DNA of 64,000 bases from a virus. Positions 1 to 64,000 of the stretch are shown piece after piece. Below the pieces are notes generated by a model that was not told where the DNA came from, ran no database searches, and worked only from the letters and a program-made list of their open reading frames with translations. The translations under genes were made by a program, and so were the position numbers. Every line of letters begins with the position of its first letter. Positions within the stretch are counted from its first letter, which is position 1. Location: IMG/VR virus record IMGVR_UViG_3300031787_010495, positions 41,600-105,599 of that record. One strand, given 5' to 3'.

Positions 1-172
1 CAAAAAATGGTGAGTTGTAATATTCTTGTGAGACTCTATCTAACCTACTTCTACCAACTTTATAAATGTAAGCCTTATCGGTTGGTTTTGAAGGCAATTG
101 AACATAAGGGACAACTGTTTGTTCTCCATTAATGATAAATTGACTATATCTATTCCAATATGGATACGCCAT
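1..172 (-). CDS. Baseplate protein, N-terminal part (gp53-like?)
   Basis: This reading frame starts with ATG at 172 and runs off the left edge of the window, so only the first 57 residues are visible. It opens MAYPYWNRYSQF and goes on through YKVGRSRLDRVSQEYY, a Tyr-rich stretch of the kind found at the start of small gp53/LysM-like baseplate wedge proteins of T4-like phages; that link is a family impression only. Its ATG shares one base with the TAA of the upstream gene (TAATG), so the two are probably translationally coupled and belong to one tail operon. The C-terminus and any LysM fold cannot be judged here. Confidence 0.45.
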   Translation of the reverse strand, partial: MAYPYWNRYSQFIINGEQTVVPYVQLPSKPTDKAYIYKVGRSRLDRVSQEYYNSPFF

Positions 173-3100
173 TAGTTAAGTTTTGCTTTAGATATTAATG
201 CCCCTGAAATGTCATCATTCCAAGTGGCTTGGTCGTTCGAGCTGTTTGTTTGTGCAGCCAAACTTTTAATCCAAGATTTTTCAAGGTCGAACAAACTTGG
301 GTCAGGAAACACGTTTTCCGTTGAAAATCCAAGGATTCTATTCTTTTTGGGGAATGGTGTATAGATTAAGAAATCTTTCAACTCATTCTTAGCCACACTA
401 TCCAAGAATCCTTTAGTTATGTTATTTTCCTCAATATATAAAGGTTTGGATTTTACAATCCAAAAGTCGTCAAAAATCTTACTAACGTCGGCTGTTGAAT
501 CTCCTATGAGTGCAGTGTTATTAATAACGTCTCCGATAATTGATTGTTTGAATGTTTGATATTTCTTGTCATCCAAAATGTCATCAGAGAATATCATATA
601 TTGTCTTTTGAAATTACCGTTTGTGAACTCATCCTTTTTTGAAAAAGGTTCAAACACTACGTCGGTTGAAGGTGCTCCGTCTGCAATTCCATTCTCAGTT
701 TTATAAACCATAACACCATCATAAGTTAAATTGTCTTGAGAATAAACAAAAGAATTTGTCGCCCAAATAATATCATTAAATTCTGAAATATTATCTCTCA
801 CTTTTTGTAAATCAATCACCAACTCATCCAAGGTATCAGTTGCAGAAGTGGATGAAACATCTACTTCAGATAATCCTGATATTTCATAAACCGTCACATC
901 ACCTTTCGCTGATTGGAATCCATCGAAAGCAAAACCAGTCGTATAATCATAAGTAATTATGTTGGCTCTTGACCAACTTTGAATATATTGTGTCTCCAGT
1001 GTAACCAACTCTTGTGTTATTTGGGTTACGGCATTTTGGAAAACACCCCTCTTGTTTTTAATAACATTTGAATAGTTTGTCTTAATTGCATTTATTACTC
1101 TTGGAGTCAGATTTTTTGTGGTATCTGAAATGAAGTTGATAAATTGGTCATCATCATTTGTAATGTCTTCCTCCAAATTAGCAAATATCTGATTGAATCT
1201 GTTCTCAACATTATTTGGTTTTCCAAAAATGTATATTGATACTGGTGCGGTATCCACAGATGTTCCTCCGTATGTATAATTTCTCTCAGCCATCCATTGT
1301 TGCCTTACCGCGTTATTATACTGAGATGTGATTGTAATTTGTTTGTTAACAACATTTTGAAAATAAGTTTGAGTTTGATTGACAAAATTTACCATGAAAT
1401 CAGAATATGAAATAGTTCCGTTTTCACCAAAAGGTTGATTCGTTCTGTTTAGAATACTACCGATTGTTTGGTTATTATTTTGTCCATTATTTGGTGCCGC
1501 TTGATTAGCTGCAGGTGGTTTTGGTGGAACCGCCATTGCCAGAAACTCGTCATCTAAGACTTTCAAGAAATCCTCTTGTGCTGTAACATCGGCTCTGTCA
1601 TCATATATCTCAGTATTCGCATAATAATTGAATGTCAAAGCGTTTTGTAATCTATCAACAGATTCTTTTAGACCGCTACCCCCAACGAACTTGAAATTCA
1701 AACTAACATTTGCAATCATTGGTTGAACCCCTATACCCTCAGGATTTATGTCCAACTCCTCATATTGTAATGATAAACTCTCAGGTATGATTTTGGTATT
1801 ATAAAAATCACCAATTCTCAAAACTAAAACTGGAGGTGCTCCAAATGTTGTGTTTACAGCATTGTTGTATTGTAACACAGGTGAACCATTGACTTCTTTG
1901 ATTGTAGGAATTGTGTCACCAGGTCTCATACACTGTTGTAAGAATGTTAACCTCGAGTTTAATCCCTCTGGTGTCATTGAGTGGAATGCCGGTGTGAAGA
2001 ACTTTAGTTTGTCTTTTAGGTTGTCAAAAACCATAGGTGTTTCTGCCTTTATTGTCTCAAAGTAATCACACTCAGATAGAAGGGACCTAATAACCCTTTT
2101 AGTAATGTTATCTCTTCTTCTCCATTCTCTTGAAATCTCCTCTGTCTCAGTTGTTGTTACAACTGTATTAGACACTAATACATCGGTATATTGAGGTGTG
2201 GGAACTGGTTCAGGGGTGTTGTCGGTGGTATTATCTATGATATTATAGATATAAGCCCTCCTACAGGCCATTGCTCCTGGTGTGAAAACATCTTTAGCTT
2301 GAACTTGTATATCTCCACCCACAACGCTACTATCGGTGTCAGTGCAATTATATGAGTTTCCCAAATTTTTAACAGATAAATCATATGGTTCAGGTCCTTC
2401 AAACTTTCTTGGTTGAGAAATGAAAGATTCTCCAAACCCTTTACCAGCTTGAACTAATAATCTCCCTTCACTAACGTATTGGGACAATTTAGGGTTTTTA
2501 TTGAAAAATAATTGAGCAGACTCAATTCTTCTTTTTGATAACTCTACGTTATAACTTTGTGTTTGTGGTGCGGAACAACTTGAGTCAATTACGATTGTAA
2601 TAGACCCTTTAGTTTGTTTTAATTTTGCAACTAAATCATCAATTAGTTTTTGAGCAACTTTAAAGTTAGTATCTACAACAACATCGAAAAAACTTTTTGT
2701 ATCTGCACTTGTGTCATACTTTGCACGTTGACCATCATATATCAGTTTCTGCTGGTCATATCCTGTAACGTCCCCTTTTTTTGGATAATCATTTGCGAAA
2801 TACAAACCAACATCTTTATATTTTAATAGTTCACTTTCAGTGGGTCCAGGTTGACTGATGTCTTGACCTTGTCCACCATCAACCCCTGTTTGAATCTCAA
2901 GTTTAGACCATTCAATTTGTTCTCTTGTCAACTTCTTTGAGGTAATAGCTTCTTGTAATTGATACAAGTCATTCGGATTGATTGTGTAATACTTCTTAGC
3001 TAATTCATATAAATCGTATTTCCTACATCCCGCAAAGAATGAATCTATAATACTATTAACTCTTGTTCTATTGGTTTCATTTGCAAGAACCTTGTTGACT

Positions 3101-5193
3101 ATAACATTCAAAACTGAAGGATGGTCAACAACTATCTTCCAAGCCAAAGTCCCACCTCTACTTGTTGACTTATATGTATATATTGGCTCTGGTCTACCAA
3201 GGAACTCACTAGTGTTCCATGACGCAGATACGTTTTCATTAAAGGTAAGTCCATAAGGTGGGAACCACATAACCCTTCCTCCATTAGGTCCTCTCTCACA
3301 AACAGGTAAATCAGAGACTGATGCTCCTGGTGTAGAAGAGGTTCTCCAAGCAAGATTTTCCAATGAGAACATGTATTTTTTTGCAAATGCGGTATTTGTA
3401 GTTCCTATTAAATTTGTAGAACTTTGACCACCTTCTTGTTTGTTTGGAGCAATGTTCAAATTATATGTGTTATCTAAAACTGAATCTACAAATCTTCTTC
3501 CATTAATTGTTATACCATCTACCTTTTGTAAATCATTATATTGAAGATATGGAGTATCCTTAGCAAAAACTCTACAATATTCTGTTCCAACTTCCTGTCC
3601 TACAGCCCCTTCGTATCTATAAACTCTAGAACCCTTTGTCATTTCTTTATATCCGTCGTTGAAAACTTTGGATACTTGGTCTATGGCATTACCTACGTGT
3701 TGTAATCTTTTTCCTCCTTGTGGTTGACTGTCTATTAATCTTTGAGTGTCATCAAGAATTGAACCCTCTCTAAATCTTCTTTCAGTTGATTCTGTTGAGT
3801 TATAGGATGATGGTCTGAAATCTTCATCTTCTCTTGTCACCTCCCCACCAAGACCCACTCTCTTACCAGCATTTCCCTTGTATTTCGGTGAAACCCAAGT
3901 AAACCCACCTTCGATACCACCACCGTCACTATACGTTGGTCCATTAGCACCTAATTTTACATCTTGACTAGGTCCTTCATAAAGTTGAGCTAACTCAGTT
4001 GGTCCAAAAACAGGAGATTGTTGGACTACCCCAAACTCATTTACGGGTAATGCACCCGCAGGAGAAAAGACTTGTGATGGTTCTGATGTTCTTGAACCAA
4101 CATAATAGTTACTATTGTCTGATAAACCACCAACAATTGCACCAGCGGCTCTGTCCAAGAAAGTTCTTTCGTAGTTCGGTTTGAATTTGTTAAAATCGAT
4201 GTTGGCGAAAAGTCTAGACTTTTGTCCTCCACCTGTGTTATTAAGGAAGAGTTGAGAACCTGATTGAGGGGCACCTAAAAGTCTATTGAAAAAGTTTCCA
4301 ACAGCACTTCTTCTAAATGCATTCTGTAGTTGTTGTATTGTTGTTGGCTGTCCTGAATTTATTGATGGGTCCCAATAAGAACCTGGGATTGGGGATACAG
4401 GTAATATACTTCCAGCAAGTCTGAGCGCAAAATCTGTTGCGGCTAATATTGGGTTACTTGGGGTTGTAATAGTCCAGTTTGGTTCCAACAATGGAACTCT
4501 TCCTGTTATTAAATTCAAAACATCGTTCCCGCTGTCAACATTGAATAGATTTACTCTACCTAATGTATTTTGTCTTATTTGTGCAGCAATTCTTTCCTCA
4601 AAAGATTTCCTCAAGGTTTGAGCTCCCAACTTGGCAATGAAGGAATCTTGACTCAATAACCCATTACTACCCAGTGGGTCTTTGGTTAATAGAATAGTAA
4701 CAGGTCCATATAATGAAGGGACGAATGTTGTCGGGTAGGGTTGATTATTATATAATCTTGTTCCACCTATAACAAAATTAGGTTCAGTAATATATTCCCC
4801 ACTGTCTAACAGAGCTTCAGAACCATTTGAATATGCGTTAACCGTTTTCCATCTCAACGATTCAGGTTCGGCCTGACCAAGTAATCTTGCATCTTGTTGA
4901 CCTGGTCCATATTCTCCTTGATTTGACTTCGTATTAAGTAATCCTGTCGGGTCTGGTGCTTGTTTATATCCACCGTCTGACCCCCATTGGTTGAGAGGGT
5001 AGAGTCTGTTAGCAAAACTAGGTTCATCAATAAGTTGGTCTGGACTGTCTTGAACAGAAGAATCGCTTTGGATATATTCCGTGTCTATCGGTTGTGACGG
5101 TCTATTAGGAGCCTTAGCATATGGTGTAAGGTTCCTTGTGAGTAACTTTTTTCTGAATCCTGAGGAAGATGAAAATTCTAATAAACTCGCCAT
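172..5193 (-). CDS. Giant baseplate/tail protein with OmpA-like domain
   Basis: The protein has 1673 residues. I chose the ATG at 5193; one codon further upstream a TTG also keeps the frame open but is less likely. Around residues 600-660 there is a hub-like segment (MWFPPYGL, GRPEPIYTY). Residues about 800-985 look like an OmpA/MotB peptidoglycan-binding domain: SYNVELSKRRIESAQLFF matches the NxxLSxxRA core, followed by GKGFGES and CRRAYI in place of NRRVEI. Residues about 1068-1165 contain SRLTFLQQC and VLVLRIGDFYNTKI, a block I associate with phage baseplate proteins. The gene sits between the tape measure and a second baseplate gene, with an RTATTTAT-like motif 13 bases before the ATG. 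The exact T4 counterpart is unclear; a baseplate or hub role is inferred from context. Confidence 0.6.
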   Translation of the reverse strand: MASLLEFSSSSGFRKKLLTRNLTPYAKAPNRPSQPIDTEYIQSDSSVQDSPDQLIDEPSFANRLYPLNQWGSDGGYKQAPDPTGLLNTKSNQGEYGPGQQDARLLGQAEPESLRWKTVNAYSNGSEALLDSGEYITEPNFVIGGTRLYNNQPYPTTFVPSLYGPVTILLTKDPLGSNGLLSQDSFIAKLGAQTLRKSFEERIAAQIRQNTLGRVNLFNVDSGNDVLNLITGRVPLLEPNWTITTPSNPILAATDFALRLAGSILPVSPIPGSYWDPSINSGQPTTIQQLQNAFRRSAVGNFFNRLLGAPQSGSQLFLNNTGGGQKSRLFANIDFNKFKPNYERTFLDRAAGAIVGGLSDNSNYYVGSRTSEPSQVFSPAGALPVNEFGVVQQSPVFGPTELAQLYEGPSQDVKLGANGPTYSDGGGIEGGFTWVSPKYKGNAGKRVGLGGEVTREDEDFRPSSYNSTESTERRFREGSILDDTQRLIDSQPQGGKRLQHVGNAIDQVSKVFNDGYKEMTKGSRVYRYEGAVGQEVGTEYCRVFAKDTPYLQYNDLQKVDGITINGRRFVDSVLDNTYNLNIAPNKQEGGQSSTNLIGTTNTAFAKKYMFSLENLAWRTSSTPGASVSDLPVCERGPNGGRVMWFPPYGLTFNENVSASWNTSEFLGRPEPIYTYKSTSRGGTLAWKIVVDHPSVLNVIVNKVLANETNRTRVNSIIDSFFAGCRKYDLYELAKKYYTINPNDLYQLQEAITSKKLTREQIEWSKLEIQTGVDGGQGQDISQPGPTESELLKYKDVGLYFANDYPKKGDVTGYDQQKLIYDGQRAKYDTSADTKSFFDVVVDTNFKVAQKLIDDLVAKLKQTKGSITIVIDSSCSAPQTQSYNVELSKRRIESAQLFFNKNPKLSQYVSEGRLLVQAGKGFGESFISQPRKFEGPEPYDLSVKNLGNSYNCTDTDSSVVGGDIQVQAKDVFTPGAMACRRAYIYNIIDNTTDNTPEPVPTPQYTDVLVSNTVVTTTETEEISREWRRRDNITKRVIRSLLSECDYFETIKAETPMVFDNLKDKLKFFTPAFHSMTPEGLNSRLTFLQQCMRPGDTIPTIKEVNGSPVLQYNNAVNTTFGAPPVLVLRIGDFYNTKIIPESLSLQYEELDINPEGIGVQPMIANVSLNFKFVGGSGLKESVDRLQNALTFNYYANTEIYDDRADVTAQEDFLKVLDDEFLAMAVPPKPPAANQAAPNNGQNNNQTIGSILNRTNQPFGENGTISYSDFMVNFVNQTQTYFQNVVNKQITITSQYNNAVRQQWMAERNYTYGGTSVDTAPVSIYIFGKPNNVENRFNQIFANLEEDITNDDDQFINFISDTTKNLTPRVINAIKTNYSNVIKNKRGVFQNAVTQITQELVTLETQYIQSWSRANIITYDYTTGFAFDGFQSAKGDVTVYEISGLSEVDVSSTSATDTLDELVIDLQKVRDNISEFNDIIWATNSFVYSQDNLTYDGVMVYKTENGIADGAPSTDVVFEPFSKKDEFTNGNFKRQYMIFSDDILDDKKYQTFKQSIIGDVINNTALIGDSTADVSKIFDDFWIVKSKPLYIEENNITKGFLDSVAKNELKDFLIYTPFPKKNRILGFSTENVFPDPSLFDLEKSWIKSLAAQTNSSNDQATWNDDISGALISKAKLN

Positions 5194-5206
5194 CAATTAT
5201 TTTTCT

Positions 5207-5214
5207 ATAAATAG
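5207..5214 (-). promoter_or_regulatory. Candidate late promoter CTATTTAT
   Basis: In the coding direction the motif reads CTATTTATAG and lies 13 bases before the ATG of the giant baseplate gene, between two genes of the same strand. It is one member of a set of about sixteen similar sites; the first base here is C rather than the usual purine. Confidence 0.45.
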
Positions 5215-5229
5215 GTTATATAGTATTTT

Positions 5230-7080
5230 TTATTTGGCTTTGGCTATACCAGATGCTGTTGAAGGATTCTTTTGGCTAACCTGAACCATATAATTTTGGA
5301 CCCCAATTTCTCTAAATTTATCACTTAAAATTTTAACTATCTCTTGTTTTTGCGTTTCGTTTAAGGTTTGGTTTCCTTGGATGTTCAAATCAACTTTCAA
5401 TACACCAAACTCCACTTTTGAATTTACCTGTGTCCCATAAGGAATCTTACCTTCTTTGGCTAAAGATTCTGCTTTTTTCGAAGCGTCATTCAAAATTTCA
5501 GCTTGTTTACTTGCCTTTGTGTTAGTTGTTTCTTGACCAAGAACTTTACCGAGCACCCACGAACCAGCAGCTTCAACTTTATTATCTGTATTGAGTTTGT
5601 TTTTTGATTTTTCTAAAGCACTTTTTATTGCTTTATTCAAATCATTTTTTATATCATCAAGTTCAGTTCCAAAACTTGCCATGTATTTTTGGATAACCGA
5701 CAACTTATTTGTGTTTGGGTCTGCTAATTCATCAACAATACTTCCCATACCCGACATGAATTTTTGAACCTTTTCTCTAACTTCTTTTGTTCCACCTATA
5801 TCCGAAAGTTCACCACCAATTGTAGAGATAACATTTCTTGCACCCTCAAATCCTCTTAAGACAGGAGAAGCAGAGGCAAGTCCACCAACCAACTTATTTC
5901 TTATTGCAGATACGTCAGCCTCAATTGACTCCGTATAATTCATTTGACTTCTAACCAAATCCTCTAAAGTTTTTGGTCCTTTTTTTTGTTCCTGTATCAA
6001 TTTGTCAAATTCTGTTTGAGTAACTTGTGAAAGTTCTTTTGTAATATACTCACCAGACTTTTCATCTTTGATTTTTACTTCATAGGTCCCCTCACTCGTC
6101 ATTGTGGCTATGTTAGCTAAGTATTGTTTGTCCTCTTCACTTGCAATAGAAAGACCTGCAGCACTTACCGCAGATAATCTCCTGTCCAATTCTAAAGCAG
6201 CTAAAGACATTTCTCTAAGTTCTTTAGCACTCATTTGAGTTTGATTTGCAATCTCATTAATTGTCAGAACTCCCTGTGGATTGATTTTGAATGTTTTAGT
6301 TTCCTCATCGAAATAAGAAAACTGTTTTGTCATTTGGGCTAAACTATCTTGTAAACCTGATGGGTCGTTGATGGATTGATTCATCAGTTGAAAAGGGTCA
6401 ACTAAGTTTCCTACGGAAACACCTAATCTTTGGAATGCTGATGCTACTTGAATTGCACCCTCAGGGCTCAGAACCTTTTCCGCCAATTGAAAAGTTTGGT
6501 TCATGTCAAACCTTAACATTGAGGCTTGTGCTGCCATTTTTGTTAAACCTTTCACACCACCCTCAAACTGATAACGGTTGAGTTGGTCCATGTTTGCAGT
6601 CATGTCTTTGACAACCTCAGCAGCGTTTCCTCCTATACTTTGAACATACTGTATTGATGACTCTAAATTCTTTCCAATGTCTTTCACAGACATACCAACA
6701 TTCATGAAACTGTTGGTAAGACTCTCTGCACTCAGGTCTAGAATTTTATTTGCAGCATATAACTTTTCGATTTGTTCTTGTGTTGCCAACACATTCCTGT
6801 TTGCCGCTTTGGCAACTCCTTCGATTGCACTACTAACATCTTGAACTGAACCTCCAAGTCTAAGAACGTCAGGAACTGAATCCGCAACTGCCTGCTGAAG
6901 TTCAACTACTCTTTGTCTTCCTTGGGTGAATACCTTATTGATATCGGTTGAGGCCTGACTCAATCTTGTGACCGCTGAAGCAAAGTCTTCTACACCAATA
7001 TCTAAAAGCGATTTTATCCTTGCGGCAAATCCTTCTGGTGTTGTTTCCCCGCCTATTTGTCCTCCGTAATCTGCTTGCAT
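5230..7080 (-). CDS. Tail tape measure protein
   Basis: The protein has 616 residues, close to T4 gp29 (590). It is almost entirely helical in appearance, with long stretches rich in Ala, Gln, Val and Leu, for example LQQAVADSVPDVLRLGG and further coiled-coil-like segments around residues 1-140 and 380-500. This composition, together with its place directly downstream of a gp26-like chaperone with a frameshifted extension, is the usual setting of a tape measure gene. It would fix tail length by spanning the tube lumen during assembly. I see no lysozyme or peptidase motif. The gene has its own RTATTTAT motif just after a terminator. It could instead be a baseplate hub protein; the length and context favour tape measure. 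Confidence 0.65.
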   Translation of the reverse strand: MQADYGGQIGGETTPEGFAARIKSLLDIGVEDFASAVTRLSQASTDINKVFTQGRQRVVELQQAVADSVPDVLRLGGSVQDVSSAIEGVAKAANRNVLATQEQIEKLYAANKILDLSAESLTNSFMNVGMSVKDIGKNLESSIQYVQSIGGNAAEVVKDMTANMDQLNRYQFEGGVKGLTKMAAQASMLRFDMNQTFQLAEKVLSPEGAIQVASAFQRLGVSVGNLVDPFQLMNQSINDPSGLQDSLAQMTKQFSYFDEETKTFKINPQGVLTINEIANQTQMSAKELREMSLAALELDRRLSAVSAAGLSIASEEDKQYLANIATMTSEGTYEVKIKDEKSGEYITKELSQVTQTEFDKLIQEQKKGPKTLEDLVRSQMNYTESIEADVSAIRNKLVGGLASASPVLRGFEGARNVISTIGGELSDIGGTKEVREKVQKFMSGMGSIVDELADPNTNKLSVIQKYMASFGTELDDIKNDLNKAIKSALEKSKNKLNTDNKVEAAGSWVLGKVLGQETTNTKASKQAEILNDASKKAESLAKEGKIPYGTQVNSKVEFGVLKVDLNIQGNQTLNETQKQEIVKILSDKFREIGVQNYMVQVSQKNPSTASGIAKAK

Positions 7081-7096
7081 AATTTAGTAATATTAT

Positions 7097-7104
7097 ATAA
7101 ATAC
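7097..7104 (-). promoter_or_regulatory. Candidate late promoter GTATTTAT
   Basis: The site reads GTATTTATAT toward the tape measure gene, 16 bases before its ATG. It directly follows the terminator hairpin of the chaperone gene, so the tape measure can be transcribed as its own unit. Confidence 0.5.
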
Positions 7105-7130
7105 AAAAGGACTGATTTTTCAGTCCTTTT
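7105..7130 (-). terminator. Hairpin terminator after tail chaperone
   Basis: A perfect 10-base stem (AAAAGGACTG / CAGTCCTTTT) encloses a 6-base loop. On the minus strand it covers the stop codon of the frameshifted chaperone extension and ends in TTTT. It is nearly symmetrical and could work in both directions. Confidence 0.6.
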
Positions 7131-7272
7131 GATTTTCTTCAACCCATTTATCCAAAATATATCTTCTCACAAAAAGAGGCATTTTTTCAAAATCGGTCCA
7201 ACTTATATTCAACAATCTATTCAAATAATAGAATTCATCAATTTGACCTTTCCTATAATCCGAAGAAAGGGC
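7120..7272 (-). CDS. Frameshift-expressed extension of the tail chaperone (gp26/gp51-like)
   Basis: A frame that stays open for 50 residues after the slip site overlaps the end of the gp26-like gene and continues to a TGA at 7120-7122. It has no ATG that would give a useful product; only TTG codons precede it. The encoded peptide (YYLNRLLNISWTDFEKMP, then RRYILDKWVEENQKD) looks like the second module of a tail assembly chaperone. It joins the gp26-like frame by a +1 step (or -2) at a run of six T followed by CGC (7271-7279). The gene lies directly before the tape measure, where G/GT-type chaperones are normally found. That the peptide is coding is fairly sure; the fusion is inferred, and independent start at TTG is the alternative. 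Confidence 0.6.
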   Translation of the reverse strand, partial: ALSSDYRKGQIDEFYYLNRLLNISWTDFEKMPLFVRRYILDKWVEENQKD

Positions 7273-8002
7273 GAAAAAATTCAACCCCAAAACCAACGTT
7301 GACTGTTAGTCTTTCTCCTGATGGGGCTATTACTTCTCTTCTCAAATCCAATTTAGGTTCATTTTCATCCATGAACTTACGAATATACTTGGAGTCCATA
7401 ATTGGCATTTGTTCTACAAACTTGGCAATTTCCGCTCTGTCACTAGTTCCATTTACCTCAACAATTTCTTTATTAAGCCTGAGAGTAACTTTTGGTGCAA
7501 CTCTCCCTTGGGGATATGTATCTATGATTTTTTGTATTTCGTTTATCTCACCATATGTAATAGGTTTGAGTTTGACTGTTGAATTTGATTTTGGTAAAGT
7601 AGTGATAAAAGTTCCGTCTTCATTTGGTTTTTGTCCTTTATTTACATTCAATTCGTCCAATACAATTGTCGCAGGAAAAGTCTTTTTGGTTTGTGGGTCG
7701 GTAAGGTTTAAGTTCATCTCTGGTCCAAAACCTGTGTTTCTTAAAAATACTAAAATAGCTTCCACATCTCCTTCCAATAAATCATCAATCCTCATGTCAG
7801 GTTCGTATAATTTATTTCTCAAAAGATTAGTGGTAATATCCAATCCACCAGCCATAAGAATGTTTTCATCAGCTGCGGTCAGATAACCAACCTTCACAGA
7901 TTTCTTTTTATTCTTGTAAAATACCCCTTCAGATGGTAAGGGCACGATATCGTGAGGTAATGTTAAATTACTCTGTGCATAATTTCTTGTTTGTTCATCC
8001 AT
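7253..8002 (-). CDS. 26: gp26-like baseplate hub / tail assembly chaperone
   Basis: The product has 249 residues and resembles the T4 baseplate protein gp26 family: LPSEGVFY near the N-terminus, then VGYLTAADENILMAGG and IDDLLEGDVEAILVFLRN, the conserved core of this group. Members help to assemble the hub and tube. Neighbours are the tube gene upstream and the tape measure downstream. The last codons run over a slippery T6-CGC sequence where ribosomes may shift into a second frame. The ATG at 8002 directly follows the T-tract of a terminator hairpin, an unusual arrangement. There is no Shine-Dalgarno sequence. Confidence 0.65.
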   Translation of the reverse strand: MDEQTRNYAQSNLTLPHDIVPLPSEGVFYKNKKKSVKVGYLTAADENILMAGGLDITTNLLRNKLYEPDMRIDDLLEGDVEAILVFLRNTGFGPEMNLNLTDPQTKKTFPATIVLDELNVNKGQKPNEDGTFITTLPKSNSTVKLKPITYGEINEIQKIIDTYPQGRVAPKVTLRLNKEIVEVNGTSDRAEIAKFVEQMPIMDSKYIRKFMDENEPKLDLRREVIAPSGERLTVNVGFGVEFFRPFFGL

Positions 8003-8038
8003 AAAAAAAAAATAACCGTAGAGTTTATGTCTACGGTT
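8003..8038 (-). terminator. Terminator between tube and gp26-like genes
   Basis: The stem AACCGTAGA / TCTACGGTT (8014-8022 and 8030-8038) has a 7-base loop and is followed on the minus strand by ATT and a long T-run that ends one base before the ATG of the next gene. It should end transcripts of the very abundant tube protein; read-through would place the hairpin right in the leader of the gp26-like gene. Confidence 0.7.
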
Positions 8039-8072
8039 AAATATAATTAGAAACGATTTTTTATAAAGAGTA

Positions 8073-8561
8073 TTAGTAAACTAACACACATCTATCCATT
8101 CTCAATCCACAAGTAATATCTGCAAGAGCGTCCTGACTGTAAGACAGACTTCCGAAGTTTGCACTTGTTAGGAAGGTTCCATAGAGAATCCATTTTTCTA
8201 CCACCACCCCTGTTGGGTCCAACATCTCAAGGTCAATATCTTTTTTATAACCCGCTGCGTAACCCATACGACCTGTTACCGACTCAGCGTGTAGACGAAC
8301 CCATTCCATAAGTGCTTGTGCAGCTGAAGGACCAATTGGGTCTCTAAATTTTACCTGAATTTCATCCCAGTTAAATCTACCTGCAACAAATGTTGAAGTG
8401 TTTAAGAATTGAATTTCAGTTGAGTTTATCTTGATAGATGGTCTTGAAGCAGACTCCACGAACCACTCATTAATACCTAAACTTGACGGAAACCTTAGAA
8501 TGAATCGATTCTGACGTTTCGGTTCGTAAGGTATGGGCATTTTCATCAGTAAATCAGCCAT
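8073..8561 (-). CDS. 19: Tail tube protein (gp19-like)
   Basis: The product has 162 residues, as in T4 gp19 (163). Family features are visible along the whole length: KRQNRFILRFP near the start, RPSIKINSTEIQFLN, VAGRFNWDEIQV, DPIGPSAAQALMEWVRLH, GRMGYAAGYKKDI and a C-terminal LSYSQDALADI. It polymerises into the inner tube of the contractile tail. It lies downstream of the sheath, separated by a HAD-like gene, and is followed by a strong terminator. Confidence 0.9.
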   Translation of the reverse strand: MADLLMKMPIPYEPKRQNRFILRFPSSLGINEWFVESASRPSIKINSTEIQFLNTSTFVAGRFNWDEIQVKFRDPIGPSAAQALMEWVRLHAESVTGRMGYAAGYKKDIDLEMLDPTGVVVEKWILYGTFLTSANFGSLSYSQDALADITCGLRMDRCVLVY

Positions 8562-8595
8562 ATAATTAATTTTTTGTTTTCAGTGTTTATATGTT

Positions 8596-8603
8596 ATAAA
8601 TAT
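8596..8603 (-). promoter_or_regulatory. Candidate late promoter ATATTTAT
   Basis: The site reads ATATTTATAAC toward the tube gene and stands 34 bases before its ATG, in the gap between two minus-strand genes. It belongs to the recurrent RTATTTAT set. Confidence 0.5.
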
Positions 8604-8653
8604 AGTCTGTTAGAAAATATTTCTCTTTACTTTAATTTTTAAAAAAAGTATTC

Positions 8654-9484
8654 TTATTGCACTTCCTTCTTAGTTCCTCCAGCAGTAGAATATGTTTTAA
8701 CTAAATTATCTGGTTTATCTTTAAAGGCTTTTCTCATTACTTCTACATTTCTTGGGTCATCGTCTGAAAAACCAATTGATGGTTTAGATGGTGTAAATTT
8801 GTTTCCTATGTCGTTTTTTAACCATGCTCTTTTATTAAGTAATGCTGCCATATTCTTAATGTAGTCCACAAAATCATTCATCGCTCTAACCTTCGCCTCC
8901 TCGGGATTTGTGGCACCCGACTCATCTCCAAAAGAAACGGGATGGTATTTGTTTAAATCCAAATAAAGGTCGATAAGTTCTTTATCAGATAAATCTTCTT
9001 CACCTGTAAAGTTCCTATATTTTTTTAAATTTTTGATTAGTTCATCTTTGGATATCCCGCCGAAATCATTTACAATATAATTGTAGACGGATTGTTTCAG
9101 GGTTTCGGGATTATGACCCCTTGCAGTGATTATTGCAAATATTGAACCATTATTTATTGCTTCTCTAAAGTCATCAAAAGCTGGTCCCTTCTTTGCTTGC
9201 ATAGAATCAATCAAAAAGTCTTTGTCTCCTTCAGTTCGAAAGTTTCTAAACGGATTGTCACCGAACCCAACAATCTTATGTCCGTTATATTCAAAATCTT
9301 CTTTTCCTACAATGTGTCGGTATTCTGCAAAATCTTCGGTTGACATACCTACCTCTTCTCCGTCTGAATCTTTCAGAATTATCTTTGTCGGCATGTGCAC
9401 AATATTGTCATCCCAGTCGAAAGCGTAATATTTTAAATCCGGGGTTTTCTCGTCTTTGAAACCTTCTGTAATCTCTTTTCTCAT
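8654..9484 (-). CDS. HAD-superfamily phosphatase-like protein
   Basis: The product has 276 residues. HAD motifs are visible: motif I at about residues 20-27 (YAFDWDDNIV, with the D-x-D pair), motif II as FAIITARGH near residue 118, and a C-terminal acidic motif in IGFSDDDPRNVE. Such proteins are usually phosphohydrolases. Its place between the sheath and tube genes is odd for a metabolic enzyme and suggests a virion-related or late role. A hairpin terminator precedes its ATG by few bases. The substrate is unknown. Confidence 0.55.
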   Translation of the reverse strand: MRKEITEGFKDEKTPDLKYYAFDWDDNIVHMPTKIILKDSDGEEVGMSTEDFAEYRHIVGKEDFEYNGHKIVGFGDNPFRNFRTEGDKDFLIDSMQAKKGPAFDDFREAINNGSIFAIITARGHNPETLKQSVYNYIVNDFGGISKDELIKNLKKYRNFTGEEDLSDKELIDLYLDLNKYHPVSFGDESGATNPEEAKVRAMNDFVDYIKNMAALLNKRAWLKNDIGNKFTPSKPSIGFSDDDPRNVEVMRKAFKDKPDNLVKTYSTAGGTKKEVQ

Positions 9485-9502
9485 TTAGTATGGCTAAAAA
9501 AT

Positions 9503-9521
9503 GGGGGGATTTTGTCCCCCC
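9503..9521 (-). terminator. Terminator after tail sheath gene
   Basis: A G6A / TC6 stem with a 5-base loop is followed on the minus strand by ATTTTTT. It lies 8 bases beyond the stop codon of the sheath gene and is the most GC-rich hairpin in the window. Confidence 0.75.
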
Positions 9522-9528
9522 GTTTTTA

Positions 9529-12500
9529 TTAGATATTTTCGAACGAAGCTCCTGTTGGTGTAATAAAGAATTCAATATCTATGAATTCGAGAGCCTTCGT
9601 TGGTTTTAAGTAAATCTTTCCTGTTAATGTGTTTCTGTCTAAATCTTCAGGTGAAGAAGATACTGTCACACGGAAATCATATAGACCTCTATCTCTTCTA
9701 ATTGAATCAAGGATTGGGTTCACACTATCCAAGAATTGTTGTCTTACTACTTGGTCGTTCTGTTCGAACAGTAATCTTACAGCCACCGCTGAAATTAACT
9801 TACGAGCCTGAAGTAACAATCTTCTTACGTTAAGTCTGTTTAGAGCGGTATCCGCAACCTGTAGGGTTTTGTTACCCCAAATTACAGTTCCAACGTCCGC
9901 AAAAGTTGCAATAGGGTTGATTCTTCCTTGATAAAGAGTATCTCTATCCTCTTGAGTCAACTTCAATCTTGCCTTTATTGAATTTACAAGACCTCTTGTG
10001 TAACCCGCTGACGCGAACCATGGGAAGGATATGTTATCTGTAAGAGCTAAATTTCTACAAACTTCACCTGTTGGTGGTAAGTAAATCTGTGTATTGTTTA
10101 CTGTATCTCTCACCAAAATCCAAGGATAGTAAGTAGATGTATAGTTAGAATCAATTCCTGTGTTATCTAAGTTATCAACCGCTTCCTGAGGATAAATAAT
10201 ATCCAAAGAGTTTGTTCCATCAGGAGTATACATGTTATAATCTGGTGTCGTTGCTATATAAACAGAATCAGCCCTTTGGAACTGAATCATGTCGATAGCT
10301 TCTTCAACAAGGTTTGAGTTATTGTAATAATCGATACTTGAAGTTGCAAATACATTGATATTAGTAGCTTCAGGATTTCTGAACGTAAGAATACCTAATA
10401 GATAAGCATAATAGTCAGTGTTAGCAAAATCTTGTGTATTGTTTTCAACCACAATTCTCTTAAATAAACCTTGACCAGTTGCTGAAGGATATCTTGATGA
10501 TGCAGATGCACCCGCCAAGTAACCTGATGCTCCCAATTGGAATCTATCTTGGTTTGTTCTATATTCTCTATAAATGTCCCAACCATCAAACCCACCAGCG
10601 AAACATACTGTGTATTTTCTTGAGTAGATAAAGTAGTAAGGATTTTCTTGTGTTTCTGGGTCAAATCTGAAATCAGCAACCCCACACTCAAATGCCGGTG
10701 TTCCACTTGTTTGATAAACATTACCAATAGTAACTACAGTTGCACCTGAGTCCATATGGAAACCTTTACTTAAGTAGTTCCAAGTAGCACCCTCGACAGG
10801 GATTGGAGCAATGACCCAAGAAGGTGGATTTTGTTTACCTTTATAAGAAAGGAATGATTCGTCAATTCCGAACTGAGTTGAAAAACCTAAGTAACTTCTT
10901 CTCACTATATCACCAGGTGACTCGACTAAATTATCACCTCCAGTTGCTGCACCGAAAGGTGGGTTATAGATAACTTCACCAGGGAAGTAGTATTTTGTTT
11001 TGAACTTTGGAACAGGAGATGGATTACTAACAGATGCATATTCTCTTTGAGTGTATCCGTAGAATCCACAAGGAAGTGCATCTATTGGTGCCTCTTCAGA
11101 CATTTCAACCATCACATATTTTGATATTAAAGCAAACTCACCATTAGAAGAACCAATCTTTTTAGCCACAAAGTTATTTGAAGCTGGGTCCATAGTGCAA
11201 TTTGTGAATTTCTCAATCACAACAGGGTTCGCATCGGTGTCAAAGAAATTTCTAACTAAAACATCAAATGTCATGTTGTTAAAAGACAAGTTCGCGATTG
11301 AAACTTTTACTTCAACGTTAGCTGCATCTCCATCAGAGATTGATATGAATCTGAATAATTTATAAACTTTATTACCTCTCAACTCTGAAACCAAGAATGG
11401 TGTCATAGGTGATTGATATTTTTCTACGTTATAAGCAATTGAACTTGGGTCTTCTGTTCTTGCTCCAGGTAAACCAATCAACTGACAATCTAATCCACGG
11501 ATATAACTTTGATTATAAGCATAAGCCAAAGAAGCTGGATAAACTTCCTCAACGAATACAGGAACCTCCTGTCTAGATTTTCCGAAATTGTCCGTCCCTA
11601 ATACTTTAGTTATAAACTTAGAAGAAAGTGCCGACAATGAAACTTCAAAACTGAAATTATCATTATCTTTCGTTATACCTGATAACAAGAAGGTTTCGTA
11701 AGGATTAATTGTAACCCCTGAGTATTGTCCCGAACAAACCATAGTTAATGCACTCAATCCTGAAACAGTTCCACCCGAGTTTACCTCGTAAATTGGACCG
11801 TGAGCATTACTTGCTGCACTATTTTCAAAAAGTGATATACCTCTTGAACGGATTGTCGCTACAACCATGTTATTATATTCACTGAAAGCAGTTCCTGACC
11901 ATGTATATACATTACCAGAAATACTACCCGAGAAACTATTAGAAGCTCCTGTTGCTATTGATGAAACAATATAGTCCATAGAATAACCTGAATAGTTATC
12001 ATTGGAATAGTTGTTAAAGTTTGCATAGAACCAAGAATCATTCAAACCACTTGTTAAATCATTAAGAGGATAATTTATATTATCACAATTATATACGTTG
12101 ACTAAGTTACGTCCTGTAGACAAACTATAATAGTCACTTTCTGGAATTGCACCATATACATTTGCAGTTGTTGAAGACAATGAATTTGTTGTTAGAACAT
12201 CTTTCACAAACCCTAAAATATCGGATTGGATATTAGATGTGCTTCCGTCACTCATTCTATAAAGTGAAGTCAACGAATTGTTAATTTGTGAAGGGAATGA
12301 ATTAAGAAAAGAAATTGTATTCCCTGTCGAACTTCCTGTAAAGTTTACCACCCAAGGGGTAGCTGTTGCAGGATTGAAACCAACCGTAGTTGGGTCAACA
12401 TTAGCAACAACTTTGATACTCCAAGACGGACCTGCGTCGTATCCTGAAAGACCAAGGATTCTTGTTACGAACAATTGATTAGATTGTTGTAAGTAAGATT

Positions 12501-12753
12501 TGGCAATGTAAGCCGCTTCATATTTAGGGATTTGTGTATTAACAAATTTTACAGGCTCGGACCCCCCGAAATATGCCTGAAATTCATCGTAGTTCGTTAT
12601 AAAAATCGGTTCAAATGCGGGACCCTTAATTGTTTCCCCAACTAAACCTAACGTAGTAACACCCACACTCTGAGCCACGAATGATAAATCCGTTTCAGAG
12701 GTATAAACACCAGGTGAAACATAAACTTTTTGATTTGCTTGTGCTGTTGCCAT
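9529..12753 (-). CDS. 18: Contractile tail sheath protein (gp18-like)
   Basis: The N-terminus YVSPGVYTSETDLS, then TLGLVGETIKGPAFEP, and the C-terminal half (GVWGNKTL-type motif WGNKTLQVADTALNRLNVRRL, split here as VIWGNKTLQ and NRLNVRRLLLQ, then FEQND) are typical of T4-like sheath proteins. The protein has 1074 residues against 659 in T4, so about 400 residues are added in the middle, rich in Ser, Asn, Gly and Tyr. These are probably surface domains inserted in the protease-resistant core. It forms the contractile outer tail layer. A strong terminator follows. Confidence 0.92.
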   Translation of the reverse strand: MATAQANQKVYVSPGVYTSETDLSFVAQSVGVTTLGLVGETIKGPAFEPIFITNYDEFQAYFGGSEPVKFVNTQIPKYEAAYIAKSYLQQSNQLFVTRILGLSGYDAGPSWSIKVVANVDPTTVGFNPATATPWVVNFTGSSTGNTISFLNSFPSQINNSLTSLYRMSDGSTSNIQSDILGFVKDVLTTNSLSSTTANVYGAIPESDYYSLSTGRNLVNVYNCDNINYPLNDLTSGLNDSWFYANFNNYSNDNYSGYSMDYIVSSIATGASNSFSGSISGNVYTWSGTAFSEYNNMVVATIRSRGISLFENSAASNAHGPIYEVNSGGTVSGLSALTMVCSGQYSGVTINPYETFLLSGITKDNDNFSFEVSLSALSSKFITKVLGTDNFGKSRQEVPVFVEEVYPASLAYAYNQSYIRGLDCQLIGLPGARTEDPSSIAYNVEKYQSPMTPFLVSELRGNKVYKLFRFISISDGDAANVEVKVSIANLSFNNMTFDVLVRNFFDTDANPVVIEKFTNCTMDPASNNFVAKKIGSSNGEFALISKYVMVEMSEEAPIDALPCGFYGYTQREYASVSNPSPVPKFKTKYYFPGEVIYNPPFGAATGGDNLVESPGDIVRRSYLGFSTQFGIDESFLSYKGKQNPPSWVIAPIPVEGATWNYLSKGFHMDSGATVVTIGNVYQTSGTPAFECGVADFRFDPETQENPYYFIYSRKYTVCFAGGFDGWDIYREYRTNQDRFQLGASGYLAGASASSRYPSATGQGLFKRIVVENNTQDFANTDYYAYLLGILTFRNPEATNINVFATSSIDYYNNSNLVEEAIDMIQFQRADSVYIATTPDYNMYTPDGTNSLDIIYPQEAVDNLDNTGIDSNYTSTYYPWILVRDTVNNTQIYLPPTGEVCRNLALTDNISFPWFASAGYTRGLVNSIKARLKLTQEDRDTLYQGRINPIATFADVGTVIWGNKTLQVADTALNRLNVRRLLLQARKLISAVAVRLLFEQNDQVVRQQFLDSVNPILDSIRRDRGLYDFRVTVSSSPEDLDRNTLTGKIYLKPTKALEFIDIEFFITPTGASFENI

Positions 12754-12786
12754 TATTAAATTATTCTATGCAGATTTATTTTAATG

Positions 12787-12794
12787 ATAAATAT
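12787..12794 (-). promoter_or_regulatory. Candidate late promoter ATATTTAT
   Basis: In the direction of the sheath gene the site reads ATATTTATC, 33 bases before the ATG. A plus-strand gene starts on the other side, so strand assignment rests on the pattern seen at codirectional sites. Confidence 0.45.
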
Positions 12795-12839
12795 TCTAAT
12801 CTGAATGAAAAAACTTGACTTTTGAATATCTATTTGTAA

Positions 12840-13034
12840 ATGGTGAGAATAAATTCTACCTTTTTTCTACCTATGAATAAAAAGAAAGAAATAAAGAATA
12901 TAAAGATAGCACCTGAGGTTCACGAGGTATTGAAAAAATACTGTGATAAAAGGGGGATAAAGATTTATAAATTCTTAGAAAATTTAATATTAGAGAAGTG
13001 TAAAGAAAAGAAAGATTTGTATGGGGAGGACTAA
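12840..13034 (+). CDS. Small ribbon-helix-helix-like DNA-binding protein
   Basis: This is a lone plus-strand gene inside the minus-strand tail block. The 64-residue product contains IKIAPEVHEVLKKYCDK followed by GIKIYKFLENLI, which looks like a ribbon-helix-helix strand plus two helices. An in-frame ATG at 12873 starts closer to this domain and may be the real start. Its stop codon interlocks with that of the opposing gene (CTAA at 13031-13034). It may act as a small repressor, perhaps of the divergent sheath promoter; this is an inference from position. Confidence 0.5.
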   Translation: MVRINSTFFLPMNKKKEIKNIKIAPEVHEVLKKYCDKRGIKIYKFLENLILEKCKEKKDLYGED

Positions 13035-14071
13035 ACCAACTTACTATCAAACTTTATAGAACCTTCTTTCAGGTTGTCTTGTTTCATTACGGATATTGTA
13101 AGAATGTCGTTGGTTGTTATTTGTATTTTATTAACATTCGAACCGAAATAATCTCCATTAATAAAGACATCAAAATTAGAGATGTTCTCAGAACCAACCC
13201 AAGTCATATCTGCAGTGAAATCAATGAACTCAGACAAAGAGTCATTACCAACCACGTATTGAAAATTTGACAAAAACTCGTCAGGATTTTCAGGAAACTT
13301 CCTTCTTCTTTTACTAATCGTAGATGTGTCAAGTTCCACAACTTGAGCGACGCGAGCAATGGCTGGTTTCACCTGAAACTCCTCCTCATCAATCAAGTAA
13401 CCCAACATTGTAAAATCATATGATTGAACATAATACTTCCTTGACTCCAATGTCATTTGTGATTCATCTGAAATATTGTTCATAATTATCGGAACATACT
13501 GCCCTTTTATGAAGGTATAGGCTTGACGCGAAGAAAACTTCTGAAGTGTAATTTTATTTAACTGATTCAATTCTCTCATTCTGTTACACACAATCTTCAC
13601 ACTATAATTAATATCAACAGGAACTGGTTGTGGAATTGTATATATGTCCATACCTTGTTCGTTACCATTCCAAGTCGGAACAGATGCATAATAAAATTGT
13701 TTTCTGTTTGGTATTGTGTATTGTAAAGATGGATTGGTTCCGTATTTCACCTCAGGATTTCTCACAACAGTAACGAATGGAGGTTCGACATTATAATCTA
13801 AGTTAACAAATGTTGCAGTTTCAACATACTGACTCCAATTTTGTGTTGTCAATAGTATGTCAATCATCGGAACAGTTTTACCTCCAGTAACAACCTTCAA
13901 ATCGTTTTTTACAAAGTCCAACATACCTCTGTCCAAATCCGCATGTAATACTGATTTAGGAAGATAAGTCCCATCCTTATTAATATATTCTAAGAGTTGC
14001 TCCCTCCTTGCAGAAAGAGTCTTCTTGGGAACTAATGGTAAAGTTGGTATGACTTGTTTTGGTAATGGCAT
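13031..14071 (-). CDS. Tail completion / connector protein (gp15-type candidate)
   Basis: The product has 346 residues and is transcribed just upstream of the sheath, the place of gp15 (tail terminator and sheath stabiliser) in T4. Visible features are VPTWNGNEQGMDIYTIPQ, PVPVDINYSVKIV and MRELNQLNK followed by SRQAYTFIKGQYVPI. The mixed beta-rich pattern fits a structural protein. I do not recognise a diagnostic gp15 motif, so the function is inferred from order only; gp3 or a neck protein are alternatives. The start is ATG, followed upstream by one base and the stop of the previous gene. Confidence 0.4.
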   Translation of the reverse strand: MPLPKQVIPTLPLVPKKTLSARREQLLEYINKDGTYLPKSVLHADLDRGMLDFVKNDLKVVTGGKTVPMIDILLTTQNWSQYVETATFVNLDYNVEPPFVTVVRNPEVKYGTNPSLQYTIPNRKQFYYASVPTWNGNEQGMDIYTIPQPVPVDINYSVKIVCNRMRELNQLNKITLQKFSSRQAYTFIKGQYVPIIMNNISDESQMTLESRKYYVQSYDFTMLGYLIDEEEFQVKPAIARVAQVVELDTSTISKRRRKFPENPDEFLSNFQYVVGNDSLSEFIDFTADMTWVGSENISNFDVFINGDYFGSNVNKIQITTNDILTISVMKQDNLKEGSIKFDSKLV

Positions 14072-14072
14072 A

Positions 14073-14765
14073 TTAATTATTTTTAGTCATTGAACCCACA
14101 GTTTTAAGTGCATTCCAATGAGAGTCTGACTTGGATGAACTCGCCCCAATCACAATCCCTTGTCCTCTCCCGACTGAGTTTCCAACAAAAACATTTGAAG
14201 CAGGAACTCCGTTGTTCACAGCATTTCTTACATTATTTTTCGTTTCACTTCCAGCAGCATATGGCTCAATGATGAACAAGTTATTTTTATTTTGACCCAA
14301 GACATTTGAAATCTCATTAGATTTCCTGCATCCCGCACTGAAAAGATAAATCGGGATTCCTGGGTTTTTATTGATAAAATCTATAATTGTAGAGGATGGT
14401 GTGTTAAACCTAAAACCTTTAACATTCTTTTCAGTTCCAATCCCCTGTTTCAATAAACTTACTTGTGAATCTATATTTAAGTCACCAGACCTATTATCTA
14501 ACCCCCCAACTAAAATTGCATCATACTCACCAGATGTTTTTTGTGATGAGGAACCTTTTCTCACAATTTTCAAACCAAACTCTTGTTCCATCGCACCTCT
14601 TGTCAAAGGTCCTAACTTACCATCCACTCCATCTTTGTTTGGACCATACTTACCCAAATCATACCCCTTTTTTATCAGATACTTTTGTATGATTTCAACA
14701 TTTGGGTCATAGGATATTTGTTCTAATAAAAAACCCAATTGTGATTCTTTTAAAATAAATCTCAT
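14073..14765 (-). CDS. Peptidoglycan-binding-domain protein with head-targeting-like N-terminus
   Basis: The product has 230 residues. Residues 1-16 (MRFILKESQLGFLLEQ) resemble the short N-terminal peptides of three other proteins here and contain an L-L-E site. Residues about 20-65 form a PG_binding_1-like domain: VEIIQKYLIKKGYD, GPNKDGVDGKLGPLT, RGAMEQEFGL. The rest (EYDAILVGGLDN, IPIYLFSAGCRKS, VFVGNSVGRGQGIVIG) looks like an alpha/beta fold of unknown function and ends with SHWNALKTVG. It could be a virion-borne cell-wall protein. Catalytic residues cannot be assigned. Confidence 0.5.
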   Translation of the reverse strand: MRFILKESQLGFLLEQISYDPNVEIIQKYLIKKGYDLGKYGPNKDGVDGKLGPLTRGAMEQEFGLKIVRKGSSSQKTSGEYDAILVGGLDNRSGDLNIDSQVSLLKQGIGTEKNVKGFRFNTPSSTIIDFINKNPGIPIYLFSAGCRKSNEISNVLGQNKNNLFIIEPYAAGSETKNNVRNAVNNGVPASNVFVGNSVGRGQGIVIGASSSKSDSHWNALKTVGSMTKNN

Positions 14766-14767
14766 AA

Positions 14768-15283
14768 TTAGATTCCGTTAAATTCGTTTTCACTAACCCA
14801 TGTGGCAACAACAGTTCTATAGAAAGGTTTGTAACCACCATAGGTGTGTTTATTGTCTGACTTTACATATCCATCATCACTAACAACATAATATCTTACT
14901 CTATCTTCACTTTCATAATATCCAAAATAATCACCCATGAATATATCAACACCCATGTCATCCAAAGTTTTTTGGTAAATACTAAATCTCATATTACCTG
15001 GTTCTTGTAACTCAACTCTAGAGTTACCAACAGTTTTATTTGTAGGAGCCATAACCTGAACGTAACCCTTCAATTCAACGGGAGCTAAGAACTGAATACC
15101 ATCTTCCAAAACTTCACCATATACATCATCAGTTTTGGTTTTGTATCTATCTATTCTATATAAAATTACGGTGAAATTCATATCACCAATTAACCACTCC
15201 TCACCCATACCAATGTCGAGAGCGTAATCCTCACCGCCAAAAAATTTACCGAGTCTTGTAATTGGAACTAATTTCTCTGCCAT
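14768..15283 (-). CDS. Putative neck / head-tail connector protein
   Basis: The product has 171 residues, begins MAEKLVPITRLGKFFGGEDY, is rich in Tyr, Asp and Gly, and has beta-strand-like segments such as GDMNFTVILYRI and DYFGYYESEDRVRYY. It is the first gene of the minus-strand tail block and has its own RTATTTAT motif. Position next to connector genes suggests a gp14-like neck or closure protein, but no family-specific motif was recognised. The start ATG is the only one that leaves the promoter motif upstream. Confidence 0.4.
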   Translation of the reverse strand: MAEKLVPITRLGKFFGGEDYALDIGMGEEWLIGDMNFTVILYRIDRYKTKTDDVYGEVLEDGIQFLAPVELKGYVQVMAPTNKTVGNSRVELQEPGNMRFSIYQKTLDDMGVDIFMGDYFGYYESEDRVRYYVVSDDGYVKSDNKHTYGGYKPFYRTVVATWVSENEFNGI

Positions 15284-15307
15284 AGTCAGCTGAACTTGTT
15301 TATATTG

Positions 15308-15315
15308 ATAAATAC
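15308..15315 (-). promoter_or_regulatory. Candidate late promoter GTATTTAT
   Basis: Reads GTATTTATC toward the connector gene, 24 bases before its ATG. It lies between divergent genes, so it could also serve the plus-strand SET gene in the other orientation, though codirectional sites argue against that. Confidence 0.45.
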
Positions 15316-15341
15316 TTTTAAGTTTATTATATTTAATCCAA

Positions 15342-15737
15342 ATGGAAATTCAAAGAAATACAAAACTACAAGTAAGAAAAAGTTCAATTCACGGTTGGGG
15401 GGTTTTCGCATGTGAAGACATAAACGAGGGTGAGGTTATTGAAGAGTGTCCGATTCTTAGATTACCTGTTCAAAGAGGAGAAACAAACTACACCTTAATT
15501 GACTATACATTTGTATTTCCAAAAGGAGAGAATTGGCAAAACCACGTTATTGCTCTTGGATATGGTTCACTATATAACCATTCCGAAAACTATAACGCAA
15601 CATGGGAAGACGATTTGGACAAAGACATTTTAAGATTTAAAGCAACAAAACCAATTTCGAAAGATGAGGAAGTCACAACTTATTATGGTGATGAAAGTTA
15701 TTGGTCTGACGGTAGAAGTCACATTGAAGTAAAATGA
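15342..15737 (+). CDS. SET-domain protein (lysine methyltransferase-like)
   Basis: The 131-residue product is a compact SET domain: SSIHGWGVFACEDINEGE at residues 14-31, the SAM-site signature GYGSLYNHSENYNA (N-H-S) at about 82-95, and EEVTTYYGDESYW near the C-terminus. These correspond to the conserved motifs of SET methyltransferases, which modify lysines of proteins. Its last bases overlap the start of the SNF2 helicase gene (ATGA), so the two are co-translated. No pre- or post-SET zinc cluster is present. The target is unknown; a phage or host DNA-binding protein is possible. Confidence 0.8.
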   Translation: MEIQRNTKLQVRKSSIHGWGVFACEDINEGEVIEECPILRLPVQRGETNYTLIDYTFVFPKGENWQNHVIALGYGSLYNHSENYNATWEDDLDKDILRFKATKPISKDEEVTTYYGDESYWSDGRSHIEVK

Positions 15738-17494
15738 GCTTATCAGAAATATCACTCGAGTCAAAAGCACTAACACTTCTTGAACAATATGAGGGGTATA
15801 ACAATTATATCTTGGAACTACAAAGGAAATCCCAAGTAAATAAAAAATTCTACCCAACAAGAAGTCAATCAGAATACATAATCAATAACCACGACAAACA
15901 ACCCAAAGTTGCCAAAAAGTGGGTAATTTTAGACGCATATTTTGCACAGAAATTAGCTGACGACAAGATGTATACTGAAATCCCACAAAAAGTCTGGGTT
16001 GAAAAACTTCTAGCGGAGAAGGACAAAGCTTATCATATTTGGGGAAAGATTTGGGACTCTGAACAACTACATGATTTTTGGTTACCCAAGGCTTCTATAA
16101 TAAAAGACAACACCGTTAAAGACGTTGTCATCGATTTTGAAAAATATTCAAACAGACCCCCGTTAAACCATCAAAAAGAATCCATTCAGAAACTGGTTGA
16201 AAATAAAAAATATATTTTGGCCGATGATATGGGTTTGGGTAAAACAACCTCAACTATAATTGCAGCCTTAGAAACAGGGGCTAAAAAGGTTTTAATCATA
16301 TGTCCCGCAACTTTGAAGATAAACTGGAAGCGTGAAATTGAAAATTACTCTGACAGGACAATATACATAGCGGAGGGTAAAAACTTTAGCACAGAACACG
16401 ACTTTGTAATCATAAACTACGACATTCTAAAAAACTTCCATGACCCTAAAAAGAAAGATGATTCGCAAATTCTTAGAGCCAATTTTGATTTGGTTGTTAT
16501 TGATGAAGCACACTATATCAAAAATGCTCAAGCACAAAGAACCAAACTTATAAACGACTTCATAAAAAAAATTGACAGACTTTGGTTATTAACAGGAACA
16601 CCGATGACATCAAGACCAATTGATTATTATAATTTATTGAGTCTCGTAGATTCCCCTGTTGCCAAGAACTGGATGGCCTACGTCATAAGATATTGCAGTG
16701 GATATCAATTCAAGGTCGGAGCAAGGAAAGTATGGAACGTAATGGGTGCGTCTAATTTAGATGAACTAAGGGATAGAACCTCGAATACAATCCTAAGGAG
16801 ATTGAAAGAAGACGTTTTGGATTTACCTGAAAAAATTATCACACCTGTTTATCTCAGACTCAAATCAAAGGACTATGAAGAACTCATGGGGGAATATTAT
16901 AATTGGTATGATAAAAACCCCGACGAGTCAAAATCGTTAACAGTTCAATTTTCAAAACTTACAAAAGTTAGACAAGTTATTGCCAACGAGAAAATATCTC
17001 AAACAATAGAACTTGCCGAAAACATATTAGAGCAGGACAAAAAAGTTATCATATTTTGTAACTTCACAGATTCACTAAATCAAATTGTTCAACATTTTGG
17101 AAAAACTGCCGTCAAAGTTGATGGGTCAATGACAAAACAAGATAGACAATTTAGTGTTGACCAATTTCAAGAAAATGATAAAATAAAAGTTTTTGTCGGT
17201 AACATAAAGGCTGCGGGTGTTGGACTTACTTTGACTTCCGCAGAAGCGGTTATTATGAACGACTTATCATTCCTACCATCGGACCACTCTCAGGCTGAAG
17301 ATAGGGCATACAGATTTGGACAAAAAAATAATGTGTTAGTCTATTATCCAATATTTGAAAACACAATCGAAGGCGCGATATATGACATACTTAATAATAA
17401 GAAGCAAGTCATCGCGACCGTTATGGGTGACAATCAAAACATCGGTGACACTGCCGAAGAAATTCTGAAAAGAATAAACGAATTACGCCCTTAA
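15734..17494 (+). CDS. SNF2-family DNA helicase/translocase
   Basis: The 586-residue product has all core motifs of an SF2 SNF2-type ATPase: Walker A ADDMGLGKTT (residues 163-172), motif Ia ICPATLKINW, DEAH box VVIDEAHYIKN, motif III LTGTPMTSRP, and in the second RecA domain VDGSMTKQDRQ and motif VI QAEDRAYRFGQ. The layout is like SMARCAL1-type annealing helicases; in T4-like phages UvsW or related enzymes fill the role of branch migration and control of origin-to-recombination replication. The N-terminal 140 residues are specific and may bind DNA. It overlaps the SET gene by 4 bases. Confidence 0.85.
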   Translation: MSLSEISLESKALTLLEQYEGYNNYILELQRKSQVNKKFYPTRSQSEYIINNHDKQPKVAKKWVILDAYFAQKLADDKMYTEIPQKVWVEKLLAEKDKAYHIWGKIWDSEQLHDFWLPKASIIKDNTVKDVVIDFEKYSNRPPLNHQKESIQKLVENKKYILADDMGLGKTTSTIIAALETGAKKVLIICPATLKINWKREIENYSDRTIYIAEGKNFSTEHDFVIINYDILKNFHDPKKKDDSQILRANFDLVVIDEAHYIKNAQAQRTKLINDFIKKIDRLWLLTGTPMTSRPIDYYNLLSLVDSPVAKNWMAYVIRYCSGYQFKVGARKVWNVMGASNLDELRDRTSNTILRRLKEDVLDLPEKIITPVYLRLKSKDYEELMGEYYNWYDKNPDESKSLTVQFSKLTKVRQVIANEKISQTIELAENILEQDKKVIIFCNFTDSLNQIVQHFGKTAVKVDGSMTKQDRQFSVDQFQENDKIKVFVGNIKAAGVGLTLTSAEAVIMNDLSFLPSDHSQAEDRAYRFGQKNNVLVYYPIFENTIEGAIYDILNNKKQVIATVMGDNQNIGDTAEEILKRINELRP

Positions 17495-17499
17495 CATAG

Positions 17500-17712
17500 A
17501 TGGAGAAAGTAACTAATCACCAAGGAGTTGAATTGAGAGTTGGTGATAGAATTAAAATTATATCAGACAAATTACATTCAAAATTACTAGCTAACGTTGA
17601 CCTAAATGAAGAGGTTGTCATAACAAGTTTTTCAGAAAACGGAAAAATTATATATCATCATAATACATTAGCCCTACCAACCAACAGTGACATTTATGTT
17701 AAAATAAATTAA
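17500..17712 (+). CDS. Small protein, SH3/KOW-like
   Basis: The 70-residue product (VELRVGDRIKIISDKL, then a short strand-rich tail) has the look of a small SH3/KOW-like barrel. It starts 5 bases after the helicase stop and belongs to the same unit. I do not recognise a specific family. Confidence 0.5.
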   Translation: MEKVTNHQGVELRVGDRIKIISDKLHSKLLANVDLNEEVVITSFSENGKIIYHHNTLALPTNSDIYVKIN

Positions 17713-17738
17713 AGTCAATCAAACCTTAAAACAATTCT

Positions 17739-17765
17739 GAGTTATTTATATAAAACGAATAACTC
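17739..17765 (+). repeat. Inverted repeat around a candidate late promoter
   Basis: GAGTTATT and AATAACTC form a perfect 8-base inverted repeat separated by 11 bases. The left arm and spacer contain TTATTTATA, the candidate promoter of the following gene, 22 bases before its ATG. No T-run follows, so an operator or leader hairpin is more likely than a terminator. Confidence 0.4.
17742..17749 (+). promoter_or_regulatory. Candidate late promoter TTATTTAT
   Basis: A member of the RTATTTAT set (first base T) between two plus-strand genes, 22 bases before the superoxide dismutase fusion gene and embedded in an inverted repeat. Confidence 0.4.
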
Positions 17766-17771
17766 GCCAAT

Positions 17772-19310
17772 ATGAAAAAAATAGAAGAAAGAATTCAACA
17801 AATTGAAAAACAAATTACCGAAAACCATATCGAAACAGAAAAACAATTGTTGATTACAGAAATGAAAAAAATTGGAATAGAAAAACTACCCTATTCTTAT
17901 TCAGCCCTCAAAGGATTCATCGACGCAGAAACGATGAATTTCCACTACAACAAACACTATAAGGGATATGTAGATAAATTAAATGCCGCCCTGTCAAAGA
18001 AAAAACATGGAGATTTAGACTTAGAAAAAATTGTCAAAAACATTAGTCGATACGACCAAGTAGTAAGGAACAACGCTGGAGGAGCATTCAATCACGCACT
18101 TTTTTGGAATATGTTGTCTCCAACACCAAAAAAATTAACAGGGGAATTGTATAAAAAAATTACCAAAGAATACGGTAGTTTCAATCTATTCAAAAAGAAA
18201 TTTGAAACTGTTGCAAAGGATAGATTTGGCTCAGGTTGGGTATGGTTAATTTTAACCTCAAAAAATACTTTGAAAATAATGTCGACACCAAATCAAGACA
18301 ATCCACTTATGAATGTTATCGAAGGTGGAGGTTTCCCTCTATTAGGTTTGGACCTTTGGGAACACGCCTACTATTTGAAATACAGAAATAAGAGAGACGA
18401 ATACATTTCAAATTTTTGGAAGGTGGTCAATTGGGATTTTGTTCAGAAACTTTATGAAATGAAAGTTGAAACAAAACTACTAGAGTCGAACAAATTTCAA
18501 GGAATAATTACTGAATCAAAAGAACCACAATTCTGTAATCCAAAAGAAGTATTGTTCTATAGAGACTTGATTAATAATTACGCAATCAAAAAAAGATATC
18601 AGGAGGGAGTATCCTACGTTCTAAAAAAAGTATTTTCACATTTTTGGGTTGAGGGTAATACTGAAGAGATGTCAGGATTTTATGGTGTAGAATCACCCGA
18701 GGGTAGGTCTATACTCAATAACCTTAATACAAATTTCAATACATTTTGTTTATTGGTAAAAGCAGTAAACAAACAGATTGAATTAATTGGAAGGTCAGAA
18801 AAGAAGTTTGATTTTTCAAAAAAAGAAAAAAGAACTCTAAAGGAAACAACTAGATTTATTTCAGCATTGGACCACTTCAGAAACGAAATCTTTACAGAGA
18901 ATAACGAAGACTTTATCAATATAATCAAAGTCCTTAAAAAACTTTGGGATAGGGGTCAAAAGTCTGAAGACAACGCAATTAAAAAAATAGAAGACTATTT
19001 TGATGGTAATGCTAAAATTGAAAAGATTGGTTCACATGGTGGAAAACAAGACGCCTTCAAAGGTATTGATGTAAATGTGATTTTAGATGGAAAAAAGTTT
19101 TCTGCACAGGTTAAACCATTCTCTAATGTTTCAATAATCGAGGACAGAGTTAAACTTTTGGATACAGGAAATGTTAAGCATTACGAAGTCGATTGGTATA
19201 TTTTTATTAATCCTAAAACAAATAAGATACTTATATTCAAAAACGACCCTATAAGTGATAAAAACCAATATGTCTTCAACGTTAGTTCACTACTACACGA
19301 AATAGAATAA
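17772..19310 (+). CDS. Fe/Mn superoxide dismutase fused to a PD-(D/E)XK nuclease-like domain
   Basis: Of 512 residues, the first 37 look like a coiled coil. Residues 38-230 are a complete Fe/Mn superoxide dismutase: metal ligands H58 (FHYNKHY), H108 (NNAGGAFNHALFW), D194 and H198 (GLDLWEHAYYLKY), plus Q175 in STPNQDNP, the Mn-type position of the second-sphere glutamine. Residues 240-400 are helical without a known match. Residues 402-512 look like a restriction-endonuclease fold: FKGIDVNV with D433 and AQVKP with Q446-x-K448, the D...(E/Q)xK pattern. The enzyme would dismutate superoxide; the second domain might bind or cut DNA. The next genes downstream are gp13-type head genes. The SOD call is firm, the nuclease call is inference. 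Confidence 0.8.
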   Translation: MKKIEERIQQIEKQITENHIETEKQLLITEMKKIGIEKLPYSYSALKGFIDAETMNFHYNKHYKGYVDKLNAALSKKKHGDLDLEKIVKNISRYDQVVRNNAGGAFNHALFWNMLSPTPKKLTGELYKKITKEYGSFNLFKKKFETVAKDRFGSGWVWLILTSKNTLKIMSTPNQDNPLMNVIEGGGFPLLGLDLWEHAYYLKYRNKRDEYISNFWKVVNWDFVQKLYEMKVETKLLESNKFQGIITESKEPQFCNPKEVLFYRDLINNYAIKKRYQEGVSYVLKKVFSHFWVEGNTEEMSGFYGVESPEGRSILNNLNTNFNTFCLLVKAVNKQIELIGRSEKKFDFSKKEKRTLKETTRFISALDHFRNEIFTENNEDFINIIKVLKKLWDRGQKSEDNAIKKIEDYFDGNAKIEKIGSHGGKQDAFKGIDVNVILDGKKFSAQVKPFSNVSIIEDRVKLLDTGNVKHYEVDWYIFINPKTNKILIFKNDPISDKNQYVFNVSSLLHEIE

Positions 19311-19315
19311 TAAAG

Positions 19316-19323
19316 ATATTTAT
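19316..19323 (+). promoter_or_regulatory. Candidate late promoter ATATTTAT
   Basis: Reads GATATTTATTTG between two plus-strand genes and ends 5 bases before the ATG of the gp13-like gene. The asymmetry of the flanks fixes its orientation. If it is a -10 element the transcript would be almost leaderless. Confidence 0.5.
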
Positions 19324-19328
19324 TTGAT

Positions 19329-20456
19329 ATGGCAGCACTACCAGAACCAGAAAGAAGTAAAATTTATACAAGAGTCAAACACTTGTTGGGAGCACCCTTA
19401 AGAAGTGTAGAATTAGAAGACGAAATGATGGACTCGCTAATGGAATTATCTATTGGTGATTATGAAGAATATATTCTACAATGGCTAATCGATTCACAAT
19501 GGGTTAACTTAGTAAACCTCAATATGAATGAAAAGTCTGTTGCCAGAGCTTTGGTTACAAGGACAATGGACTTCGAACAACAATTTGCATATTCGTATTC
19601 TAAGATTGTTGGACTTCAGACCGTAGGACCATGGGTCTTGAAGAAAGATTATTTCATAATTGAAAAGAATGTTCAGACATACGAAATACCAGCCAACAGA
19701 GAAGTCAATGAACTTCTTTGGTTTAGTAATCAGGCTTGGACAGCATTCGGACTTGGAGGTCTTGGTGGATTTGGATTCGGTGGTATAGGTTTGGGTGCCA
19801 ATGAAGCAGGATACGCTCAGATGGGATACCAAGGTTCTTATTTTATGATGTCTGGTTTTGATTACCTCATCAGAATGCAAGAAGCAAATATCTTGAATAG
19901 AATTCTCGGTGGTTCTATGACATATAGGATTACCGCATTACCTGATGGTAAAAAGTTGATACACTTGATGAATACCCCTGGTGGTAAATTTAACTGGGCT
20001 AATTTCAACATGTATGCTGGTAAAGCGGTTTGGTATTGGTATTATGATGTAACACCAGACAGTAGAGCTGATTGTCTTAAAAACAATCCTGACATTATCA
20101 AACTACCGACTGACGTTCCTCTTGAATCCTTGAGTTGGGAAGATATCAATGTTCCTGGACAACAATGGATAAGAAGATGGTTTACAGCATATTGTAAAGA
20201 AACCTTAGCAAGAGTGAGAGGTAAATACAGTGGGAATCTTAAGACACCTGATTCTGAAATTACAATGGATTACACCAGTCTTTTAACTGAAGCCAAGGAT
20301 GAAAAATCTAAACTGATGGAAGAATTGACGGGCGCTGAAGGATGGCTTACAAGACTAAGACCTGAAAAGGTTATGGAAAGAGAAGCACAAATTGCTGAAA
20401 ATTTAAATAAACAAATGAAATTCAGAGCAATGCCTCGTCAAATCTACGTAATCTAA
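19329..20456 (+). CDS. 13: Neck / head completion protein (gp13-like)
   Basis: The 375-residue product (309 in T4 gp13) begins with the helical segment RSKIYTRVKHLLGAPLRSVELEDEMMDSLMELS, split as RVKHLLGAPLRSVELED and MMDSLMELS, typical of gp13-like neck proteins. A Trp/Tyr-rich middle region contains a Gly-rich loop (FGLGGLGGFGFGG) and the C-terminus ends RAMPRQIYVI. It would join head and tail. It has its own RTATTTAT motif and is followed after 1 base by a small structural gene. Confidence 0.6.
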   Translation: MAALPEPERSKIYTRVKHLLGAPLRSVELEDEMMDSLMELSIGDYEEYILQWLIDSQWVNLVNLNMNEKSVARALVTRTMDFEQQFAYSYSKIVGLQTVGPWVLKKDYFIIEKNVQTYEIPANREVNELLWFSNQAWTAFGLGGLGGFGFGGIGLGANEAGYAQMGYQGSYFMMSGFDYLIRMQEANILNRILGGSMTYRITALPDGKKLIHLMNTPGGKFNWANFNMYAGKAVWYWYYDVTPDSRADCLKNNPDIIKLPTDVPLESLSWEDINVPGQQWIRRWFTAYCKETLARVRGKYSGNLKTPDSEITMDYTSLLTEAKDEKSKLMEELTGAEGWLTRLRPEKVMEREAQIAENLNKQMKFRAMPRQIYVI

Positions 20457-20457
20457 T

Positions 20458-20793
20458 ATGGCAATAGTAAAATCAATCCCATCCAAAAGAATTATTAATG
20501 GTCATGCAATCAATACATCTGAACTTTCAGTTGTATCCGAATTGGATTATAGAACCAACGGTGAATTTTGTATAATTGTTAGAGGAATCCCACAATCATT
20601 TTTAGTCTTAGATTCAAAAACAACAGACCATGTTGTAGTCAAAGCTATGACTATGGTAACAGTAAGACCCGATGTCGGAAAAATTGACGAGGAATGGGAC
20701 GAAATTGTATTAGATAAGTTTGCCTGTGTAGAATTCCAATACGTTGGAGGTAATTGGTATATTCTTTCTTCAGACGGTCTTAAGCAATCCTAA
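20458..20793 (+). CDS. Small beta-rich protein, probably structural
   Basis: The 111-residue product contains KTTDHVVVKAMTMVTV, then DEEWDEIVLDKFACVEF and GGNWYILSSDGLKQS, a pattern of short strands typical of small decoration or head-surface proteins. It is coupled to the gp13-like gene. Its last 24 bases overlap the 3' end of the convergent DNA polymerase gene. No known family was recognised. Confidence 0.5.
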   Translation: MAIVKSIPSKRIINGHAINTSELSVVSELDYRTNGEFCIIVRGIPQSFLVLDSKTTDHVVVKAMTMVTVRPDVGKIDEEWDEIVLDKFACVEFQYVGGNWYILSSDGLKQS

Positions 20794-23502
20794 TTTAGTT
20801 TCCCAATTTTCTTCGGCTAATTCATACATGTAATTAGGGTCAAGTCCACGTTTTTCCCAATAAGATAGTTCATCCGATGTTATATCTAAAACATCTTCTT
20901 GAAGTTTATCTTGGTCTCCATCTTCGAATGGCATACCGTTGATTAGTTCACATTGTTCTCCCGTAAAAATTCCCCTTTCTTCAGGATTCGTAACAAGTAG
21001 TTGGTCACGAACGTCTTGTTTATAAACAACAAGTAAAGGTTCAATTCTTTTGTTGAAAGTTACAATTGCTCTTGGAACATTATATTCACCTGTCAGATTG
21101 GGGTTATTTTCTAATATGTTTGCATCCAACATGTAACAATTAATCTGAACACTGTCTCCCTTTTTTTGGACATCACCATGAGAGGCTTTGACACCATTAT
21201 TAACATACATAATAACATCTCCCAAGTTTACACCTATCCCCGTTTGAAGTGCAAGTTCCATGTGTGCCATACGGGACATTGTATTCCCTGCTTTAGTCTT
21301 TTGGGTTAATCTTTTTTTATAATCCTCGAGTGTTAACTTAACTTTCGCTCTTTGTGCAATCTTTGAAAGGGGAATTTGTTGGTTGAATATTTTTTGAAGA
21401 TACTCATAATAATATTCCACGAAGTCTTTACCCTTACCCTCCAAAAGTAATTTGATACCTTTATCCAAAAACTCCTCGATATACAATGGAAGTTTTTTTG
21501 ATTTGATGGAATTGCCAGTCAATTTAATCTTTCCTTTGGCGTCCATGACCGCATAATTTTTTCTGGCAAGATTAATACATGAAGGCCACACACCATCAGT
21601 ATCGAGAGCCATCTCACCCCTCATGAATATGTCATTGTATTCTGCAACGTCCGCTTCAGGACCTTTATAAACTTTTCCCGCCTTTACCTTCCAATTCAAC
21701 CCACGACCAACATAGTGATGACTTTCCACATCATCGGGACTGGAGAAGTTTACACCGTCTGTATCCATTACAAGTGGGACATAACCCTTAGACATAAAAA
21801 ATTTAATCATTTGTCTCAGATATTGTCTACCTGTGCAAGTAATCTGTTCCCCCATATACATGTCACCCCAAGCAAAAACTTGTGGAGCAGACAAAGCACC
21901 AAACATGGAGTTGATGAATATTTTGATGGGCAATTGTTTGTTTGAATATGATGCGGACTTTTGTGGGTCAGACTTTTCAAACTCTTCCGCAAGTTGTTTG
22001 TAACGAATACGTGTGTCACGGAAATACTTCAACATTCCTTTCATCGCACCTGTCACATCACAATCAGGAAATACATCATGCACAAGCTGAATAGAGGGGT
22101 ATAGAGAGGAGAAGTCGAGCTTTAATACATTCTTACTATAACCAACCTTAAGTAGTCGAGAAAGACCTCCTACGAAGTCTGTCTTCGATTGTTTGGCAGG
22201 GATTGCCAGTCCGTGTTTGTATGACCAAGCAAGCATCAGCATTTTCCAAAGAGTCGCAGTTCCCATGGTTGATACTCTTTCGTAAGTCGTAGGAATCATA
22301 GATGCAAGTAGAAATGACGCTTGGTTAAATTCTTTATCCACAGCCAAGGTTTCTTCCAAGTCATCATCAAGATATCTCTCAACAAGATTGTCACCAGTAG
22401 TTTTGATATAAATGTCATTTCTTTTTTCACATACCTCATCAATCTTTGGGTCCAAACCAACCTTCTTGTAATTACCGTTTTTAATATTTAACCAATATTC
22501 TTCCTTAGCGGCATAAAATTTTCCAATGTCCGTGTGTTCGATATAAACACGGTCAGGAGCCTCTTTATTAATAAACTTTGTGATATACTTCAAACCAGCC
22601 GCCTTGATATTTGAATTGATGGCTTGAGCTCTTCGAACAGCATGAATTATATCGATTACATTATATCCCCAAATTGATGTTTGAAGAAAATCTTCGACTT
22701 CATTTGCTAATTTGAGAATCGTATCTTTTCTTGTGTATGAGTGTTGGGGATGTAAGGATTTAATCGCCTTCCTCATATCTAAACCAAGTCTTTGACCTCT
22801 TTCGAATATCCAGTGCCAGTCGAAGTTTGCCGAATTATATCCACCTATGATTGATGGTTTGAGTTGGTCAATCACATTGAAGAACTCCTGTATAGCACCC
22901 TTCTCTTGTGATTCATCCAAACATTCAATTACTCTATGATATCCTTTATTGGTCTTAATTCCTATCATGAATATTCTACCATCTTTGGGGTCTAACGCAT
23001 TTGTTTCCAAGTCAAATACAAGACGTGTCACATCATCATAATCAGTAAACCCCTTGAATAATCTTTTTTCTTTAGAGACCAAATATTGTTCTACAGGTGG
23101 AAGGATTAATATTTTATCTTTCGTTTTTTCTCCCCATGGGTCGCATCCACCATCTCTAAAAAACTGAATCAGTTCTCTGTATCCCTTGAGCGATTTTACC
23201 ATATAGGTCAAACCGTTTTCTAATCTTTCATTATCCTTTGTATCTAATTTTTGTATTACAATTCCATATTTTGTCATGGCTTCTTTTTGAGCCATTTTGG
23301 AATCGTTGTAGAAATTTACACCACGTAAATCACCGACCCATGCGAATGGGATAAAAGTGTCTTTACGTATTTCCTTACCTTTACCAGGTATTTCTTTTAC
23401 CTTGAAAATTGAATTGGAGACGTAGTCAAATTCTATTGCTACAATAAATTCTTCGGGGTCGTTTCCTAATAGGAAAGACTCAATTGCTTCGTGACTGAAC
23501 AT
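20770..23502 (-). CDS. 43: Family B DNA polymerase (gp43-like)
   Basis: The 910-residue replicative polymerase has exonuclease motifs I (VFDLETNALDP, about residue 167), II (GGYNSANFDWHWIF) and III (YLDDDLEETL), and polymerase motifs A (LDFSSLYPSIQ, about residue 462), B (KIFINSMFGALSAP, about 534) and C (VMDTDGVNFS, about 580). The length matches T4 gp43 (898). Motif C is DTDG instead of the usual DTDS. No intein or intron split is seen. A candidate promoter lies 64 bases upstream of the ATG. It overlaps the opposing gene by 24 bases at the 3' end. Confidence 0.92.
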   Translation of the reverse strand: MFSHEAIESFLLGNDPEEFIVAIEFDYVSNSIFKVKEIPGKGKEIRKDTFIPFAWVGDLRGVNFYNDSKMAQKEAMTKYGIVIQKLDTKDNERLENGLTYMVKSLKGYRELIQFFRDGGCDPWGEKTKDKILILPPVEQYLVSKEKRLFKGFTDYDDVTRLVFDLETNALDPKDGRIFMIGIKTNKGYHRVIECLDESQEKGAIQEFFNVIDQLKPSIIGGYNSANFDWHWIFERGQRLGLDMRKAIKSLHPQHSYTRKDTILKLANEVEDFLQTSIWGYNVIDIIHAVRRAQAINSNIKAAGLKYITKFINKEAPDRVYIEHTDIGKFYAAKEEYWLNIKNGNYKKVGLDPKIDEVCEKRNDIYIKTTGDNLVERYLDDDLEETLAVDKEFNQASFLLASMIPTTYERVSTMGTATLWKMLMLAWSYKHGLAIPAKQSKTDFVGGLSRLLKVGYSKNVLKLDFSSLYPSIQLVHDVFPDCDVTGAMKGMLKYFRDTRIRYKQLAEEFEKSDPQKSASYSNKQLPIKIFINSMFGALSAPQVFAWGDMYMGEQITCTGRQYLRQMIKFFMSKGYVPLVMDTDGVNFSSPDDVESHHYVGRGLNWKVKAGKVYKGPEADVAEYNDIFMRGEMALDTDGVWPSCINLARKNYAVMDAKGKIKLTGNSIKSKKLPLYIEEFLDKGIKLLLEGKGKDFVEYYYEYLQKIFNQQIPLSKIAQRAKVKLTLEDYKKRLTQKTKAGNTMSRMAHMELALQTGIGVNLGDVIMYVNNGVKASHGDVQKKGDSVQINCYMLDANILENNPNLTGEYNVPRAIVTFNKRIEPLLVVYKQDVRDQLLVTNPEERGIFTGEQCELINGMPFEDGDQDKLQEDVLDITSDELSYWEKRGLDPNYMYELAEENWETKLGLLKTV

Positions 23503-23566
23503 ATGATTAAGACGAGTGGTTTATTGGCTTTCACACTATCGTGAAATTCACCTTACTCATTCAATA

Positions 23567-23574
23567 ATAAATAT
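23567..23574 (-). promoter_or_regulatory. Candidate late promoter ATATTTAT
   Basis: Reads TATATTTATTATTG toward DNA polymerase, 64 bases before its ATG, between two minus-strand genes. The distance is longer than for the other sites. Confidence 0.35.
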
Positions 23575-23598
23575 AAAAAAAATTAAGTCTTAATCAAA

Positions 23599-23976
23599 TC
23601 AACAACACGCAGTTTCGGAAATGAAACTTGGTTGAATATTAATATAAAGTTGTTCTCTGATTGGAAGAATTAAATTTCCTTCATCATTTTTGATTAAGAA
23701 TTGTCCTTCGTATCTTCCTGGCGTATCAGTATCTCTCGAAGTAAATTTGAAATAAATGTAGTATTCTGCAGGAGCACCAGGGTCCAAAATGAGATTAACT
23801 ATTTCACATGGGGCTGAAACTATTTTTGGAATCCCAGTCTCATAATCTATCATAGTGAAATATATTGTGGAAACCTCCAACGCTTCCATAAACTGAATAT
23901 ACCCCGCTCTACCGTCTTTTACGACTTGCATTTTCAAAACTGGTAACGTAGCATTTTGTTTGATATAAAATTCCAT
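23599..23976 (-). CDS. Small beta-rich protein, possibly a virion component
   Basis: The 125-residue product starts MEFYIKQNATLPVLKMQVV, continues with YFTMIDYETGIPKI and YYIYFKFTSRDTDTPGRYEGQF, and ends TACC. The strand pattern recalls the N-terminal domain of baseplate upper (BppU-like) proteins, but this is only an impression. An RTATTTAT motif ends 4 bases before the ATG, as for structural genes. Confidence 0.45.
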   Translation of the reverse strand: MEFYIKQNATLPVLKMQVVKDGRAGYIQFMEALEVSTIYFTMIDYETGIPKIVSAPCEIVNLILDPGAPAEYYIYFKFTSRDTDTPGRYEGQFLIKNDEGNLILPIREQLYINIQPSFISETACC

Positions 23977-23980
23977 AACA

Positions 23981-23988
23981 ATAAATAT
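23981..23988 (-). promoter_or_regulatory. Candidate late promoter ATATTTAT
   Basis: Reads ATATATTTATTG and ends 4 bases before the ATG of the small beta-rich gene, between two minus-strand genes. Confidence 0.45.
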
Positions 23989-23992
23989 ATTG

Positions 23993-25666
23993 TTAGGACT
24001 CTTTACGTAACTCTCTGTTGTAATGTTCGAAACGGTCGTGTTCAGTTGGTGTCATTAGAAGTAAACCAGGATTTAATTTTTCTTCTTTTGTCAGTTGATA
24101 CATATGACTCATCCACGTTTGTTCAAATGGATGTGCCCAAGTAACATCCAAAAACATTTTTTTGTTACCTGGTCTTGAAATAATTTGAGGCCAGTTACAA
24201 TAATATATGTCGCCTGTCGCATATGGAACTTTTCTGTGTGAAAGAACTTTTTTGAACTCTGTCTTTGGCGCATTCGGGTCCAATCCTATTTGTGGTAATC
24301 TTGGATTTAAGGGCCAATACTTTGACCTAACATCTTGAGGAACATTATACCAAGACCATTGAGTCCCGTTATCTCCGTAGAATTCAGAATAATTCAATTT
24401 TAAGAAATCAAAGTTTTCCTTTTGCATTATTTGCATCGAGATTGAAAATAGATTTGGTTCGTATCTTGAAAAACCGTTTTTACATTTCGAACCTTCATTC
24501 GGATAAAAAAACATGTCATCTTCAAAAAACAAATAATAATCCAAATCTGTTTCTTCAAAATGTTCTGCAATCCACTGCCTTCCTCCACAAATACCCAAGT
24601 TATCTTTTTTGATATGTTCAAAATTATATTCATCACAAAGTTGTTTATACTCTTCTGTTGTTGACAAATCACTTGAGTTATCAAGTAAGAATTTTTTTGT
24701 TTTAAGTATGAATTCTTTATCATACATTAACATTGAATTAATCAACGTTTTGAATTGGTTTGGACTATTGAAAGTTATAACATATAGACCAACTTTGTTA
24801 ATATCCAAATTTGAAACTTGTCTATGAACTGATTCTGTTTTTACTTTCAAATCATCGTTCTTCAAATCCTCAAAAAATTTACCTAACAAACCATTTGATT
24901 CTATTTCAAAATAATTTATTAACTCGGAGTGTCTATAACACATTATGCTGAATAAAGATTCTTCAGTTCCCATATATCCCGAATCCAAGGTTTCTTTCAT
25001 CAGAGAATAATATATTGAATTGATTTCTGATATTGAGTGTTTTGGTCCACCGAAGAACCCACCTCTAGCAACCCTCTCAACTTTAGCACCTGCCATAGAG
25101 TTCATCTTATCGAAATTGAACCCGTGGACTTCTGTATTAGCTTCATAAGGAAAACAAACGAAACTGAATTTGGAGATATATTTTACTAATTTATCCAAAA
25201 CCTTGTCGTGTGTAAAGTAACCAGGATGCACAGTATTTGTCAACCCACCGTCAATCCAAAACAGATATTCTGAATCAAACCTATCCATTATTTTTGCATC
25301 ATTCAAAAGATAAACTTTTGACATAACCAACGGGTTATAGTTTTCCAATCTCGATTGAGTTGAATCTTTTAACCAACCAACTTGATTATACCACTCAGGG
25401 TTATTTCTTATGTTTTGGATTTTATCAAAAAATTCATTATTCCTGAACCAAGACATGTCTCTTACAATAAATTGTGTATTTGACTTATCCCTTTTTGAAA
25501 AAACAAATTCCTCTAAACTTTTATCACCATAGATAATCATATTGGTATTGACATCCAATAGTTTTTCAAATTTATCCAAATAATGTTGAAAAGGTCTTGA
25601 CCAACCTTCACTTAAATCACCTCTTCCGATGTCCCAAATTCCTGTTACAAGTGTTATATTACTCAT
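23993..25666 (-). CDS. Bimodular glycosyltransferase (HtrL/YibB-like + GT-A)
   Basis: Residues about 1-280 resemble the HtrL/YibB (WlaTC) group: TLVTGIWDIGRG at the start, YLFWIDGGLTNTVHPGYF, and GGFFGGPKHSISE. Residues about 295-557 form a second, GT-A-like unit starting KVGLYVITFNSPNQFKTL and containing DYYLFFEDDMFFYP as the metal-binding acidic motif. Both halves would transfer sugars. The start overlaps the next upstream gene by 8 bases, within a set of four coupled glycosyltransferase genes beside the fibre locus. Donor and acceptor cannot be read from sequence. Confidence 0.65.
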   Translation of the reverse strand: MSNITLVTGIWDIGRGDLSEGWSRPFQHYLDKFEKLLDVNTNMIIYGDKSLEEFVFSKRDKSNTQFIVRDMSWFRNNEFFDKIQNIRNNPEWYNQVGWLKDSTQSRLENYNPLVMSKVYLLNDAKIMDRFDSEYLFWIDGGLTNTVHPGYFTHDKVLDKLVKYISKFSFVCFPYEANTEVHGFNFDKMNSMAGAKVERVARGGFFGGPKHSISEINSIYYSLMKETLDSGYMGTEESLFSIMCYRHSELINYFEIESNGLLGKFFEDLKNDDLKVKTESVHRQVSNLDINKVGLYVITFNSPNQFKTLINSMLMYDKEFILKTKKFLLDNSSDLSTTEEYKQLCDEYNFEHIKKDNLGICGGRQWIAEHFEETDLDYYLFFEDDMFFYPNEGSKCKNGFSRYEPNLFSISMQIMQKENFDFLKLNYSEFYGDNGTQWSWYNVPQDVRSKYWPLNPRLPQIGLDPNAPKTEFKKVLSHRKVPYATGDIYYCNWPQIISRPGNKKMFLDVTWAHPFEQTWMSHMYQLTKEEKLNPGLLLMTPTEHDRFEHYNRELRKES

Positions 25667-26543
25667 AAATTCTTTTAAATTCTTCTAATATTTTATAGAA
25701 ACTTTTATTTTTCTGAAATAACTCATCTGTTACACCTTGAGGTGCATTATCCCTGCACCACCAAATATCAAAATGTTTTCTCTCAAATAACTCAATATGA
25801 TTGAAATACATAAGAGTCATTATTTGTTCTTCATGAGGTAAACCCTCATCGTTAGATAAAACTTCTTGGACATAGTTTTCGAATATATTGACTATATTAT
25901 CCCACTTGTCCCTGTGACCACCAAACAATCCTCCTATGATATGAATACTTCTATCATAATTTTTATACCATCTTGGACTTACAGTTCCTGACCAATAGTT
26001 TCTTTCATTTTCTTTTCCTAAAATTAAAAATTTGTCTTTAGTGTCTTCTATCAAATTTTTCAAAAAATCATTATCAAACAAATTGCTTTCATAAAATCTT
26101 CTTAAGGCATGTTTTGTTTCAGTCAAATACTTGAGAGGTATTAAACCACAATGGGATAATCCCGCGTCTATCCAATAATAGTTATCGTAGGATTTATCCT
26201 CATTCCACCACCATGAAAATTTAGAATATTGTATTTCGATACATCTATCCCCTCTTTTAATCTCATCGACATTTTTTCTCGAATCAATTAAATGTTTAAA
26301 CTTGGAATTTGAAATATCGTATGTTGTAAATTTCAACTTGGATTCTGGTATATTGTTTTCTTCATAGAAAAATTTCTTTAGGGAATCTATTTCTCTATCC
26401 GAGGTATAACATAAAAAATCCGCATCGGTCATCTTCAATAATGACAATAAACTATATCTATAGTGGGCACCTCTGTTAGGTCTACCACCAAATTCAGTTC
26501 CATAAAGGTCACTATAAATTGCGGTTATAAACTTAGTTGACAT
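25659..26543 (-). CDS. HtrL/YibB-like glycosyltransferase
   Basis: The 294-residue product shares the key features of the N-terminal half of its neighbour: FITAIYSDLYGTEFGGR at the start, YYWIDAGLSHCGLIP in the middle and IIGGLFGGHRDKW, followed by PHEEQIMTLMYF. It overlaps its neighbours by 8 and 11 bases. It is probably a paralogue that arose by duplication. Confidence 0.6.
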   Translation of the reverse strand: MSTKFITAIYSDLYGTEFGGRPNRGAHYRYSLLSLLKMTDADFLCYTSDREIDSLKKFFYEENNIPESKLKFTTYDISNSKFKHLIDSRKNVDEIKRGDRCIEIQYSKFSWWWNEDKSYDNYYWIDAGLSHCGLIPLKYLTETKHALRRFYESNLFDNDFLKNLIEDTKDKFLILGKENERNYWSGTVSPRWYKNYDRSIHIIGGLFGGHRDKWDNIVNIFENYVQEVLSNDEGLPHEEQIMTLMYFNHIELFERKHFDIWWCRDNAPQGVTDELFQKNKSFYKILEEFKRIYE

Positions 26544-27276
26544 TATAAGGTAAATATTTTTTTTCTGTTTTCATTTTTTTATTTTCTGATTCATTCAAAA
26601 ATCTGTGATTAATCTTGATTGGTGAATAGACATTCCAATTGTATGTTTGGGCGTAGAAATTGTTATACATTCCCTGCGACACATCAGAATAAGAATTTTT
26701 CTGAGGGGCAATTGGTAAGATTGGTGCATATGATTGAATTGAAGGATACACATGTTTTACCAATTGTTCATCAATAGGAATGATAAAATCACCACTATAA
26801 AAACACTTATCTTTAATTTTTTCTATTTTTTCGAAAGATGATTCATCGTATATCAGAATATTTGTTGCGAAAGTTTCGGTCAATCTTTCATGTGGTTTTG
26901 GAGGTAAGTTTGTCAAATCCAAAAGCATACTGTATTTTTCACTGACGTTCATTGGACGATTGAGTGTTGGAGAAAGATTCAATACACCAAAATCAATTCC
27001 ATTTATATTTCTCTCCAAATCCTCAATGAAATTTTTTGCATAAGGCATAAATACACAATCATCTTCTATCACCATTACTCTCTTGTAACCTCTTTCTTTA
27101 GCCATTTCAATTATTGACAAATGAGAAAGAGCACAACCCATATAATCGTTACGTGGAACAGCCTTAAACAAATCGTAATCCCAACCGATGTAATTCATCT
27201 CGAACTTTATATCTTCAAGTCTGTCAGGTCTACTTTCCAAATTTATAACAAATTTTGGTATGTCTTTGAAAATCAT
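26533..27276 (-). CDS. Glycosyltransferase family 25
   Basis: The 247-residue product has the GT25 signature: FVINLESRPDRLEDI at the N-terminus, GCALSHLSIIEMAKERG and VMVIEDDCVF, where the E-D-D motif binds metal and nucleotide sugar. GT25 enzymes add galactose to LPS or to collagen-like and other proteins. The ATG shares one base with the TAA of the upstream GT60-like gene. Confidence 0.75.
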   Translation of the reverse strand: MIFKDIPKFVINLESRPDRLEDIKFEMNYIGWDYDLFKAVPRNDYMGCALSHLSIIEMAKERGYKRVMVIEDDCVFMPYAKNFIEDLERNINGIDFGVLNLSPTLNRPMNVSEKYSMLLDLTNLPPKPHERLTETFATNILIYDESSFEKIEKIKDKCFYSGDFIIPIDEQLVKHVYPSIQSYAPILPIAPQKNSYSDVSQGMYNNFYAQTYNWNVYSPIKINHRFLNESENKKMKTEKKYLPYNVN

Positions 27277-28550
27277 TAGCTTACAACATTATGATTTAAT
27301 TGTCCAGTGATTCTATCACACCATCCTTTTGATACCGAGTGAGGCCAAACAACCCAATATGTGGGAGTAACGTCCGTTTGAAATTCTCTCCAAATCTTAC
27401 AATATTTGTCAGGGTCTCTCATATAACCAGCAATTTCATTTTTGTCGGAGTCCTTTCTGAATAAAGTTTCGTCGTTAGGTCCGTGGAAAGCCACAACCCA
27501 AAAATCATAATCCGTTTCAGGAACCTGTGAGTATCCAATATCTATACAATGTTTGAATACCTTAGCAAAATCATTTTTCCAATCTTCCTCTGATGAATAG
27601 TTATATGGGTTTGGAGGATAATTCTTATCGAGTGTATATTTTTGAACAGCTCTCTTTTCAAATAAAATACCAGCATACTTCTCATATTCTCTTAAAGTTC
27701 TCACAGGACCAAAACCATAAGGTCCATCATGACCCTCTTGGGTTTCACCATCCATACCAAAAAGTTTTCTGTTGGTCAAATGGGATACTTTGTTTTTCTC
27801 ACCCCAAGTTTTGTCATCATCCCATTGTTTTGTCCTACCCTTACGTGTGTATTCATGATAGACAACAGGAATGTGAGGGTGAAATAAATCATAACCCCAT
27901 GTGTAAGCTCTAGCTGCAATTGAGATTTCTTCTCCGTGGAAGTAATATTCAGGATTGTGTTGGACTTCTAGAGAAAACTGACCCAAAGTAAAACAAAAAT
28001 GTGCAGAATAAAATCTCGCTGTTACGGGTTTTGTCATCTCTCTCCAACCAGGAATTGTTTCAGGGAGAAAAAACACAGCACCCTCAGGAATGAATCTATC
28101 AAATGCCATTCTCCAAGCATCTTGTGCCCTTCCCGCTGGGTCATTTTCAGGGTCAAAGGAGGGCACATAACCCGTAAGTAGAGGTTTTTCATACCCATCC
28201 TTTTGTAGACCCTTAATCATTTTTATTAATATTTCATCCCAATCCTTTACAAATCTCATGTGGGAATCAATTTGCATTGTGTATCCTTCACCATCGTAAA
28301 GTTGTTGGGTTAAGTTTCTTGCCCAACAAACGCCTCTAGATTCTTGATAAGGTATATCTAAAATCTTGAATCTTTTATCTTCTCTAAACTCATCTAAGTT
28401 GTCAAATCCATCTGTTTCACTAAATTGTCTTGCGATTGAGAAAACCAAGTTCTTTGGTTTTTTAGCGTTTGCAATCATATCTTTGAGTGTTGGAACTAAC
28501 TGTGGGTCCCTGTATGATGCGATTTGAATAAAAATTTTACTGTTAGACAT
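27276..28550 (-). CDS. Protein O-GlcNAc-transferase-like enzyme (GT60 family)
   Basis: The 424-residue product matches the GlcNAc (GT60) family, whose eukaryotic members add GlcNAc to hydroxyproline of Skp1 or to Thr/Ser of mucin-type proteins. Visible features are IFIQIASYRDPQLVPTLKD at the N-terminus, GVCWARNLTQQLYDGE, the metal site MQIDSHMRFVKDWDE and YYFHGEEISIAARAYTWG. It is the gene closest to the Pro/Thr-rich fibre gene, separated only by a terminator, so fibre Thr residues are plausible acceptors. Confidence 0.75.
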   Translation of the reverse strand: MSNSKIFIQIASYRDPQLVPTLKDMIANAKKPKNLVFSIARQFSETDGFDNLDEFREDKRFKILDIPYQESRGVCWARNLTQQLYDGEGYTMQIDSHMRFVKDWDEILIKMIKGLQKDGYEKPLLTGYVPSFDPENDPAGRAQDAWRMAFDRFIPEGAVFFLPETIPGWREMTKPVTARFYSAHFCFTLGQFSLEVQHNPEYYFHGEEISIAARAYTWGYDLFHPHIPVVYHEYTRKGRTKQWDDDKTWGEKNKVSHLTNRKLFGMDGETQEGHDGPYGFGPVRTLREYEKYAGILFEKRAVQKYTLDKNYPPNPYNYSSEEDWKNDFAKVFKHCIDIGYSQVPETDYDFWVVAFHGPNDETLFRKDSDKNEIAGYMRDPDKYCKIWREFQTDVTPTYWVVWPHSVSKGWCDRITGQLNHNVVS

Positions 28551-28573
28551 ATTATCTTTTTGTCTAAAAATAA

Positions 28574-28601
28574 AAAACCCTCCACGAAAGTAGAGGGTTT
28601 T
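28574..28601 (-). terminator. Terminator between fibre gene and GT60 gene
   Basis: The stem AAAACCCTC / GAGGGTTTT with inner AC/GT pairs and a GAAA/TTTC loop is followed on the minus strand by TTATTTTT. It separates the late fibre transcript from the glycosyltransferase genes. Confidence 0.7.
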
Positions 28602-28620
28602 ATCTTTATTATTTTTAAAT

Positions 28621-30639
28621 TTAATCTGTAAGTGTGATTTTTGCTACATCTGTATCTTGTAAAGGAACTCCACCACTAGTTAATCCAATCATTGATGGTG
28701 GGATTGTTGACCCTGAATATAAGAACGACCCATTAAGTTCAACTATAAAATTAACAGGAGTTCCTGTTATAGAAGCTCTTGGATTACCGAATGTTAGACC
28801 GTGTAGTGCTGTAAAAGTTTGACCTGATGTTACAGGTAAAGCTCCTGATAGATTGGTAAGTGTTATACTTCCACCATCATCAACAAAATCTATAATTTCC
28901 GCTCCACCTGTTGATTCGTTAACCGCTATGATTTCGGGACAAATAAGAGTTCCTGTTATTTCACCGTTAGTTAATTCCCATCCGCCACCGCCAAGTAAGT
29001 TAAGCCATCCTGATGGATAAATATCTGAGAAAGATGCCCCACTAAATATGATATCATTCGGATATGACGGTTGATTATAGTAATAAGAAGTTGTCGAAGT
29101 TCCTCCTGAACAAGCGTCCAATCCAGACACTGTTGAAAATTTAGTTGCACCAATTAATGCGAAAGTTCCTGGTGTTTCAGTAGGTGTTGGTGTGTATGTT
29201 GCAGTTTGAGATGGTGTTTGAGTTGGAGTTTCTGTGTTGGTTGGTGTTTGAGTTGGAGTTTCTGTGTTGGTTGGTGTTTGAGTTGTTGTTGGTGTTGGTG
29301 ATGATATTGGTGTAGATGTTGAAGTCACTGTAGGTGTCGGTGTCGGTAAGTTCGAACATCCGTTAGGGTCGGAACTTGTAATCAATCCTGCTCCACCGCT
29401 AACAATAAACCAAGCAATCCCATTAGAATAATAACCATCAATAACAGGAACTGTCAGAGCTGTATTTTGATAAAGTGACTCACCAACGTTTGGACCTACT
29501 CCACCCGCTACAGTTCCGTAGACAGGATTAGTTGAACCCAAACAAGCTTCATTCGGAGTTGAACCTGAACCTAAATTATATGTATAGTATCCAAATGTTG
29601 CTGTTGGTGTTGTAGTTGGAGTCGGTGTTGGTGTTTCAGTTGGAGATGCGGTTACAGTTGCTGTTGGTGTTGGAACAACCAAACAAGAACTGAATGCACC
29701 CACTTGAGCACCATTCGAATCTATTTCTGTTACAATATTTGAACTGTTATAAAAACCTGCCAACATTGTTGACGGACCAAAACTTTCAGGATAGAATTGT
29801 GTGCAGTTATCGAAAAGAACCGCATTACCCCAAATATTTCCAACTATTCCTGAAGAACATGCTTCATTCTCAGTTGAACCTGAACCTACTGAAAACTCAA
29901 ATCTTACTGGTGTCGGTGTAGGTGTTGGAGTTTGAGTTGGTGTTTCTGTGTTAGTTGGAGTTGGTGTAGGTGTTTGACTTGAAGTAGGAGTTGGTGTTGG
30001 ACCACAATTTCCATCAACTGTAATTGTAGCTCCCGTAATACAACCTGGTCCACAACCAGAAGCAACTATGTAAATAATACCATCTTCAGTATAATAACCT
30101 TCCGGATTACCTGTATTTGGACCTGTAGCATCTGACCAAACTAATGTTGAATCCGCCAAACTTGTTCCATTTACAAATATGTTTGCTGTTTGAACACAAT
30201 CACAAGTTAGTAATATATCCGTCTCATCGTGACATCTCACAATAGCAGTTCTCTCAACGTTTGTAGGTGTTGGAGTTTGCGTTGGAGTTTCCGTGTTAGT
30301 CGGAGTCTGTGTGAACGTTGGAGTATTTGTCGGTGTTTCTGACGCAGTTGGTGTCTGAGTATTGGTTGGTGTTGTTGTAGGCGTTGCAGTGTTCGAAGGT
30401 GTTTGAGTCGGACTAGATGTCGGAGTAGGTGTGGGTCCAGTTGGTGGGAACGCACCCATATTTTGGAGAACGATTGTTGTATTCGCCGTGGAATATGTTC
30501 CATCTATCAACCAAATGTTTTTTACCTGATTTGGTTCTAATTCTACTTGGTAATCCCACATTGAATCTTCGCATCTTCTATAGTTGAAAGTTGCTATTGT
30601 GGAACCTGTGTTTGTTAAAATATATTTACTACAAGCCAT
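28621..30639 (-). CDS. Fibre protein with mucin-like Pro/Thr-rich linkers
   Basis: The 672-residue protein starts with a small anchor-like domain (KYILTNTGSTIATFNYRRC). Linkers made of [11 protein letters not shown] and similar repeats follow, separating four to five globular units of about 70-90 residues. Two of these share a pattern: FEFSVGSGSTENEAC or YTYNLGSGSTPNEAC, then a Gly-Tyr-Tyr strand and a closing Cys. The C-terminus is a beta-rich domain. It is probably a tail fibre or adhesin. The Thr density of the linkers resembles mucins and makes them candidates for O-glycosylation by the adjacent enzymes. Confidence 0.65.
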   Translation of the reverse strand: MACSKYILTNTGSTIATFNYRRCEDSMWDYQVELEPNQVKNIWLIDGTYSTANTTIVLQNMGAFPPTGPTPTPTSSPTQTPSNTATPTTTPTNTQTPTASETPTNTPTFTQTPTNTETPTQTPTPTNVERTAIVRCHDETDILLTCDCVQTANIFVNGTSLADSTLVWSDATGPNTGNPEGYYTEDGIIYIVASGCGPGCITGATITVDGNCGPTPTPTSSQTPTPTPTNTETPTQTPTPTPTPVRFEFSVGSGSTENEACSSGIVGNIWGNAVLFDNCTQFYPESFGPSTMLAGFYNSSNIVTEIDSNGAQVGAFSSCLVVPTPTATVTASPTETPTPTPTTTPTATFGYYTYNLGSGSTPNEACLGSTNPVYGTVAGGVGPNVGESLYQNTALTVPVIDGYYSNGIAWFIVSGGAGLITSSDPNGCSNLPTPTPTVTSTSTPISSPTPTTTQTPTNTETPTQTPTNTETPTQTPSQTATYTPTPTETPGTFALIGATKFSTVSGLDACSGGTSTTSYYYNQPSYPNDIIFSGASFSDIYPSGWLNLLGGGGWELTNGEITGTLICPEIIAVNESTGGAEIIDFVDDGGSITLTNLSGALPVTSGQTFTALHGLTFGNPRASITGTPVNFIVELNGSFLYSGSTIPPSMIGLTSGGVPLQDTDVAKITLTD
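29190..29345 (-). repeat. Pro/Thr-coding tandem repeats in fibre gene
   Basis: Within the fibre gene a 30-base unit coding for [10 protein letters not shown] occurs twice in perfect tandem around 29219-29283, flanked by degenerate PT-coding units. Further blocks occur at about 29600-29670, 29910-29995 and 30255-30440. Such repeats can change in number by slippage without breaking the frame. Confidence 0.65.
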
Positions 30640-30653
30640 TTTACTTTTTTTAT

Positions 30654-30661
30654 ATAAATAC
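30654..30661 (-). promoter_or_regulatory. Candidate late promoter GTATTTAT
   Basis: Reads GTATTTATAT between two minus-strand genes, 14 bases before the ATG of the first fibre gene. Confidence 0.5.
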
Positions 30662-30690
30662 TGAGAACTCGCTCAATTTTATTTTCTTTT

Positions 30691-31326
30691 TTAATAAATC
30701 TTATTCAGAACAAAAATATCACTGAAAATTGAGTTCAAAGGACTATTAGAACTAAACTGAGCAGTCACATTCAGAGTATTCGGAATAGTTGTATCAAAGG
30801 TTGTATCGTTTACAGTATTGAACGCAAAACCTGCAGGAACACCACTTGATTGTTTTGTTGTATGAAATACTCCAAGAGATACAATATCGGCAACTCCAGC
30901 AACACCAAGAGTTCTAATTGTAAAATTTATTGAGAACTGCCAAACATCGTCTGTCGCTGAACTCATAGTTTGTACACCACTGTCCGCCAACACAACTGAA
31001 CCCGCCTTCACACGGATTTGAATTGTGTCTCCATTTTTTGAAGACAATAACCCACCAAAATCCGCTCTAAAAGAATCCCCAATTTGAAATTGATTCGCAC
31101 CAACGGTAAGAGTTCCAACACCCCCATTGATTAAAGTCCCTTCAACAGTTGTTGCACTAATTGATACGCTATTTGCCGTTTGGGAAAATAATCCATAAAC
31201 AGTTGGAAATGGTGCTAATGTGCTATTTTTAACACGATAAGTTACTCCTCCTTGAGCAACTGCGAATTCAGCGTTGGCAGTCATCGCGGTTAATTCTGGT
31301 AATGCAGATATTGGTAAATTAGGCAT
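30691..31326 (-). CDS. Fibre-locus structural protein
   Basis: The 211-residue product starts LPISALPELTAMTANAEFAV followed by GGVTYRVKNSTL, an N-terminal anchor pattern known from fibre and neck-appendage genes of environmental T4-like phages. The rest is a Ser/Thr/Val-rich beta structure (TIQIRVKAGSVVLADSG). It is one base from the next gene upstream. It probably forms part of the fibre or a head/tail appendage. Confidence 0.5.
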   Translation of the reverse strand: MPNLPISALPELTAMTANAEFAVAQGGVTYRVKNSTLAPFPTVYGLFSQTANSVSISATTVEGTLINGGVGTLTVGANQFQIGDSFRADFGGLLSSKNGDTIQIRVKAGSVVLADSGVQTMSSATDDVWQFSINFTIRTLGVAGVADIVSLGVFHTTKQSSGVPAGFAFNTVNDTTFDTTIPNTLNVTAQFSSNSPLNSIFSDIFVLNKIY

Positions 31327-31327
31327 A

Positions 31328-31603
31328 TTATGTAATTAAAATTTTGTAATTATCCTCTTGGTCAAGGGTTGAATAATCTTCTTGTAATAAATAGTTTGTA
31401 TCGGGGTTAGAAATATAGGTATAACATGTTTGGTCAAAAGCCCCAAAATAAAGTTCATAACTTCCATTAAAATATTCCAACTCAACCGTATATGGTAACA
31501 CATTTGCACCCAAGCTCACAGTTCCTCCCGTATCAGGATAAAAGGTAATATTGGCTATCTGACCATTAAAATTCGTGCTTGATATTTGTACTCCTGTAGT
31601 CAT
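31328..31603 (-). CDS. Small fibre-locus protein
   Basis: The 91-residue product (VQISSTNFNGQIANITFYP, then DTGGTVSLGANVLPYTVE and a Tyr-rich tail) looks like a short beta-sandwich. It lies between two fibre genes with gaps of one base on each side, so it is likely co-expressed and part of the same appendage. No known family was recognised. Confidence 0.45.
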   Translation of the reverse strand: MTTGVQISSTNFNGQIANITFYPDTGGTVSLGANVLPYTVELEYFNGSYELYFGAFDQTCYTYISNPDTNYLLQEDYSTLDQEDNYKILIT

Positions 31604-31604
31604 T

Positions 31605-34600
31605 TTATAATAGTGGTATATTCCATTTATTTGATAGATATTGTTGGACAGATTGTAACTCCGATGGAGATAAAGCTCTACTGTAAGCTAACACATCAAA
31701 CAAAAATCCATTATAGAAGAACTGTGTGGTTCCCGCGGGTGCTCCCGTATAGGATACTCCCAAGAACACATAATCAAGAAGTGCATTTGTTGTTGTTCCA
31801 ACATTAGTTATATAGGTCAAGGTTTGTCCTGAACCATCAATATAAAACTTTAATTTATCTTGATTGGTCACACCTGTTCCACTAAACACATAAGATATAA
31901 TGTGTGGATTTGTATTAACAACACCACCCGTAGCAAAACCACCACCAGCCGCAATGTTGTATGTTGAACCACTTTGTCTTATGTATGTTGCATCCAACCC
32001 TGTATTTCCATCAGAACCTCCCTGAATATATTGAGCCGTATTAGTTGAATTGAGTGTCTTAACAACCATAATGATTGTTTGTCCTGATTTTGATGATAAG
32101 TCAACAAGAGGGTTTACACTTAAACCATCTGAGGTTCCATTGAACCAAACTCCTCCTAAACCATTTTGAACACCGCTCCACCATTCAGGAGAAGGACCAG
32201 CTCCACCACCAATTGGGTTGGCATTGTGCGCACTTGCAGATGAATCTTCCCATTGTGTAAATGTCGAACCACTTGTTGCATTAGGGTTAAATTGGTCACC
32301 AGTCTGACCTTGATAATAAATTTCAAGGGTTGGGTCACTTGGTACAATCGCTTGAGTTGGTGTAGGTGTTACATCTGGTGTGTTGGTTTGTGTTGGAGTA
32401 CTTGTTACCTCAGGTGTTGGTGTTTGAGTTGGAGTTTCAGTAGGTGTTGGACTTGGTTCATTTGTTGGTGTTGGTGTCTGAGTTGACGAAGGAGTAGGTG
32501 TTGGTAGTAAGGTTATTTGAATATCACAAACAGGATTAGGTGTTACATCAGGTGTTGGTGTTTGAGTTGGAGTTTCAGTATTAGTAGGAGTATTAGTAGG
32601 TGTATCTGTGATTGTTGGAGTTGTAGTATTAGTAGGAGTATTAGTAGGTGTATCTGTAATTGTTGGAGTTGTAGTATTAGTAGGAGTATTAGTAGGTGTA
32701 TCTGTAATTGTTGGAGTAGGCGTAGATGTAGAAGTATCGGTTATGGTTGGTGTTACAGTATTAGTAGGTGTTTGAGTTGGAGACTCAGTTGGCGTATTTG
32801 TAGGAGTTTCAGTTGGAGTGTTAGTAGGAGTTTCTGTTGGTGTTTGGGTTACGGTTTCTATCGGGGTTCCTGTTGGAGTGTTAGTAGGAGTTTCTGTTGG
32901 AGTCTCAGTTTGAGTTGGTGTCTCAGTCGGAGTGTTAGTAGGAGTCTCTGTAGGAGTTCCGGTGTTAGTTGGAGTTTGTGTTATGGTTTCTGTTGGAGTC
33001 TCAGTAGGAGTTTGTGTTGGTGTCTCAGTTTGAGTTGGGGTATTTGTTGGGGTTTCACTCGGAGTTTGTGTTGGCGTCTCACTCGGAGTCTGTGTAACCG
33101 TTGATGTTGGTGTTGTTGTAGGACATATTGAGAAACTACCAATTGTGAACCCCTCTGAATCAAGTTCAACCACAATGTTATTATATGAATAATATCCAGA
33201 AAGATTAACCGTGTTTGAACCCGTAGGAGAATCAAAGAATTGATTATTCTCATCGAAGTTCTCAAACTCACCATATATAATTCCATTATCAACACATTGA
33301 CATGCATCAATCAAAGTAGTTCCCGAACAAACATTAAACGCGAATCTCAATTTCGTCGGTGTTGGAGTGTTGGTAGGTGTTTCGGTTGGAGTTTCAGTTG
33401 GTGTCTCCGAAGGTGTGGATGTAGGAGTTGATGTTTCTGTAGGAGTATTTGTTGGTGTCTCGGTAGGTGTAGGTGTTTGAGTTTCAGTTGCAGTTGGAGT
33501 TTGACCAGGACTTGCAGTAATTGAAGGTGTAGGAGTATTTGTTGGGGTTTCTGATGGCGTAACGGTTGGTGTTTCCGTACTTGTTGGTGTCAAGGTTGGT
33601 GTTTCCGAAGCGGTAATCGAAGGTGTTGGTGTTACAGTAGGAGTTACTGTAGGTGAAGGTGTTGGTAAAATTAAAACTCTACAGTCAGGACACTTAGGGT
33701 CTAACAAATCATATTTGTCTTTTTGAATTTTGAAATTGTGCCAAATCTGTGAAGCATTTAAAGGCTCTGTATACATTCTAAATGCACTAATGTCCCCAAT
33801 TAAACTGCCACCAAAATATTCTTCAAGTTTGATGTGTGTTGTTAAACCTGAATAGATTGTGTTGTCCAAATCATGTGTTGTTAAACACTCTGGGTCTTGT
33901 TGATAAACTATTTCGTCAACAGTTTCAGGACATCCTCCTGAGAATGTAAGGTTGTCGTGTAATCCCTGTGTTCCACCACCAACAGAAATGTTATAAGAAA
34001 CGCCTATTTGTTTTTCTCTTGGTGTGTCTAAAAGTCTCGGAATAATCTCTTCAAAGTTTTCAACAACCATGAAAAGTCTACCATTTACGTATAACTTGAA
34101 TTTACCCAAACGGTATATTTGTTCAAGTGTCCAATTGTCATTAAAAGTTACAATTTCAGTTGTTGCCGGGTCATAATCTTTCTCATGGGTTAGAGGAGGT
34201 TCAATAAGACTAACACTATTGTGAGCAGGAGTAGCGGTATAGATTGTTTCTGTTATCAAACCTAATCCCCCTTTTTCATATAAATCACAAGTATCAAACC
34301 ATTCATTTCTTTCAAAAACAGCATCTATTTGTACCCAATGCTCAAGCTTTGAATAATCAGTTTGTTCACAATCATGGAAGATACCCCTTGTTGAACACCA
34401 TTCATTTACTGTAACACCAGTAACATAAGTTAAACCCGACAGGCATGCACCTGTAAATTCACAATCCCCTGTAATTCTATATGTTTTAACACACAGTCTT
34501 GGATTACCAGTGTCCCCACTCAATCTCAAAGAAAGTGCATTTGACACTCCGTCATATAGTGGGTCTAGCTCAGGATACTTGACAGTTGTTTCACAATTAC

Positions 34601-35534
34601 ACGGACAACCACAGGAGCAATTTGTTGATGTTCCTCCCGATTGTTGATAAACTTTCATACAAGAATGTTCAGCGGTAATTCCCGTCAGTAGACATTCGCA
34701 GGTATGCATACAAGTCAACCCAGATGTAACTCTTGTGTAACCTGTATCTTGTTTTGGGTGTCCGTCCGCATAATGATAAAATTTGTTTTCGGCTCTCGCA
34801 CCCATGTAGAAGAATGCCCCTTTATTTTCAGGGTATCTTTTATTCAAACCTACATTTGTATCACCAGTCCATCTATAACGTAACATAACCTCAGTTGTCC
34901 AACCCCAATGAGGTCTTTGAGGGAATACTTGATAGGTATAACCTGGTAACTTATAGAATCCTTGGTAAAATCCTCCATTCAATCTGGCAAAATTTCCTAC
35001 TAAATCACCATAACTGTCATACGATAAATCGTAGGTATATGAATCATCATTCCAAAGACGGTTACTTGTTGTTGTAAAACCTGTGATAGGATGAAGTTTC
35101 ATTCTCCTATCATATTTGTATCTTGAAAACTTGTCGGATATGTTTGTATATAGACCAGTCGTTATCTCAATTGTTTCACCCGACATTCTTTTTACTAAAC
35201 CATTATCAATACCCGTAAGACCAACATCACAAAGAGTTTGTGCTGATGGACAAAAATTTGGGTCGAGGTTGTCTGGGTTCCAGTAGTTTTCGGATACTAT
35301 GGTATCAAAATCAAATGTTACCGCAGAGACTGTCGCAACAGTTGTCCCTGTCGAATTAAATTCAAATTTAAAAGGCATTCTATTACCGTCATCATCACCA
35401 ATTAATAATGGTGAAAAAATTACCTCTTGGTCAAAGGTTTTTTCGTCTGACGCAAGACAAATATCCGTTATTTCATTAACAGGTAATAGGCCTAACCTTC
35501 TAAAATTGTATTGATTAATATTCTGATACGACAT
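31605..35534 (-). CDS. Large fibre protein with lectin-like domains and mucin-like repeats
   Basis: The protein has 1309 residues. Residues about 1-620 hold an N-terminal region with a Cys cluster (CTCECLLTG-like, around residues 275-315) and a LamG-like part ([15 protein letters not shown], then [17 protein letters not shown]). Residues about 625-1060 are dominated by [10 protein letters not shown] repeats, interrupted by one globular unit ([17 protein letters not shown]) of the same type as in the smaller fibre. The last 230 residues form a concanavalin/LamG-like domain ([37 protein letters not shown]). It is a strong candidate for a receptor-binding fibre. Its promoter motif lies 9 bases before the ATG. 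Confidence 0.7.
32580..32723 (-). repeat. 48-bp tandem repeat, three copies
   Basis: A 48-base unit starts at 32580, 32628 and 32676; copies differ by one base. It codes for the 16-residue unit [16 protein letters not shown]. The wider repeat field spans about 32350-33110 and 33355-33670. The unit keeps the reading frame, so copy number can vary freely. Confidence 0.8.
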
Positions 35535-35543
35535 AAACTAATG

Positions 35544-35551
35544 ATAAATAC
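35544..35551 (-). promoter_or_regulatory. Candidate late promoter GTATTTAT (minus)
   Basis: Reads GTATTTATC, 9 bases before the ATG of the large fibre gene. A second copy for the plus strand lies 12 bases away, so each gene of this divergent pair has its own site. Confidence 0.45.
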
Positions 35552-35562
35552 CTTGTGTCATA

Positions 35563-35570
35563 GTATTTAT
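35563..35570 (+). promoter_or_regulatory. Candidate late promoter GTATTTAT (plus)
   Basis: Reads GTATTTATAG, 16 bases before the ATG of the first gene of the plus-strand block. Confidence 0.45.
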
Positions 35571-35586
35571 AGTTTAAAAAGAAGCG

Positions 35587-36405
35587 ATGATTACAACAGA
35601 TAAAGAATTTTATTCTTCACCATATTATTTCTTTTTAAGAGATAAAGGAAAAGACTATTCATTATATTTCTCTGTAGAGCCAACTCTTGTGGAAGCAAGA
35701 AAAAAAGATGAAATGATTAAGGTCCCTAAATCTAAGGTTAAACACGTCTTAAATTATTTGGAAAAATTATTGAAAAATAAATCAAATAAAAACACAAAAG
35801 ACATGAAAGGGGAAATTGAGGAGCTAGTTGCAACCGATGGTTCAATGACAAACTCTAAAATCCCAATCTTAGACCCGAAACTTCACCCTAGAAAAACTAT
35901 GGACCAAACTGTTGCAGCTTCCCGTATAACAAACGACCCAATTTCACGTGGTTACAGAACTTACTATGGCGAGTCAATCGAAGAAATGAGCGAAGAGGAT
36001 ATGTCTGCAGCTTTCGGATATGAAGAAACAAAAGACCTCGACGGAAAAGAAACTTTCAAGTATTTCAAAGATGAATTAGAAATGGGTTCCGAAGAGGCCA
36101 AGGACCGAACAGAACAACAAGGCAAAGACCCTTCAGGTAAAAGAGACAAAAAGTCAAAATACAGAAAAGACCCTAATTTTATTTCAAGACAAATTTTACC
36201 TGAAATCCAAAAACAAAAAGCAATAAAAATGTTAGAGGATATGTTGGCCAAGAAAAAGGATTCGTCGAACGCAGACATTTCAGAAAAAGAAAAAAATATA
36301 GAAGTTTCAAGTCTGCTTAAGAAAAATGCGAAATCTTTGTTGAAACAAATGGAAAAAGAAGGATTATCTAAAAAAGACTTTTTGAAATTACTAGACGGTG
36401 AATAA
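35587..36405 (+). CDS. Protein of unknown function, charged, likely late
   Basis: The 272-residue product is very rich in Lys, Glu and Asp. A central segment reads SRITNDPISRGYRTYYGES, then IEEMSEEDMSAAFGY; the C-terminal 90 residues look like helices or coiled coil (LLKKNAKSLLKQMEKEGLS). No family was recognised. It opens a block of five consecutive genes of unknown function with a late-type promoter motif, which suggests a role in head assembly such as a core protein, but this is a guess from context. Confidence 0.5.
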   Translation: MITTDKEFYSSPYYFFLRDKGKDYSLYFSVEPTLVEARKKDEMIKVPKSKVKHVLNYLEKLLKNKSNKNTKDMKGEIEELVATDGSMTNSKIPILDPKLHPRKTMDQTVAASRITNDPISRGYRTYYGESIEEMSEEDMSAAFGYEETKDLDGKETFKYFKDELEMGSEEAKDRTEQQGKDPSGKRDKKSKYRKDPNFISRQILPEIQKQKAIKMLEDMLAKKKDSSNADISEKEKNIEVSSLLKKNAKSLLKQMEKEGLSKKDFLKLLDGE

Positions 36406-36865
36406 AGATTTATACGATAAGGAAATTGAATTACCCGCACACATAAGAAAGCATCTAAAAAAATCTTTCAAATATGTGGGAGAAGTTGATGAAAACACTG
36501 AAGGACTTAAAAGAAATAAAGAACTTCAAGACAAAAGATTTATTGGGTATAAACAATTGAAAAGAATAAAAAACTTTTTCGATAGTTTTAAGGGAAATCA
36601 AAACGAAAAGGAATTCATTCTAAACGGTGGTCATCTGATGAAAAATTTTGTGAATGATGAGTTAAGAAAAATGAGGGAATTTGGTCACCTTACTAAAAGA
36701 AATAAGATGGATGCAGGAATGCAGAATCAATTTATAAAACCTCACGAAAAAAAGGATTTTACAAATGTGAGACCTTCAAAAGAACATTCGAAAACCGTGG
36801 ACAAATATACTGCCGCGGTAACTGAAAGTCTGAAAAGGATAAACGAAATAATTTCAAAATTGTAA
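36398..36865 (+). CDS. Protein of unknown function
   Basis: The 155-residue product starts with GTG at 36398 and overlaps the end of the previous gene by 8 bases; the next in-frame ATG is about 80 codons downstream, so GTG is the likely start. It is helical and basic (LPAHIRKHLKKSFKYVGE, GYKQLKRIKNFFDSF). The tail TAAVTESLKRINEIISKL contains a helix that loosely resembles the TES-type peptides seen elsewhere here, but at the wrong end. No family was recognised. Confidence 0.5.
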   Translation: MNKDLYDKEIELPAHIRKHLKKSFKYVGEVDENTEGLKRNKELQDKRFIGYKQLKRIKNFFDSFKGNQNEKEFILNGGHLMKNFVNDELRKMREFGHLTKRNKMDAGMQNQFIKPHEKKDFTNVRPSKEHSKTVDKYTAAVTESLKRINEIISKL

Positions 36866-36868
36866 TTT

Positions 36869-37162
36869 ATGTCAGAACAAATCAATGTTGATTTATCACA
36901 GAACATACCTAATACCCTTACCGCTATCGCAGACGCTGAGAGAGCAAAGTTAATTCCAAAAAACGATTTTAATGCGGTTGGGAATGAATACTCATCAGTT
37001 AATAGAGACGCTGTTGCCGACGGTGATTCAATGGGTAGAGGAACGGGAACATTTTTAGATGTTTACAATGTTAATGCAGGAACAATCACAGACATTGTTG
37101 AAAGAAAAAATGAAATAAAAATCAACAAATTCAATTCAAGTAAAACTTACCCTGATTTCTAA
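36869..37162 (+). CDS. Protein of unknown function
   Basis: The 97-residue product (INVDLSQNIPNTLTAIADA, then MGRGTGTFLDVYN) has no recognisable motif. It starts 3 bases after the previous stop and its TAA shares the A with the ATG of the next gene, so it is embedded in a translationally coupled run. Confidence 0.5.
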   Translation: MSEQINVDLSQNIPNTLTAIADAERAKLIPKNDFNAVGNEYSSVNRDAVADGDSMGRGTGTFLDVYNVNAGTITDIVERKNEIKINKFNSSKTYPDF

Positions 37163-37566
37163 TGAATCTAACGAACACACTAAAAGGTTTACTCACGGAG
37201 ATTGCTTCCATACAAACAGTTCAAGATGCTGTCAATGGGAGAAAAGTTTGTGTGATATACTACGATGGTGACGAGCCAGGTGGTAGAGGACTTCGTGAAA
37301 TAGAGCCCGTGGCTTTAGGTAAAAGTAAGGCAGGTAATTTAGTCATGAGAGGTTGGGATAGAGAAGGAGCATCTCACACAGGATATAAGGGTGAACAACC
37401 TTTACCTGGATGGAGATTATTTAGACTTGATAAAATCCTATCTATGAAACCAACAGGTGAAGTTTACAATACTCCGAAACCAAATTATAATTTTAACGGA
37501 GATAAGAGTATGGTATCAGTAATTACGATTGCTAAGTTTGATAATACTCAACCTCAAACAACATAA
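37162..37566 (+). CDS. WYL-like domain protein
   Basis: In the 134-residue product residues 25-115 resemble a WYL ligand-binding module: RKVCVIYYDGDEPGGRG, REIEPVALGKSKAGNLV, MRGWDRE, then GWRLFRLDKILSMKPTG. WYL domains sense nucleic acids or nucleotides in regulators and phage proteins. There is no DNA-binding helix-turn-helix. The N-terminus (LTNTLKGLLTEIAS) bears a faint likeness to the head-targeting-type peptides described elsewhere. Confidence 0.55.
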   Translation: MNLTNTLKGLLTEIASIQTVQDAVNGRKVCVIYYDGDEPGGRGLREIEPVALGKSKAGNLVMRGWDREGASHTGYKGEQPLPGWRLFRLDKILSMKPTGEVYNTPKPNYNFNGDKSMVSVITIAKFDNTQPQTT

Positions 37567-37570
37567 TTTT

Positions 37571-38176
37571 ATGAACGAGAACGATTTAATGAGTAGATTA
37601 GTGGCTTCAAAAGCCATAATGGACAGTCCAAAATTCAACCAATCTAGAAATAGTATTAGTGGTGGATTGCCACCAACATCTTTACAAGACTTCGATGTCC
37701 CACAAGCAAAATACAATATTCCACAGGAGTATTTACAAGAACAACAATCTGCACCTCTTCTGAGTCAAATCCCAAGAGAAAATACTAAACCTGTTGGAGT
37801 TCCTAGTGTCGATGCAATCAAGAACTCAAAATTACCTGACGAAATCAAAAGATTAATGATTGAACATCCGATTGCGCAAGCACAACAACAACAAGCAACT
37901 CTATCAAATGACTTAGTAGAAAAAGCTTCAAGATTAATGAAGAGAGAAGATAGTAACTACATTCCTGAATCTGCTAAGAACAAACAAACAACAAAAGTAT
38001 CCTCAGGTATTGACTACAACATGATTCAAAAAATGATTGAAGAGGCCGTAGAGAAAGCATTAGAAAAAAATGGACTTTTGGTTGAAAGTGCAGAAAAAAC
38101 TAATGAGATTTTCTCTTTCAAGGTTGGTAAACATATTTTCGAAGGAAAGGTTACAAAGATTAAAAAGTTATCCTAA
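37571..38176 (+). CDS. Protein of unknown function with C-terminal coiled coil
   Basis: The 201-residue product starts at the ATG at 37571; a frame extends 42 bases further upstream but overlaps the previous gene without need. The middle is Gln/Ser/Pro-rich and probably disordered; the last 70 residues contain NMIQKMIEEAVEKALEKNG followed by FSFKVGKHIFEGKVTKI, a helix plus a small beta unit. A scaffold or virion assembly role is possible from composition only. A terminator follows. Confidence 0.5.
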   Translation: MNENDLMSRLVASKAIMDSPKFNQSRNSISGGLPPTSLQDFDVPQAKYNIPQEYLQEQQSAPLLSQIPRENTKPVGVPSVDAIKNSKLPDEIKRLMIEHPIAQAQQQQATLSNDLVEKASRLMKREDSNYIPESAKNKQTTKVSSGIDYNMIQKMIEEAVEKALEKNGLLVESAEKTNEIFSFKVGKHIFEGKVTKIKKLS

Positions 38177-38199
38177 CATATTTCTTTATTCAACATAGA

Positions 38200-38231
38200 T
38201 TGTTATATTTCTCCAATATAACAATTTTTTT
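38200..38231 (+). terminator. Terminator before the glycosyltransferase run
   Basis: The perfect 10-base stem TTGTTATATT / AATATAACAA with loop TCTCC is followed by seven T, the last of which abuts the ATG of the next gene at 38232. It splits the late-type genes from the sugar genes. Confidence 0.75.
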
Positions 38232-39443
38232 ATGCCCAAAATTAACGTATTAGTTGTCCCATCAGATAGAACAGGTGTTGGCAAATTTAGGTCTGTAGAC
38301 CCTCACATTTTTCTACAAAATTTATATCCTGAAGAGTTTCATGTCGATATTATATATGAAGTTCCGTATAACGATGATTCTTTTTGGAAGAAATACCAAA
38401 TAGTTGCGTTCCATAGAAGTTTAGGTGCTGATTTCGAAAAAGCCTATGAATTGATTCCGAGATTGAAATCAATGGGAATTAAAACAATATGTGACATCGA
38501 TGACTATTGGATGCCAGGTAAGGAACACCCAATCCACGATGTAATAAGATTCAACAAAATAAATGAGAAAATTACAAACAATCTCAAAGTCGCCGAATTT
38601 GTTACAACAACTACCTCAATATTTGCAGACGAAATAAAAAAATTGAACAAAAACGTTTTCGTTTTTCCAAACGCAATTAACCCAACAGAATCACAATTTA
38701 AGGAACCAACACCTGAATCAGACAGATTACGAGTAGGTTGGCTTGGAGGTTCTTCTCATCTACACGACCTACAGTTGTTAGACCAATCATTCAGTAAGTT
38801 ATCTAAACTTTCAGACAAACTACAGTTTGTAATTTGTGGATTTGACACAAGAGGAACAATAACTGAAATCAACCAACAAACAGGAGAACATAAAAAAAGA
38901 AACATATTACCACACGAAACTGTTTGGGCTAATTACGAAAAAATATTCACACAAGATTTCTCTATTGTATCCGAAGAATATAAAAATTATCTTTTGAAAT
39001 ACTCTCAAGAATCTTACCCTGAAGAAAACAAAGAATCATATATCAGAGTCTGGACCAAACCAGTTCAGTCATATGCAAAAAACTATTCAAAGTTCGACAT
39101 ATCTTTAGCACCAATTAAAAATCATATGTTCAACAGAATGAAATCTCAACTTAAAGTAATTGAGGCTGGTTTTTACAAAAAAGCAATAATTGCTTCTAAC
39201 TTAGGTCCTTATACAATAGATTTAAAACACGCTTTAAAAAATGGAGAATTTACAGACGGTAATGCTCTTTTAGTTGAAGAAAATAGAAATCATTCAGATT
39301 GGGCTAAGTTTATAGAAAAATTAGAAAAAAATAGAAATTGGGTTACCGATTTAGGTGAAAGGTTGTATGAAACCGTGAAGGACAAATATGATTTGAACAT
39401 AGTCACCAAACATAGAGCAGAGTTTTATAAATCTATATTATGA
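38232..39443 (+). CDS. GT-B glycosyltransferase
   Basis: The 403-residue product has the two-domain GT-B layout of GT4-like enzymes: RTGVGKFRSVDPHIFLQ in the N-terminal domain, TICDIDDYWMPG as the acidic loop, RVGWLGGSSHLHDL at the start of the second domain and KVIEAGFYKKAIIASNLGPY as the donor-binding E-x7-E-like region. A terminator T-run abuts the ATG. It opens the long sugar gene run. Confidence 0.75.
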   Translation: MPKINVLVVPSDRTGVGKFRSVDPHIFLQNLYPEEFHVDIIYEVPYNDDSFWKKYQIVAFHRSLGADFEKAYELIPRLKSMGIKTICDIDDYWMPGKEHPIHDVIRFNKINEKITNNLKVAEFVTTTTSIFADEIKKLNKNVFVFPNAINPTESQFKEPTPESDRLRVGWLGGSSHLHDLQLLDQSFSKLSKLSDKLQFVICGFDTRGTITEINQQTGEHKKRNILPHETVWANYEKIFTQDFSIVSEEYKNYLLKYSQESYPEENKESYIRVWTKPVQSYAKNYSKFDISLAPIKNHMFNRMKSQLKVIEAGFYKKAIIASNLGPYTIDLKHALKNGEFTDGNALLVEENRNHSDWAKFIEKLEKNRNWVTDLGERLYETVKDKYDLNIVTKHRAEFYKSIL

Positions 39444-40141
39444 TAAACATTCCACTTAGTAAGATTCTTTTTTTAGATATCGAAACCGTTGGAGTCCAAC
39501 CCAATTGGGATTCCTTGGTAAAAAACCAACCAGCGTTGTCTTTCCAATTTGAAAACTATTTTGATTGGTTTCAAAAAAGATTCCCAGAAGATGCGGACAA
39601 ACCAATCGGTGATATGTTCGTCAATAGAGCGGCACTTGTCCCTGAGTTTGCAAGAATTGCATGTATAAGTGTTGCATTTGTGACCGAACAAGGTAACACA
39701 CGAATGCAATCTTTCAGTGACCCTGATGAGAAAAAGATATTATTTGAAGTTCAGAAACTTTTACAAAAAGTTGGGGAGTTAGGTTTTTTTCTTTGTGGAC
39801 ATAATGTAAAAGGTTTTGACATTCCAATGTTGGCTAAAAGAATGATTATAAACGGTTTTCAACCACCAAAGATATTACCAGGACACGATACGAAACCTTG
39901 GGAAATAAAGGCTTTTGACACTAAGGAATTTTGGCAATACGGTGGCTATGGCTCAATTGCATCCTTGGAACTTATGTGTGTATGTTTGGGTGTAGAATCT
40001 TCGAAGACCATGGAAATTACAGGTAATAAGGTTCATGACGCTTTTTGGGTAAAAAAAGATATTGAAGGTATTGTAAAATATTGTGAGAAAGATGTGTCTG
40101 TATTAATTGATGTAATTAAAAAAATTCAAAAACTTAAATAA
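39440..40141 (+). CDS. DnaQ-like 3'-5' exonuclease
   Basis: The 233-residue product has the DEDD exonuclease motifs: ILFLDIETVGV at residues 9-19, FLCGHNVKGFDIPML (H-N-x-x-x-FD) in the middle and YCEKDVSVL with the final Asp. It resembles the PolB-related exonuclease group and could act like T4 DexA in DNA degradation or repair. The ATG overlaps the stop of the glycosyltransferase (ATGA). Confidence 0.8.
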   Translation: MINIPLSKILFLDIETVGVQPNWDSLVKNQPALSFQFENYFDWFQKRFPEDADKPIGDMFVNRAALVPEFARIACISVAFVTEQGNTRMQSFSDPDEKKILFEVQKLLQKVGELGFFLCGHNVKGFDIPMLAKRMIINGFQPPKILPGHDTKPWEIKAFDTKEFWQYGGYGSIASLELMCVCLGVESSKTMEITGNKVHDAFWVKKDIEGIVKYCEKDVSVLIDVIKKIQKLK

Positions 40142-40142
40142 C

Positions 40143-40748
40143 ATGCAAAAAAAAGATGAAGAACTTCTGAAAGAAATCATGGAACAATTCCAAAGGATAA
40201 AGGATGAGGTAGGTATGGAACCTGATGAGAATTACCAACGTGAGTTGGAAGATTTATTTGGGATGTCCATGGAACAAATGAATGCCGACGCAACAATTGC
40301 ATTACAGACACAAACGGTTGAGATTGAACTAATTCATGAGGACGCAATCTTTCCATCATATAACTACCCAACTGATTCAGGATTTGATTTATATTCTGTT
40401 GATGAAATGACCTTAGAACCATTTGGAAGAGGTTTGGTTTCTACTGGTCTAAAGTTCAATTTCGAAGAGGGATATGAAATACAAATAAGAACCAAAAGTG
40501 GATTAGCAGTTAATCAAGGTTTAATGGTCTTAAACTCGCCAGGCACCGTAGACCAAGGATACACAGGGGAAATAAAAGTGCCTGTTTTTAATGCAAACCC
40601 AACCAAATTTACAATCTCAAAAAACATGAAAGTTGCTCAAGCAGTTCTTTGTCCTGTGAAAAACGGAAGATTTGTCAATTTAGTTCCTGTTGATGAGATT
40701 GGTCAAAAAGACAGGGGAGACAATGGTTTTGGAAGCACAGGAATTTAA
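40143..40748 (+). CDS. dut: dUTPase
   Basis: Residues 60-201 form a trimeric dUTPase with all motifs: PTDSGFDLYS (1), IRTKSGLA (2), SPGTVDQGYTGEI (3), a short motif 4 around NMKVAQAV, and RGDNGFGSTGI (5). The first 55 residues are an acidic helical extension (LLKEIMEQFQRI) not needed for catalysis. It hydrolyses dUTP to dUMP, keeping uracil out of phage DNA and supplying thymidylate synthesis. Confidence 0.9.
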   Translation: MQKKDEELLKEIMEQFQRIKDEVGMEPDENYQRELEDLFGMSMEQMNADATIALQTQTVEIELIHEDAIFPSYNYPTDSGFDLYSVDEMTLEPFGRGLVSTGLKFNFEEGYEIQIRTKSGLAVNQGLMVLNSPGTVDQGYTGEIKVPVFNANPTKFTISKNMKVAQAVLCPVKNGRFVNLVPVDEIGQKDRGDNGFGSTGI

Positions 40749-40758
40749 ATTTTTGATA

Positions 40759-40929
40759 ATGGGAAAATACTACGAAAATCTGGACACTTTGATTGAATTA
40801 ATCAAAAAACTAGAGAGGAAACATTTGCTCGCTGAGTTTATTTTGGATTGCATCCAAATATCCAAAATTGACCCCAACAAAACACCACACGAAATTATAA
40901 AAGAAGCAAAGAAAAAAAGATTAGGATAA
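40759..40929 (+). CDS. Small helical protein
   Basis: The 56-residue product from the ATG at 40759 (MGKYYENLDTLIELIKKLE, then LLAEFILDCIQISKIDP) is entirely helical. The frame could extend upstream inside the dUTPase gene but this is unlikely. Its TAA overlaps the ATG of the next gene by one base. Function unknown. Confidence 0.5.
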   Translation: MGKYYENLDTLIELIKKLERKHLLAEFILDCIQISKIDPNKTPHEIIKEAKKKRLG

Positions 40930-42557
40930 TGATAACAGTTGGTTATTCAAGCAGAGAACACAAGCCTGAATTTATAGAATATTTAAAAAAGTCATCAGGA
41001 TACAAAAAAATTAACGTTATTGAAAAAATAAATAACGGAGAAAAATCATTGGCTCAAGTTTATAACGAAATTCTGAAAGAATCAGAAACTGATATTATCG
41101 TATTTTGTCATGATGACATTTATTTCGATACAAACTCCTGGTATTCCAAAATCACTAAACATTTCGAAAAAACCGACTATGGTATTATCGGTATGGCAGG
41201 AACAACATCTATGCCCGCGAGTGGAAAATGGTGGGAGGATAGAAGAAAAATGATAGGAATTGTTAATCACGAAAGTGGAGGAAAAAAATGGGAATCAAAA
41301 TACTCGGAATCAATTGGTAGTTCGGTGACTCCTGTGATTGTCTTGGACGGTGTTTTCATTGCTGTCAGTAAAAGTCGAATTAAGAAAAACTTCAATGAAG
41401 AATTCGAAGGATTTCATTTCTATGATATCCCATTTTGTTTTGAAAACTTTATGGAAGGTGTTAAGATTGGAGTAATCACAAATATAAGAATAACTCACAA
41501 ATCAATCGGTGCCACCAATGACCAATGGGAAAAAAATAGACAGTTATTCGAAACCAAATACAGCCAAAACCTACCTGTCAAAATACCATATGATACTCAA
41601 AGAAAAATTAGAGTTTTATTGAGTTGTTTATTTTTTAAAACTTTTACCGGTTCTGAATTATACGTTTATGAATTAGCACAAAAATTACAAAAATTGGGTT
41701 GTGATGTTACAATCATGTCTCAAATAGGTGGAGTGTTAACCGATATGGCAAAAAGACAAGGTATCAAGGTTATAAGTTTCGAACAAGCGCCTGGTTTTAA
41801 ATTGGGTGACGGGAAATGGGGATTTACAACGGAAAAAGGATTTCAACCTTCTACACCAAATATGATGTATAGAGTTACAGAGGCGCCATTCGATATTATT
41901 CATATGCAACACAAACCTGTTGCGGAAAGGATGATTCAATTCTATCCTGAGGTTGAAAAAGTTTATTCGATACATTCTGAAGTCATTGAATTAGAAAATC
42001 CAATCAAACATGAATCTATAAAAAAATACATTGCAATCAGACCTGAAATAAAAAATTATATGATTGAAAATTTTCAGATTTCTGAAAATGAGATTGAAGT
42101 GATTTATAACCCTATAGATGAAAACAAATTTGTTACTAAGAATGTAAAAAAAGAAAACGCGATATTGTTTGTTGGGACTATAGATTATCTTAGAAGAGAA
42201 ACAATAATGGATTTGATTGACTACACAAAAGAAAATGAAAAGGAACTTTGGATTGTTGGAGAGGATAAATCGAATTATCTTCCACAAATTCTTTTGAATT
42301 CACACGTCAAGCATTTCCCACCAACTTGGAATGTTGAAAGTTTTATAAATAGATGTTCAGAGACAGCCGGAATACAATTGGGTAGAACAACAATAGAGGG
42401 TTGGTTATGCCAGAAACCAGGTTGGATATATAAGGTAGATTCGAATGGATTTATTATTTCTAAAGAACTTTATCAAGTTCCCGATGACGTTGAGAAATAC
42501 CACAGTAGTAAAGTAAGTGAAAAAATAAAAAATATATACAGAGAAGTTTTATCATGA
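40929..42557 (+). CDS. Bimodular glycosyltransferase (GT-A + GT-B)
   Basis: In the 542-residue product the first 210 residues form a GT2-like GT-A unit (SLAQVYNEILKESETDIIVF, with CHDDIYFD as the acidic motif). Residues about 225-542 form a GT4-like GT-B unit (LSCLFFKTFTGSELYVYELA, HSEVIEL, VIYNPIDENKF, AILFVGTIDYLRRE). Two catalytic units in one chain suggest sequential transfer of two sugars. It is coupled to genes on both sides. Confidence 0.75.
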   Translation: MITVGYSSREHKPEFIEYLKKSSGYKKINVIEKINNGEKSLAQVYNEILKESETDIIVFCHDDIYFDTNSWYSKITKHFEKTDYGIIGMAGTTSMPASGKWWEDRRKMIGIVNHESGGKKWESKYSESIGSSVTPVIVLDGVFIAVSKSRIKKNFNEEFEGFHFYDIPFCFENFMEGVKIGVITNIRITHKSIGATNDQWEKNRQLFETKYSQNLPVKIPYDTQRKIRVLLSCLFFKTFTGSELYVYELAQKLQKLGCDVTIMSQIGGVLTDMAKRQGIKVISFEQAPGFKLGDGKWGFTTEKGFQPSTPNMMYRVTEAPFDIIHMQHKPVAERMIQFYPEVEKVYSIHSEVIELENPIKHESIKKYIAIRPEIKNYMIENFQISENEIEVIYNPIDENKFVTKNVKKENAILFVGTIDYLRRETIMDLIDYTKENEKELWIVGEDKSNYLPQILLNSHVKHFPPTWNVESFINRCSETAGIQLGRTTIEGWLCQKPGWIYKVDSNGFIISKELYQVPDDVEKYHSSKVSEKIKNIYREVLS

Positions 42558-43264
42558 TTATTCTAACCACCACTTTTAACTGCGAACAATTCATTGAAAG
42601 GTGTTTGTTGAGTATAATGGGTCAAAAATTCAAAGATTTTATATGTTACATAACTGATGATTTATCTACGGATAAAACTAGAGAAATCATCAAAAGGACT
42701 ATATCTGACGACCCAAGGTTTATTCTTATTGAAAATCATATCAAGTTTTATCAACCAGGCAACTACGACCAAATAATAAGATGGAGAGGTATTGAAGGGG
42801 AAGAAATCTGTGTTGAGATTGATGGAGACGATTGGTTACCAAACTCACAAGTTCTGTCCAATATTGCAAAAGTCTATGAAGATAAAAATGTTTGGATGAC
42901 AAGTGGTTCGTTCAAGTATCATGACGGAAGACCAGGTTTTGCAAATCCACCTACGACAAATGTAGATGTAAGAAAACAAGTTTTCACCCTTTCTCACATG
43001 AGAACATGGAAATCTTGGCTTTGGAAAAAAATTGACGAAAAAGACTTGAGAGACGACAAAGGTAACTATTGGGATGTTGCTGGTGACCTATCTTTTATGT
43101 TTCCGATGTTTGAAATGTCAGGTATGGAACATTATAGATTTTTGACCGACATAAATTATATTTACAATGAATCTAACCCACTCAATGACCATAAAGTCAA
43201 TATGAACAAGGTTATTGAAACGGTCAATAAAATCAGAAACAAAACCCCCTACACAAAACTATGA
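42554..43264 (+). CDS. Glycosyltransferase family 2
   Basis: The 236-residue product starts IILTTTFNCEQFIERCLLS, typical of GT2, followed by YITDDLSTDKTREI and the metal-binding CVEIDGDDWLP. The C-terminal part (MRTWKSWLWKKID) is Trp-rich. Overlaps of 4 bases on both sides show that it is part of the coupled run. Confidence 0.8.
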   Translation: MIILTTTFNCEQFIERCLLSIMGQKFKDFICYITDDLSTDKTREIIKRTISDDPRFILIENHIKFYQPGNYDQIIRWRGIEGEEICVEIDGDDWLPNSQVLSNIAKVYEDKNVWMTSGSFKYHDGRPGFANPPTTNVDVRKQVFTLSHMRTWKSWLWKKIDEKDLRDDKGNYWDVAGDLSFMFPMFEMSGMEHYRFLTDINYIYNESNPLNDHKVNMNKVIETVNKIRNKTPYTKL

Positions 43265-43908
43265 GTTTTGATTCAAGTATAGAAAACATTATTTTGGAAA
43301 TTAACCAAACAAAAAAAATAGACAACATCCTCCACATCGGAGCGTGTTTAGGTGAAGAAGTAACTTTTTACAACAGACTCAATCCAAAAAAAGTTTACTG
43401 GTTCGAACCAAACCCAAAACTATTGAGCCAATTAGAAAAAAACCTTGCAGGATATAATTTTGAAAACTCATTATTTCCCTATGCGGTAAGCAATAAGAAA
43501 GGAGTTGCTAGTTTCAACATAATTGAAAACACATCGAAAACAAACCCAGGATGTTCATCCCTTCAGGATTTGAAAATCCACTTGGAACTTTATCAAGATA
43601 TACAGAAAGTTGATACTTGCCAAGTTAATACAATCAACATAGATGAATTCATTTCTGAAAATAATTTAGAGTCTAATTTCGATTTAGTCAGTCTTGATAC
43701 ACAAGGACATGATTTTGAAATACTTAATTCGAGTGAATTAATTTTTAATGCGAATATAATAGTAATTGAGACGGCTAAAGTAGAATTATACGAAGGTCAG
43801 AAAATTGACACAGAAATAGATTCATTAATGGAGTCCAAGGGATTTCATAAAAAATACTATCACCAATTTCATAGTGTTTGGGGTGATACTCTATATGTAA
43901 AAAATTAA
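43261..43908 (+). CDS. FkbM-family methyltransferase
   Basis: The 215-residue product has a class I methyltransferase fold: ILHIGACLGEEVTFYNRL is the SAM-binding loop, VYWFEPNPKLLSQLEKN the second strand with acidic residue, and FDLVSLDTQGHDFEIL the typical FkbM motif (LDxQGxExxxL). FkbM enzymes often O-methylate sugar hydroxyls. It sits between a GT2 and a fucosyltransferase, so a glycan is the likely substrate. Confidence 0.75.
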   Translation: MSFDSSIENIILEINQTKKIDNILHIGACLGEEVTFYNRLNPKKVYWFEPNPKLLSQLEKNLAGYNFENSLFPYAVSNKKGVASFNIIENTSKTNPGCSSLQDLKIHLELYQDIQKVDTCQVNTINIDEFISENNLESNFDLVSLDTQGHDFEILNSSELIFNANIIVIETAKVELYEGQKIDTEIDSLMESKGFHKKYYHQFHSVWGDTLYVKN

Positions 43909-43912
43909 AGTG

Positions 43913-44740
43913 ATGTCGAATTTAATATCAGCACACCTTATGGGTGGATTAGGAAATCAATTGTTTGAGGCTGCACACGCTTTAGCTCAAGGCTGGAAAC
44001 ACAACAGAGAGGTAAAATTCTTTCCTGATTCTTGGACACCAGGTCAAGGGAGAAATGCTAAAAATTACATCGATAACGTATTCAGAAACTTGGAATTTTC
44101 AGATAAGATTGAAGGTTTTACACACGTATATGAAGGACCTTTCGAGTATTCTGAAGTGAATCCACTGGAAACCAATACCTCATTCTATGGATACTATCAA
44201 AGTTCCAAAAATTGGTTTGGATACGATGAAAAAATAAGAGATATTTTTCAACCTAACCCTGAATTGGTCGAAGAAATGAAATTAAAATATCCTCAATTAT
44301 CCCAACCAAATACTTTATCTCTCCACGTCAGAAGAAGTGAATATCTTCAATTCCCTGAGATTCACCCAACAATTAGTTTAGAGTATATTCAAGAAGCTCT
44401 AAAAGTAATTGGGGAATACTCAACAGTATTTGTTTTCAGTGATGACCACGATTTTGTTAAACAAAATTTAAATTTTCCAAGTGTAGTTTATGTAAATGAG
44501 TCTGAGGATTGGAGAGAATTATACTTAATGGGACTCTGTCAAAATCACATAATATCAAACTCCACTTTTTCATGGTGGGGTGTATTTTTGAACAAAAACT
44601 TAAATAAAAAAATTGTCGCCCCATCTCGTTGGTTCGGTCCTAAAGGTCCTAATGCAAAGGATATCTACGAATCTTACTGGCACACTATAAATTGTGATTG
44701 GGTTGAGGGTGGAAGATTAATTCCTCTAAAAAATGATTAA
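43913..44740 (+). CDS. Alpha-1,2-fucosyltransferase-like (GT11)
   Basis: The product of 275 residues from the ATG at 43913 (a GTG lies one codon upstream) carries GT11 motifs: LMGGLGNQLFEAAHALA at the N-terminus, LSLHVRRSEYL, VFVFSDDHDFV and HIISNSTFSWWG. These enzymes use GDP-L-fucose, or the very similar GDP-L-galactose, and make alpha-1,2 links. A GDP-mannose 3,5-epimerase gene in the same run could supply the latter. Confidence 0.85.
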   Translation: MSNLISAHLMGGLGNQLFEAAHALAQGWKHNREVKFFPDSWTPGQGRNAKNYIDNVFRNLEFSDKIEGFTHVYEGPFEYSEVNPLETNTSFYGYYQSSKNWFGYDEKIRDIFQPNPELVEEMKLKYPQLSQPNTLSLHVRRSEYLQFPEIHPTISLEYIQEALKVIGEYSTVFVFSDDHDFVKQNLNFPSVVYVNESEDWRELYLMGLCQNHIISNSTFSWWGVFLNKNLNKKIVAPSRWFGPKGPNAKDIYESYWHTINCDWVEGGRLIPLKND

Positions 44741-45365
44741 TACAAGTCCAAACAGCGAATCTTGTCAAATATCTGACGTAAAAAAAATTGTTACATCTCG
44801 AAACTTCAAATTGGATGGTGATGTAATTGAATTTGGAACTTTCACAGGTGGGAGCACCAAAGTCCTTTCAGGTCTTTTCCCCGATAAAACCATCTTCACA
44901 ATAGACCATTTTCAAGGGTTAGAAAAAACAAACAAAAACGTTCCTAAAGATAGTGATTGGATTGAGAGAGCATTTGCTTTGGACAATCCTTTGTATAAAC
45001 ATATTTCTAGTGTTCCAAAATCTATAGAAGAACTTAAAAATAGATTCAAAGGTCATAATAATATCGAAATGATTATATCGGATATCCATGACTTAACTGA
45101 ACCTTCGGATTATAATATCTCAAAAATTTCCATATGTAACCTTGATGTTGACATTTATGAACCAGCAGTTTCTTCATTAGAGTTTTTAACAAAATGCGAA
45201 TGGTCCGAGATATTCATCAGGTTTGACGATTGGCACGGAGGTGAATCCGAATACGACCAACATGAACGTTTAGCATTCGTAGAGTGGATTGAAAAATATA
45301 AATATGATTTCCAAATAACTCACGGTGGTTATATAGGTGGGGTCCACGTAAAAAGAGCAAGATGA
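44733..45365 (+). CDS. TylF/MycF-like methyltransferase, copy 1
   Basis: The 210-residue product has a class I methyltransferase core: GDVIEFGTFTGGSTKVL and KTIFTIDHFQGLEK, then ICNLDVDIYEPAVSSLEF and IRFDDWHGGESEYDQHERLA, an acidic metal-binding-type motif. TylF-like enzymes O-methylate sugars in a metal-dependent way. It is followed immediately by a close paralogue, with overlapping ends. Confidence 0.65.
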   Translation: MINTSPNSESCQISDVKKIVTSRNFKLDGDVIEFGTFTGGSTKVLSGLFPDKTIFTIDHFQGLEKTNKNVPKDSDWIERAFALDNPLYKHISSVPKSIEELKNRFKGHNNIEMIISDIHDLTEPSDYNISKISICNLDVDIYEPAVSSLEFLTKCEWSEIFIRFDDWHGGESEYDQHERLAFVEWIEKYKYDFQITHGGYIGGVHVKRAR

Positions 45366-45970
45366 ACAACTCAAACCTTTCATGTAAATTAGAAATTTTA
45401 AAAGAGATATCGAAAAAATATTCTCTAATTGGTGATGTTTTGGAGTTTGGAACTTGCACTTGTCAAAGTGCAATCCAACTTGCCACAATGTTTCCTGACA
45501 AAACAGTATTCACAATTGACCATTTTCAAGGACTTGGAAAAAGTTCCAAACCATTACCATCCTCAAGTGATTGGAGGGAAGGTTCTTTTGCGTTGGGTGC
45601 ATGGAACGCAAAAGGTTGCGAGTTTCCAAAAACAATAGATGAGGCCCTGCAAAAACTATCAAGTAAGCCAAATATAAAACCAATTATCTCAGATATTCAC
45701 AAATTAACACATCCATCAGATTACGGAATCGGAAAAATTTCTATATGTAATGTTGATGTAGACATATATGAACCAACGGTATCATCACTCGAATTTTTGT
45801 TAAAATGTGAATGGTCAGAGGTTTTCATAAGATTTGATGATTGGCATGGTGGGAATTCTGAATATGACCATCACGAAAGGCAGGCCTTCAACGAATGGAT
45901 AAATAAACATAATCTCCAATTTGAATTAACCCATAATGGGACTTATGGTGGAGCATATATTAAAAGATAA
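45362..45970 (+). CDS. TylF/MycF-like methyltransferase, copy 2
   Basis: The 202-residue product is a tandem paralogue of the preceding gene: GDVLEFGTCTCQSAIQLA, KTVFTIDHFQGLGK, ICNVDVDIYEPTVSSLEF and IRFDDWHGGNSEYDHHER all align. The SAM loop differs (TCTCQSA against TFTGGST), so the copies may differ in substrate. They overlap by 4 bases. Confidence 0.65.
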   Translation: MNNSNLSCKLEILKEISKKYSLIGDVLEFGTCTCQSAIQLATMFPDKTVFTIDHFQGLGKSSKPLPSSSDWREGSFALGAWNAKGCEFPKTIDEALQKLSSKPNIKPIISDIHKLTHPSDYGIGKISICNVDVDIYEPTVSSLEFLLKCEWSEVFIRFDDWHGGNSEYDHHERQAFNEWINKHNLQFELTHNGTYGGAYIKR

Positions 45971-45973
45971 AAA

Positions 45974-46807
45974 ATGGAAAAAAAATTAATCAGGAAAGTA
46001 TCAGATTGGTGGGGTGAATATGATTGTTCATCAAACCGCAACATGCCAAAGTATATACAATGGCTATCTAGAGAAACTGAAACACCACACGAAGTTAGTG
46101 TATATGTTGATAACTACATTAAAGATTGGGGATTCAATGACCCATCAAGAGAAAAAATTGGATGGTTACTCGAATCACCACAGATGAATGAGCACACAAT
46201 CAAATATCTCTTAGATAATATTGACAAAACAAGGGAACATTATAAGTGGATATTCACTTGTATGGATAGTCTTGTCGAAATGGGTGCACCATTTGTTTAC
46301 AATATATCAAATGCGGTTCCTTGGATTTGGGAAAGAAATAGAATGATACACCCAAAAACTAAACTTGTATCCATGATTGCATCCAATAAAGGATGGTTGA
46401 GGGGTCACCAAAACAGACTACAATGGGTTGAGAGATTGAAAGATAAAGTGGACCTATTCGGTTCAGGCAGACCCCACCAAATAAACGATAAAGAGGATGG
46501 ATTGAGAGATTATATGTTTTCAGTCTCAATTGAAAATGATAATTCTGACACATACTTCACAGAGAAACTTACAGATAATTTTGTTATGGGAACTGTCCCT
46601 GTATATTATGGTTCGAGGAAGGTCGTTGAGAAATACTTCGACCCAACAGGAGTAATATTCTTGGAGGATGACCCCGACTTGTCAAGTTTAACTGTAGAAA
46701 AATATCAGTCCATGATGCCCGCAATTGAAAGAAATTTCAAGAAAGCGTTGGAATTACCACTAGCAGAAGATTACATGTGGGAAAACTATCTTAAAAATTT
46801 ATTCTAA
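45974..46807 (+). CDS. Alpha-1,3-fucosyltransferase-like (GT10)
   Basis: The 277-residue product shows the GT10 core: KVDLFGSGRPHQINDK, LRDYMFSVSIENDNSD, TYFTEKLTDNFVMGTVPVYYG, where the conserved Lys and the FTEKL motif bind GDP-fucose. Such enzymes make Lewis-type alpha-1,3/1,4 links. Its TAA overlaps the ATG of the epimerase-like gene. Confidence 0.8.
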   Translation: MEKKLIRKVSDWWGEYDCSSNRNMPKYIQWLSRETETPHEVSVYVDNYIKDWGFNDPSREKIGWLLESPQMNEHTIKYLLDNIDKTREHYKWIFTCMDSLVEMGAPFVYNISNAVPWIWERNRMIHPKTKLVSMIASNKGWLRGHQNRLQWVERLKDKVDLFGSGRPHQINDKEDGLRDYMFSVSIENDNSDTYFTEKLTDNFVMGTVPVYYGSRKVVEKYFDPTGVIFLEDDPDLSSLTVEKYQSMMPAIERNFKKALELPLAEDYMWENYLKNLF

Positions 46808-47622
46808 TGAAATATCTTGTTTTAGGCTCCGAAGGACAAATCGGAATGGAATTATGTAAATTCCTCAGAAACAAAGGGGAAACAGTAATAGAATTTGATA
46901 ACGCTAAAATACCCAGTCAAGATTTAAGAATACCAAATATCATTGATGATTTGGTGATGGAATCTGATTTTGTGATGTTCTTGGCTTTTGATGTTGGTGG
47001 TTCAAGATATTTGAAAAAATATCAACACACATATGAATTTATTGAAAATAATACAAAGCTAACACTATACACTTTTGAAAGTTTGAAAAAACATAACAAA
47101 CCTTTTATATTTGCATCATCACAAATGGCAAATATGTCATATTCACCATATGGAGTTTGTAAAAGTTTAGGTGAGATTTTCTCAACTGCACTGAATGGAG
47201 TCACAGTCAAGTTTTGGAACGTGTATGGACCTGAACATGATTTGGAAAAATCACACGTTGTGACTGATTTCATATTAAAGGCTAAAAAAGGTCAAATTAC
47301 AATGATGACCGATGGAACAGAAGAAAGACAGTTTTTACATGCTGAGGATTGTTCAAATTGTTTGTATATTCTTTCACAAAAATATAATGAGATTGATAGG
47401 TCAAAAAACCTACACATAACAAATTTTGAATGGAATACAATTTTAGAAGTTGCAAATATTATTCGTGAGACAATTCCTTGTGAAGTCATTCCTTCAACCG
47501 AAAAAGATTCTGTTCAACTTAATAAAAAGAACGAACCCGACCCTTACATATTGAATTTTTGGAAACCTGAGATATCCTTGAAAGAGGGTATCAATAAAAT
47601 TATAAATGAAATGACAAATTAG
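46807..47622 (+). CDS. NAD-dependent epimerase/dehydratase (extended SDR)
   Basis: The 271-residue product starts with a nucleotide-binding loop YLVLGSEGQIGMELCKFL, has an active-site pair in YGVCKSLGE (Y-x3-K) and FWNVYGPEH, and ends with a short substrate-binding domain. It is a sugar-nucleotide modifying enzyme, perhaps a partner of the following epimerase. It is slightly shorter than usual (about 310). Confidence 0.7.
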   Translation: MKYLVLGSEGQIGMELCKFLRNKGETVIEFDNAKIPSQDLRIPNIIDDLVMESDFVMFLAFDVGGSRYLKKYQHTYEFIENNTKLTLYTFESLKKHNKPFIFASSQMANMSYSPYGVCKSLGEIFSTALNGVTVKFWNVYGPEHDLEKSHVVTDFILKAKKGQITMMTDGTEERQFLHAEDCSNCLYILSQKYNEIDRSKNLHITNFEWNTILEVANIIRETIPCEVIPSTEKDSVQLNKKNEPDPYILNFWKPEISLKEGINKIINEMTN

Positions 47623-47623
47623 T

Positions 47624-48724
47624 ATGAAACAAAAAAAAGTAGTTGTTTTAGGTGGTGGAGGATTCATAGGGGGGCATTTGGCTAAAAGATTAAAAGAAGA
47701 AGGATGTCACGTTAGAATATGTGATATAAAAAAACATGAATACTTTTTCCAAGATGAAATATGTGATGAATTTATTTTGGGTGATTTGACTGACCCAAAG
47801 GTTGTGGAATTGGTAATCGAAGAAGGTGTTGACGAAATTTATCAGTTAGCTGCAGATATGGGGGGTGCTTTGTATATTTTCACAGGAGAACACGATGCAG
47901 ATGTAATGTATAACTCAGCAATGATTAATCTCAATGTTGCAAGAGAATGTGTTAAGAAAAAAGTAGGAAAGGTTTTTTACTCTTCTTCTGCTTGTATGTA
48001 TCCCGAGCACAATCAATTAGACCCCAACAATCCAAATTGTGAAGAATCTTCAGCATATCCTGCAAATCCAGATTCGGAATACGGATGGGAAAAGTTATTC
48101 TCAGAGAGAGTATTCCTTTCATTTCATAGAAACTATGGACTCAATGTTAGAATAGCAAGATTTCATAATATTTTTGGACCTCAAGGAACTTGGAAAGGGG
48201 GTAGAGAAAAATCACCCGCAGCGATGTGTAGAAAAGCTGCAGAATCAAAAGACGGTGATGAGATAGAGGTTTGGGGAGAGGGTAATCAAACCCGTTCATT
48301 TCTTTATGTAGACGAATGTGTAGAAGCTGTGTTAAGATTAATGAAGTCTGACTTTACCGGACCTGTCAACATAGGAAGTGAAGAAATGGTTTCAATCAAC
48401 GAATTAGCAATTCTAGCAATCAATATTTCAGGTAAGAAATTAAAAGTCAAAAATATTGCAGGTCGAGAGTTTGAAAAAAAATACGGTTTCAAGTGTCCGT
48501 TGGGTGTTAAGGGAAGAAACTCAGACAACAAGTTATATAGAGAAAAAATTGGATGGGAAGTTAGTCAACCTTTAGAAGTTGGTATAAGAAAAACATATCA
48601 ATGGATTAAATCTCAGGTTGATGACTATGAGACACAAACCCCTTGGATATATGAAACACCTGACAATGGTAAAACAGTTTATAGAAGAGAAATAAACAAT
48701 CCAATTAGAAAAAAAATTAAATAA
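47624..48724 (+). CDS. GDP-mannose 3,5-epimerase-like
   Basis: The 366-residue product matches the plant-type GDP-mannose 3,5-epimerase pattern: VVLGGGGFIGGHLAKRL, QLAADMGGALYIF, SSSACMYPE with the catalytic Cys, YGWEKL, FHNIFGPQGTWKGGREK with the catalytic Lys, then CRKAAES, TRSFLYVDECVEAVLRL and VKGRNSDNKLY. The enzyme converts GDP-D-mannose to GDP-L-galactose and GDP-L-gulose. L-galactose differs from L-fucose only at C6, so the product could feed the GT10 and GT11 enzymes nearby. Confidence 0.8.
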   Translation: MKQKKVVVLGGGGFIGGHLAKRLKEEGCHVRICDIKKHEYFFQDEICDEFILGDLTDPKVVELVIEEGVDEIYQLAADMGGALYIFTGEHDADVMYNSAMINLNVARECVKKKVGKVFYSSSACMYPEHNQLDPNNPNCEESSAYPANPDSEYGWEKLFSERVFLSFHRNYGLNVRIARFHNIFGPQGTWKGGREKSPAAMCRKAAESKDGDEIEVWGEGNQTRSFLYVDECVEAVLRLMKSDFTGPVNIGSEEMVSINELAILAINISGKKLKVKNIAGREFEKKYGFKCPLGVKGRNSDNKLYREKIGWEVSQPLEVGIRKTYQWIKSQVDDYETQTPWIYETPDNGKTVYRREINNPIRKKIK

Positions 48725-48725
48725 A

Positions 48726-49112
48726 ATGATAAATGTCCCTGTTAGTGTCGGAGAGTTAATTGATAAACTTTCCATCCTTCAAGTAAAAAAGACAAAAGTA
48801 AAAAATACAGAAAAACTTGAATACATCAAAAAGGAATTCGAGTTACTTTACAACTTGTCTTCAGAATATTTGAACGATATGACAATTGAAAATTTATACC
48901 ACGATTTGGTAAACACAAACTCAAATCTGTGGGAAATTGAGGATAGACTCAGAGTTTTGGAACTTGAAAGTAAATTCGAGGGTGAGTTTATAGATTTGGC
49001 TAGAAAAGTGTATATCACAAACGACAGAAGATTCGAATTGAAAAACGAAATCAATTCAATCACTTCATCTGAAATAAGAGAAGTAAAAGAATATGTGAAC
49101 TACAAAAGATAA
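48726..49112 (+). CDS. DUF6165-like protein
   Basis: The 128-residue product starts INVPVSVGELIDKLSILQVK and contains LWEIEDRLRVLE and FIDLARKVYITNDRR, the pattern of a small helical family (DUF6165) found next to glycosyltransferase genes in bacteria. The role is unknown, but linkage to sugar genes is a recurrent feature. Confidence 0.6.
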   Translation: MINVPVSVGELIDKLSILQVKKTKVKNTEKLEYIKKEFELLYNLSSEYLNDMTIENLYHDLVNTNSNLWEIEDRLRVLELESKFEGEFIDLARKVYITNDRRFELKNEINSITSSEIREVKEYVNYKR

Positions 49113-49128
49113 AAATTAAATTTATACA

Positions 49129-49863
49129 ATGGCAAAAACGACGAGAAAGTTGAGTGGAACGACCGCTCAGAGAGATGAGGCACAAATAAAAACAAAGAAA
49201 GACTTAATTTGTTCGATAGTAAAAAAGAAAACCAAACAAAAATTTTTATCTGAAAATCAAAAAATATATTACGACACACTTTTAAATAATCAAATTACAA
49301 TCTGTTCAGGACCAGCAGGTGTTGGTAAAAGTTATGTTGCAATGAAATGTGCAATAGACTTACTTTCTGACCCTCTAACTCCTTTCGAAAAGATTATCAT
49401 CGTCAGACCGGCGGTGGAGGCAGAAGAAAAATTAGGTAGTTTACCTGGTGGCGTTGAAGAAAAGTTAGACCCATACATTTTTCCATCATACTATCTTTTG
49501 AATAAAATAATAGGTAAAGAGACGAGAGAAAAACTTAAGGAAGCTGAAGCTATTGAGGTCTTTGCATTAGCTTATATGAGAGGTATGAATATTGATAATT
49601 CAATACTCATTTTCGAAGAAGCTCAAAACTCAACTCCGAGTCAAATGAAATTATTATTGACAAGAATAGGATTCAATTCGAAATTTTTCATATCAGGGGA
49701 TTTGGAACAATTTGACAGACATAAAGATAAAACACAAACAGGTTTATGGGACGTGATTAGAAGATTCGATGACATTGAAGATGTTGGCATTTTCGAATTC
49801 AAACCTTATGATGTAGTTAGAAATCCATTGATTTCGAAAATATTAAAAAAATACGAACAATGA
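49129..49863 (+). CDS. phoH: PhoH-like ATPase
   Basis: The 244-residue product has a P-loop CSGPAGVGKSYVAMKCAI, followed by IIIVRPAVEAEEKLGSLPGG, the Walker B-type IDNSILIFEEAQNSTPSQ and LTRIGFNSKFFISGDLEQ, all typical of PhoH proteins, which are common in marine and freshwater phages. It is probably an RNA- or DNA-linked ATPase. It overlaps the next gene by 4 bases. Confidence 0.85.
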   Translation: MAKTTRKLSGTTAQRDEAQIKTKKDLICSIVKKKTKQKFLSENQKIYYDTLLNNQITICSGPAGVGKSYVAMKCAIDLLSDPLTPFEKIIIVRPAVEAEEKLGSLPGGVEEKLDPYIFPSYYLLNKIIGKETREKLKEAEAIEVFALAYMRGMNIDNSILIFEEAQNSTPSQMKLLLTRIGFNSKFFISGDLEQFDRHKDKTQTGLWDVIRRFDDIEDVGIFEFKPYDVVRNPLISKILKKYEQ

Positions 49864-50453
49864 GAATTGGAATCGAAATAAATGGAGTTTTAAGAGACAC
49901 CTTAAAAAAGATTCAAGAAGTTTATGAGAAGTGGTTTATAGAAAATCGTTTCGATGATGACGAAGAACCTAAAGGTGAAGTTTTTTCAGAATTGAATTCC
50001 TTAGAAATTATGAAACATCTTAAATTTAAAGATGAAGATGAATTATATAATTTCTTATACAAAGAGTATACTATGGAAATATTCGGTCATGCCGGTTCTA
50101 AGGAATATAACGGTATGAATGATTTTAATGATTTTTATTTGGACATGAGAGAAGAACATGATATTATTGTTGTTTCTGACGAAATAGGAAAATCGAAACC
50201 AGCTTCTTTATTTTTTCTATCCAAGTTCGGATGTCTTACAGAAAACGTCAAATTTTATAGTGAATCTACAATAAATTATCTTTGGGACAGCGTAGACGTT
50301 TTACTTACTGCAAATCCAAACCTATTATTAAATCATCCTTCTAATGTGGAAGTCATTAAATATGAAACGTCATACAATAAGGATATAAATACAAACCATT
50401 CAATTCAGTCGATAGGAGAATTGAAATCAAAATTGAACAAACTTTATGATTAG
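49860..50453 (+). CDS. HAD-like protein with degenerate active site
   Basis: The 197-residue product starts MRIGIEINGVLRDTL, in place of the DxDGVLRD of related 5'-nucleotidase/HAD proteins. Both Asp positions are changed (E and N). A second motif IIVVSDEIGKSKPA could correspond to motif II. The fold is probably kept but catalysis may be lost. It overlaps PhoH by 4 bases and the next gene by 8. Confidence 0.5.
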   Translation: MRIGIEINGVLRDTLKKIQEVYEKWFIENRFDDDEEPKGEVFSELNSLEIMKHLKFKDEDELYNFLYKEYTMEIFGHAGSKEYNGMNDFNDFYLDMREEHDIIVVSDEIGKSKPASLFFLSKFGCLTENVKFYSESTINYLWDSVDVLLTANPNLLLNHPSNVEVIKYETSYNKDINTNHSIQSIGELKSKLNKLYD

Positions 50454-50727
50454 TGTTTTAGGTGAAACTTATTATATCGATTTGGATAAAGTCGAAAATT
50501 ATTTAGACATGTCCAATGATGAAAACTACGAGCCACTTTCAGGAACATCTGAAATGAGAATAAATGTTATTAAATTTGAACTCATAAAATTATTATTAGA
50601 AACTGTTCTATCAGAACAGGAACCTCTCGAAGATAAGTTAGGTTTAAACAATCCGAAGAACGTTAGTATACCGTTCAAATTGGCATTTAATACCTTACTA
50701 AACAAAAAATTAATAAATCATTATTGA
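50446..50727 (+). CDS. Protein of unknown function
   Basis: The 93-residue acidic, helical product (YYIDLDKVENYLDMSND, VIKFELIKLLLETVLSEQE) overlaps the previous gene by 8 bases. No family recognised. Confidence 0.5.
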   Translation: MISVLGETYYIDLDKVENYLDMSNDENYEPLSGTSEMRINVIKFELIKLLLETVLSEQEPLEDKLGLNNPKNVSIPFKLAFNTLLNKKLINHY

Positions 50728-50728
50728 T

Positions 50729-51778
50729 ATGCAGGCACCAGTAAAAGAAAAATTAGAAATTTCAATCAAAAATTTGGAAGACAAAAAAGCCAGAATTTAT
50801 TTTTTGGTTCAAGATACCAAAAACAACGCTAAAGCTTCTGTTAGATTTATCTATCAAGTTGCAAAAACCCTTTTGGATAATGGATTCAATCCAATCATTT
50901 TACATGAAAAGAAAGATTACTTAGGTGTAAATTGGATGGGTGAGGAATACATGAAGATTCCTCATAAAACAATTGAAGGTGAGAATTTAGAAATTTCTCC
51001 CGAAGACTTTTTGGTAATCCCCGAGATATTTGGATACGTTATGGAGCAAGTTAAACAATTGCCATGTGCTAAAATTGTTATAACTCAACAATATGCTCAC
51101 ATGTTAGAAACTCTCAATCCAGGTCAATCGTGGTCACAGTTTGGATTTTACAAATGTATAACTACCAATTTCAAACAAAAAGAATATATCGAGAAGGTAA
51201 TGAGACAATCCTCAATTGATGTTTTGAAACCTTATATAAATGATAAGTTCCAACCAAAAAATTTACCACCAATGCCGATTATTGGTATTCACACCAAAGA
51301 ACAATCTGATGCGGTGAACATAATCAAAACTTTTTATCTCAGGTTTCCACAATATAGATGGTTTACCTTCCGAGACTTAAGAGGGTTGTCGGAAACAGAA
51401 TTTGCAAACTCTTTGAAAGAATGTTTTGTCAGCGTTTGGATTGACGATAAGAGTGGATTTGGAACATTTCCTTTAGAATCCATGAAATGTGGTGTTCCTT
51501 GTATTGGCAAAATTCCAGATTTGATGCCCGATTGGATGAACGAAGACAATGGGATATGGATTACAGACCAAACATTATTCCCTGATGTATTAGCAGATTT
51601 TGTTCAAAATTGGTTGGAGGATAACATCAAACCTGAACTTTACGAACAATTTCAAAAAACAGCAGAAACTTTCTCAAATAAACAAGAGTTTGAAGAGAAC
51701 GCAGTTGAACTATTTCAATCGTATCTAACCACAAGAGCAAACTCATTTAAAGAACAAATGTCAAAAACAGAAAACTAA
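50729..51778 (+). CDS. GT-B glycosyltransferase
   Basis: The 349-residue product has a GT4-like layout: an N-terminal domain with SVRFIYQVAKTLLDNGFNP, a second domain starting PMPIIGIHTKEQSDA and the donor-binding region SGFGTFPLESMKCGVPCIGK. The usual long N-terminal nucleotide loop is short. It belongs to the sugar gene run and is followed after one base by a GT2. Confidence 0.65.
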   Translation: MQAPVKEKLEISIKNLEDKKARIYFLVQDTKNNAKASVRFIYQVAKTLLDNGFNPIILHEKKDYLGVNWMGEEYMKIPHKTIEGENLEISPEDFLVIPEIFGYVMEQVKQLPCAKIVITQQYAHMLETLNPGQSWSQFGFYKCITTNFKQKEYIEKVMRQSSIDVLKPYINDKFQPKNLPPMPIIGIHTKEQSDAVNIIKTFYLRFPQYRWFTFRDLRGLSETEFANSLKECFVSVWIDDKSGFGTFPLESMKCGVPCIGKIPDLMPDWMNEDNGIWITDQTLFPDVLADFVQNWLEDNIKPELYEQFQKTAETFSNKQEFEENAVELFQSYLTTRANSFKEQMSKTEN

Positions 51779-51779
51779 T

Positions 51780-52586
51780 ATGGAAAACAAATTTTCAGTA
51801 TCTGTAATATTACCTATCAAATCTTCTAAAGCAAAAGACTTTGAAGAGTATTTTAATAAAGCAATCAATTCAATCAAAAATCAGTCTGTAGAGCTAGAGG
51901 AAATTCTAATCGTTCATTCAATTGAAGAATCACTTCAAGAATTTTTGAAAAGTTATAATTTCGAAAATCTGAATGTAAAATTATTAGAGTGGAGTCAAAA
52001 ACCTAATTACTGTTCTCAAGTCAACTTCGGAATTAAAAATGCGAAAGCAACTTGGATTTCTCTTTTTGAATTTGATGATGAATACTCAAATATTTGGTTC
52101 AAAAATGTAAAGAAATACGCTGAATCATATCCTGATGTTCAGATGTTCTTACCAGTAGTTGTCGAAGTGGACGAAAAAGGGACCTTCGCTGGTTTCACAA
52201 ATGAAGCAACGTTTGCGGCAAACTTTACACAAGAAATGGGATTCTTGACAAATGACACACTTCAAGATTATCAGAACTTCCAAACCGCAGGGTCAGTATT
52301 CAAAAAATCTTTGATTGATGATTTTGGTGGTTTCAAACCCTCAATCAAACTCACTTTTATTTATGAGTTCCTTTTGAGACTTACGTATAATTCAGTTTCT
52401 ATTATGACTATACCCAAACTTGGTTACAAACACGTTAACCTTAGAGAGGGTTCAATATTTTGGAATTACAAAAATGGTGATTCGAAAATGTTAGAAGATG
52501 AAGTTAAGTTTTGGCTACAGACAGCCAAGAAAGAATATTTCTTTACTGACGACAGAGTCATAAAATATGAATCACCAAATGCGTAA
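51780..52586 (+). CDS. Glycosyltransferase family 2
   Basis: The 268-residue product begins FSVSVILPIKSSKAKDFEE, has SIKNQSVELEEILIV, and the acidic motif ISLFEFDDEYS in place of DxD. The C-terminal half carries FVF-type beta segments. Its TAA shares one base with the ATG of the sigma-factor gene (TAATG). Confidence 0.65.
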   Translation: MENKFSVSVILPIKSSKAKDFEEYFNKAINSIKNQSVELEEILIVHSIEESLQEFLKSYNFENLNVKLLEWSQKPNYCSQVNFGIKNAKATWISLFEFDDEYSNIWFKNVKKYAESYPDVQMFLPVVVEVDEKGTFAGFTNEATFAANFTQEMGFLTNDTLQDYQNFQTAGSVFKKSLIDDFGGFKPSIKLTFIYEFLLRLTYNSVSIMTIPKLGYKHVNLREGSIFWNYKNGDSKMLEDEVKFWLQTAKKEYFFTDDRVIKYESPNA

Positions 52587-53332
52587 TGCAAGAAACCCTC
52601 TCCGCTTTAACAGAAGATATATCATCGAAAAAAAGGGGTAGGAAAGCAGTTAAAGAAAATTATTTTGACGTAAGGGAAGAGACTGCGGTAAGAAACTTTT
52701 TGTTAGCCGAATCTTCAGAAGAAAAAAATAAAATCTATAACGAATTCCTAAGAGCTCCTTTGGATAAGATGATATCATCTATTATCCGAAGATACAAATT
52801 GTATCGTAAAGATATGGATTTCATTGAAATACACACTGACACTCATTCTTTCCTGATGACAAAGGTGGATAAATTCAAACCCTCTAAAAACAAAAAAGCT
52901 TATTCTTATTTCGGCACTATTTGTAAGAATTATTTGATGGGTCAAATAATTAAAGACCAAAAAGAGACGAACAGAAAAATATCTTATGAGGATATATCCT
53001 CAATGATTGAAGAGCGTCCAGATATGATTTACACAATTGATGATGACGTTTTGGAAACAGATGTATTGATTGTAGAATATCTCAAAGAATTGAAGGATTT
53101 TATTGAGGTAGAAAACTTGAATGAAAATGAAAAAAAGTTGGGTTATGCACTCATAGACTTGTTTGACAACTACGAAAGTATTTTCTCCGGCGCAGATAAC
53201 AATAAATTCAATAAAAATGTAATCTTATTGTCATTGAGAGAGATGACAAATCTAAGCACCAAAGAAATCAGAAGTTCAATCAAAAGATTCAAAAAGTTAT
53301 ACTTGGTTATTCAACATAAATTAAAAAATTAA
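52586..53332 (+). CDS. 55: Late sigma factor (gp55-like)
   Basis: The 248-residue product (185 in T4 gp55) has a region-2-like core: FLRAPLDKMISSIIRRYKL, then FIEIHTDTHSFLMTKVDKF and KAYSYFGTICKNYLMGQII, equivalent to the AYITQACFNAF segment of gp55. A C-terminal helix pair (TNLSTKEIRSSIKRFKKLY) could be a region-4-like helix-turn-helix. It would direct host RNA polymerase to late promoters, plausibly the RTATTTAT motif. The first 30 residues include a basic KKRGRK stretch. Confidence 0.65.
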   Translation: MQETLSALTEDISSKKRGRKAVKENYFDVREETAVRNFLLAESSEEKNKIYNEFLRAPLDKMISSIIRRYKLYRKDMDFIEIHTDTHSFLMTKVDKFKPSKNKKAYSYFGTICKNYLMGQIIKDQKETNRKISYEDISSMIEERPDMIYTIDDDVLETDVLIVEYLKELKDFIEVENLNENEKKLGYALIDLFDNYESIFSGADNNKFNKNVILLSLREMTNLSTKEIRSSIKRFKKLYLVIQHKLKN

Positions 53333-53339
53333 TGAAAAA

Positions 53340-53347
53340 GTATTTAT
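53340..53347 (+). promoter_or_regulatory. Candidate late promoter GTATTTAT
   Basis: Reads GTATTTATTG and ends 4 bases before the ATG at 53352, just after the sigma-factor gene, at the start of the second baseplate block. Confidence 0.5.
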
Positions 53348-53351
53348 TGAT

Positions 53352-53717
53352 ATGCCAAGACCACAAAGAAAAGAAATTAATTTCACTAAGGACTCCATCC
53401 TTGCCTTGATGCAAGAGATATACAACGAACTTGTAGAACAAAGACAAACCGCTATTCGTATCCAAAATAAAATGTTGTCAATGTTAAAGGACCCTGAAGA
53501 CATGACAACCATAGGTCCCGTTATAGAGAAACAACAAAAAATTGTAAACGATTGTGTTGAGAAAAAAATAAGTCTTTCGAAACTACAGTCTAGTATTTGG
53601 GAAAAATCCAATAATTCACAGGAAAGCTTCTCAATGGCTGATTTGGATGACGACCTACTTCAAAATCTCATTGAAAAGGATGTTTCTAATGACGAGGGAA
53701 CATACAAAATGAGATAA
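53352..53717 (+). CDS. Coiled-coil protein of the baseplate block
   Basis: The 121-residue product (LALMQEIYNELVEQRQTAI, EKQQKIVNDCVEKKISLSK) is almost all helical with an acidic C-terminus. It is the first gene of a late unit leading to large baseplate proteins and ends one base before the next ATG. A tail chaperone or baseplate role is possible; no family recognised. Confidence 0.5.
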   Translation: MPRPQRKEINFTKDSILALMQEIYNELVEQRQTAIRIQNKMLSMLKDPEDMTTIGPVIEKQQKIVNDCVEKKISLSKLQSSIWEKSNNSQESFSMADLDDDLLQNLIEKDVSNDEGTYKMR

Positions 53718-53718
53718 G

Positions 53719-55830
53719 ATGCAAGCTAACAATGTCATAGATTTAACAAGTGGGGAACAAAGAGTAAACTCAAGAATAAGCGCTCTCAAGGCCGCGGTGG
53801 AAACTCTTAAAGCTGAAAAAGATTTATCAAAGTCAGTTGCGAACTCATTTGCCGAATCAAAAAATTTTACAACAAGTCAACTCGATAAAGTAAAAGATTT
53901 ACAAAAAAGGTATCAAAGAAATCCCCCTAATTCGTTAGACCAATTAATAGGATACATCTTTCAAACTAAAGGACAAGGTTCTGAAACATTAAAATATCTA
54001 AGAAAAAAACTTTTAGAGGTAGCTACTACCTTAGAGCCAAAAGCCGCCGCAATTCTCAAAGAAGAATCTATAAAAGCTTTAGGTTGTTCACAAGAACAAA
54101 CCTATAAAGGTGTATCACCTTCTTTACTTCAACTTCAACCACTCTCAACAATTCCTCAGGGACCTAATGATGGATTCCTTTACATACCCGTGCAATCAAT
54201 CGATTTTTTAGAAAATTTAAAAAATGCACCCGATACTAAGATAGGAAAAGTTTATTACGAAAAACCAGAGCCATCCGCTGACCCAAAATTTAAACCATTT
54301 GGTGGGATTGATTATTATCCAATGAATAAACAACTCTATCAACTCATGGAACCTTCAAATAGTGGTAGAAGTTTATCTCAAATCTTGGGAAAAAATTACC
54401 AAGGAAAATCAGGACAGAATTTATTTGATGTTCAATATACCACAACAAATGGATTGGGTATTACTGGTAACTTTTATCGTGTTGCGTTAATTGATAGGGA
54501 AAATAATGCTGGGTTAACCTCTAACAAGGTTGGTGAATTTATCTCGGACTACTATAGCACAATAACCATAAATGACCCAGTGGATATTGGTGCACAGCTT
54601 GTTAACATAATTTCAGGTGCAATTGATATTGAAGCCAAAACAGGGTCAGGGCAAATCGATAATCAATCAAGATATGGAATCATATTACAGAGGATTTTGG
54701 GATTATGTTTTGATAACAGAAGGGAGATTGATGTCAGTGGAATTGCAAAGATAGCCGAATTAGATGGGGTTGATGAAAGCTTTTTTGAATTCAATGAGAT
54801 TGATTTAAGAAATATTGATATACAAATTTCAAACATCAAAAATGGTGTGATGGAATTTGAAGACTGTGATAATATCAAACTCCCAGTAGACGCTACAAAT
54901 TTAGTTGACCAATTAATTGCTTTTAGGGATTTAACTGGTGCCACAGTAGAAGAAAAAGTTGGTGTTTTGGAACAAATTCTAGATTCAATAGTAGAAAATC
55001 CTGAATGGAAAGTTTATGGAATCAATAATTTGAATTTGGATGTTTCTGTGAACAACAAAATTCTGAAAACTTTGCCATTAGCGGTTGTGGCAAATATTCT
55101 ATCGCCAAAGGTTCTTTTACCAATATTCTCTGTGATGGCCATAACACAATCGGCTGCAACATTTACCTATAACCAAGCAGTTACAAGTGCCAACACTTAC
55201 ATAAATTCCGCGAATACAATAATCAATTCAGGAAACACCATGGCTACTGAAATTGGTCGAGAGGGTAGTAACATCATCACAAGTGGAACTGATTTTACAA
55301 AAAAATGGAAACAATTTATGATTTCCATGGTCACCAAAATCAATGCTGAATTTCTGAAAACACTTTATGATATTTTGAAAAGGGACATATTGAATTTAAT
55401 TAGTATCATAATAAAAGATGTCGAAAATTCCAAAAGATTAAAAAACTATGCAATCATACTTAGATTAATTGAACTTGTATTAATAGTATCTCAATTAGTA
55501 AATGATTTTGCAAGGTGTAAAGATTTGACAAAAAATATTTTATTACTATTGAACTCAATCAATGGAATTTCTAATAATGCAATCCCTTTGGCATTGTTAC
55601 CCGCAGCAGCAATATTACCAGGTTTTTCACCTCAAAGAGCAAACATTAACTTTTTGGAAAAATTACAGGCCTTGGGAATACCCACAGGTGTATTACCCGA
55701 TGGCTCCCCCAATTTAATGAATTTGTATAATTTACTAACCAATAGAGCAATTGACGAGGAAAGAGCAGCAAACGAAAAAGTGGAAATCGTATTAACAAGC
55801 CCAATTAGTGGAGTCGGAAAAGCAATATAA
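53719..55830 (+). CDS. Large virion structural protein, probably baseplate
   Basis: The 703-residue product has a coiled-coil N-terminus (residues 15-80), a beta-rich middle with FGGIDYYPMNKQLYQLM and GLGITGNFYRVALID, and a long C-terminal helical part with two hydrophobic stretches (VVANILSPKVLLPIFSVMAI and LPLALLPAAAILPG-type sequence near residue 645). It could insert into or sit near membranes during infection. Position before the gp5-like gene suggests a baseplate hub component. No family recognised. Confidence 0.5.
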   Translation: MQANNVIDLTSGEQRVNSRISALKAAVETLKAEKDLSKSVANSFAESKNFTTSQLDKVKDLQKRYQRNPPNSLDQLIGYIFQTKGQGSETLKYLRKKLLEVATTLEPKAAAILKEESIKALGCSQEQTYKGVSPSLLQLQPLSTIPQGPNDGFLYIPVQSIDFLENLKNAPDTKIGKVYYEKPEPSADPKFKPFGGIDYYPMNKQLYQLMEPSNSGRSLSQILGKNYQGKSGQNLFDVQYTTTNGLGITGNFYRVALIDRENNAGLTSNKVGEFISDYYSTITINDPVDIGAQLVNIISGAIDIEAKTGSGQIDNQSRYGIILQRILGLCFDNRREIDVSGIAKIAELDGVDESFFEFNEIDLRNIDIQISNIKNGVMEFEDCDNIKLPVDATNLVDQLIAFRDLTGATVEEKVGVLEQILDSIVENPEWKVYGINNLNLDVSVNNKILKTLPLAVVANILSPKVLLPIFSVMAITQSAATFTYNQAVTSANTYINSANTIINSGNTMATEIGREGSNIITSGTDFTKKWKQFMISMVTKINAEFLKTLYDILKRDILNLISIIIKDVENSKRLKNYAIILRLIELVLIVSQLVNDFARCKDLTKNILLLLNSINGISNNAIPLALLPAAAILPGFSPQRANINFLEKLQALGIPTGVLPDGSPNLMNLYNLLTNRAIDEERAANEKVEIVLTSPISGVGKAI

Positions 55831-55833
55831 TTT

Positions 55834-56043
55834 ATGACAAAAGAACAACTTGACGAAATTGTAAAAGAACAACCAAATCTGAATAATTTACCAAACAACT
55901 TATTGGTCAAATACATGGATTTATTGACAGATGATTTCGAATCAACAAAGAAAAATATTATCGCAGGGACGATTTATTTAGATAAAGTTGAAATGTTATA
56001 TAATAATATTTTGAAAATTTACAACGATAGAGGAAATGGATAA
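55834..56043 (+). CDS. Small protein of the baseplate block
   Basis: The 69-residue helical product (LDEIVKEQPNLNNLPNNLL, KVEMLYNNILKIYND) lies between two baseplate genes and overlaps the gp5-like gene by 8 bases. No family recognised. Confidence 0.5.
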   Translation: MTKEQLDEIVKEQPNLNNLPNNLLVKYMDLLTDDFESTKKNIIAGTIYLDKVEMLYNNILKIYNDRGNG

Positions 56044-57568
56044 CAATTCAATTTTTTTTCAGGTAAGAGTTATCGATAACAATGACCCAATGATGCTCGG
56101 TAGAATTAGAGGGTGTCTCGAAATTGATAACGTTGAGGACATTTTAAGAGCAGTGTCGGACCCACCGTGGAATCCAGAGAAAGACCCTTGGACATCCCGT
56201 GACCCATTGGTATTTAATCCGCTCCTACCATACTTCTTATACCAAGTCCCCAAAAACGAGGAAATGGTTCAGGTTATATATTTGAACAAAGATTTCAAAT
56301 ATCAGAACCAATATTATGTTCAAAACACATATTTTAGCCCAACTTCAACATTCAATCAATTCCAATTTGGCGCAAATAAATTTACAGGAACGGGTATGCA
56401 AATCAAAAGCCCAAAACCTTTAAAAAACCAAGATGGAACTTATTCTGATAAGGCAATACATAAAGGTGTTTTTCCTGAACCTGGTGATAATGCTTTATTG
56501 GGTAGGGGTAGTGCTGACGTAGTCATCAAACAGGACGACGTTTTATTAAGAGCGGGTAAATTCAAAGGGGAAACTTTACAACCTAATGTTGTCCCCGTCA
56601 ATAATCCCCAAAGGAGTTTTCTTCAACTTTCAAGATTTCAATACATTAAAAGAAATCAGCCAGATAGAACGTTTTATCAGTTACAAGAAAATGTAGTTTT
56701 GGTAAAATATCTTATAGAATGGGTTCTCAACAATCCCGAAAATTCCCAAGACAAATTCAATGGTTCGGTTTTTCTTTATCAGTTGAAACCTGACGCAACC
56801 GTAAACTCTAAAAACTTAAAAGTTGATAGTGTAGTTAAGGAAAATCTTAAATTCTTGGTGACGAAACAAAGTTTCACAATGTTGTCAAAAGAGGATGCCA
56901 TCAAATATATAAATAATTTTATCAGGGACTGTAACAGTTCAGATAGAACCGTAGGTGGTAGAGTTGTTTTTCCGAATAACAACGCTGCCGAAAAGTTCCC
57001 AATATTTTATAGACCAAGTCGATTGATGAGTGAAAAACTAAATCTTACGACCCCGTCAGGTGTTAATGCAACATCAATTGAGGTCAAGAACATTTCGGAT
57101 GTTTATAATAACATAAAATTATTATCAGGAATAAAAGGTGGTTATGGTCTCATATATGCAAAAAATAAAGTTGGTGAACCTCAAACAATTAAAAAACTTA
57201 AAGTTCCTGACGTAAAATATATAAACCAACAAAATACAGTTGGGGCTCTAGGTGGTGACAAATTATTCTTACTATCACATAATTCTCAAATTCCAGGTAA
57301 AGGAAAAATAAATTTTGACAATACCTTGTATGGTATCGGTCCTGAAGAATTTGCAAACATAGAATCTAAAACATCTAGCACCGTTAGAGGTGAAGAGTTA
57401 TTGGAACTTATAAATTTGATTGTAAGATATCTTATTACACACACTCACGCTTATCCTGGATTACCACCAATACCTGTGACAGAAGACGGTTCTACGTCTC
57501 AAGAAATACTTACTGAACTACAAAATGCGGTAAACAAAATTCTGAACTCCAATATCCGAATTAATTGA
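56036..57568 (+). CDS. 5: Baseplate spike/hub protein (gp5-like OB fold)
   Basis: The 510-residue product starts with an OB-fold signature of gp5/VgrG-type proteins (FFQVRVIDNNDPMMLGRIRG). Later it has GDNALLGRGSADVVIKQDD and near the C-terminus LITHTHAYPGLPPIPVTE, the His-rich strand typical of spike proteins. There is no lysozyme domain as in T4 gp5. It would form the central hub that pierces the outer membrane. Confidence 0.65.
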   Translation: MDNNSIFFQVRVIDNNDPMMLGRIRGCLEIDNVEDILRAVSDPPWNPEKDPWTSRDPLVFNPLLPYFLYQVPKNEEMVQVIYLNKDFKYQNQYYVQNTYFSPTSTFNQFQFGANKFTGTGMQIKSPKPLKNQDGTYSDKAIHKGVFPEPGDNALLGRGSADVVIKQDDVLLRAGKFKGETLQPNVVPVNNPQRSFLQLSRFQYIKRNQPDRTFYQLQENVVLVKYLIEWVLNNPENSQDKFNGSVFLYQLKPDATVNSKNLKVDSVVKENLKFLVTKQSFTMLSKEDAIKYINNFIRDCNSSDRTVGGRVVFPNNNAAEKFPIFYRPSRLMSEKLNLTTPSGVNATSIEVKNISDVYNNIKLLSGIKGGYGLIYAKNKVGEPQTIKKLKVPDVKYINQQNTVGALGGDKLFLLSHNSQIPGKGKINFDNTLYGIGPEEFANIESKTSSTVRGEELLELINLIVRYLITHTHAYPGLPPIPVTEDGSTSQEILTELQNAVNKILNSNIRIN

Positions 57569-57575
57569 TATTTAT
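57568..57575 (+). promoter_or_regulatory. Candidate late promoter ATATTTAT
   Basis: Reads GATATTTATAA at the very end of the gp5-like gene, 12 bases before the next ATG. Confidence 0.5.
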
Positions 57576-57587
57576 AAAAAAAAGTGA

Positions 57588-59096
57588 ATGTCAATTTTAA
57601 GGTCATATTTCAGTAAAAATAACACAATTATTTCCAATTCATACGTGAACACAGGACGTAACCCTGTTGTTCAATTGAATTTTGGTGCGTCGGATTACAT
57701 AGTTCCAAACTATGGATATACACGTTTCATTTTTGATTTAGACCTACAACAACTAAGAGATTCGATTGCAAACGGAACAATTTCGACAGGATGCACATCG
57801 GCGATGACACATACACTTAAGATGACAAACACGTCTTCTTTTGACAACGAGTTACTCAACACCTTTATGTCCGACTCAAGGAGAAGGGCGACCTCATTCG
57901 ATTTAATATTATTCAGAATCCCCAAAACCTCAGGCTCAACAGGTAACCCTCAAGAATGGGATGAAGGGGTTGGATACGATTATAACAATTTTAATTTAGC
58001 ACAGAACAGTGCACAAGGTGGTCAATCCCCTTTGACATACGTTGACCCAAGAGCCTTTTCTACAAGACCATCCAATTGGTATCAGACTACCACAATTGAT
58101 GATTGGTCACAAGCAGGAATTTACAATAACAAGAATGAGGGCAGTGTTAATTATACGGGTCTTACAGTCGTTTCTAGACAACATTTCGAGTTGGGTAATG
58201 AAGACCTCAACATGGACATGACAAACGAAATTAACGGTGTTTTAAACGGTTCTATAACGGGTGTAACAGGTTGGGGTTTAGCATATCTTCCTCAGATTGA
58301 AAATATAACAGGTTTGACCGATAGTTACAGTGTTGCATTCTTCTCGAGACATACCCAAACTTTCTACCAACCATACCTTTTGACCAATTACGACGATTTG
58401 ATTCAGGATGATAGAAACCAATTTCTGAAGAACCAAGAGAATAGATTATATCTCTACATTTATCAGAATGGTGATTTGGTTAATCTTGATAGTGACCCGT
58501 TTGTGAGAATAGAAGATAGAGTTGGTGTTGCTGTAACTGGTATGGAGGCATTGACAACTTGTTTAAGAACTAAAGGGGTTTATGAAGTAATTGTTCCGAA
58601 TGGTTTTACAGGTGCTACCCCATGTCAATACTACGATGTTTGGTCAGGATTAACAATTAATGGTCAATCACTTCCAAACGTATCGAATACCTTCACTCTT
58701 CAACAATATTCTGCAGGAATACAAATCGGAACTCTATCCAAAGAACCTCAAAAGTTTGGTTTCAATTTTTACGGGATTCTACAGAACGAACAAATTTTGA
58801 ATACAGACATTAGAAAGGTTGGTGTCACAATTAAAAAAGCATACACCGGTCAACAAATGTTATTAGATGTATCAGCATTTTACAGGGTTTATGTCAAAGA
58901 AGGAACAACAGAAGTATTAGTTCAAGATTGGACACCAATAAACAGAACGCCAAATGAGTATTATTTCATTTTCGATATGAGAGATAAAATTCCTAATCAA
59001 TATTATGTTGACATTCAAGTTAACACTTCAGGTGAGAAAGATACTTATAAAAGACAATTAACGTTTAACATAGTAAATCAGAAACAAAATGGCTAA
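57588..59096 (+). CDS. Virion structural protein (baseplate wedge or appendage)
   Basis: The 502-residue beta-rich product has segments such as GYTRFIFDLDLQQLRDSI, MTHTLKMTNTSSFDNELLN, RATSFDLILFRIPK, EWDEGVGYDYNNF and YQPYLLTNYDDLIQDDRNQF. I have the impression that this protein is conserved among large tailed phages of Bacteroidota. The late promoter and neighbouring gp5-like gene suggest a baseplate or fibre-attachment role. It overlaps the next gene by 8 bases. Confidence 0.55.
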   Translation: MSILRSYFSKNNTIISNSYVNTGRNPVVQLNFGASDYIVPNYGYTRFIFDLDLQQLRDSIANGTISTGCTSAMTHTLKMTNTSSFDNELLNTFMSDSRRRATSFDLILFRIPKTSGSTGNPQEWDEGVGYDYNNFNLAQNSAQGGQSPLTYVDPRAFSTRPSNWYQTTTIDDWSQAGIYNNKNEGSVNYTGLTVVSRQHFELGNEDLNMDMTNEINGVLNGSITGVTGWGLAYLPQIENITGLTDSYSVAFFSRHTQTFYQPYLLTNYDDLIQDDRNQFLKNQENRLYLYIYQNGDLVNLDSDPFVRIEDRVGVAVTGMEALTTCLRTKGVYEVIVPNGFTGATPCQYYDVWSGLTINGQSLPNVSNTFTLQQYSAGIQIGTLSKEPQKFGFNFYGILQNEQILNTDIRKVGVTIKKAYTGQQMLLDVSAFYRVYVKEGTTEVLVQDWTPINRTPNEYYFIFDMRDKIPNQYYVDIQVNTSGEKDTYKRQLTFNIVNQKQNG

Positions 59097-59559
59097 AGTT
59101 GTAAAATTAACCGAATCAGATATAACCAAGTTGGTTAACAAAGTTCTCAATGAATCATACCAAGAGCATGAAAATTACATGTTTTTTTCTAACCTCAAAC
59201 AGATTATGAGACAATGTAAAATGTTGTTGGAGTTTGACCCACAGATGATAGATGAAATTTTACAAAACGGTCACGACTGGGCCGATGACCACGTTACTGA
59301 GGCTAAAACCAACATGGACCAAGTTTTTGATTTTTTCATGAATGAAAAATCTAAAATGGGAGATTATTTAGATTTCGAAGATTTGAGTGAAGGTAGAAAA
59401 AAAACAGGAACTAAACTTTGTGCAAGAGGTAAGGCAGCGGCTAAGAGTAAATTCAAAGTTTACCCATCAGCTTATGCAAATGGATATGCCGTTCAGGTTT
59501 GTAAAGGAAAAATGCCAGGTTTAGATGGAAAAAAACAATGTTCAGGTGCATATTGTTAA
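59089..59559 (+). CDS. Putative internal head protein with targeting peptide
   Basis: Residues 1-22 of 156 form a short helix VVKLTESDITKLVNKVLNE ending in L-N-E, followed by Ser; the same type of peptide starts two other proteins in this region. The C-terminal 55 residues (RKKTGTKLCARGKAAAKSKF, VYPSAYANGYAVQVCKGK, CSGAYC) are basic with paired Cys, similar to a small module I know from phage and algal-virus proteins, perhaps nucleic-acid binding. The protein may be packed in the capsid with the DNA after cleavage behind residue 22. Confidence 0.55.
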   Translation: MAKVVKLTESDITKLVNKVLNESYQEHENYMFFSNLKQIMRQCKMLLEFDPQMIDEILQNGHDWADDHVTEAKTNMDQVFDFFMNEKSKMGDYLDFEDLSEGRKKTGTKLCARGKAAAKSKFKVYPSAYANGYAVQVCKGKMPGLDGKKQCSGAYC

Positions 59560-59574
59560 TTTGATTATTATTTT

Positions 59575-59582
59575 TATCTTTG
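59575..59582 (+). promoter_or_regulatory. Bacteroidota-type -7 element TATCTTTG
   Basis: TATCTTTG matches TAnnTTTG exactly; TTGT lies 18 bases upstream as a weak -33 element. The ATG of the next gene follows after 4 bases, so the transcript would be nearly leaderless. Confidence 0.4.
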
Positions 59583-59586
59583 ATTA

Positions 59587-59997
59587 ATGGATAACAAAGT
59601 TGTTGGTTTCATCCCGAATATATTATATAAGGTTTTTTTAGCACTCAAGGAAAAGTTCGACCCCAAAAAACCGTTGCCGGCTGACGAAAGAATCACCTAC
59701 GAAATATGTAGAAAGGTCCTTGACGACTCAGATTCAAAATTAACTTTAGCCCCATTATCTAATAAAAGATTTATAAAAAACGAGTCCAAGGATATGTTTA
59801 TTGTTTTACATGACCATAGTGTAAAACTAATAAATCATATATACAGTTATTCCGTGTATATCTCAGACACAAGTCTTTACGTAGAGTTAGTCGAAAAATT
59901 TGACAAGAAATTGGATGATGAAAGAATGAAACTTGAGATTGAAATCAATAATAATATCAATCATTCTTTAGAGGAAATTTTAAAAAAACTTGATTAG
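59587..59997 (+). CDS. Protein of unknown function
   Basis: The 136-residue product starts VVGFIPNILYKVFLALKEKF and continues with charged helices (KKLDDERMKLEIEINNNINH). It appears to have a host-type promoter rather than the late motif, so it may be expressed early. Its stop codon interlocks with that of the opposing gene (TTAG). No family recognised. Confidence 0.5.
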   Translation: MDNKVVGFIPNILYKVFLALKEKFDPKKPLPADERITYEICRKVLDDSDSKLTLAPLSNKRFIKNESKDMFIVLHDHSVKLINHIYSYSVYISDTSLYVELVEKFDKKLDDERMKLEIEINNNINHSLEEILKKLD

Positions 59998-60887
59998 TAT
60001 CTCCCACTAAAATATACGTATAATACCTCAGGTATTCTGAAACAACTTTTCTTTTCACCTTTATTGTTTACACAATCTATTGGTTTTAGATTTTTTACAA
60101 GTTTTCTCAGTTCATATGGGGCTTTACTTGTCATTAGGTAAACCTGTTCAACAGGATATAACAAATTGGGACTATATTCTTCTTTTAAAACCCTCTTAAT
60201 TAATCCCCTCAAAGATTCATTTTTTGGTTTATATGAAGTCATTGTTGGTTTGTTACCTGTTCCCATTTTAGGGTCTTTTTTCTCAGCTTTCCTTTTTTGA
60301 GCACATGCATTCTTTTTTTGAGAGTCACTCATTTTTGAAGCAACACCTGCCGCTCTACATTTTGGATATCCCTTACTATCTGCCTCGGGTCTTCCACACG
60401 GAGGATGTCCCCCACCTTCTTTTTTTCTACATATATTTACCCAAGGTCCTTTGGGTTGTTTACTACCTTTTGGTTTCTTTTTTGTCCCAAACCATACCGC
60501 TAAATCCTCTTTTAAAACTGGTTCATATTCAGTTTTTGGTATATGTGCAATTCTTTTTACTTCTTTGGGTGTTCCAAGGGCATCACTTCCCATGGGTGAA
60601 TACCCATTTATTGGATTTCCGTCATCATCGCTTTGTGAAAACATTTCTTTTGCTTTTTTAGCTCTTTTTATTGCCTTCGTTTCGTTTTTTCTTATTAACG
60701 TTTGGTCCCTTTCCATTTCACCATCATAACTATCGTAAGCATTCACCGCACTAACAAAGTTCGATACTGGTTTCGTGAAAGGTTCCAAGGGCTCTTTTTC
60801 CCATATTTGGGGTGCAAGAACTAATGGTATTTTCATTCTACCTGAACTACCTGAACCAGTGGCTTCATTAATGAATCTTTTTTTCAT
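59994..60887 (-). CDS. Putative internal head protein with Cys-rich DUF5872-like module
   Basis: I chose the ATG at 60887, which puts the late promoter motif 12 bases upstream and avoids overlap with the divergent gene; the frame extends 14 codons further. The 297-residue product begins MKKRFINEATGSG, with I-N-E before Ala just like the predicted capsid protein cleavage site. Residues about 148-205 carry GPWVNICRKKEGGGHPPCGR and YPKCRAAG, a Cys-rich basic module of DUF5872 type. At about residue 225 a second targeting-like helix occurs (NESLRGLIKRVLKEEYS). The protein may be cleaved twice during head maturation. Confidence 0.55.
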   Translation of the reverse strand: MKKRFINEATGSGSSGRMKIPLVLAPQIWEKEPLEPFTKPVSNFVSAVNAYDSYDGEMERDQTLIRKNETKAIKRAKKAKEMFSQSDDDGNPINGYSPMGSDALGTPKEVKRIAHIPKTEYEPVLKEDLAVWFGTKKKPKGSKQPKGPWVNICRKKEGGGHPPCGRPEADSKGYPKCRAAGVASKMSDSQKKNACAQKRKAEKKDPKMGTGNKPTMTSYKPKNESLRGLIKRVLKEEYSPNLLYPVEQVYLMTSKAPYELRKLVKNLKPIDCVNNKGEKKSCFRIPEVLYVYFSGRY

Positions 60888-60899
60888 ATATTTCTTAAT

Positions 60900-60907
60900 A
60901 TAAATAT
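60900..60907 (-). promoter_or_regulatory. Candidate late promoter ATATTTAT
   Basis: Reads ATATTTATATT, 12 bases before the ATG at 60887, in a divergent gap. Confidence 0.4.
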
Positions 60908-60915
60908 CCTGTAAA

Positions 60916-61113
60916 ATGTTTGATAACAAGAATCAATTAATTTCTCGAATTATAGAAATTGAATATCACATTACCTCAGAAATCTCTAAAGGACATAAAC
61001 CTTTTTTTGGTGACTATTTAGAACCTCTCAGACAAGAAGTTGACACATTGAGATGTATTGTATTCGGTTACAATAGTCCATATTGTAAAAAAAAATTGGT
61101 GGATAAAAAATAA
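60916..61113 (+). CDS. Small protein of unknown function
   Basis: The 65-residue product (QLISRIIEIEYHITSEISK, LEPLRQEVDTLRCIVFGY) is helical and basic at the end. It starts 29 bases from the divergent head-protein gene. No family recognised. Confidence 0.45.
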   Translation: MFDNKNQLISRIIEIEYHITSEISKGHKPFFGDYLEPLRQEVDTLRCIVFGYNSPYCKKKLVDKK

Positions 61114-61118
61114 TCGAT

Positions 61119-61126
61119 TAATTTTG
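61119..61126 (+). promoter_or_regulatory. Bacteroidota-type -7 element TAATTTTG
   Basis: TAATTTTG fits TAnnTTTG, with TTGG 19 bases upstream as a -33-like element. The ATG follows after 6 bases. Together with a host-like signal peptide this suggests a gene acquired from the host with its own promoter. Confidence 0.45.
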
Positions 61127-61132
61127 TGTGAT

Positions 61133-61522
61133 ATGAAAAAATATTATTTATTTATCTTGTTTGTTATATCTGTTTTTTCCACTTTCGGACAAAACCTCGG
61201 ATTTAAAAATCCGAAAGATTGTTATCAATTTTTATCACAATCAGAAAAAATCTTACTAAATGAATGTTTGGATTCTCTAAATGTTAAACTTGATTCAATC
61301 AAAGGAGTTGATGAAATTTATGATTCACCAATTTTATTGAACTGTAATATAAAAGCTGTAGTTAAAAGTGATTACCTTTTCAAGGATTCTAGAACACAAA
61401 CTTATACAAACTATTTAATTGAAACACTATTTCGTAATGCAACACTGATGGAACCAAAATACATGGTTTTTGTTAATAGGGATACTAATGGTTCAAAAAT
61501 AACGGTGCAACAATATTATTAA
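61133..61522 (+). CDS. Small secreted protein
   Basis: The ATG at 61133 begins a clear signal peptide: MKKYYLFILFVISVFSTFG, with probable cleavage after FG before QN, typical of Flavobacteriia; the frame extends upstream but the signal peptide decides the start. The mature part of about 110 residues (NPKDCYQFLSQSEKILLNE, LDSLNVKLDSIKGVDEIY) has two Cys that could pair. It would be exported to the periplasm. Function unknown; superinfection exclusion or lysis control would be options. Confidence 0.55.
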   Translation: MKKYYLFILFVISVFSTFGQNLGFKNPKDCYQFLSQSEKILLNECLDSLNVKLDSIKGVDEIYDSPILLNCNIKAVVKSDYLFKDSRTQTYTNYLIETLFRNATLMEPKYMVFVNRDTNGSKITVQQYY

Positions 61523-62085
61523 ACTTCGTAGGGTTTTGCTTCTTCCACGTCTTTAACTTCTAAAGAACGACCCTTGTTTTGTTTTACAATGAAATAATCA
61601 TTTGGGGTGTAGGATTCTCCAGTCTTAAGTTTCTTTCTATTTTTTTTGTATTTGTCTAAAATATCAAAATCATACACAGGACCCAAAGATAATTTTCCGA
61701 TAGCAGGTAAACCATTTTCTTTTGTATAGACAACCCAATTACCCTGACTCCTTTCGAAGTTAGTTTTAATCAAAGAGGCAATCATATTCGCGGTTTCGGT
61801 TGTCTCATTATTTTCGAATGTGGAACCATTCCACCTTAGCGATAACTCAGAAAGTTTCGGTAAACTAAATTCAGTTTTCTCAATGATGTTACTTTTAGGT
61901 CTTTTCGCAAAAACATCATAGGTATCTCCATTTTTAACCAAATATATTTCCTCCGCCTTGGTAGGTTCCGTTAAGGATGTGTTTCTTGAAAAAATAAAAT
62001 CATAGTTTTGCTGTTGTTCATTAATTACTCTATTAACAATTTCCACAAATTCCGATTCCGTTAATCTTATTATTTTCTTGGTCAT
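61519..62085 (-). CDS. Putative internal head protein with targeting peptide
   Basis: From the ATG at 62085 (the frame starts 5 codons earlier) the 188-residue product begins KKIIRLTESEFVEIVNRV followed by INEQQQ, a near-copy of the peptide at the start of the 59089 gene. The remainder (EEIYLVKNGDTYDVFAKRP, GPVYDFDILDKYKKNRKKL) is a charged alpha/beta protein without known family. It lies directly behind the capsid gene, separated by a terminator and a new late promoter. Its stop interlocks with that of the opposing gene (TTAA). Confidence 0.55.
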   Translation of the reverse strand: MTKKIIRLTESEFVEIVNRVINEQQQNYDFIFSRNTSLTEPTKAEEIYLVKNGDTYDVFAKRPKSNIIEKTEFSLPKLSELSLRWNGSTFENNETTETANMIASLIKTNFERSQGNWVVYTKENGLPAIGKLSLGPVYDFDILDKYKKNRKKLKTGESYTPNDYFIVKQNKGRSLEVKDVEEAKPYEV

Positions 62086-62089
62086 ATAA

Positions 62090-62097
62090 ATAAATAT
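62090..62097 (-). promoter_or_regulatory. Candidate late promoter ATATTTAT
   Basis: Reads GATATTTATTTATATG with the ATG 4 bases behind the first motif copy; a second overlapping TATTTAT is present. It follows directly after the capsid gene terminator. Confidence 0.5.
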
Positions 62098-62100
62098 CAT

Positions 62101-62132
62101 AATAAAAAAAAAGGGTCCCGAAGGACCCTTTT
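62101..62132 (-). terminator. Terminator after the major capsid gene
   Basis: The 10-base stem AAAAGGGTCC / GGACCCTTTT has a TTCG tetraloop on the minus strand and is followed by a T-run. It is the best-formed rho-independent terminator of the window, fitting a very highly expressed gene. Confidence 0.85.
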
Positions 62133-62151
62133 ATATTTTGGTTAGACCATA

Positions 62152-63963
62152 TTATCTCAACTCTTTCAAATCGAATGTTCTAACACCATCAACTGTGATT
62201 CTACCGTAGAATCTGTTGTTCACCATTTTCTTAGCGTATCTAGTCATGATACCTTTGATTGGTGTGAAGTTGAATGGGTTATACATTGTTGGAGTAAGTT
62301 GTAAAGGTACATATGGTGCGTAAATGTAACCTGTATCAAGAAGCGAAGTTCCTTTGTGACCGATTAACACTTGGTTTGGTGGGAAGTAAGGGTCTCTATA
62401 AACTTGGTATCTACCAGCTAGAGTTCCTACTCTTTCAATACCCATGTTGTATTGGTCTTGCTCAGGAGCTGCGTTTGAAACGTGGAAATATTCTAAATCA
62501 TCAAAAATCGCAGAGATTTCAGAAGATACAACAATCCAGTTAGCACCGCCTCTTAAAGTTGATTTGTGAATTTGAGCTGACAATTGATTGATTGCAGTAA
62601 TCAACGTTTGGTTCCAGTCTTTCTGAGTGTAAGAAACTGCGCCAGTTCCACCACCGAGTCTCTTCCAACCGTTGTAATCCCATCTCAAGTTCCATGCTGC
62701 ACCTTTTCTAAGGTCTCTCAAGATTTCTCTATCGATTTCAGCCGCAACCTGCTCAGACAATAAAGCTGTCAATTCAGCTTCAGCGTCAATGTTGTGGAAT
62801 GCTGCAACGTCTTGTGCCATTTCAGGTGACCATTGTGCTCTTAACTTTCTTTCTGTAACAGAAACAGTTACTGACATAAGGTCAAATGAAACCTCACCAA
62901 TTTTATCTTCAAATTCTAAGTTCTTATACAATCTGTAAGTAGCTGAGAACGCTGAGTTTGCAGCTGTTGTTGAAGAGAATGTAGAACCTGTGTAACCGTC
63001 CATAGAACCTGTACATGTAATACATACTGGAACTTGAAGGTCGATTTCAAGATAGATATCACCATTTACATCACAGATGTTGTCATACTGACCACCATCA
63101 GTTAATGAACCTGGGAAATCTAAAGTAGCGTTGTTGTTACCGTATTGAACGATACCTTTACCATATCTTTGAGTTACTACTCTGAAAAGGTAAGGACCAC
63201 CACCCGCTGTTGTTGGGTTAGCAGATACACCGTAGATAGTCAAATCAGACAAGAATGATTCTGTGTCGATTGGGTTACCATCAGGACCGATTAATTTACC
63301 TGCTCCGTCAGATGCAAAACCTGACATGATAACTAATACTTTTCTATAGTTATCTGTTGCGTATGCCGCTGGTTCAAGATTCAAAGTTGTGTTGTTCCAC
63401 TGAGCTGTTACAACTGAAGTTATTGCAGATGTTACAGAAGTGAAAGAACCCTTAGAATAATCGAATAAACCTGGTGGGTCTAACGCTGGTTCATTACCCT
63501 CATAAAATCTATCATAAAGGTCTCTACCATTGTTATAGTTGTATCCTGCATTTGGAGATGTTGGACCATCTGGTGCACCGTATGGTGAATAGTGTTGATT
63601 AAGACCTGCAGGTGCTGCTGGGTCATAGCTCTGAATGTTTGGTACAAAGTAGAACAATTTACCGATTGGTAAGTTCATTGCTTGTACTGAAACGATATCG
63701 TTAGCCAACAACTTAGAGAACACTCTTCTCACGATTGGAAATACAACAGTTTCAAATGCACCTGTATCAGATGTAGATGAAGCTTCGTTGATTAAGTGAG
63801 AAGCTTGGTTTTCATAAAGTTGAGCTACGTTTTCTCTCATGTGACCTTTAAGACCCTCTAAGAATCCTAATTTGTCCCATTTGTTGATTGTGTCTTCTTT
63901 GATAACTTTAAGGTGCTTAAGACCGATGTTACCAACAAGACCTGATTCTAATAATGCTCCCAT
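62152..63963 (-). CDS. 23: Major capsid protein (gp23-like)
   Basis: The 603-residue product (521 in T4) has an N-terminal helical delta-like region ending in QASHLINEASSTSDTG; cleavage after E60 would correspond to the FLTE/A site of T4 gp23. The HK97-type body follows, with VVFPIVRRVFSKLLANDIVS, VQAMNLPIGKLFYFVP, and near the end LIGHKGTSLLDTGYIYAPY and NPFNFTPIKGIMTRYAKKM. It forms the hexamers of the head. A strong terminator follows; no RTATTTAT motif is seen in the 37 bases visible upstream, so its promoter is probably beyond the window or shared with a gene upstream. Confidence 0.9.
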   Translation of the reverse strand: MGALLESGLVGNIGLKHLKVIKEDTINKWDKLGFLEGLKGHMRENVAQLYENQASHLINEASSTSDTGAFETVVFPIVRRVFSKLLANDIVSVQAMNLPIGKLFYFVPNIQSYDPAAPAGLNQHYSPYGAPDGPTSPNAGYNYNNGRDLYDRFYEGNEPALDPPGLFDYSKGSFTSVTSAITSVVTAQWNNTTLNLEPAAYATDNYRKVLVIMSGFASDGAGKLIGPDGNPIDTESFLSDLTIYGVSANPTTAGGGPYLFRVVTQRYGKGIVQYGNNNATLDFPGSLTDGGQYDNICDVNGDIYLEIDLQVPVCITCTGSMDGYTGSTFSSTTAANSAFSATYRLYKNLEFEDKIGEVSFDLMSVTVSVTERKLRAQWSPEMAQDVAAFHNIDAEAELTALLSEQVAAEIDREILRDLRKGAAWNLRWDYNGWKRLGGGTGAVSYTQKDWNQTLITAINQLSAQIHKSTLRGGANWIVVSSEISAIFDDLEYFHVSNAAPEQDQYNMGIERVGTLAGRYQVYRDPYFPPNQVLIGHKGTSLLDTGYIYAPYVPLQLTPTMYNPFNFTPIKGIMTRYAKKMVNNRFYGRITVDGVRTFDLKELR

Positions 63964-64000
63964 TTTGAGTATTTTTTAGTTTTTATTTATTTTATTTTTT

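Follow-up and report, generated by a model that had tools for sequence, protein, structure and literature searches.

Short exchangeable leaders ending at a prohead-protease-type site precede unrelated proteins in a giant T4-like phage

The window, the whole stretch of 64,000 nucleotides analyzed here, is part of G018, a 321-kb T4-like phage record (105,183 bp identical), and its source is an uncultured giant phage of the T4 type. The window's own record stops before gp21; in G018 the head region holds Gp23 together with genes resembling scaffold and portal, arranged much as in T4. To see whether records without S77 come from other phages, we compared the portal and the DNA polymerase in 21 records, with G013 and G017 as known positives among them. 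The portal was matched in three records (G013, G017 and G033) and the polymerase in seven (G013, G017, G006 in part, G023, G027, G036 and G041). Because its portal is 100% identical, G033 is a second record of the window's virus or of a very near one.

On the minus strand, the window encodes a gp23-type major capsid protein (62152-63963, PF07068 4.2e-71) with a 60-aa propeptide (63784-63963) that ends in HLINE. The junction HLINE/A (the slash marks the junction) is found as the initial annotation had described it, and L[IL]NE/[AS] occurs in 24 of 24 aligned rows (23 LINE and one LLNE), which count the window's own virus twice (L147 and L149). The four other N-termini that had been singled out (59089, 62085, 60887 and 14765) are likewise all present in the sequence, and the phenomenon is larger than had been noted: short interchangeable start peptides precede dozens of unrelated proteins, and most end at the expected cut of the head protease.

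The starting helices had been described as related. This holds for 59089 and 62085, which both belong to a class that we call A, but 14765 belongs to a second class, B, of the form MK-hhh-xESQ and not LTES. The 59089 leader (59089-59154, plus strand, 22 aa) reads MAKVVKLTESDITKLVNKVLNE/S and heads a protein of 156 aa (59089-59559), whose body (59155-59559) has a C-terminal Cys module that matches phrog_27331, of unknown function (PHROGs 5.9e-16), and is also found in Pelagibacter and Prochlorococcus phages. Among relatives of this protein the leader varies, with LTES missing in L110, L079 and L113, and the hxE end is retained before the YMFFSNL body (alignment A3). The gene next after the capsid gene (61519-62085, minus strand, 188 aa) starts with a 23-aa class A leader, MTKKIIRLTESEFVEIVNRVINE/Q (62017-62085), that matches the tag HMM at E 2.6e-14 in its own record, the HMM's 55 rows including this tag. 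The leader at 14721-14765 (minus strand), MRFILKESQLGFLLE/Q, follows the class B consensus; its protein (14073-14765) is PG_binding_1-like at 20.4 bits, under the Pfam cut-off of 23, and two G018 proteins with a domain related to PG_binding_1 begin with other starts. A minimal leader, MRKEITE (9464-9484, minus strand), is indicated by L348, a relative in which a class B leader stands before the same body. The protein itself (8654-9484) has a DWDD motif, is HAD-like by eye and has no Pfam match. Neither Pfam nor PHROGs gave a named function for three of the four noted bodies, and AlphaFold modelling of 59089 and 60887 gave structures (pLDDT 52 and 53) too poor for use. The window protein at 37162 (MNLTNTLKGLLTE/I) was considered as a leader carrier and set aside; it has no homologue in the pool except itself.

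The 60887 protein (59994-60887, minus strand, 297 aa) reads, in its alignments, as a polyprotein with three junctions. It opens with the short leader MKKRFINE/A (60864-60887), for which 15 aligned sequences all have Glu at P1 and Ile or Leu at P3, the rest of the leader aligning poorly. At the internal junction VLKE/DLAVWFG (P1 Glu at residue 127, 60507-60509, minus strand), E/D is found in 15 of 15 aligned sequences and P3 is Leu in 12, Val in two and Thr in one; DLAVWFG proteins with short leaders of their own also occur (L191, L105 and L255, which is truncated at the end of its locus). The third junction, GLIKRVLKE/EYSPNLLYP (P1 Glu at residue 236, 60180-60182, minus strand), is indicated by homologues in which the EYSPNLLYP body is a separate protein with a class A leader (L091 and L116) or a class B leader (L283, L354, L360 and others). 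The start and the internal VLKE ending had thus been read correctly, but the late copy has its counterpart in a C-terminal tag of homologues. Of 14 aligned relatives, 10 stop soon after a putative helix of this kind with [IL]xE, and one of these, L048, has a complete class A tag there. Unlike the homologues that end there, the window's protein has an extra module beyond the late VLKE copy.

The class A leader, or LTES tag, has a sharp end. In an N-terminal-only search, which leaves the closing Glu free (in two other searches the pattern itself fixed it), this Glu is kept in 99 of 99 body clusters, at residue 22 in 91 and at residue 26, in a longer variant, in eight. This agrees with the proposal that the tag closes on the motif of T4 gp21, which cuts after L/I-x-E according to excerpts of PMC9026906. 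In the 76 clusters first read, information content is 3.27 bits at Glu22 but 0.32 two positions further on. The residue following the tag is most often Q, unlike the A or S that follows the capsid site. The hydrophobic residues are regularly spaced, which would suit a docking helix that is kept after bringing proteins to the virion, or to some other compartment of the phage; the C-terminal tag of L048 would suit it too. We nevertheless consider uncleaved docking unlikely, since conservation ends at the Glu and unrelated leaders have mainly the [IL]xE end in common, the same as at the capsid and scaffold sites. As far as codons tell, conservation of class A acts at the protein level: the conserved tag positions use six Leu, four Thr, six Ser, two Glu and two Asp codons. 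This synonymous variety, together with the peptide's occurrence at a C-terminus, leaves next to no room for a nucleotide-level start-codon element (a translation or RNA signal) that merely resembles a peptide, even though the position near the start codon is fixed in most cases.

The tag is commoner than chance would explain: its degenerate DNA pattern matched at least 120 stretches in viral_contigs; among the 120 loci listed, the strict regex finds no tag in 15. A Met lies at most 12 residues upstream in 129 of the 134 tag ORFs found. In a genome collection of 84,980 species the class A pattern had 75 matches, which by eye include five N-terminal tags and three tag-like sequences. Matches to the tag HMM are also present in G038-G043, records first intended as negative controls, which therefore cannot serve as controls. 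At E 0.1 the HMM did not detect the class A tag in the cultured relatives Mel-JY01, immuto and RM378 or in the uncultured LR756511, and LR756508 gave two weak matches only. A tblastn search of the 'phages' collection with the tag alone returned two records at E 9 in one run and zero in another; it is uninformative because short queries are without power in that collection. Neither class A strings nor any paper pointing to these leaders was found in open-licence PMC text.

Clustering of protein starts yielded seven leader families, mostly ending in [ILM]-x-E, and leader families take the first four places in this clustering. Counting only ORFs of at least 110 aa, there are 149 bodies with A, 95 with B, 57 with D and 49 with F; these figures replace earlier counts from the N-terminus clustering, which were inflated because ORFs shorter than 90 aa never merged. 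An [ILM]xE ending at residues 10-28 is missing for 23 of the 95 B bodies and 11 of the 49 F bodies. G018 has 34 distinct leader-type ORFs across six leader communities; five of the 34 are without an [ILM]xE ending, and the Glucosaminidase at 201735 begins with a D-type sequence in which no clear [IL]xE is seen. Lower clusters (VNHPQHYGG, MGFNKR and others) resemble ordinary families and were left out of the counts, and HTH-type starts in the F community (MKKYIPSEEEINIILKMYN) are probably not leaders.

The tags stand on many unrelated bodies, as the initial annotation had expected of a transferable tag: 377 regex-tagged proteins with bodies of at least 60 aa fall into 204 body clusters, nine of which contain both class A and class B. 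The same bodies take different leaders while the [IL]xE junction stays. Among 122 homologues without regex-defined tags, [IL]xE lies within four residues of the junction in 100 (25 of 32 families), against a background of 11%, and the expected site is missing in 22. Such exchange could also arise if recombination in short common starts or promoters spread 5' gene ends that have no targeting function. ATATTTAT is more frequent upstream of tagged genes (182/360) than of controls (446/2028), so that starts and promoters could travel together, and many of the leader genes in G018 lie in clusters. Neither internal and C-terminal tags nor the convergence of unrelated leaders on one closing motif would, however, be predicted from passive 5' exchange, which we find quite improbable.

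The same motif recurs in the head module. The scaffold site [IL]xE/Q is present in 13 of 20 scaffolds (0.3 expected) and absent from seven, and G018 encodes a gp21-type S77 protease (S77 1e-21). Homologues in phages lacking such a protease had been named as evidence against head cargo; S77 is present in 13 of 13 tested tag-bearing records of at least 280 kb. Two sets of records, 44 and 30 in number, were searched for S77, with no match in 21 and 13 of them, respectively, and shorter records are often without it; four of these (G023, G027, G036 and G041) carry the same lineage's DNA polymerase. In G027 (274 kb) gp21 and gp23 were not found, and this record is poorly explained as a fragment because the polymerase-to-capsid spacing in G013, G017 and G018 would put the head module inside it. 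A host protease or another phage protease might instead remove the leaders and route the proteins elsewhere (envelope, secretion), and several bodies do have matches to enzymes that act on peptidoglycan or to domains that bind it (Glucosaminidase, YkuD, PG_binding). Yet by eye the leaders are unlike Sec signals, which FSFSQ-type N-terminal groups in the same pool do resemble, and they close on the same motif as the head proteins; we hold this routing to be very improbable.

The leaders are likely to be capsid-targeting sequences of a large prohead-processing system working like the CTS of T4, and the evidence supports the head cargo interpretation first proposed for the locus. During prohead assembly, a short, putative N-terminal helix would bind the scaffold core and carry the attached protein into the prohead, a task that an internal or C-terminal copy may occasionally take over. 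The activated gp21-type S77 protease would cut after [I/L]-x-E and remove the leader, and the freed protein would stay in the head beside the DNA, from there to be ejected into the host. The same job may be done by several unrelated leader families and by minimal leaders of 7-8 aa, even on the same bodies, and fused bodies would be separated at internal [IL]xE sites.

In T4, a short N-terminal CTS propeptide precedes the unrelated internal proteins IPI-III (excerpts of PMC9026906 and PMC12373910). The system described here has these features in common with it: a short N-terminal propeptide on unrelated proteins, an L/I-x-E end, and a phage of the T4 type that has gp21, gp22 and gp23. Unlike T4, with one leader family, we recovered seven, with 34 leader-type genes in one genome and >200 body clusters in the pool; class A leaders are longer (about 22 aa versus 10-19 in the T4 excerpts), internal and C-terminal copies occur, and enzyme families are among the bodies. 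According to excerpts of PMC10052503, SPN3US and phiKZ also have large head proteomes, with N-terminal propeptides cut after a short motif that closes with Glu. In SPN3US the motif is A-x-E, the majority of propeptides measure 111-254 aa, and some 80% of the head proteins stay uncut. By contrast, the leaders here are short, common to several proteins and mostly end in [IL]xE. The polyvalent proteins of phages and conjugative elements are multidomain and predicted to be packaged and injected, some being processed, which the available part of PMC5512222 ascribes to built-in peptidase domains. Such proteins string a number of effector domains together in a long polypeptide that frequently includes a peptidase domain. 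The 60887 protein, by contrast, is 297 aa long and matches nothing in Pfam at E 1; its modules, which also occur alone with leaders of their own, are joined by [IL]xE sites of the prohead-protease type.

A further reading, which we offer tentatively as possible but doubtful, is a modular head-loading code. Leader families would be distinct addresses read by different core components, class A copying the scaffold helix LVKESLxE/Q, and some 30-40 enzymes and effectors would be loaded per virion, singly or fused into polyproteins for the maturation protease to separate; the cargo would include DHH-like nucleases, sigma factors, peptidoglycan enzymes and peptidases.

The proteins that giant phages inject are mostly unknown, since most belong to no recognizable family. 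If the leaders are labels of head cargo, sequence would reveal what uncultured phages carry, and the >200 body clusters would be candidates for injected proteins of host takeover or counter-defence. T4 capsid targeting, an idea that rests on a few small coliphage proteins, would then widen to a system that is broadly distributed in the environment, uses several interchangeable labels and includes polyproteins in its cargo. The leaders would also provide new short tags with which proteins could be loaded into phage heads.

The window was taken from a 105,599-bp record (G000, positions 41600-105599). Because this record is identical over 105,183 bp to a 321,283-bp IMG/VR contig (G018), G018 is the same virus plus its remaining two thirds. 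Its head module runs from portal (named, like the scaffold, by eye and position) through a gp21-type protease, scaffold and gp23-type capsid protein to the genes considered here. The capsid protein matches Pfam Gp23 (4.2e-71) and the protease, whose gene lies beyond the end of G000, matches Peptidase_S77 (S77; 1e-21). Best capsid matches in the phages collection include an unannotated 484-kb record, Microcystis phage Mel-JY01, Flavobacterium phage immuto and Rhodothermus phage RM378, every one below 60% identity. A further record (G033, locus L108; 181,846 bp) has a portal 100% identical to that of G018, so it stems either from the same virus or from a very close one.

The initial annotation described four leader-like N-termini (proteins starting at window positions 59089, 60887, 62085 and 14765) and a capsid site HLINE/A (the slash marks a predicted cut), all of which are present. 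It also described the 14765 leader as a helix related to the LTES type, but that leader forms a separate class (B). The proposed search for LTESD-type N-termini in related phages found the LTES-type leader (class A, about 22 residues) on many bodies, as we call the protein after the leader: at least 134 tag ORFs. This search used a degenerate DNA pattern for LTES[DE]hxxhhxx[VI]hxE on viral_contigs and gave at least 120 stretches; among the matches listed, 105 of 120 loci carry the strict tag. With the window included, a Met lies within 12 residues upstream in 129 of the 134 listed ORFs, and the bodies of these 129 form at least 95 clusters (E 1e-3). The other five are truncated at a contig end (L008), lack an upstream Met (L036), carry the tag C-terminally (L048) or internally (L058), or are probably a chance hit (L083).

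Since this pattern fixes the final Glu, we repeated the search with only the N-terminal MKK[IV][IV][KR]LTES[DE]L fixed, again obtaining at least 120 stretches. Among the matches listed, loci up to L190 yielded 98 proteins in 76 clusters, of which 69 have Glu22 and 7 a longer variant, and loci up to L230 yielded 142 proteins longer than 45 aa in 99 clusters. Glu22 is kept in 91 of these 99 listed clusters, 88 of them with Ile or Leu two residues before it (P3); the other 8 have the longer variant, and none has neither. Information content, for the listed matches up to L190, is 3.27 bits at Glu22, then falls to 1.16 one residue further on and to 0.32 at the second. Synonymous codons differ at the conserved positions, and thus the tag is conserved at the protein level. 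The LTES tag is real and transferable. The first pattern had 75 matches in a genome collection of 84,980 bacterial and archaeal species; by eye, five are N-terminal tags (L398, L428, L433, L436, L457), three more are tag-like (L408 and L412, both from one Prochlorococcus record, and L431), and the remainder lie within other proteins or short frames.

A class B pattern (MK-hhh-xESQ), in which the final Glu is likewise fixed, recovered 123 proteins longer than 45 aa in 38 body clusters. We also pooled 10,984 ORFs and clustered 9,577 of their N-terminal windows, retaining a pair only where the tails do not match. Leader families A, B, D and F took the first four places; E, G and H rank lower, below several ordinary families. 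In this pool, which is biased to loci fetched by tag patterns and in which short ORFs inflate body counts, the families have 187 bodies (A, LTESDL), 113 (B, TESQ), 62 (D, MNLxENIxRIKExMG and MKxLIRKILKE), 54 (F, ISEEEKxRI), 12 (E, SKIRHIQEANxRLExRLLxE), 10 (G, LxESxxGDVKPLIxE) and 5 (H, MKYLxGYKxGRVISEQ). For ORFs of at least 110 aa, an [ILM]xE closing at residue 10-28 is present in 140/149 (A), 72/95 (B), 55/57 (D), 38/49 (F), 11/11 (E), 10/10 (G) and 5/5 (H), against a background of 9-33%, the test being inflated for D and E because their own consensus contains an earlier I-x-E. In alignments counted by eye, [IL]xE forms the closing site of D in 25 of 28 rows, and [ILM]xE that of F in 20 of 28, of E in 11 of 12 and of G in 10 of 10. 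In G018, 34 distinct ORFs fall into one of the communities A, B, D, E, F and G, and 29 of these have an [ILM]xE that closes at residue 10-28. Homology or regular expressions alone found others, including the 60887 protein, the 8654 protein with MRKEITE and a DHH-like protein with the minimal leader MKNLITE.

Leaders are also exchanged on one body. Among 122 homologues of tagged bodies (32 families) without the A, B or C expression, [IL]xE lies within 4 residues of the junction in 100, whereas positions drawn at random in these proteins give 11%. The count mixes true swaps with drifted tags, since some of the 122 are variant A or B leaders. At least half the members have such a site in 25 of the 32 families, and placement is exact in 53 of 98 (against 1.5%). 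The clearest case is a DHH-like family, whose Pfam DHH match stays under the cut-off: here a conserved [STG]-G-[IL]-R directly follows leaders of class A, of class B or of minimal type (MKKLITE, MKRIIKE, MRKIISE, MKRVITE, MSKLITE and others).

The 60887 protein is a putative polyprotein. In 15 sequences picked from longer homology matches, the first junction has an invariant Glu with P3 always Ile or Leu, the leader itself being poorly alignable; the second, E/DLAVWFG, is also invariant (P3 Leu in 12, Val in 2, Thr in 1). The modules after the first also occur elsewhere behind leaders of their own: the second, DLAVWFG, in L191, L105 and L255 (cut by the locus end), and the third, YSPNLLYP, behind class A (L091, L116) or class B leaders (L283, L354, L360 and others). 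Ten of 14 relatives have, shortly before the end of the chain, a tag-like helix that closes in [IL]xE; in L048 this helix is an entire class A tag with QIG after it. Three others have the helix without the Glu, and one has no helix. In Pelagibacter phage HTVC023P, a phage of a different kind (L460, 4088-4740), adjoining small genes match the Cys modules of the 59089 and 60887 proteins.

Homologues in phages lacking a gp21-type protease had been named as evidence against head targeting. S77 is present in 23 of 44 records of a first set and 17 of 30 of a second (16 above the curated cut-off). By length, it is found in 13 of 13 tag-bearing records of at least 280 kb and 6 of 11 of 200-280 kb. Four records (G023, G027, G036, G041) have no S77 match, yet encode the DNA polymerase of this lineage (56-73% identity); three probably end before the head module, which does not account for the absence in G027. 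G056 matches S77 at two separate sites, and the match of G053 lies within a 606-aa open frame.

Head proteins carry sites of the same type. Capsid residue 60 shows L[IL]NE/[AS] in 24 of 24 rows (own virus counted twice). In the scaffold (21 loci, one of which could not be assigned), 13 of 20 sequences have [IL]xE/Q within 60 residues after LVKESL, where shuffling predicts 0.3. The scaffold stretch EEISQLVKESLSE, preceding the Q, resembles the class A tag, which may imitate it.

In several genomes, related HTH-type ORFs (by eye), possibly mobile genes, lie directly downstream of the capsid gene (L248:7317-8051, L256:5467-6279, L258:5524-6288, L259:5196-5984, L266:5452-6504; coordinates on the capsid-gene strand); in other genomes a 60887 homologue takes that place. 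Two large PT-repeat proteins (PTPTxTPTxTPT; window 28621-30639 and 31605-35534) are perhaps fibres or adhesins, and a PT-type repeat protein also lies close to the head genes in L236:17168-18178. Within the structural region, window 38232-52586 is a long run of genes resembling glycosyltransferases, methyltransferases and NAD-epimerases (by eye). Adjoining structural genes, a protein at window 17772-19310 (+) joins another domain to an N-terminal part that, by eye, is like an iron/manganese superoxide dismutase.

For the bodies, Pfam (E 0.001) on 150 of 204 cluster representatives gave 17 families, each with one exception found in just one member, including sigma-70 regions, LysM, phage lysozyme, SET, DHH, annexin, UPF0227 and OmpA. 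For 19 G018 leader proteins, 12 had no Pfam match at E 0.01, two matched only below the curated cut-off and five above it (Peptidase C39, YkuD L,D-transpeptidase, Glucosaminidase, PG_binding and a TseH-like domain). The DHH-like protein with MKNLITE (G018 255156-257312; L243:15159-17312) has a TseH-like match (5.6e-8) in its C-terminal part, where relative L350 matches SET. In L277 a class B leader precedes a sigma-factor-like protein (7 cluster members), a possible head cargo. TATTTAT occurs within 45 nt upstream of 16 of 21 G018 leader genes versus 99 of 321 called genes, and also precedes protease, scaffold, portal, sheath and tube genes; it was not found upstream of capsid, terminase or DNA polymerase genes. 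This distribution is compatible with late expression.

T4 internal proteins, in the account of PMC9026906, reach the core by propeptides of 10-19 residues, gp21 cuts after L/I-x-E, ten residues of IPIII suffice, and fusion serves to load foreign proteins. Related T-even phages are described as encoding at least 10 such proteins, and Ip1-3 as having the leader alone in common (PMC12373910). The G018 leader system is predicted to work like this capsid targeting sequence, with which the sequence-level features tested agree. It differs from that of T4 in scale and number of leader families, and it has internal and C-terminal leader copies and putative polyprotein cargo. It is thus a predicted variant of T4-type capsid targeting.
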